IMG/VR virus record: IMGVR_UViG_3300009593_000093
Coordinates: 1-28,139 of that record
Length of the DNA: 28,139 bases
Strand: one strand, 5' to 3'
From: a virus
Shown: positions 1 through 28,139 of the stretch, piece after piece
Position numbering within the stretch: the stretch's first letter is position 1
How the letters are laid out: every line of letters starts with the position of its first letter
Made by a program: the position numbers and the translations under genes
The notes under the pieces: generated by a model
The model's input: only the letters and a program-made list of their open reading frames with translations
What the model was told of the DNA's origin: nothing
Databases searched by the model: none

Positions 1-108
1 ACTTCCAGACGATCCTGCCGATCCAGCACTTCCAGACGATCCTGCCGATCCAGCACTTCCAGATGATCCTGCCGATCCAGCACTTCCAGATGATCCTGCT
101 GAACCTGC
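1..108. repeat. Four tandem 27-bp units in the collagen-like gene
   Basis: Units start at 1, 28, 55 and 82. The first two are identical, the third differs by one base and the fourth diverges at its end. Each encodes nine residues of the GSAGSAGSS pattern on the minus strand, so the array can change length in frame. It continues past the left edge. Confidence 0.85.
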
Positions 109-2706
109 TGAACCTGCTGATCCAGAACTTCCAGATGAACCAGAAGAAGCATAAGTTAATCCAGAAGATCCTGCAGTTCCAGACGAACCAGAACTTCCAG
201 CGGATCCCGCACTCCCTGCACTTCCAGCGGACCCTGCTGAACCTGCTGACCCTGCCGACCCTGCACTTCCTGCTGACCCTGCCGACCCTGCACTTCCAGA
301 TGAACCAGACGAACCAGAATCTCCAGGTATTGAAAATGCCACCATAACTTCGTCACCATTTTCAAAAGTTGTGGCGTGTCCGCTATCTGCAATACGATAA
401 GCAGTAAAACTACCATAAGTAGAATCATTGTATAATGCAGAAGTTACTCTGAATACAACAAATTTAGTATCATCTCCTCTTTTATAAACACCAACGAGTG
501 CTTCCCAATCATTACCTACTCCAAAAGTATCTGGTCTTACTGCACCTGTCCATAAATTGTACATTTCATGACAGGCTGTACCATTCTTATCAAGACCATC
601 TAAAGTAACTCTATTTAACGATGCCCAACTAGAAGTTCCTGCAGTAACATTAAATCTTATTTTTCCTGATCCTGGATCAGTTGTTTGGGTAGTATCATTG
701 TCGTATATCATCGACATTCCGACCATCGCATCAATACCAGATGATCCTGCGGTTCCGGACGAACCAGAAGTACCTACTGTTCCTGAAGATCCTGACGAAC
801 CAGCGGTTCCAGATGTTCCTGATGTCCCAGACGATCCTGAAGTCCCAGATGTTCCTGACGAACCAGATGTTCCAGAACTACCTGAAGTTCCTGACGAACC
901 AGAAGTTCCGCTTGTGCCTGAAGTTCCAGATGTCCCAGATGTTCCTGACGACCCAGACGATCCTGACGACCCAGATGTACCTGTAGTTCCTGACGACCCA
1001 GATGTACCTGAAGGACCTGTATCTCCATCAACTCCTGAAGTTCCAGATGTTCCTGACGAACCAGAAGTTGCAGAAGAACCAGATGTTCCAGAAGTACCAG
1101 AATCACCAGTTCTTGCAAAAGTAGCAACAAGTTCATCGTTATTTGAAAAGTTATTTAAGGAAGAACTTAGATATGAAACATTAACATAATACCATGAAGG
1201 ATTAGAAGTTTCTATATCATTAATTGTGTATAGAAAAGTTTCATTGTGATCTGATTTACAATATATTCTTACATGACCATTTGGATTAGAAGAAGAATCA
1301 CCAAGCGACTGTAGAAAACCTTCAATGGTAATACCATCTTGATCGGTATCACTTATTCTTAATCTATTAGCATCATTGGGATATGTGTAAGTACCAGAAG
1401 ATAATGTAAATCCTAATTTACCTGTTCCTGGATCATTCGTATCTTGTGCAACATTGTAATTATATGCGAATGAAGCACCACCGAAACCACCATCTTGTCC
1501 AGAAGATCCAGATGTACCTACTGTTCCTGAAGATCCAGATGTACCAGAACTTCCAGCGGATCCAGCACTTCCAGACGATCCAGAAGTTCCAGTAGAACCT
1601 GACGACCCAGAAGAACCTGAAGTTCCTGCTGAACCACTTGTTCCTGACGATCCTGAAGTTCCATCTGCTCCAGACGATCCTGATGTCCCAGACGAACCAG
1701 ATGTTCCTGTAGTTCCTGACGATCCTGAAGTTCCAGAAGTTCCGCTTGTGCCTGAAGTTCCAGATGTGCCAGATGTTCCTGACGACCCAGATGTACCTGT
1801 AGTTCCTGAGGATCCTGCTGAACCAGCACTTCCAGATGATCCTGAGGTCCCAGTTGAACCAGACGATCCTGAAGTACCAGCGGTTCCAGAATTTCCTGAT
1901 GAGCCAGACGATCCAGCACTTCCAGATGATCCTGCTGATCCAGAACTTCCTGCACTTCCAGCGGATCCAGCACTTCCTGCACTTCCTGCTGACCCTGCAC
2001 TTCCAGAAGATCCATGAGTTCCTAAAAACGTCCCATCAACACCAGACGATCCAGATGTTCCTGCTGAACCAGTTAATCCGCTAGTTCCTGTAACACCAGA
2101 AGTACCTGAAGTTCCAGCACTTCCTGCTGATCCAGAACTTCCTGCTGATCCTGCTGATCCAGAACTTCCTAAAAGTTCTCCATCAACACCAGATGTTCCA
2201 TCAGTTCCAGAAGTACCTGAAGTTCCTCCGCCTCCACCGCCTCCTGCTTCACCCCATCCAGAAGCACCTGAAACTCTTGTAGCAGTTTGAGTTGCTTTTT
2301 TACTGACTTTCTTAATTACATCTTTTAAATTATCTACTTCGATTTCAAGTCTTGTAACTTCAGCATCATCACCAGGATCACCTTTTTCCCCTGCAGGACC
2401 TATAGGACCCACATCCCCTTGATCACCTTTAGGTCCTTGAACCCCTTGAGGCCCAATTCTCCCATCAGTTCCAGGTTCACCCTTAGGTCCAGGTAATCCT
2501 TCTAATCCTCTTTCTCCCTTTACACCTCTGGGACCTTGAGTCCCTTTAATCTCAAGAACTTTAACTTTTTCACCTGTTACAGGATCTAAAATTTCTTTTA
2601 CATCCTCAACAATTTCTTCTTTAGTTTTTTTAAGTTCTTTTTTAGTATATGCAAGAGAAGTGGCTAACGCCTTACTTACATCTAAATCTTTTTGATCGTC
2701 TTTCAT
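1..2706 (-). CDS. Collagen-like repeat tail fibre/adhesin, C-terminus beyond window
   Basis: An unbroken frame of 902 codons starts at an ATG (2704-2706) and reaches base 1 without a stop. I checked codon by codon that no in-frame stop occurs. An in-frame TAA lies directly upstream, so this is the first possible ATG. Domain order: a charged helical N-terminus (1-54); 20 perfect Gly-X-Y triplets with collagen-like GPK, GEP, GPR and GDP (55-114); a heptad-like helix (115-146); seven glycines (155-161); proline-free Gly-[ST]-[SA] repeats (about 161-402); globular module 1 (about 405-537); repeats (538-657); globular module 2 (about 658-796); more GSAGSAGSS repeats. Both modules share DPG-x-GK near their start and end in GDSG. 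It follows gp20 by 16 bp without a clear Shine-Dalgarno. A trimeric, host-binding fibre is inferred; the receptor is unknown. Confidence 0.85.
2364..2544 (-). other. Classical collagen segment, 20 Gly-X-Y triplets
   Basis: Residues 55-114 of the fibre keep glycine at every third position for 20 triplets, with proline in several X or Y positions and charged pairs such as GEK, GER and GPK. A heptad-like segment follows ([19 protein letters not shown]), which could trimerise the stalk. This differs clearly from the proline-free Gly-Ser/Thr/Ala repeats further downstream in the same protein. Confidence 0.85.
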
Positions 2707-2722
2707 TTACCATTTCTACAAA

Positions 2723-4408
2723 TCAATCTACAAACTTATCATCATCTTCTAATACAGAAAAGAGAATATCATTAACTTTATCCTTAACCTTTGCTTCTTT
2801 TTGTGCAAATTCGAATTTTTCTTCTATTTTCTTATCGATATCTTCTTCATTGATAGTTTGTTTATTATTCGTATCTATTTCTACAGAGTTGAATTGCATG
2901 TCTTCCTCACCAGAAAATCGAGGATCATCAATTTCTTTTTGCATTTGCTCATCATTAGTTTTTACTTCATCATCAGTCATCATAAGAACATGTTTTCGTA
3001 TATATTCGTGAGAATAATACTTACCAGCATAATCTTGTAAGTCTCTAAGAATATTTAACCTGTCTTGGAGAAGTTCGCCTTGTTTGATTTCTGCAAAATG
3101 ACTGTCATTTTCAAATTCATAAAACACATCATTCTTAATGGATTTCCAATCATCTCTTGACATTATACCTTTAAGAGTTAATTGTCTTTCCATAATTTCA
3201 TCAAACATTAAACTAAATCTACTTTGAAGTTTATTGACAAAACGTGTAAATTTAACTTCATCTCTAGAAATTTCAGTTGCACGGCCAATTGTATAATTTG
3301 CTTCTGATTCAAGTCTTGAAATAGGAACACCTAATGATTTATAAAGTTTTTTCTGAAAATAAAGAACATCTTCAATATCTCCGAGATTTTGTCCTCCAGG
3401 TAGTGTAGAAATTTCTGTTCCTCTACCACCTTCTCTACGAGGCATCCAATAATCTTCAAGCATTGACATATGCTTTCTATCATCTCTAACTTCACCGGTG
3501 TTTGCATCATATACAAGTTTATTTTTGTAACGAGTCATCAAATCACGCATATATTGTTCTGCTTTTAATTTAGGCAGATTACCAACATCAACATAAAAAA
3601 TTCTTCTCTCTGGTGCCCTTGAAATTCTATAGATCACAAGAGAATCTTCAATCATTCTTAACTGATTTAATGGCTTGATTGCTTTGTGTAGGTAGGACAA
3701 AACTAATGAACGTGTACTATTCATTAGTCCTGAATGAGTATAAACAATGGAATCTGGTGAAATTTTTAATCCAGCGGCGGCACTTGTAAAAGCGGTGCCC
3801 ATAGTTTGACCCTGAGACTGATAAATTCCTTTTTGATTATACACATAATATTCCTGAACGGTTGTCTTAGTTTTACCGTTAGGTTGTCTTTCTTTTTTCT
3901 TTTCACGAATTTTCTTTATTTTTCTTGGATCTAATACTCTTAATTCGTGAATACCTTGTTTCATGTTATTTTCATCAACAATAACGTGATAGAAAACTCT
4001 ACCATCAACATACCATCTTCTGAAAATATCATGTCCTAGGTTCTGTAGGTCTAACAGTTTACTTATCTGTTTAAACTCTACTCTTATTTTGTCTCTGATA
4101 GGTTCAGAAACATTTAAATTATCTACGTTGATTCTTACAACGGGTTTTTCTTTTGTGGTTACAACCGCTTCATTGATTATATCATCAATGGCATTTTCGA
4201 CTTCTGCTTGAAGTGCCATGTCACGATATCTGTTTATTAATTCAGATTCGCTTTTTATAGCACCTTCAGTATCAACATATGTTCCATATGCACCACCTGA
4301 TGCAACGGTCAATGCTCCATCTTCATACTCTGCTTCAGCAAAAGTCTGAACCTTTACGTTCTTATCTTCTTTTCTTCCGATTGTAAAACCAAATAAATCA
4401 ATAGGCAT
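2723..4408 (-). CDS. 20: Portal vertex protein gp20
   Basis: This 561-residue protein is slightly longer than T4 gp20 (524). The family forms the dodecameric ring at the unique capsid vertex through which DNA is packaged and to which the neck attaches. Matches to T4 gp20 run along the length: DIFRRWYVDGRVFYH, KQGIHELRVLDPRKI, YTHSGLMNS, the RAPERRIFYVDVGNLP block (about residues 259-275), MSMLEDYWMPRREG and a LPGGQN segment. The C-terminus is acidic and charged, as is usual. The start follows an AGGA Shine-Dalgarno, and a late-promoter box lies 45 bp upstream. It is separated from gp19 by 111 bp and followed closely by the collagen-like fibre, where T4 would have gp67/68/21. Confidence 0.97.
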   Translation of the reverse strand: MPIDLFGFTIGRKEDKNVKVQTFAEAEYEDGALTVASGGAYGTYVDTEGAIKSESELINRYRDMALQAEVENAIDDIINEAVVTTKEKPVVRINVDNLNVSEPIRDKIRVEFKQISKLLDLQNLGHDIFRRWYVDGRVFYHVIVDENNMKQGIHELRVLDPRKIKKIREKKKERQPNGKTKTTVQEYYVYNQKGIYQSQGQTMGTAFTSAAAGLKISPDSIVYTHSGLMNSTRSLVLSYLHKAIKPLNQLRMIEDSLVIYRISRAPERRIFYVDVGNLPKLKAEQYMRDLMTRYKNKLVYDANTGEVRDDRKHMSMLEDYWMPRREGGRGTEISTLPGGQNLGDIEDVLYFQKKLYKSLGVPISRLESEANYTIGRATEISRDEVKFTRFVNKLQSRFSLMFDEIMERQLTLKGIMSRDDWKSIKNDVFYEFENDSHFAEIKQGELLQDRLNILRDLQDYAGKYYSHEYIRKHVLMMTDDEVKTNDEQMQKEIDDPRFSGEEDMQFNSVEIDTNNKQTINEEDIDKKIEEKFEFAQKEAKVKDKVNDILFSVLEDDDKFVD

Positions 4409-4422
4409 GTAATTTCCTGAAT

Positions 4423-4467
4423 GCGAGTGAACAATATAGTTATACTAATTTATATTTATTCACTCGC
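4423..4467. repeat. Perfect 9-bp inverted repeat around the gp20 promoter
   Basis: GCGAGTGAA at 4423-4431 pairs exactly with TTCACTCGC at 4459-4467, leaving a 27-base loop. The distal arm overlaps two bases of the late box at 4453-4460. No T-run follows on the minus strand, so a Rho-independent terminator is unlikely. Function is unknown; a protein-binding site or an mRNA hairpin in read-through transcripts from gp19 are both possible. Confidence 0.6.
4453..4460 (-). promoter_or_regulatory. Late promoter box AATAAATA upstream of gp20
   Basis: The minus strand reads AATAAATA, fitting the NATAAATA late box of T4-like marine phages (T4 consensus TATAAATA). If initiation is about 6 bases downstream, as in T4, transcripts start near 4447. 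That gives a leader of about 39 bases containing the gp20 Shine-Dalgarno. Confidence 0.6.
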
Positions 4468-4519
4468 TAAACCAGAAAATATAATAAAAATGTGATCAAA
4501 TTATGTGACTTGTACAGGC

Positions 4520-5104
4520 TTATAAAATCTCAGGTCCATTAATTACTCCAGGTTTTACTCCGAAAGTAGGACTCTGACTAGGTTGTTCCCTTGACCAGAA
4601 ATCATATGAAAATGTTACAGTATATTCCTCTATTGTATCATTATCGCCCCAATCTAGAGTGATTTCTGATATGTCAGTAGGAAACATATTATGGAAAAAA
4701 TATGTAACTGTATTATTGTTTGTTTTTCCATATTGCTTAACCTGCCCTTTTCCAACATAACCCCTGGATCCTGTACCAGTTCCTCTAAGATTTGTTGAAT
4801 GATCATTAATTTTATTCATCCAATCCTCAAACTGTCCTCTAATTGCAAAAGTTTCATCATTAATTACTGTTACAGTCCATTCTGGGAATGTTCTGTTTCC
4901 AGCAAATTTAACTTCTCTACCAAAATAAGGAACGATAATAGTTCCAATAGTTGCTCCTGGTATAGAACTACCTTTTGCGAACAGATTGAGTTTTTCAAAA
5001 TTAGCAACATCACCGGTGAAACCAGAAATTTCAACTTCAAATAAATTAGGTCTTTGACCATCGTACTCCATGGCCTGACGAAAATTCGCTATATTAAAAG
5101 CCAT
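4520..5104 (-). CDS. 19: Tail tube protein gp19
   Basis: At 194 residues it is slightly longer than T4 gp19 (163). Gp19 hexamers stack into the inner tube of the contractile tail, which DNA passes through. Conserved stretches against T4 include RPNLFEVEISGF near residue 18, AGNRTFPEWTVTVINDE in the middle and MFPTDISEITLDW plus YTVTFSYDFW near the end. The ATG is set by a strong AAGGAG Shine-Dalgarno that overlaps the TAA stop of gp18, an arrangement that suggests translational coupling between sheath and tube. An insertion rich in Gly, Thr and Asn lies around residues 98-120. The call is firm from both sequence and the gp18-gp19-gp20 order. Confidence 0.96.
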   Translation of the reverse strand: MAFNIANFRQAMEYDGQRPNLFEVEISGFTGDVANFEKLNLFAKGSSIPGATIGTIIVPYFGREVKFAGNRTFPEWTVTVINDETFAIRGQFEDWMNKINDHSTNLRGTGTGSRGYVGKGQVKQYGKTNNNTVTYFFHNMFPTDISEITLDWGDNDTIEEYTVTFSYDFWSREQPSQSPTFGVKPGVINGPEIL

Positions 5105-5118
5105 ATTTTTTCTCCTTA
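5105..5118 (-). promoter_or_regulatory. Shine-Dalgarno of gp19 overlapping the gp18 stop
   Basis: The minus strand reads TAAGGAG followed by an A-rich spacer and the gp19 ATG. The gp18 stop codon TAA provides the first bases of AAGGAG. It is one of the clearest ribosome sites in the window and ties gp19 translation to termination on gp18. Confidence 0.8.
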
Positions 5119-7425
5119 AACTGCGTTAACCACTTCAGAAAATTCTACTCCGGAAGCCACGGCAACAAAGTTTAATCCTATGAAGTTAATTGATTTAGTG
5201 GGTTTGACAAAAATATCTCCTCTAAACTCATTTCTATTTATAACAGCAGGTGTATTATTTGTCTGGTCACATATTACTCTAAACTCTTCAATACCTCTTC
5301 GTCCTTGAATATCTCTCAAGAAAGGTTCAATTATTGAAACAAAATTCAAACGAGTAAAATCATCATTGAATTCGAATAAAAGATTTTCAGCCGCATTTGC
5401 TATAGCCTTTTCTAGAATAATAAAGAGTCTTCTTACATTAATTCTATCAAAAGAAGATGGTCTTGCCAACATGGTTTTATCACCAAAAAGCACTTTTCCT
5501 TTACCTGGGAATGATGCAATTGGATTAATACCTGAAGTATAAAGATCATCTCTTTCTGCTTGCGTTGGTACATATGCTAATTCAATAACTCCCTTAACAT
5601 TTCCTCTTGTAAATCCTGCAGGAGAAATGAAAGGATTAGCATTATCTGCTTGGGCACAAAGACCTGCAATATCTCCGTTTAAAGGAACCCACCTATAAAT
5701 GGAGTTATACCTGTCAAACATGTACTTGTAATTTCCATCCATAACTGCATAACTAGATGATGGTAATACATTTCTTCTAGCAACAATATTACCTACTTCA
5801 GAACCCTCATCATTAACACAATCTGCTTGTTCTGGAGATAAGAAAACTACACAATCTTTTCTAGACTCTGCTATTTCATTAACAAGATATGTTGCTAAAG
5901 TATTGGATGCTTCTGCTGAAATTAATAAAGAAACATCTACTTTTGCAGGATCTTTGAAATAACTATAAGCAGTAATTTCATCTGAATCAGAAGAATCTGC
6001 TCCGTCAACACCACCTGAAAAACTAGCGGTCATGATACCATTTGCGCCTGTTGCACTAAAGGAACCAGCAAATTTTGCTGAAGTGTTTCCTTGATCTATA
6101 GTAGCACCCCAATCATAAGTCAATTTAGCGGCTCCACCATCTGTGGGAGCATCACCCATTGCATCATGATCTGTCCATCTAATCCAATCAGACTGATCAT
6201 TTATTACTTCTTTGTAATAAAGAGAATCTCCTGTGCTTCCTACTGCTCCATTTGCTACTGATAAACGCACATAATTTTCAAGAGGTTGTTTATTCCTTAC
6301 AAGAGCATCACCTCGTCTATCTTTTCCTCCGGTAATCTCTCCTTGTTCATCCACTAATACTGCATGAATTTCATCTCCAACATCTTTTGAACCTGATTTT
6401 TCATAAGCATACACACTTGTTAAAGGTGCTGATGGAAAATCATCTGCAAATTCCCATCTTCTTTCGAATGTTGCACCTGCAGTAATTGCTCTATCAAGTT
6501 TTGATGAAATTGTTAATGATGTTGTACTAGCAATTGCAGTTACTTTTTTATCAACTTTTACACCACCATTATCAGTAAATGTAATTATATCTCCTACATG
6601 TAACTGTCTAGTAAAATTAGTATCTGCTCCTGTTATGGTTAAACTATTGATTGGTCCAGAAATTGTACCAATCATATTAACGGCAGGTTCGTTAAATGCT
6701 GATCTTTTTCGTCTTACAAGAGTAGCACCTGACATTGAAGAAGAACCACCAAGACCAACTAATTCTGTGTCTTCTGTAGAAACAACAAAAGAAGTATTGG
6801 ATGTAATAGCAGTTACTACACCAGAATTTGCTCCATGAACAATTACATCTCCAACTCGTAGTTCCGCATCTGCTAATGCAGTTCCGCTTCCAGTAACTAA
6901 TGTAGTAGAATTACCATTTGCAAAGGTTCCTGTAAGAGCAACATCAGTATTAGTATCTAAAGAAACAGTTCCATCGCTGGTTACAGTTGTATTTGCTCTA
7001 TCTGCTATACAAATAGACATTTTCATTGAATTACCAAGAGTTCCTGGATATTTTGCCGTAAAACTTGTTCCTGAAGTTGTTGTAGATTCGTATGTATTCT
7101 GATACTCTTTGCTATTTCTAATTAGAATTGCAGTACCTCCAGTTACGGCATTTTTTGCACTAGAAGTATTGGCCGCACGAACAACTCTTAATTTGTTTGA
7201 ATAACTCAAAAAATTAGCGGCACTAAAAAAAGTTTTATATGTATTGCCATTTGGCTTACCGAATACATCGACCAATTGATTTTCATTGGAAATTGTTTGT
7301 ACGTCCTCTAGTGGACCCCACGCCAAATTTCCTGCTATAGCACCATCTGAAACAGAAGGAACTGGTACTCTAGTGGTTAAATCGATCTCTGCTACGGCTA
7401 CGCCTGGACTGACCTGAAAAGCCAT
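5116..7425 (-). CDS. 18: Tail sheath protein gp18
   Basis: This 769-residue protein exceeds T4 gp18 (659). Gp18 forms the contractile sheath around the tube. The N-terminus (SPGVAVAEIDLTTRVP) and the C-terminal domain (FEFNDDFTRLNFVSIIEPFLRD, then VICDQTNNTP and FVKPTKSINFIGLNFVA) are typical of T4-like sheaths. Residues about 164-240 and 252-323 hold two copies of a module carrying a VGD-I motif (ELRVGDVI and QLHVGDII). This module also appears in the DUF4815 and gp7-like proteins and probably decorates the outer sheath surface. The start has a GGGAG Shine-Dalgarno seven bases upstream. One or two late boxes lie in the shared upstream region, and gp19 follows after 11 bp. Confidence 0.96.
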   Translation of the reverse strand: MAFQVSPGVAVAEIDLTTRVPVPSVSDGAIAGNLAWGPLEDVQTISNENQLVDVFGKPNGNTYKTFFSAANFLSYSNKLRVVRAANTSSAKNAVTGGTAILIRNSKEYQNTYESTTTSGTSFTAKYPGTLGNSMKMSICIADRANTTVTSDGTVSLDTNTDVALTGTFANGNSTTLVTGSGTALADAELRVGDVIVHGANSGVVTAITSNTSFVVSTEDTELVGLGGSSSMSGATLVRRKRSAFNEPAVNMIGTISGPINSLTITGADTNFTRQLHVGDIITFTDNGGVKVDKKVTAIASTTSLTISSKLDRAITAGATFERRWEFADDFPSAPLTSVYAYEKSGSKDVGDEIHAVLVDEQGEITGGKDRRGDALVRNKQPLENYVRLSVANGAVGSTGDSLYYKEVINDQSDWIRWTDHDAMGDAPTDGGAAKLTYDWGATIDQGNTSAKFAGSFSATGANGIMTASFSGGVDGADSSDSDEITAYSYFKDPAKVDVSLLISAEASNTLATYLVNEIAESRKDCVVFLSPEQADCVNDEGSEVGNIVARRNVLPSSSYAVMDGNYKYMFDRYNSIYRWVPLNGDIAGLCAQADNANPFISPAGFTRGNVKGVIELAYVPTQAERDDLYTSGINPIASFPGKGKVLFGDKTMLARPSSFDRINVRRLFIILEKAIANAAENLLFEFNDDFTRLNFVSIIEPFLRDIQGRRGIEEFRVICDQTNNTPAVINRNEFRGDIFVKPTKSINFIGLNFVAVASGVEFSEVVNAV

Positions 7426-7467
7426 ATTATCTCTCCCAAAATTATAGTAATAGATATTTACTTTGAA

Positions 7468-7475
7468 TATTTATT
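7468..7475 (-). promoter_or_regulatory. Late promoter box AATAAATA upstream of gp18
   Basis: The minus strand reads AATAAATA 43 bp before the gp18 ATG, nearly the same distance as the box before gp20. A start about 6 bases downstream gives a leader of about 37 bases that includes the GGGAG Shine-Dalgarno. Confidence 0.6.
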
Positions 7476-7501
7476 ATTTTGCCTGTTTTTAGAGAATATT
7501 T

Positions 7502-7509
7502 TATTTATT
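7502..7509 (-). promoter_or_regulatory. Second late-box match upstream of gp18
   Basis: Another AATAAATA on the minus strand lies 77 bp before the gp18 ATG. It could be a second start site or a chance match in very AT-rich sequence. Confidence 0.35.
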
Positions 7510-7513
7510 GTAA

Positions 7514-7521
7514 TATAAATA
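7514..7521 (+). promoter_or_regulatory. Late promoter box TATAAATA abutting the HNH start
   Basis: This is a perfect T4 late consensus on the plus strand. Only four bases (AAAC) separate it from the ATG at 7526, and no Shine-Dalgarno is present. With T4 geometry the transcript would start at or next to the start codon. Confidence 0.6.
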
Positions 7522-7525
7522 AAAC

Positions 7526-7948
7526 ATGGATAAGGCACTTGAAAGATTTGAAAAGAAGATATTAAAGTCTAATGATTGTTGGTTCTGGACTGCTAGTAAG
7601 ACAAAACAGGGTTATGGTATGTTCTCATATAAGGGAAAATCAGTACCTGCACATAGATTTGCGTATATTGCGTATAAAGGGACTATAGAACACAATAAAA
7701 TAGTACATCAATCATGCAATAATACGTTTTGTGTAAATCCAGAACATTTATATCTTACAACAAAAAGTGAAACTAGAAATAAATTCTATGAAATGAGAAT
7801 TAATCCTGAAATGATATTTAATGAATCTATAAGATATCTGGAAAAATTAAAAAAGATAAGACCGGATTTGAAGATAGAAATAGAAAAATTAGTAGATCAA
7901 GTTAAGAATCCAACGAATATTCATCGTATTAATGTAAATAATCAGTAG
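7526..7948 (+). CDS. HNH homing-endonuclease-like protein
   Basis: This 140-residue protein is one of two genes on the plus strand. It carries the HNH_3-type pattern of phage homing nucleases: CWFW (18-21), GYGMFSYKGK (29-38), HRFAY (43-47) and H-x-x-C-x-x-x-x-CVNPEHL (61-75). His61, Asn71 and His74 would be catalytic, with Cys64 and Cys69 likely structural. It sits between gp17 and gp18, divergent from gp18, and its last 20 bases overlap the end of gp17. Such free-standing nucleases cut related phages lacking the insertion and spread by repair; a target in gp17 or gp18 is inferred from position. The C-terminus (90-140) is helical, charged and of unknown role. The N-terminal MDKALERFEKKI looks complete, supporting this start despite the absence of a ribosome site. 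Confidence 0.9.
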   Translation: MDKALERFEKKILKSNDCWFWTASKTKQGYGMFSYKGKSVPAHRFAYIAYKGTIEHNKIVHQSCNNTFCVNPEHLYLTTKSETRNKFYEMRINPEMIFNESIRYLEKLKKIRPDLKIEIEKLVDQVKNPTNIHRINVNNQ

Positions 7949-9569
7949 AATATTTTTCATCTACGACCCATTTTTCGCCCCCCATATCAACGGTTTCAGG
8001 TTCATATGAATCTCTGCCATCATTTATGAATCCAAAAGGAATCATTTGGGCCTCTGCTTCTTCTAGTTGTTCCTTGAACATTTTTTCTCGTAAATCTAAA
8101 TCTGTTATTTCAGTAAAATATTTTTGATTTACAAGCCAACCAAAAAGAATGAGAGTTGTCATTAAATCATCATGATATCCCTCATCTGCTTCATAACCCG
8201 ATCCTTTAGCAATATATGTTGTCATTTCATTAATAGTTTCTAAATCCCATATTAATAACTTATCACCTTCGATCAAGTCTTTAGTATTTGAACAACCCTT
8301 TCTCTTTACTTCTTTTGTCGTTCTAACTCCTAATTGAGAACCCTTTCCAAAACCTCCACCTAAAGTCTGTCCAGAACGCCCAAGAACAGTTGTATTGAAT
8401 ATATTCGGATATTCTAATTCATGATGTAAAATATCTGCAACTTGACCTCCAATGTCATTTGTTTCTATAAGAACATATGCAGAATTATAATAACGAGACA
8501 CATTTTCTATCACATTAGGAAAAACCATTGGAGATATATTAGCATCTCTATATTTTGCGACTTGCTGATATGGAAATTGACTAACATCAAATACTGAAAA
8601 TGCTGAGAAATCTTGTCCTCTTCCTCTAGCAGTATCGACTGTACAAACATAAGAATGAGTTTCTTCTACATCAACATAAACATCTAAACTTTCCTGTTTT
8701 TTTACTGGAGGTTTATATGGCAAATTTTTAAGTTTGGAAGGAGATATTAATGTGTTTTGAGATCCAATAAAATCACATTCATATTCTTGTGAAAATTGTA
8801 TTTCACTTGTATTACGAATGGTCTCTTCTTTCCATGCTTCATCTCTACCTGGAACCTGAGACCAATGAACTTCAATTGGAACATAATCACTTCTTCCCTC
8901 TTCAGCATCAACCCACATTTTATAAAACATGTTCAATCCCTTTGGAGTTGAAACAATAAAAACTTTAGTTGTTTGACCTGAAGAAATTGTAGGATATACA
9001 GAAGTAAAAAATTCTTCCGCTAAACTTGGAGGATCAATATGTGCAAACTCATCCATAAAAATAATATTAAAAGACGATCCACGAACCGCAGAAGAAGAAG
9101 TTGATGCGGCTATAACTTTACTACCATTTTCTAATTCAATATTTCCTCTATTCCAAACGACTACTCCTTGTTGTAACCATTTTGGTAAATGTTCGTAAGC
9201 AGTTTTCAGTCTTTGAAGAATTTCCCTTGCAGTTGATCCTTTGTTTGCTAATATAGCAATATTAGATTGTTCGTTAAATAATGCATAATGTAAAAGATAA
9301 GAAACAATAGTTGTAGATTTACCAGTCTGTCTTGGCATTTTGCAAATAACAAAACGATTATTATGAAATTTTTCAACCATGTCTTCTTGATAATCATAAA
9401 GATCGAAAGGTACAAGTCCACGATCTACATGAACAATTTGTACATATGTTCTTGAAAAATGTACAGGATCTTTTGAACACCTAATAAATTCTTTTAGTGT
9501 TTCTTCAGTCCATTCAATAGGGACATATGCGGATTTAAGTAAAGGATTTCCTAAGTAATGTTCTGTCAT
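7929..9569 (-). CDS. 17: Terminase large subunit gp17
   Basis: This is the ATP-driven DNA packaging motor and headful nuclease. At 546 residues it is shorter than T4 gp17 (610), mainly at the N-terminus. The ATPase domain has Walker A MPRQTGKSTT (78-87) and Walker B FNIIFMDEFAHI (167-178, with Asp173 and Glu174), followed by a VSTPKG coupling motif (207-211). The RNase H-like nuclease domain shows CTVDTARGRGQDFSAF, with Asp312 matching the first catalytic acid of T4, LIETNDIGGQ (Glu369) and YHDDLMTTL (Asp467/468). The start overlaps the stop of the upstream 474-residue gene as ATGA, indicating coupled translation. The 3' end overlaps the convergent HNH gene by 20 bases. It works with gp16 and docks on gp20. 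Confidence 0.97.
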   Translation of the reverse strand: MTEHYLGNPLLKSAYVPIEWTEETLKEFIRCSKDPVHFSRTYVQIVHVDRGLVPFDLYDYQEDMVEKFHNNRFVICKMPRQTGKSTTIVSYLLHYALFNEQSNIAILANKGSTAREILQRLKTAYEHLPKWLQQGVVVWNRGNIELENGSKVIAASTSSSAVRGSSFNIIFMDEFAHIDPPSLAEEFFTSVYPTISSGQTTKVFIVSTPKGLNMFYKMWVDAEEGRSDYVPIEVHWSQVPGRDEAWKEETIRNTSEIQFSQEYECDFIGSQNTLISPSKLKNLPYKPPVKKQESLDVYVDVEETHSYVCTVDTARGRGQDFSAFSVFDVSQFPYQQVAKYRDANISPMVFPNVIENVSRYYNSAYVLIETNDIGGQVADILHHELEYPNIFNTTVLGRSGQTLGGGFGKGSQLGVRTTKEVKRKGCSNTKDLIEGDKLLIWDLETINEMTTYIAKGSGYEADEGYHDDLMTTLILFGWLVNQKYFTEITDLDLREKMFKEQLEEAEAQMIPFGFINDGRDSYEPETVDMGGEKWVVDEKYSTDYLH

Positions 9570-10990
9570 TTTAACTCGTAGTTAACCATACCGTGTTTAG
9601 TTGTATAATCCAATGCACTAGACATTGAACCTATAATTTTTAATTTTGCTTTTTTAGGATATACCATTTTTATTAATATTTCGCCTTTTCTCCATGCAGA
9701 TTTATCTAAATTTGCTTGATAGAAATTTTTTCCACCTATAATATTTTCTACATAACTCTTTGATGTAGGTTCTGATTCTAAAGCATTTGCAACTGTATAA
9801 TTAAAAAAGGATGGAATTGTAAAAGGATAATTTGTTCTAATTGTTTCTTTTACAAGAGTTCCTCCACCAAAAGGTTTATTTTTAATAAAATAATCTTCTA
9901 CAGAATTAGATACTTCATCAATTTCAATATTTTCTTTTTGTGTTACTGATTTATTTGTTGCTAATTTTTGAATTGTTTTGTAAACAGAATGATTTGTATT
10001 CGTAACCAGCGTTCCTTTTATTTTTAAAATATCTCTAATACCTACTTCCATCATTATATGTTTTGATTTTGTAAAAGATTTTCCTCCAACTATTTCTGAA
10101 GTAAATCCCATTTTTCTTGCAGTCTTACACATTTGTCTAAAAAAACAATCTTTCCATCCTGTATAATATTTTAGTCCATAAGGAAGAACATTTGTCATAA
10201 ATGATGCGGCCGCTCCTGCACCATACTTACTTGATATACTAACTGTAGCATCAGAATAAATTAATGCACTATCAACAAGTTTAAATGCAGGATCAGTTGG
10301 AATTACAAACAACTTAATATTATTACCCAACATATCAGAAGGAATACAAACTTGTGACAACTGACCCTTAAATGCTAAAAGACCAGGAAGAACTTCTCCA
10401 AAATATATTCCTAATTCATCAATATGACTATCATCTAATCCATTAAGGTCTATCTTGTGTAAATTAGTTTGGTTTAAATATGTTTTTAATTTTTTTACAA
10501 CATATGGATTTGTCGCATTTAATTTTTGTTCAGAACCAAGTATTATACTATTTTTCAATTGATCAAAACTATCAAAAGACATTACTGGAACATCTTTTTG
10601 TGTTAGAACTGTTATCTTTGAGAGGACTCCAGATTTAGTAAATGTTTCTGCTAAAAGTTCTAATTTAGGTGGTCTTTCTGTTCCTCTATCATCAGTAGGT
10701 TTTCTAATTTTAGAAATTAAAATATAACCTTGTTTTCTTTGATATTCTATATGAGCATATTTTGTATTGCTTATATCCTCAAATTTATTTGAAAGAAGTT
10801 TTATTTCTGTTCTTGGATTGATTTTGATATTTAACTTTTTAACATCATTACCACTTTTTTCAAACATTTCTGCAAACTGGCCATTTTCTGTTCTAATTTT
10901 TAAACTTTCCCAGTCTGAATTATTAGTAATGTATCTAACAAAGACGGGATTTGTTGGATCTTTTCTGTCTCGTTGACCCAAATGCGCCAT
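9566..10990 (-). CDS. Unrecognised 474-residue protein between small and large terminase
   Basis: I do not recognise this gene. It starts one base after the gp16 stop and ends in an ATGA overlap with gp17, so it lies inside the terminase operon, where T4 has no gene. It is soluble-looking and lysine-rich, without a signal peptide or clear membrane segment. Visible points: an N-terminal QRDRKDPTNPVFVRYITN; a central VDSALIYSDATVSISSKYGAGAAAS (about residues 237-262), where the D-then-SxSSK spacing weakly resembles the acid-lysine core of PD-(D/E)XK-type nucleases; then a basic CKTARKMGF region; and a C-terminal YPKKAKLKI. A role in DNA processing or packaging is only a guess from context. The ATG has no strong Shine-Dalgarno and is probably served by coupling to gp16. 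Confidence 0.85.
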   Translation of the reverse strand: MAHLGQRDRKDPTNPVFVRYITNNSDWESLKIRTENGQFAEMFEKSGNDVKKLNIKINPRTEIKLLSNKFEDISNTKYAHIEYQRKQGYILISKIRKPTDDRGTERPPKLELLAETFTKSGVLSKITVLTQKDVPVMSFDSFDQLKNSIILGSEQKLNATNPYVVKKLKTYLNQTNLHKIDLNGLDDSHIDELGIYFGEVLPGLLAFKGQLSQVCIPSDMLGNNIKLFVIPTDPAFKLVDSALIYSDATVSISSKYGAGAAASFMTNVLPYGLKYYTGWKDCFFRQMCKTARKMGFTSEIVGGKSFTKSKHIMMEVGIRDILKIKGTLVTNTNHSVYKTIQKLATNKSVTQKENIEIDEVSNSVEDYFIKNKPFGGGTLVKETIRTNYPFTIPSFFNYTVANALESEPTSKSYVENIIGGKNFYQANLDKSAWRKGEILIKMVYPKKAKLKIIGSMSSALDYTTKHGMVNYELK

Positions 10991-10991
10991 G

Positions 10992-11399
10992 TCAGTCTTT
11001 CTTGTCTTTCAACATTTTTTGTAGTTCAGCGGTGCTACCAACAAATAAAGCATTTGTAACTTTGTTGGGAGCATTACTAACTTCTTTAGTGATATCCTTT
11101 ACTTGCTTATGTACATTAACTAAATTCTGATTTTGTTCACCTACTGTTTTAATTAATTGTCCAACGACTTCAAACATTCTAGCATTACCACTGTCTTTTG
11201 CATCTTGCAGTAATTCATCAATTGCATCTTGTCCTCGTTCAATAATATTGTATATATTTTCACGGGCATATTTGTAATCAGTATCTAAATCATCACTATT
11301 TGATTCAACTACTTTTCTTTCCAGTGGTTCTTTAACAATAGATACCTCGGAGGGCAATTCTAGTAGGTCATTTAATTTATCTTCAAAATCTTTACTCAT
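10992..11399 (-). CDS. 16: Terminase small subunit gp16
   Basis: At 135 residues it is a little shorter than T4 gp16 (164). The N-terminus (DFEDKLNDLLELPSE) is typical of gp16 in marine T4-like phages. The middle (about 42-105) is strongly helical and likely coiled-coil: YARENIYNIIERGQDAIDELL, then FEVVGQLIKTVGEQNQNLVNVHKQ. Gp16 oligomers form a ring that recognises concatemeric DNA and stimulates the gp17 ATPase. The gene follows gp15 by eight bases and precedes the 474-residue gene by one base. The identification rests on the domain pattern and its place between gp15 and gp17. Confidence 0.9.
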   Translation of the reverse strand: MSKDFEDKLNDLLELPSEVSIVKEPLERKVVESNSDDLDTDYKYARENIYNIIERGQDAIDELLQDAKDSGNARMFEVVGQLIKTVGEQNQNLVNVHKQVKDITKEVSNAPNKVTNALFVGSTAELQKMLKDKKD

Positions 11400-11407
11400 A
11401 TAATATT

Positions 11408-12343
11408 TTACCCGTAAGTTCCTGTAGCAGGATCATAATTAACTGGTGGATTATAAACTGTTATAGTAGAGTTTGCATCAAAATCGTCTCCTGGAGTGAT
11501 ATATGTATTCGCACCGCCTTCAGGAATAACTGTAATTTTACTTATCACGTTATCAAGTCCTAGTTTCGTTTCACTTTCCTCTGTTATCAAATGATCACCT
11601 GTTTCTAATTGAAAGAAATCTTCTGAAAAATTTGTACTAGATTCTAAAGAGAATCTATCAAAAGTTCCATTTGCTGGAATATCAGGAATCATTTCTTTAA
11701 ATGCGACTTCAATTGTTTTTATAATTGAACCACCTTCTTTGATATCAGGATAAATGAACGCCTTTAACATGAATGCTATTGACCAAATAATCGTTCTTCT
11801 AGCAGAAAATTCTCCTTCATAAGAATCTTCACTTGTGGCACTTTGAAAAATAATAGGAACATCTATCTTAATTCCCATATCTGTTAAAATATTTACACTC
11901 ACATTAAATTCTGGAGTAAAGAACGGTAAAATCTGTTCTAATATTTGAGTGCCATCTTCAGCATTATCAACAAATGCATATAAAGAAAAATCAAAAATGT
12001 ATGGAGAAGGATTATACATTTTTTTGACATTTCTATTACCATTCAATGTTTCTTTATGCGTTACTGTTCCTACGGAATTTAATTTTCTCACAGGATCATA
12101 AGCCATACCCGTCATTTCAAAAGCCATTCTAGGCAATTGAATAGCAACTTGTCTATCTAAACTAGCATCTTGATTTATTCTTGATAGAAACTTTTGTTTT
12201 GGTCCATAAGATATAGGGACCTTTTGTCTAGATACAACTACTCCAGACGAATTCTTTTTTTCTATATTAATATCATTAAACAATGTTCCAAATAATGCAA
12301 CATATTTTCTTATTGTCTGATGATAAAAAGTTTGTCCTAACAT
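11408..12343 (-). CDS. 15: Tail terminator / sheath stabiliser gp15
   Basis: This protein has 311 residues against 272 in T4. Gp15 hexamers cap the finished tail tube and sheath and provide the surface for head joining. Matches to T4 gp15 include FYHQTIRKYVALFGTLFNDI at the N-terminus, KVPISYGPKQKFL, MYNPSPYIFDFSLYAF, the ILEQILPFFTPEFNVS block and the SARRTIIWSIAF segment before FIYPDI. The tail beyond about residue 250 is low-complexity and acidic, then glycine- and proline-bearing. The start is supported by a GGAG five to six bases upstream. The 47-bp region upstream is shared with the divergent BppU-like gene; only a one-mismatch late box (12368-12375, minus strand) faces gp15. Confidence 0.95.
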   Translation of the reverse strand: MLGQTFYHQTIRKYVALFGTLFNDINIEKKNSSGVVVSRQKVPISYGPKQKFLSRINQDASLDRQVAIQLPRMAFEMTGMAYDPVRKLNSVGTVTHKETLNGNRNVKKMYNPSPYIFDFSLYAFVDNAEDGTQILEQILPFFTPEFNVSVNILTDMGIKIDVPIIFQSATSEDSYEGEFSARRTIIWSIAFMLKAFIYPDIKEGGSIIKTIEVAFKEMIPDIPANGTFDRFSLESSTNFSEDFFQLETGDHLITEESETKLGLDNVISKITVIPEGGANTYITPGDDFDANSTITVYNPPVNYDPATGTYG

Positions 12344-12377
12344 AATACTCCATAAAGTTTACAGTATTATTTAGTTG

Positions 12378-12385
12378 TATAAATA
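12378..12385 (+). promoter_or_regulatory. Late promoter box TATAAATA abutting the BppU-like gene start
   Basis: A perfect TATAAATA on the plus strand is separated from the ATG at 12391 by five bases (GTCTT), with no Shine-Dalgarno. T4 geometry places the first transcribed base on the A of the ATG. Confidence 0.65.
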
Positions 12386-12390
12386 GTCTT

Positions 12391-12741
12391 ATGGCACTAT
12401 CAATAAAAACTCAAGGCGAAAATTTAACAATGTATCAAGGCAGTAACTTTGAAAAAGTTTTTACTGCTAAAGATGCAAATAACTCCAATGTGACCATAAG
12501 TACCGGTACCTGTGCTTCTAAAATGAAAAAGAACCACACAACTACTAATACTTCTTGGATTCTTACCTTTTCAACATCTGTTTCAGGTAGTAATGTTACA
12601 ATTACTGCAAATTCTACAACAACTGGTGAAATGGCTTCTGGTTTATATGTATATGATATTGAATATCTTCAAAGTGATAACGTGACAAGGGAGAGAGTTG
12701 TTGGAGGAATGATTACAGTCTTACCAGAATCTACAACTTAA
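12391..12741 (+). CDS. BppU-N-like small virion protein
   Basis: This plus-strand gene of 116 residues is a lone insert between gp15 and gp14. The pattern matches a small beta-sandwich family seen in many phages and related to the N-terminal domain of BppU-type baseplate proteins: an N-terminal IKTQGENLTMYQGSNFEKVF, a central SGSNVTITANSTTTGEM, then GLYVYDIEYLQSDNVTRERVVGG and a closing MITVLPEST. The G-x-YVYD core and the final ITVxPE strand are the best markers. A minor structural or decoration role is likely but not shown. Its TAA shares the four bases TTAA with the stop of gp14 on the other strand. Its transcript would run antisense into gp14 unless terminated, and no terminator is visible. 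Confidence 0.8.
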   Translation: MALSIKTQGENLTMYQGSNFEKVFTAKDANNSNVTISTGTCASKMKKNHTTTNTSWILTFSTSVSGSNVTITANSTTTGEMASGLYVYDIEYLQSDNVTRERVVGGMITVLPESTT

Positions 12742-13598
12742 TAATTACTTTCACTAAATGGATTAGATTCAGAGAAATCTATAATAGAATCTGATTCAGT
12801 TTGAATTGTAATATTATTTGCAGATGTATCATTAACGAATGTTTGTGTATTAGGTGTAGTACCAACCGTAAAATAAGCACCACTTGTATTTCCAACTACA
12901 TTTTGACTTAATGAAAAAGTTCCCATTAAATCTGTTAGTTTCAATACTCTATCAGTGGAATTCCAAGAAATTACTCTTCCTTTCGTATTAGCAGAACTTT
13001 CCGTACTACCAACATATACATATTCGTCTTCTACATAATTTCCTGAACCTCCTGAATCAAGATTTACTTCTATTGAATAAGCATATTTATCTTCTATTTC
13101 GTCTATATCATCAATACCAGTATCAATTCTTTGATCGTCATATTGAAACAATTCACATGTTAAATCAAAAATAGGTAATTTACCAAACTGATAAAACATC
13201 GACTCATGCTCAACAAATCGAACTTCATATAATTTTTTGTTTAATGGAAAAAATATTATATCACCTTCTCTTGGTCTATCATAACCTGTATCTAGATTTT
13301 CCCATCTTCTTCTTGCTACAGAAAAAATTACTTGATCTCTTATCTCTAATCCAAATCTTGAAATGAAATCACCTTCTCCCTCAAAACCATCAACTGATTT
13401 AACATACATTTCTATTAAATGAGATTGATTAAATTGAGAAATAGTGTCTTCTCCGTAAAGAAGATCCTCATTCATATATTGTCTTGGGAGATAATAGTTG
13501 TCTATGCCAAAATTTTTTATAGATTCTATAATCAAATCTTGATGTAAATTTTGTTCTGATGTATTTTGAAAATGATTAAAATAAGCGTTTGTAGGCAT
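12738..13598 (-). CDS. 14: Neck protein gp14
   Basis: The product has 286 residues; T4 gp14 has 256. Together with gp13 it forms the neck that completes the head below the portal and accepts the tail. The N-terminal half closely follows T4 gp14: AYFNHFQNTSEQN, LIIESIKNFGIDNYYLPRQY, LLYGEDTISQF, GFEGEGDFISRFG and REGDIIFFPLNKKLYEVRFVE, then FYQFGKLPIF. The second half (about 190-245) contains two copies of the beta-module shared with gp13, gp8 and others: YVYVGSTESSANTKGRV and FSLSQNVVGNTSGAYF. The ATG overlaps the gp13 stop by one base (TAATG), with an AGGA site just upstream. Confidence 0.95.
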   Translation of the reverse strand: MPTNAYFNHFQNTSEQNLHQDLIIESIKNFGIDNYYLPRQYMNEDLLYGEDTISQFNQSHLIEMYVKSVDGFEGEGDFISRFGLEIRDQVIFSVARRRWENLDTGYDRPREGDIIFFPLNKKLYEVRFVEHESMFYQFGKLPIFDLTCELFQYDDQRIDTGIDDIDEIEDKYAYSIEVNLDSGGSGNYVEDEYVYVGSTESSANTKGRVISWNSTDRVLKLTDLMGTFSLSQNVVGNTSGAYFTVGTTPNTQTFVNDTSANNITIQTESDSIIDFSESNPFSESNY

Positions 13599-14608
13599 TA
13601 TCCTGGACCAACCATAAAGTCTACTGGTAATTCGTATTTAAGAGATGCTTGTTCTTCTACATTAGTAATCTCTTGATTTGCTTCTTCAAATAGTGTTCTT
13701 CCATTTAATGTTGTTCCTCCTGGAAGTTGTACACCTTCATACTTTATTAAATTAGCACCCCATTGTCGTTTAAACAATGCAGTTGTATACTTCTTCAAAA
13801 ACATATCATTATATACATCTGAAAATTTTGTAGGATCAATTATTCTATAACATTCTGCAACAATATATTCATCTATTTTTATATCATCTTGATCCCAATC
13901 AATATCTAGATACAATCTATTTTGATGTCTTGAAAATCTAACTGGTTTTTTTCCTGCAAACATATCATTTAATAATGAAAGATGTTGCATAGACATTTTA
14001 TAATTTATCACCGAAGTAGCAGTAAGATATGGCATTTCATTTAAATGAAATTGATATCTAAAAGAAAACAAATCACTTGTTCTATTTGTTCCACTTATAT
14101 CTTGTATGTCAAAAATACCTGTTACTCCAATTATAGAATCGTCTATCGGTATATAACGATTATCTACATCTCCAAAAGTAACTATTGTTTCGGCTGTAGC
14201 GGCTACTGCCGTTGAACCACTTGAACTTCCTGTTATTGTTTCGCCATTCGAAAAACTAGATGATACATTATTATTTGCAATATCATTTGTATCTCTATGA
14301 TGTTTGAAAGTAATAACTGTAGTATTGGCGGCGACTACATTTGCAGTTGCATTTGATGTTCCTCCAGTTATTTTTTCACCTACTGTAAATGCTCCTGTAT
14401 TTGAAGCAATAGTTACAGTTGAACCAGTGATTTGATGTATGTTATACATTCTTTCAACACCATCAAAATGATATTCTTGAAAAAATTGCAAGCCTTCATC
14501 TATGCGATCTTCCAGTTGATCATCTTCTACATTTATTTCAATGACTGGTTTACCTAAAGTTCTAAGGCAATATTGTTTTAATTCTTCTCTTGTGCTAGGT
14601 TTTGCCAT
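13598..14608 (-). CDS. 13: Neck protein gp13
   Basis: This is a 336-residue protein (T4 gp13: 309). Gp13 binds under the portal and forms the head-to-tail connector with gp14. The N-terminus matches T4 gp13 (EELKQYCLRTLGKPVIEINV, then LQFFQEYHFDGVERMYNI), as does the C-terminal part with the KKYTTALFKRQWGANLIKYEG and LPGGTTLNGRTLFEEA blocks. Between them, about residues 67-140, sit two copies of a beta-module absent from T4 (FTVGEKITGGTSNATANV and FSNGETITGSSSGSTAVA). It follows the fibre-like gene by eight bases and overlaps gp14 by one base. Confidence 0.95.
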   Translation of the reverse strand: MAKPSTREELKQYCLRTLGKPVIEINVEDDQLEDRIDEGLQFFQEYHFDGVERMYNIHQITGSTVTIASNTGAFTVGEKITGGTSNATANVVAANTTVITFKHHRDTNDIANNNVSSSFSNGETITGSSSGSTAVAATAETIVTFGDVDNRYIPIDDSIIGVTGIFDIQDISGTNRTSDLFSFRYQFHLNEMPYLTATSVINYKMSMQHLSLLNDMFAGKKPVRFSRHQNRLYLDIDWDQDDIKIDEYIVAECYRIIDPTKFSDVYNDMFLKKYTTALFKRQWGANLIKYEGVQLPGGTTLNGRTLFEEANQEITNVEEQASLKYELPVDFMVGPG

Positions 14609-14616
14609 GAATTATC

Positions 14617-16347
14617 TTACGTTCCATTTAAAATGTTACCAGATGTATCTAAAACTGCTAATCTACAATTAACATTAGCGGTCGCATTAGCCGCAAGTAC
14701 GGCTTGATTATGAAATGTTATTGAACCATTAGCAAGAGTTGACATTACATCTGCTGAAGAATTTTGAACATTAAACACTTTTGTGCCGGCTGTTGAACTT
14801 TTTCCTTGAACAAATAATGTACTACCTGTTGAAGATGCACTATTTGACAAAAAATATCCTAGTGCTTCTGCATGATCCGCAGTTGAATCACAACGTACTC
14901 CATTTTTATCTGCATTTTGCAGTACAAACATTCCTTGACCACCATCAGTTGTCACTCTTATACCCATAGTTCCTGTTGCTCCACCGGCGTCTTGTATTAT
15001 ATCCATTACCGCTCTAGCATTTGTAGAACTATTATTATCTGTTATTTTTATTAAAGATCCATTTGAAGAATGAGAAGTTCCTGTTCCCAAACCATTATGT
15101 AATGAAATAACATGTCCTTCTGTATAAGTATCCGCATTAATATCAATAACATTTCCAGTAGTTTGTGCGGCATCAACTGAAATTGCTATTTGATCTATAT
15201 CATTTGAATCTATAAAAACTCCCGAAGTCCCATCAGTTGATCCAACATTTATATGCAATTTACCTGCTTGTGCGGCAGATCCTGAATACGTATCTGACCC
15301 AACAATTTGCATAAATCCACCAAACTCATTTCCAAATACAACTGTATTAGCGGCATCAGTAACAATGTGCATTTCATCATTTGCATGATTATATAAAATA
15401 CCACCTCTATCAGCATCATCAGAATCACCAAAAGCAATTGTAACATTTGCAGTATTATTTGCAAATAATGTCATACCTACATTAGTGTTTCCTTCTAGTA
15501 TTAATTCATCTGCGTTTGTTTCTGAAGCAGTGGCCGCACCTCCAGGATTCGCAAAATGCGTTCTTATATGCAATCGTCCTTTAGCAGAAGTAGCGGCAGT
15601 TAAAGTTACACCATCCCATTCTGGAAAATTTCCAATCGCAACATTAGCATTTGTAACATCAGCACCAAGAATTGGAGCAGTATTTGAAACAAGATAAGAT
15701 GAAGTATTTACTGATATGTTTGCAGAATGAGTAAATCCACCTACAGAAGTTGCATTATTATATTGTCCATTTGCAAATGCCGCACCAGTCATAACGTGAG
15801 GACCAGGAGCGGACATCACCCAAACTTTAGCGGTATCAGTCACACTAACATTCACATTATTAAGTGTTCCGCCTTCAGCATTAAACAAAGAAACTGTACC
15901 TAAGTCAGCAATTGTCGCACCAGTAAGAGTAATAGTAGATGCACCGTTGGCTTGTAAATTTGCTCCATTTAAATTTATCTCACACTCATTTATTTGGGCT
16001 CTTTCAATTTTACTGTCAGGAGTAGCACCAGTAATAGTTGCACCAACATTTTCAGTTAATGCAAACTTTTTAACAGTACCCGCATCTGTAACAGTTGCTC
16101 CAGAAAAATCTACAGTACCACCAGAAAATAGCAATTTAGATCCCGTTACATTCGCACCTGAAACAAGATTTGAAGTTATTGTATTAATCTGAAGACCGCC
16201 TAATGAATTAGCAGAAATCAAATTAGATGCAGGATCCGTATCTGAATTTTCATTTAATACTGTAATAATTTGATTTGTTTTTGTACGCCACTGTTCAAAT
16301 GTATTAACTAATTCTACACTCGATACCGTGGTATCAGATATTGCCAT
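14617..16347 (-). CDS. Fibre-like virion protein in the fibritin (wac) position
   Basis: This 576-residue protein lies just before gp13, where T4 has wac (fibritin), but no fibritin heptad coiled coil is visible. The N-terminus (VELVNTFEQWRTKTNQIITVLNE) is the type found at the start of many marine phage fibre proteins and probably attaches the protein to the virion. The body is beta-rich, low in charge and rich in Gly, Ala, Thr and Asn. An element around residues 310-330 (GGILYNHANDEMHIVTD) resembles the G-x-YxH-x-x-x-M motif of phage tail fibres and tailspikes. The start is given by AAAGGA six bases upstream; the gene overlaps the 75-residue gene by 14 bases. Neck whisker, short fibre or baseplate fibre are all possible. 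Confidence 0.75.
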   Translation of the reverse strand: MAISDTTVSSVELVNTFEQWRTKTNQIITVLNENSDTDPASNLISANSLGGLQINTITSNLVSGANVTGSKLLFSGGTVDFSGATVTDAGTVKKFALTENVGATITGATPDSKIERAQINECEINLNGANLQANGASTITLTGATIADLGTVSLFNAEGGTLNNVNVSVTDTAKVWVMSAPGPHVMTGAAFANGQYNNATSVGGFTHSANISVNTSSYLVSNTAPILGADVTNANVAIGNFPEWDGVTLTAATSAKGRLHIRTHFANPGGAATASETNADELILEGNTNVGMTLFANNTANVTIAFGDSDDADRGGILYNHANDEMHIVTDAANTVVFGNEFGGFMQIVGSDTYSGSAAQAGKLHINVGSTDGTSGVFIDSNDIDQIAISVDAAQTTGNVIDINADTYTEGHVISLHNGLGTGTSHSSNGSLIKITDNNSSTNARAVMDIIQDAGGATGTMGIRVTTDGGQGMFVLQNADKNGVRCDSTADHAEALGYFLSNSASSTGSTLFVQGKSSTAGTKVFNVQNSSADVMSTLANGSITFHNQAVLAANATANVNCRLAVLDTSGNILNGT

Positions 16348-16561
16348 CTTTGTCCTTTAACAACTGTAATATTTTATTTACATTTTCTTTTATACTATTA
16401 ATTTCAGACCTTAAATTATTTATTTCATTTTCAGAATTCTTTATTGAAGTCACTTGCATTAATTTTTGTCTGTGCTTCATTAAAGCCTTTTGATCTGTTC
16501 TTATAATCGCATTAGAAAATGGATCTCTATTATATCTTGGGTCATCTGTTTTTATTATCAA
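16334..16561 (-). CDS. Small coiled-coil protein with TTG start
   Basis: This 75-residue protein begins at TTG (16559-16561), which shares TTGA with the stop of the DUF4815 gene, so translation is probably coupled. Next comes a motif I associate with small conserved proteins of T4-like marine phages (DDPRYNRDPFSNAIIRTDQKAL, about residues 6-27). The C-terminal half (about 40-70) is a heptad-patterned helix, INNLRSEINSIKENVNKIL. The closest in-frame ATG would remove the whole conserved motif, so the TTG start is preferred. The function is unknown. Its position between two virion fibre/baseplate genes suggests an assembly factor or a small structural adaptor. It overlaps the fibre-like gene by 14 bases. 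Confidence 0.75.
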   Translation of the reverse strand: MIIKTDDPRYNRDPFSNAIIRTDQKALMKHRQKLMQVTSIKNSENEINNLRSEINSIKENVNKILQLLKDKDGNI

Positions 16562-19500
16562 GGCTTACCCTCACTATCAAGAGCAATTGCACGTAAATTA
16601 ATCATCTTAGGCATTCCTATAAAAGAATCTTGTGATGCTCTATCTAAATGCATAACAACTTTTATTGAAAATGTTCTAAATCTAGTATATTTTGCTCCAC
16701 CACTATCTACATAAGAAATTACTTCATCAAAAGTTTTAAACTCAAATCTCTTAAAATCTGCTTCGTTTAATGAATATGTTGTATCTGCCGTTTTTTGTTC
16801 CATGAGAAACCATGGTTTATCGTCAAAATTTTCTGAATCATCACCAGAAAGAACTTTACAGTAAGCATAAATGCTGGCACCTCTTGGTTTGTATGCATCA
16901 AGATATACTTTAAGATCAACTGCATCAAATCCTTCTTCCAAAGTAACCCGTCTTGAAATGTATTTAGCGGTTCCATTACCACCAGAAGAAAATGATATTA
17001 CATTTGTTGTTGATAAAGTTGCAGTATTATTAGCACCTTCTCCCACAATACTAACAACGGCACTTGATGTAACTTGTACATTATCAGATACAGAAGATGT
17101 ACCACCATCGTAAATTGTAACAGTTGGTGTGGAATAATATCCTGCACCACCGTTCTTAACAACAACTTGATTTATGATACCATTTGCATGAACATTGGCC
17201 GCTAAGGTTGCAGTATTTGAACCTGTATCAGGATCAGAAACTACAAACACACTTGTATTACCATCAGAAGCAACATTACTTGATGCGTTTCCAACTTGAG
17301 ATCCAATATACCCAGTACCAAAATTTGAAACTACAACATCAGAATTTGATATACTTCCATTGTTAATAACATTTTCAATAGTAATTACACCTGTTCTTAA
17401 TTCATCTATTACAGGAGTTAGTAAAGTATTGGCAGTTTCAAAAAATGCATTAATAGTAAAACTATTATTTGCGGCTTGTGGATATGTAATTTGTTTCTGT
17501 TTTTTAAGTTCAACATTTTTATTCAACTTAAACTTAGTTGCAGTACCTTTTGTTGCACCAGCAACATCTGTAGCAAAATATTTAAATTCTGTGAATGTAT
17601 TTGCAAACTCCAATACTTCTGTCATTAAATTAAATGAATCGAATGATGTATTTGAAGAACCATTGGCCGCGGAAATATCTGAATTATCCAGTCTAGCATA
17701 TGCATTTGAAGAAGTAAATTCACATCGATTTAATTGAAACATTAGTCCTGAGTCTAACACTTCTTCCCAAACACCTGCATTTGAAGGTTTATAGAAACTT
17801 CCAATATAAGGTTGCTTTGTTATTTTCTTTGATGTTCCTGTATGAAATGCACCATATTCAAAACCATATATTTTATACGAACTACTATTTGTCTGTAAAC
17901 AAATTGCATATTCATCTGGAGCAAGATAGATAGGATGATCAAATTTAAACTGTGTTCTTGATCCTCTATTAGAATTACTTTTATTTGCAGTTCCTGAATT
18001 TCCTAAAAATCCTTCTGGAAAACCACCTGATGTGTTTGCAACTGGCGTACTTGTATTTGCAGTAATTTTTCCAGGAGTTAATACAACTTCACTTCCAGGT
18101 ATAATCAATGATGTACTTGGCATCCCATTAACCATAGGTCGTAACTGTAAATTAACAGGTGTTTTTGTTCCTACTGCCGTATCTTTTGAATTAAAAAATA
18201 ATGTTACTGAATCAATGAAAACTCCTGCAGGATATAAATTTTTATCGACAAAGAAAGTTTGAGCCATTGGATTCATATAATCTGTAGACTTTGATGCCCT
18301 TCCATCAGAAGAGGATCTAGTAACTCTTTCTTCTTTCATATTCTCACGCCTAGAAATAAATGGTCTAGGTGAGATCAATCCTAATTCATTCTTAGCATCA
18401 ATTACTCCTGCAGAATAAAATATATCTTCTGCAACTGAAGTTGTTAGAGCAGGAATATTATCTGGTTCATCAGTTATTCTAAACAGATTTTGTGATCCTG
18501 TATAAGTGTCTGGTGTAATATTAAATTCACCACCAACAACCCCATCATTAGAAACTCTAAGTTGTGAATCTTCCCATCCGTATTTTACAATTGTAGAGAT
18601 AGCACCATTCGCACCAGTTTGATCTCCTCGTATTACTGCTCCGGAAGAAAAAGCGGCTTCGGTAGACAAGTCAGTAAGCAATACTGTAACATTATTTTGT
18701 GTATTTCTATCACCCATGTAAACAATTTTAGCAGTATTTCCAGCATTCGCACCAGAACCTTGAATTGTAACTTGCTCAAAATTTCCTGGAGTTGTTCGAA
18801 ATACATTAGATGTACTTACATTAGATAAACCGCAAAGTGTGGCCTGTTTAACATTTGCACTAACATTTCTATCGCCAAAATATGCATATACATTTTGATT
18901 AGGTTTTAAACCTTTAGCAATAAAGGATACTGTCTGTTGTCTTACTTTTGGTATTACACTTAAATTAACTACTTTGTTTCCAATAGTTTTAATTATTTTT
19001 TCTGGAACACTTCCTGTACTTAATCCAGTTAATGTTTTTGTTTGATTAGTTGTTTTTGCTTTTCTATCATTAGTACCTACATCACCAACATCTCTAATAC
19101 CCTCTTTAACATTCTTATTAATCTGTGCGCCAGACCAAATTTCTTCCCAATCATTCCAATGAGTACCATGACCTTTATTAGTTAATGCACTTGAATTCCA
19201 TCCATCATACTGTCCTTCTACATTAACTTTAACAGTAACCTTACTCGTTTGATCATACCAAATATCACTATAAGGATCTAATTTCATTTGTCCAATATAA
19301 TTTTGAACCGAGAAAGGATTTATCTTTAAAGTTTTTTGAATATTCTTTCCTTCATTCGTTCCTGTAAGAGGCATTTGTATAAAAGTATTTGCCGCAAATG
19401 GAAGAGTTAATATTCCAGAATTGTTTACTAAGGTTGAAAAGGCAGTACCACCAGATGAATTTGCATTAAAATTCATTCTATGTAAATCTGAACTAAATCC

Positions 19501-22500
19501 AGGCCTTAAATGTTTATTTTCAAAATCAATCGCACAAGCATAATCTGGATTAAATACATCTCCGATATTGTGACCTCCAAATGGATCAACAAGAATGCCG
19601 TTTTTAAATCTATCTTGATTATTGGCATCTGTAATAATTAAACCATCTGCTTCTTTTTCCAACAAACTGAGAGACACATAATATTCAAGATTTTCAATTC
19701 TTCTTTCAAGTTTACCAATATCTCTCATTGTAAATCTTTTATTATCAACATAGTTTACTTTTATATCATCCGAATTAAAAGTATATGCTGGCATTTCAAG
19801 ATTATACAATGTCATTGAATCGTCATCATCAGCAGGTAATTGTGGAAACTTATCTGATACACCTTCAAGAACACTAAATGTTTTATCTCTGTTTAATACA
19901 ATCTTATCTTTTCTAGGAATATAATATTCATAATCTGTATCAAATGTATAATCGTAATCAGGCATTGCCTTTTCATTAAACACATTTGCAGTAGCAGTAA
20001 TATCGTTTGTTTGAGATTTGACTCCATCAGAAGTTTCATATCCTAATCTTTTAGGTCTGAAATCAATCATATCTCTTAACTCTACTTTAACACCAGTTGT
20101 TGGACTTGTATATGAAGGAACATCATCATATAATGTATTTCCTGATCCCGCATAAATGTAAGAGTCTACTGTAAATGGTCCATAACCTGTATGATTATAA
20201 TAATCTACAATTGCTATTACTTGTCCAACTGGTTTGTCTTGTCCAGTTTTTAAAGTTATAGTACCATAATCATAATAATTGTCTTTTTGTCCATTATCAA
20301 ATACAAACTTGCTAGTTATATTATGAGCATTCGCCGCTCCTTCACTAACGGCCGCGGAAATCATAGCATTAGTAAGTTCTTTAGTTGGATTTAATGAATC
20401 TACAACTGCAACTAAATTTTTAATATCTGCTATTTTTAAACTATTTGCTACACCAGGAACAACATTTATTGATGTTCCCATATAAATCTGTCCAGAATTT
20501 GCTTGAATCGTATTTGTAGATGATGGGCCCACATTAGAAACAGTAACATTTCCTGAAACTAAAGTCTTTGTTCCGATACCACCATTAGACCTCGTTGCTC
20601 CAGCCGCTTTATACATCATTGTCGCATAAACCCAAATAGTATTAGCACTATAATCTTTTGCACCTGAAGTAGTTGATTGTACGTTAATTGTTAATTGGTC
20701 ACCGTCATCATTTAATGAAATGTATCTACCATCTCCTAAAGAAGAACCTGAAGTATTACTAAACTCTACATAATCTCCTTCTCCAGGAATAAAAACTTGA
20801 TAATTAGAATCTGCTACAGTACCAGAAACATTTCCTGCTCCAGATGCGGGATAAAATACCTCTCCTGCTTCTGATGCCGTTAGAGTTGCAGAGTTACCAG
20901 TAAGAGTTGTAGTAAAAGACCTTTTTAATTTATAAGATGCTTTTGTCAAACTTCCAAGTGTTTTGTTTTGAAAAGGAAATAATAGAGACCTTTGATCTTC
21001 ACTATTGTCAAACAATACAGTATTACCTGTTTCAGTTGCATCATCTTTTCCACTAATATCAATGTTCATCGCCTTAGTTATTGTTGTACCTGATGAAGTA
21101 GCAATTGAACTGATATCTTTAACTCCGAAATTTAAAGAATAAGTAGTATCTGCTTGTGTAGGTTGTGTTAGTGGAGTTTCTAGTTGTGCAGTATAAGCGG
21201 ATGCTTGAGCAGACCCATCACCGTTTAAATCAAATCCCATAGCGGCTTGTGAATTTGCACCTGTCCAAGCAATAATTTTTCTTGTGTCTGAACTATTAAC
21301 ACCCAAATAAGAAGTATTAACTGTTATTGTTGATCCGTATAATGCATTTACAGTAGGATATATTGCAGTGGTTGAAATTGTAGAAGATGGATGAGCATTA
21401 GCGGTTTCTCTTAAATTGACAAGAGATGAATTTGCGGCTATGGCCGCTTCTACAGTTCCTTCTACTTTAGAAAATCTAAAATCAAATAAATGGGCATCAA
21501 AAACTGCTGGAAATTTTATATGATAAGTTCCGTTTGCATCTGCTCCATATCCAAATTCAGAACTAACAGTAGAAGACCTTCCTTTTTTGTGATCTAATTG
21601 TCTTAGTCTAACTGTTCCTATTTTTGTATTTGCAATTGTTGCCGCACTTGTTGTATCGATTGCGACATATTTAAATGCTCCATTAGAAGTAGAAATAATA
21701 GCATTTGCTGATACTGATCCATGACAATAACTTGTTGCGGGCCATTTAACACAATGCAAATCCATTAGGTCCATTCCTGTACCACCAGATGTTGCATTAA
21801 TAGTTGAAGCATTTACTCCTAATTCCCAAGCAGTATTAGAAACAACATCTGATACAACTGCATAGGGACCAAACTCCACTCCTTGCTTTTCTGCGGTAAC
21901 TGATTCTGTATCTCTTGCTTTATTTAAATTAATATATGTAGGAGTAATCGTTTCAAATTCGAAACCTTTTACATATGCTTTTCCTGCACTCATTTCCGCA
22001 GTTACTTTTGATGAAATTCCTATCTTTTGATTTTTACTTCCATCACCTAATGCAGATCCAGTAGTTAGTGTAAGAGCGGTTGTATTTGTTACTCCTGCAA
22101 CTTCAGCAGTTTTCATTGTATTACCAGAATAAAATATAGAATCACCTACATTTACATCAGCAATAAAATTAGCACCATTTGCAGTAACAGTTGTACTTGT
22201 GTTACTTACTGTTCTTTCAGTTGCAGTTCCTCCTATCTTATGATCTACAACATCAAGTAAAAATGGTCTAACAGTAAAATCTCCTGAAGCATCAAATGTT
22301 CTTCGTGCTAAAATCTTTTCTATATTACCTAAAACAGGAAATTTAACTTCTTCAATCTTTTCACCATTTTCAAGTCTCAATAATTCAATAAAATCATTAT
22401 CTGCACTTCTAGTTATTGGATCAGTAACACCTTTAACATATTCTGGACTACCTGTTGCAGGCGTTGAAGGTTTTCCTTGAATTAAATAAGAAAATGTTGT

Positions 22501-23463
22501 AGTTGATCCAACTCCGGAAATCGTAAATTTACCATTGTATTCTGCTTCAGTTGCTCCTGAAACTACTATAGTATCTCCAACAGATAAGTTGTGGTCAGTA
22601 GTTGTTGTTATACTTACTGTACCTGATCTATTGTCTTTTGTGTTTACAGAAAAAGTAAGACCGGAAGATGCTATTGTTTTTCCTTCATCATAATAATCTT
22701 TAGAAGCAAGTTGCAAATCAATTTTATATCGATTTGCTCCAGGAGCGGTATAGTTAGGAGTTCCTATAGCATTGTCTAAAAGATCGGCATCTTCTATACT
22801 CGTAACTATTGTTTCTACAATAGCCAAGCCTACTCTTTTTGAAGGATTATTATTTACAGTATCTAAAATGAGAGATTGAGGAGAGACATATAAAAAATAA
22901 CCGCCTACATAGAATAATCCTTCATTAACACTAATTATAGAACCTATGCCAGATGCTAAATTTGTAGTTGTATCTGCTCCTGTTAAACCTTCGTTTTCTC
23001 CTGCCACAAGAGCAAAATATGTTGTTCCTTCATCAATTGTGTTAATCGTTTCATTATCTAAGAATTTAGTATCATCAACATAATTAATCATTAACACATC
23101 TAATGTTGTTGTAGAGAATGCCTGACTTACTACAACTTCTGCTTTTGCACCAGATGATACACCTTGTATGATACGACCATCAAAATTACTTGCGACAATA
23201 GCCGCACCAGCATATTGTGGCTGAAGTTTCAAAGAACTTATTTTACTATTTAATACAAGTTCTGCACCTAAGACCCTAGAACCATCTTGATAAAGAGTAT
23301 CACCTGTCTTCTCTAATTGGTTTTGAAGAATAGATTGTATTTGGTTTAGTTCTCTTGCCTGAACAGAATATCCAGGACGATATAGAACTTTGTAAAATTT
23401 ATTTACTTCATTGAAATCATCATAATATGGTGATATGTTAAAATCTTGTGTTAATTTAGGCAT
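16558..23463 (-). CDS. Giant DUF4815-type baseplate/fibre structural protein
   Basis: This 2301-residue protein is the largest in the window. The N-terminus (FNISPYYDDFNEVNKFYKVL, then RPGYSVQARELNQIQSILQNQ, about 8-50) is the signature of the DUF4815 family of T4-like marine phages. A second typical block lies near residues 1130-1280 (VELRDMIDFRPKRLGYE, YYIPRKDKIVLNRDK, KLERRIENLEYYVSLSLLE). A third lies near 1725-1860 (MAQTFFVDKNLYPAGVFIDSV, LQLRPMVNGMPS, FKFDHPIYLAPDEYAI). Small modules shared with gp7, gp8 and the sheath are inserted between them. It follows gp8 by three bases and occupies the place of T4 gp9-gp12, so a peripheral baseplate or fibre-attachment role is inferred. The start has a GGAG nine to ten bases upstream. 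Confidence 0.88.
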   Translation of the reverse strand: MPKLTQDFNISPYYDDFNEVNKFYKVLYRPGYSVQARELNQIQSILQNQLEKTGDTLYQDGSRVLGAELVLNSKISSLKLQPQYAGAAIVASNFDGRIIQGVSSGAKAEVVVSQAFSTTTLDVLMINYVDDTKFLDNETINTIDEGTTYFALVAGENEGLTGADTTTNLASGIGSIISVNEGLFYVGGYFLYVSPQSLILDTVNNNPSKRVGLAIVETIVTSIEDADLLDNAIGTPNYTAPGANRYKIDLQLASKDYYDEGKTIASSGLTFSVNTKDNRSGTVSITTTTDHNLSVGDTIVVSGATEAEYNGKFTISGVGSTTTFSYLIQGKPSTPATGSPEYVKGVTDPITRSADNDFIELLRLENGEKIEEVKFPVLGNIEKILARRTFDASGDFTVRPFLLDVVDHKIGGTATERTVSNTSTTVTANGANFIADVNVGDSIFYSGNTMKTAEVAGVTNTTALTLTTGSALGDGSKNQKIGISSKVTAEMSAGKAYVKGFEFETITPTYINLNKARDTESVTAEKQGVEFGPYAVVSDVVSNTAWELGVNASTINATSGGTGMDLMDLHCVKWPATSYCHGSVSANAIISTSNGAFKYVAIDTTSAATIANTKIGTVRLRQLDHKKGRSSTVSSEFGYGADANGTYHIKFPAVFDAHLFDFRFSKVEGTVEAAIAANSSLVNLRETANAHPSSTISTTAIYPTVNALYGSTITVNTSYLGVNSSDTRKIIAWTGANSQAAMGFDLNGDGSAQASAYTAQLETPLTQPTQADTTYSLNFGVKDISSIATSSGTTITKAMNIDISGKDDATETGNTVLFDNSEDQRSLLFPFQNKTLGSLTKASYKLKRSFTTTLTGNSATLTASEAGEVFYPASGAGNVSGTVADSNYQVFIPGEGDYVEFSNTSGSSLGDGRYISLNDDGDQLTINVQSTTSGAKDYSANTIWVYATMMYKAAGATRSNGGIGTKTLVSGNVTVSNVGPSSTNTIQANSGQIYMGTSINVVPGVANSLKIADIKNLVAVVDSLNPTKELTNAMISAAVSEGAANAHNITSKFVFDNGQKDNYYDYGTITLKTGQDKPVGQVIAIVDYYNHTGYGPFTVDSYIYAGSGNTLYDDVPSYTSPTTGVKVELRDMIDFRPKRLGYETSDGVKSQTNDITATANVFNEKAMPDYDYTFDTDYEYYIPRKDKIVLNRDKTFSVLEGVSDKFPQLPADDDDSMTLYNLEMPAYTFNSDDIKVNYVDNKRFTMRDIGKLERRIENLEYYVSLSLLEKEADGLIITDANNQDRFKNGILVDPFGGHNIGDVFNPDYACAIDFENKHLRPGFSSDLHRMNFNANSSGGTAFSTLVNNSGILTLPFAANTFIQMPLTGTNEGKNIQKTLKINPFSVQNYIGQMKLDPYSDIWYDQTSKVTVKVNVEGQYDGWNSSALTNKGHGTHWNDWEEIWSGAQINKNVKEGIRDVGDVGTNDRKAKTTNQTKTLTGLSTGSVPEKIIKTIGNKVVNLSVIPKVRQQTVSFIAKGLKPNQNVYAYFGDRNVSANVKQATLCGLSNVSTSNVFRTTPGNFEQVTIQGSGANAGNTAKIVYMGDRNTQNNVTVLLTDLSTEAAFSSGAVIRGDQTGANGAISTIVKYGWEDSQLRVSNDGVVGGEFNITPDTYTGSQNLFRITDEPDNIPALTTSVAEDIFYSAGVIDAKNELGLISPRPFISRRENMKEERVTRSSSDGRASKSTDYMNPMAQTFFVDKNLYPAGVFIDSVTLFFNSKDTAVGTKTPVNLQLRPMVNGMPSTSLIIPGSEVVLTPGKITANTSTPVANTSGGFPEGFLGNSGTANKSNSNRGSRTQFKFDHPIYLAPDEYAICLQTNSSSYKIYGFEYGAFHTGTSKKITKQPYIGSFYKPSNAGVWEEVLDSGLMFQLNRCEFTSSNAYARLDNSDISAANGSSNTSFDSFNLMTEVLEFANTFTEFKYFATDVAGATKGTATKFKLNKNVELKKQKQITYPQAANNSFTINAFFETANTLLTPVIDELRTGVITIENVINNGSISNSDVVVSNFGTGYIGSQVGNASSNVASDGNTSVFVVSDPDTGSNTATLAANVHANGIINQVVVKNGGAGYYSTPTVTIYDGGTSSVSDNVQVTSSAVVSIVGEGANNTATLSTTNVISFSSGGNGTAKYISRRVTLEEGFDAVDLKVYLDAYKPRGASIYAYCKVLSGDDSENFDDKPWFLMEQKTADTTYSLNEADFKRFEFKTFDEVISYVDSGGAKYTRFRTFSIKVVMHLDRASQDSFIGMPKMINLRAIALDSEGKP

Positions 23464-23466
23464 CCG

Positions 23467-25248
23467 TTAAAACTCCAATACGATCTTAAAATCTTCTACT
23501 TGATTCTGCAATCTAGTAATTTTGGCTCTATTTTCTATGTAAAGAATGTCCCCACTATAAGGTTTCATTCCAGGTTTTGAAACACCATCTTCTGAAATTG
23601 TTCCTGTTGAACTGGAATTTGCTCCTGTCACAACATTAGTATCAGCAAAGGTTCCTTTAACCTCATTTATTCTTAATGTATTATTATTTAGAAAATCTAC
23701 AACAACCCCATTGGCGGTACTATCTGCTAAAGATGATCCTAAATATACTTTTTCATCTGGTTGAAAAGATCCTGCAACACCACCAACTTTTAAAGTTGTT
23801 GATTGATCCGTTAAAGAATCTGTAAAAAATGCAAGACTATTTGCAGTTTGTAAAGGATCTCTTACTAATCCAACTTGTCTAAAATCATTAGATGTTGTAA
23901 ATCTTCCAGATTCGTTTCCTGATATACGCACATCAATCATAACTCTATTTCCACCCAATTCCTCAATAGAATTTTTACCGTGACCACCAACAGGTCCAAT
24001 GACAACTTCAGCAGTTGCTCCTGTTCCATGTGACGAATTAGCATAGATAGTAGGTTCTGCTACAGTAAAATTTTGTCCTTTTTGAGTAACAACTACTTCT
24101 GTTACGCCATGAGTTGCGTTTCCTCTTGATCTACCTTTAAATCCAGTCCCATCACCATTCAATGATACTGATGGGGTTACTTCATATCCAGAAGTAACAT
24201 TTGGTGTAATTGTAAAAGCAGGATCTACTGTTATTCTTCTAAGCAAGGAGTCATATTGTGTAATTGTAGTCTGTTCCCCTTGTCCAGAGTTGTTTACAAC
24301 AAAAATAGTAGAATTTACATATAAACCATCTATACTATTATTTGCACTTGTTGATAACTGTAATACAGTAGAATTTGTCACACTTGCAAAAAGTCCTGTA
24401 TCAAATTGATATGTTGACTGTGGTTCAATCGAAATTGTTGCTCTTGTATTAGAAGTATCACCCAGAACCACCTCTCCATTAATAAATTTAGTATTTCCTG
24501 TAGATGGTCTATATGTCAAATTGTTTGCCGCGGCAACATGAGAAATAAGAGTACCATATTGATTTGATGTTTGTCCTATTAAAACTTCTCCAGGAGTAAA
24601 GTCCTGATCATCTCCAACTGCATTCGTAGGTCCTGTAGTAAAGGTAACTGTAAAATCACCATTTGATAATTTGTTAATGATATCAACTTGACCGTCAATA
24701 GCGGCATCTTCTACTGCAACCTGTTTAGCACTAACACTTTGTTGTACAGGAAAATATTCAGAAGTTACAAATTTTAAAGTATCTTGTGCAGTAATGGTAT
24801 ACATATACTTCCACTTATAACCATCGGCAGTCTCAATAACTGCGGTACCTGTACCAGTTGGTTTAATAGTAGATGTTCCATTCGATAAATTATTTTGAAG
24901 ACATTTATAAACATTCATTTCTTCAGTAAGAACATAAAAGTTGTTTGCTAATTGGTCAGGATTTTTATGAGTATATGCAGTATATGTCGAGTTTGATGAC
25001 CAATCTTCTCTTGCAAGAATATGTTTAACATCTGTAGCAGTAACTTTCTTGGCCGCAATCATTTGATCCCAATAAGAAAATGTAGTATTTGCTAACGCCT
25101 CATTTGGTGCAGGGGGATTATCTTCATCTCCCCACTCCTGAACCTTACCGATAAACAAATATAAATTTGTTGCAGTAGTCTCACTAAGGGATTCTATGAA
25201 TTGTTCTGCGTTATGTATTTTAAATTTTGTTGTTACTAATCTAGCCAT
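23467..25248 (-). CDS. 8: Baseplate wedge protein gp8
   Basis: The product has 593 residues, against 334 for T4 gp8, a wedge protein bound to gp7 and gp10 in the baseplate. The ends match T4: RLVTTKFKIHNAEQFIESLS and LYLFIGKVQEWGDE at the start, DVKHILAREDWSSN and GDGY-like ETADGYKWKYMYTI, and the final YSGDILYIENRAKITRLQNQ and ILEF-type strand. The middle (about 217-560) is enlarged by at least four copies of a beta-module (FTPGEVLIGQTSN, FINGEVVLGDTSN, FQPDEKVYLGSS, FADTNVVTGANSSST) and by a GPVGGHG block. The ATG is fixed by the conserved N-terminus, yet no Shine-Dalgarno exists and a late box lies five bases upstream. Confidence 0.92.
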   Translation of the reverse strand: MARLVTTKFKIHNAEQFIESLSETTATNLYLFIGKVQEWGDEDNPPAPNEALANTTFSYWDQMIAAKKVTATDVKHILAREDWSSNSTYTAYTHKNPDQLANNFYVLTEEMNVYKCLQNNLSNGTSTIKPTGTGTAVIETADGYKWKYMYTITAQDTLKFVTSEYFPVQQSVSAKQVAVEDAAIDGQVDIINKLSNGDFTVTFTTGPTNAVGDDQDFTPGEVLIGQTSNQYGTLISHVAAANNLTYRPSTGNTKFINGEVVLGDTSNTRATISIEPQSTYQFDTGLFASVTNSTVLQLSTSANNSIDGLYVNSTIFVVNNSGQGEQTTITQYDSLLRRITVDPAFTITPNVTSGYEVTPSVSLNGDGTGFKGRSRGNATHGVTEVVVTQKGQNFTVAEPTIYANSSHGTGATAEVVIGPVGGHGKNSIEELGGNRVMIDVRISGNESGRFTTSNDFRQVGLVRDPLQTANSLAFFTDSLTDQSTTLKVGGVAGSFQPDEKVYLGSSLADSTANGVVVDFLNNNTLRINEVKGTFADTNVVTGANSSSTGTISEDGVSKPGMKPYSGDILYIENRAKITRLQNQVEDFKIVLEF

Positions 25249-25253
25249 ATGTT

Positions 25254-25261
25254 TATTTATG
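25254..25261 (-). promoter_or_regulatory. Late promoter box CATAAATA abutting the gp8 start
   Basis: The minus strand reads CATAAATA, then five bases (AACAT), then the gp8 ATG. No Shine-Dalgarno lies in the 27 bp between the upstream stop and gp8. T4 geometry puts the first transcribed base on the A of the ATG, predicting a leaderless gp8 message. Confidence 0.6.
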
Positions 25262-25275
25262 CTAATTAAAAAAGT

Positions 25276-28139
25276 TTATGTTTGAATATACTTCGGAATC
25301 TGGTTTTCAAATGATGCTAATGTTTCAAATTTAAACTTACCTTCATTTGAACGAATTCCAACGTATGCCGCATTAGATGTTCCTATTCCGTCTTCAAGTA
25401 ATAATAATCCTGTAGCGGTCGAATTAATTGTACAATTTAGAAAATTGTTTGATCCATCATAAGGATTTGATAAAGATATAGTTCCTTCACTTCTTTCTAA
25501 ATCAAAATTTCTTAATGAATGCAAAGTTATAGATTGATTATTAGTACCATCACCTAATGCTCTATTCAGAGTTAAAGTTGATCCATCTATTGTTAATATC
25601 TTTGCTCTTTCTGCCGTATTAGAGGATAATGAAATAACATCATCAACCATCAAATCTATACTAAAATAAGAATTTGATGCCACTAAACTTACATTACCTG
25701 TAAATCTTCCATTTACATTAGTTGTTCCTCTTACCGTTGGTTCATGCATCTGATAATGTTGAATGTCTTCATTATCAAATTTAACTGCTACAGGATCAAG
25801 TTCATTTAATACTACAGTTTCTCCAGAACTTGTAATAAAATTATTACCATCTTCCAAAATAAAATTAAATTCTGTATCTGTGCTTATCGGTGTATTTGCA
25901 ATCAAACAAGATGAATTAATGATTTCAAGAACTTTTGTTTCTTCAGATGTCGATATTACTTTTATTCTATCGTCTATTCTAAAATCTGCTTGAAAATCTG
26001 TACCAACTCCAAAGATTGCGTTAGACTTCACATAATCAAATGAACAAGTTGTAACTGCCTCATTGTTTCGATATATACTATCCTGTAAACCAATAATTGA
26101 TGTTCCATCTTCTTCTAATACGAGATCACCTATTAAATCTCCTGTAGTTCCTTCTAATATCAAATTATATGTATCAATATCAATTGCCGCCGTATTTCCT
26201 GTAGTTGAATTAGCATTACTGGTAGTATCAAATTGACCATTACATGAATGTAAAATTAATACATTGTTGTTCGAATCATCCAATTCATGTCTTAAAACAA
26301 TTCCTTGTATTTGACCACCTGTTTCGGCACTTATTTGAGTAACTACACTATTTGCAACAAAATTAGCATTAGCACTAAAAGTAGCAGGTACGGTCATTGT
26401 CTTAGGTGATTTTAGTCCTATAATAGAAATAACATTTGCTGATGTTGATGCAACTGTTCCAGTCATGTATTTTTCTAATCTTAATTCACCATAAGAAACT
26501 TCAAAACTCTGTTCGTTATCAACGATTACTTGATCTCCTTCTTGGTATGTTGTTCGGAAATCAGTTGCTATTGGATTACTTAATGCTAATTTTTCATTAT
26601 TTTCTGTAACAAGTGTTTCACTTGCTTCGGAAATCATATATGCATTTGCAACTCCGAGCATAATATCTGAATTACCTGTTATAGTAACTGTACCTAAACT
26701 TAAATTTTGATTATCATTAAAAACAATTTTATGTTTAGGATCAGTAGAATCTTCCATTAAAAGATCATCACCATCTTCTTTTAAAGCCTTGTCTCCACCT
26801 TCAAATGATATTCTACTATCAAATCCCATATTTAATTCAACGGCATCAGGTGTAAATTCTCCAAATAATTTTGTTCCTACAGGATGTAATAATTTAAAAA
26901 TAATTTCTTGATAATCATTAAGTTGTTTATTCGCAATAAGAGAATAAGAATAATCTTGATAAAAATCACTATCAATAATTTTTTTACTTGAACTCAATTG
27001 TCCATTTTCATCAAGATATACTCCTGTTCCAGAACTGACGGCTCCAATAACTGCATTCAAAGTTGCATTGTTTGCACCAAGACCAGGTAATGTTATTTGA
27101 GGAGAAGATGTAAAACCAACACCAACGTCCTGAATCAAAACAGATTTTATAGAACCAGAACCTGCATCTTCAGCGGAAACTCCAATAACAGAATTGTTTC
27201 CCAACTCTCCGCCTGGAGAAAAAGCAACACCAGTATTTACAGATGCTATCGCACCTGAATTAGCACCCGTAACTTCTTCATTTGATATAAAATCAACAGT
27301 GGAAAAGGCATACTCATCATCAGTGGTATGAGAAAAAGGTAGTGTAAATTTTACTGAAACATTTTCATTATATGTTACTGTTCCTGTAGCAGGAGAGGCT
27401 GGAGATCCACTTACAGTATATGTAAAGGCGGTTGAATTTGCTACAGTAATAGTTGCATTACCATTATATTCTGTTTGATTTGCTCCTGAAACAGCAAGTA
27501 TTTGTCCATTTGATAATCCATGGGCACCATATGTAATTGCGGTTGCAGTTGAACTATCCCGAGTAAGACCCGTTATTCCAAAACTTAGTGTTTGATAACC
27601 ACCTGTTACATCTACACCTCCTGATGTAGGATACCAATCACACTTTGAATTATTGTTTGCACTATTAAAAAGTTCTCTAGCATCAATACCTCGTCTATAT
27701 TTTATAGTATTAACAGTTGAGGCTCCTCCGGAAACAAACTGTAAATGATAAACAGAAGGATAAGAACTTCCTAAATAAGAACTATTATTTACAAGCATAT
27801 CATTTCTTTGAGCAGTAGGTATTTTTTGTGTAACAAGAGTATCTAAAAATTTTATAGTTTTTACTCTCATTCTAGTAGGATCTTTAATAGTATCTTCTGT
27901 GGCTACAGTACCAAAAAATGTTCCTATCTTATTACCACTATTCGCATAAATTTTTTCGCCTGGATCAAAAAAATCAGTAATTGCATTTGTTGTAGCAAGA
28001 GCATCCGGATCTGAATTTAAGTTTAAAATCTGTACAGAATTTTCTGTAAATTGTGCAGTAGAAGTTTCTACAACTGATATTTTGGGAATAGCCTCATAAC
28101 CAGATCCAGTACCAGTTGTCTGTACTGTTCTAATATGTC
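25276..28139 (-). CDS. 7: Baseplate wedge protein in gp7 position, N-terminus beyond window
   Basis: The frame is open from the right edge to the TAA at 25276-25278: 954 full codons are visible and the true start lies outside. The internal ATG at 27870 is not preferred because coding sequence continues upstream (EKIYANSGNKIGTF, then EDTIKDPTRMRVKTIKF). It directly precedes gp8, as gp7 does in T4. A QDYSYSLIANKQLNDYQEII-KLLHPVGTKLFGE segment (about 26870-26960) resembles the gp7 C-terminal region of T4 (SRSYYVM...RFVHPVG). Gp7 is the central clamp of the wedge that binds gp8, gp10 and gp53. Several repeat modules lie on both sides, including a YNG module (27360-27570) and VGD-like modules (25515-25727 and 25880-26065). 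The low similarity outside the HPVG block keeps the gp7 label tentative. Confidence 0.72.
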   Translation of the reverse strand, partial: HIRTVQTTGTGSGYEAIPKISVVETSTAQFTENSVQILNLNSDPDALATTNAITDFFDPGEKIYANSGNKIGTFFGTVATEDTIKDPTRMRVKTIKFLDTLVTQKIPTAQRNDMLVNNSSYLGSSYPSVYHLQFVSGGASTVNTIKYRRGIDARELFNSANNNSKCDWYPTSGGVDVTGGYQTLSFGITGLTRDSSTATAITYGAHGLSNGQILAVSGANQTEYNGNATITVANSTAFTYTVSGSPASPATGTVTYNENVSVKFTLPFSHTTDDEYAFSTVDFISNEEVTGANSGAIASVNTGVAFSPGGELGNNSVIGVSAEDAGSGSIKSVLIQDVGVGFTSSPQITLPGLGANNATLNAVIGAVSSGTGVYLDENGQLSSSKKIIDSDFYQDYSYSLIANKQLNDYQEIIFKLLHPVGTKLFGEFTPDAVELNMGFDSRISFEGGDKALKEDGDDLLMEDSTDPKHKIVFNDNQNLSLGTVTITGNSDIMLGVANAYMISEASETLVTENNEKLALSNPIATDFRTTYQEGDQVIVDNEQSFEVSYGELRLEKYMTGTVASTSANVISIIGLKSPKTMTVPATFSANANFVANSVVTQISAETGGQIQGIVLRHELDDSNNNVLILHSCNGQFDTTSNANSTTGNTAAIDIDTYNLILEGTTGDLIGDLVLEEDGTSIIGLQDSIYRNNEAVTTCSFDYVKSNAIFGVGTDFQADFRIDDRIKVISTSEETKVLEIINSSCLIANTPISTDTEFNFILEDGNNFITSSGETVVLNELDPVAVKFDNEDIQHYQMHEPTVRGTTNVNGRFTGNVSLVASNSYFSIDLMVDDVISLSSNTAERAKILTIDGSTLTLNRALGDGTNNQSITLHSLRNFDLERSEGTISLSNPYDGSNNFLNCTINSTATGLLLLEDGIGTSNAAYVGIRSNEGKFKFETLASFENQIPKYIQT

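Follow-up and report, generated by a model that had tools for sequence, protein, structure and literature searches.

Does transcription of the baseplate wedge gene gp8 begin on the start codon itself in the T4-like phage represented by the 28,139-nt stretch analysed here (IMG/VR virus record IMGVR_UViG_3300009593_000093; hereafter the window)? The question is raised by positions 25261-25240, which read CATAAATA AACAT ATGGCTAGA on the minus strand and are embedded in the wider context ...CATAAACTTTTTTAATTAG CATAAATA AACAT ATGGCTAGATTAGTAACA... around the gp8 start. This direct read confirms that five bases separate a T4-type late promoter box from the gp8 ATG, as stated in the original prediction, according to which gp8 appears to be expressed from a leaderless late transcript. 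T4 late boxes are located at -13 to -6 (PMC1524935), and the geometry used in that prediction is hence documented. Combined with a gap of exactly five bases between box and start codon, it predicts that transcription starts (+1) at the A of the ATG. The features of this junction, together with further late boxes of the window, are compiled in Table 1.

Table 1 Features of the gp8 junction and of other late boxes in the window (promoter and transcription start assignments are predictions)
Feature	Position	Strand	Remarks
Late promoter box CATAAATA of gp8, T4-type (predicted)	25254..25261	-	Expected register -13 to -6; no variation in ATAAATA among 18 distinct relatives
Spacer AACAT, box to start codon	25249..25253	-	5 bases; AT at -2/-1 invariant in relatives
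gp8 ATG	25246..25248	-	A at 25248 is the predicted +1, from T4 late promoter geometry (PMC1524935) and base/codon signatures
gp8, baseplate wedge subunit, 593 aa	23467..25248	-	PHROG 438, E 1.5e-102
gp7-like baseplate wedge gene, upstream of gp8	25276..27870	-	ORF open to window end; true start beyond
Late box TATAAATA	12378..12385	+	5 bases (GTCTT) before ATG at 12391; gap 5 in 9 clade contigs
116-aa tail-fibre-assembly-like gene	12391..12741	+	PHROG 3304/1084; same predicted leaderless arrangement
Late box TATAAATA	7514..7521	+	4 bases (AAAC) before ATG at 7526
HNH endonuclease gene	7526..7948	+	PHROG 3593, E 1.2e-22; start adjoins box
Late box AATAAATA (contrast)	7468..7475	-	42 nt upstream of gene 5116-7425, SD GGGAG
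Gene gp18-like by position	5116-7425	-	Box, leader and SD
Late box AATAAATA (contrast)	4453..4460	-	44 nt upstream of gene 2723-4408, SD-like CAGGA
Gene gp20-like by position	2723-4408	-	Box, leader and SD-like CAGGA

Two further premises of the prediction, the lack of a Shine-Dalgarno (SD) sequence and a start codon fixed by conserved N-terminal residues, also withstood inspection. No SD is present at the usual place in the window junction, nor would one be possible there, as the box itself fills this place. The start codon can be regarded as secure because the N-terminal motif LVTxKF.hNAEQF begins at residue 4 of gp8 in all relatives of the window's clade, and because the nine codons that separate the ATG from the preceding in-frame stop include no in-frame ATG, GTG, TTG or CTG; any other gp8 start codon is thereby ruled out. 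RNA structure around the gp8 start is not unusual (z -0.2 and -0.45), and no excess of sigma-70 promoters or terminators was detected at the gp7-gp8 junction. Downstream of gp8, the window encodes a 2301-aa protein of unknown function (16558-23463, minus strand; PHROG 358), which occupies the position of the VrlC-annotated genes in HTVC008M, Mosig and P-SSM4.

The original prediction had named an alignment of the gp7-gp8 junction in related phages as a means of checking whether box and spacer are conserved. Among tblastn-confirmed relatives, NATAAATA followed by 5 nt and ATG is found at gp8 in 26/26 clade loci that include the gp8 start (52-100% identity). When the 18 distinct junctions are compared, ATAAATA at -12 to -6 does not vary and -2/-1 are always AT, with -13 being variable; a T at -13 is poorly conserved in late boxes of other T4-like phages, too (PMC1524935). 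This fixed arrangement also bears on the possibility that ribosomes reach gp8 mainly on a gp25-gp6-gp7 transcript, by coupling to gp7 or by reinitiating once past its stop, and that the box itself is a weak promoter or not used at all. Such a scenario would be compatible with the short distance of 27 nt between the gp7 end and the gp8 ATG in the window, with a gp7 stop (TAA) lying inside the box in some relatives, and with the absence of a detectable terminator between both genes. However, the gp7 stop is found at -33, -30, -24, -17, -15 or -11 from the gp8 ATG while box and spacer stay in place, and coupling to gp7 was therefore rejected as the cause of the fixed spacing. Moreover, a box at gap 5 also precedes genes that have no same-strand gene before them, namely 12391+ in the window and gp2 and gp4 in HTVC008M. 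Expression of gp8 mainly by readthrough is thus considered unlikely.

At the same time, leaderless gp8 seems to be confined to the window's clade. In remoter relatives (≤48% identity), gp8 is mostly preceded by an SD, by a box at a distance of 19-32 nt, or by both, and in the pelagimyophages HTVC008M and Mosig it has a box with leader, which makes leaderless gp8 a clade trait. As L029, which branches as sister to the clade in the gp8 phylogeny, displays a box 32 nt upstream of gp8 together with an SD-like AGAAGGA, the putative leaderless state looks derived.

While the original prediction dealt with gp8 only, the same spacing recurs at many other genes. Across 14 clade contigs (495 kb), [AC]TAAATA is positioned at gap 5 before 42 ORFs, whereas the remaining gaps between 0 and 20 add up to about 6. 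Outside the clade, gap-5 ORFs number 12 in HTVC008M, 6 in Mosig, 10 in G018 and 6 in G021, the last two being contigs of near-complete size; each gap other than 5 between 0 and 11 yielded only 0-2 in the clade and in these four genomes. P-SSM4 has 2 such ORFs, and none were found in T4, Syn9, Ochrobactrum phage OC, G014 or G015; describing the gp8 arrangement as unlike T4 practice was thus correct, as neither T4 nor Syn9 possesses a single gap-5 gene. Plain pattern counts for gaps 5/4/6 gave 50/4/12 in 14 pelagimyophage-like contigs (0.99 Mb) and 0/2/2 in 14 cyanophage contigs (1.29 Mb). It should be considered that the gap counts rest on mechanical ORF starts and that the 14 clade contigs are not independent, the independent units being about 5 gene families in the clade and about 20 in the pelagimyophages. 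The annotated start codons of HTVC008M, checked for the stretch 1-50,000, coincide with the gap-5 ATGs. In the same phage, gp2 and gp4 are divergent, with start codons at 18916-18943 that are 26 bp apart and a gap-5 box each, so that there is no room for leaders.

Could such boxes simply be chance matches in AT-rich DNA? Near-matches to TATAAATA in the window are indeed no commoner than in shuffles (80 found, 94 expected), and the case consequently rests on exact spacing and conservation rather than on single matches. None of nine control heptamers, including permuted A/T ones, gave an independent peak at gap 5; the peak of TAAATAA at gap 4 merely reflects the real box shifted by one base. Additionally, ATG is found at +1 of all boxes 48 times in the clade against 4.8 expected (about 10-fold). 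Given these controls, the conservation in all 26 loci and the 42 gap-5 starts, chance was rejected and can be regarded as practically excluded.

The five gap-5 families of the clade comprise gp8 (gap 5 in 14/14 clade contigs), gp25 (identified by PHROG 261), the 116-aa tail-fibre-assembly-like protein, the HNH endonuclease and a 193-194-aa family which groups with the DNA end protector gp2 of HTVC008M. For gp25 and gp2, the gap-5 arrangement is common to the window's clade and the pelagimyophages. Overall, boxes precede late (virion) genes, i.e. gp8, gp25, gp2, gp48-like and tail-fibre assembly genes. Hence, judged from these signatures, gp8 is one case of a class and not isolated, and the best reading is that the putative leaderless late class covers gp8 plus at least ten other gene families. 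The window's HNH gene (7514-7948, plus strand, box included) is a neighbour of the gp18-like and terminase genes but is encoded on the other strand. Owing to its own box-adjacent start, this gene may be expressed alongside the late genes rather than earlier.

Genes of the same genomes in which the box lies further upstream provide an internal standard for SD usage. In the clade, an SD was detected at 0/42 gap-5 genes versus 22/22 genes with box plus leader; the corresponding figures are 0/6 versus 18/23 for Mosig, 3/12 versus 7/8 for HTVC008M, 1/10 versus 9/11 for G018 and 2/6 versus 13/22 for G021. Enrichment of ATG at +1 extends to the pelagiphages (42 seen, 6.7 expected; about 6-fold), while GTG, TTG and CTG at this position are near expectation and not clearly enriched in either clade or pelagiphages. 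Leaderless mRNAs in E. coli accept AUG only as start (PMC4611024). These data are pertinent to a different interpretation of the motif, namely that ATAAATA at -12 is no promoter but an A/U-rich element recruiting ribosomes for SD-less translation of messages with leaders. In favour of this, A/U-rich leaders frequently support translation without an SD, and the motif occupies the very place of the SD. Yet, ATAAATA is the core of late boxes of the T4 type, which read NATAAATA in cyanophages (PMC2984593), it is accompanied by an SD wherever it lies further upstream in the clade, permuted A/T heptamers lack such a gap-5 peak, and both the restriction of the +1 enrichment to ATG and the preference for a pyrimidine at -1 would be unexpected for it. 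A purely translational role of the motif is accordingly deemed very improbable.

The preference at -1 amounts to 39/42 gap-5 starts in the clade, 10/11 in HTVC008M and 6/6 in Mosig (total 55/59), as opposed to 108/261, 78/152 and 71/159 at other starts (total 257/572). Boxes with leaders carry a purine in 77-91% at the same +1 register; for clade boxes not followed by ATG the purine preference is weak (114/220), many of these boxes being chance matches. Even if the box acts as promoter, transcription could start 1-4 nt upstream of the AUG or heterogeneously, resulting in near-leaderless messages. T4-type starts are not necessarily precise to a single base, and the window's HNH gene displays gap 4, although its orthologues in G003, G004, G009 and G013 show gap 5. 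Against this stand the gap distribution, which peaks sharply at 5 and is nearly empty at 3, 4, 6 and 7, and the pyrimidine at -1, leaving a near-leaderless start possible but rather unlikely.

Regarding the required sigma factor, gp55 was found in HTVC008M and Mosig. It was not found in the clade contigs, all of which are structural-module fragments of ≤87 kb. Iterated profile searches likewise gave no gp55 in G014, a T4-like IMG/VR contig of 167 kb with about 50 late-type boxes; this contig may be incomplete or very divergent.

Taken together, the gp8 junction is by far best explained as the fusion of a T4-type late promoter with the start codon, albeit without RNA 5'-end data. Sequence, conservation, exact spacing, exclusion of the SD and specificity for ATG are direct observations, while promoter activity, a start at +1 on the A, leaderless initiation and late transcription in infected cells are inferred. 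With this reservation, we hold it very likely that gp55-type late promoters emit leaderless mRNAs here. During late infection, host RNA polymerase carrying the phage late sigma factor gp55 would open this clamp-activated promoter at ATAAATA and start RNA synthesis at, or within one base of, the A of the gp8 AUG. Ribosomes would then load onto the leaderless gp8 mRNA via its 5'-terminal AUG and initiator tRNA instead of an SD, and gp8 may additionally be read from the upstream gp25-gp6-gp7 transcript. Several late genes in the clade and the pelagimyophages would use the same promoter-start fusion, with other late genes of the same phages retaining promoter, leader and SD. The proposal of a leaderless gp8 is thereby supported by spacing and conservation, its 5' end remaining a prediction, whereas the wider class had been missed.

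In the textbook system of T4 late transcription, late mRNAs are equipped with leaders that contain ribosome-binding sites. Here, a set of virion genes of abundant ocean phages appears to have a T4-type promoter joined directly to the start codon, and messages of many genes in a marine T4-like group and in Pelagibacter phages probably begin at the AUG and are translated without the usual ribosome-binding sequence. The gap-5 rule predicts exact 5' ends for HTVC008M and Mosig and can aid in correcting start codons. In a survey of pelagimyophages, late-promoter prediction failed (PMC7029224); gap-5 boxes may explain why the search by cyanophage methods was unsuccessful. The same survey described ribosomal protein bS21 as core to pelagimyophages, setting them apart from cyanomyophages (PMC7029224). 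Pfam PF01165 (bS21) is present in HTVC008M (KC465899, 91237-91392), Mosig (9983-10132), G018, G019, G021 and G031 but absent from T4, Syn9, P-SSM4, OspM_OC, G014 and G015, and bS21 was not found in the contigs of the window's clade, which are fragments of up to 87 kb. This distribution, in which phages with the gap-5 class have bS21 and full-size comparators lacking the class do not, hints at a connection of bS21 to leaderless late translation but is phylogenetically confounded; it stays a correlation because the carriers all belong to one phage group and the clade contigs are fragments. More speculatively, pelagimyophages and the clade could have turned to leaderless translation for a block of their late virion genes, thereby switching ribosome use late in infection, a coupling to bS21 being possible in the pelagimyophages; we attach little credence to this idea at present. 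If true, bS21 could alter access to the anti-SD and favour messages with a 5' AUG over host and early messages with SD. The gap-5 class makes the unexplained phage bS21 gene testable as a translation-switch factor.

Compared to known systems, the T4 late promoters, served by the gp55 sigma factor, gp33 and the gp45 clamp, contain the same box, [T/N]ATAAATA, and the presence of gp55 in pelagiphages sharing the gap-5 class provides a further link. In T4, however, no ORF starts at gap 0-11 from a box and most boxes lie 21-40 nt upstream, whereas in the clade and the pelagiphages many are located exactly 5 nt upstream without SD. Cyanophages (S-PM2, Syn9, P-SSM4) use NATAAATA as late promoter motif (PMC2984593) and are the nearest named phages to the window in TerL (57-60% identity); unlike the window's clade, P-SSM4 gp8 combines box, leader and SD (AGGAGG), and no gap-5 site was found in the 1.29 Mb of cyanophage contigs. 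The pelagimyophages HTVC008M and Mosig EXVC030M share the gap-5 class, among whose members are orthologues of gp25 and gp2 of the clade. Both fall outside the clade in TerL and gp8 trees with unresolved deeper branching; the clade itself is monophyletic (100/100, TerL tree), its branching relative to pelagimyophages and cyanophages being unresolved there. Leaderless mRNAs of bacteria and phages such as lambda cI likewise have a 5'-terminal AUG, lack an SD and require AUG (PMC4611024), and phage transcripts have been remarked in general to be often leaderless (PMC5312081). The literature searched, which mostly did not cover subscription journals and hence does not prove absence, contained no description of late transcripts without leaders in T4-like phages. 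The leaderless phage cases known to us concern single genes; compared to these, a whole set of late structural genes of a T4-like phage appears to use a leaderless start.
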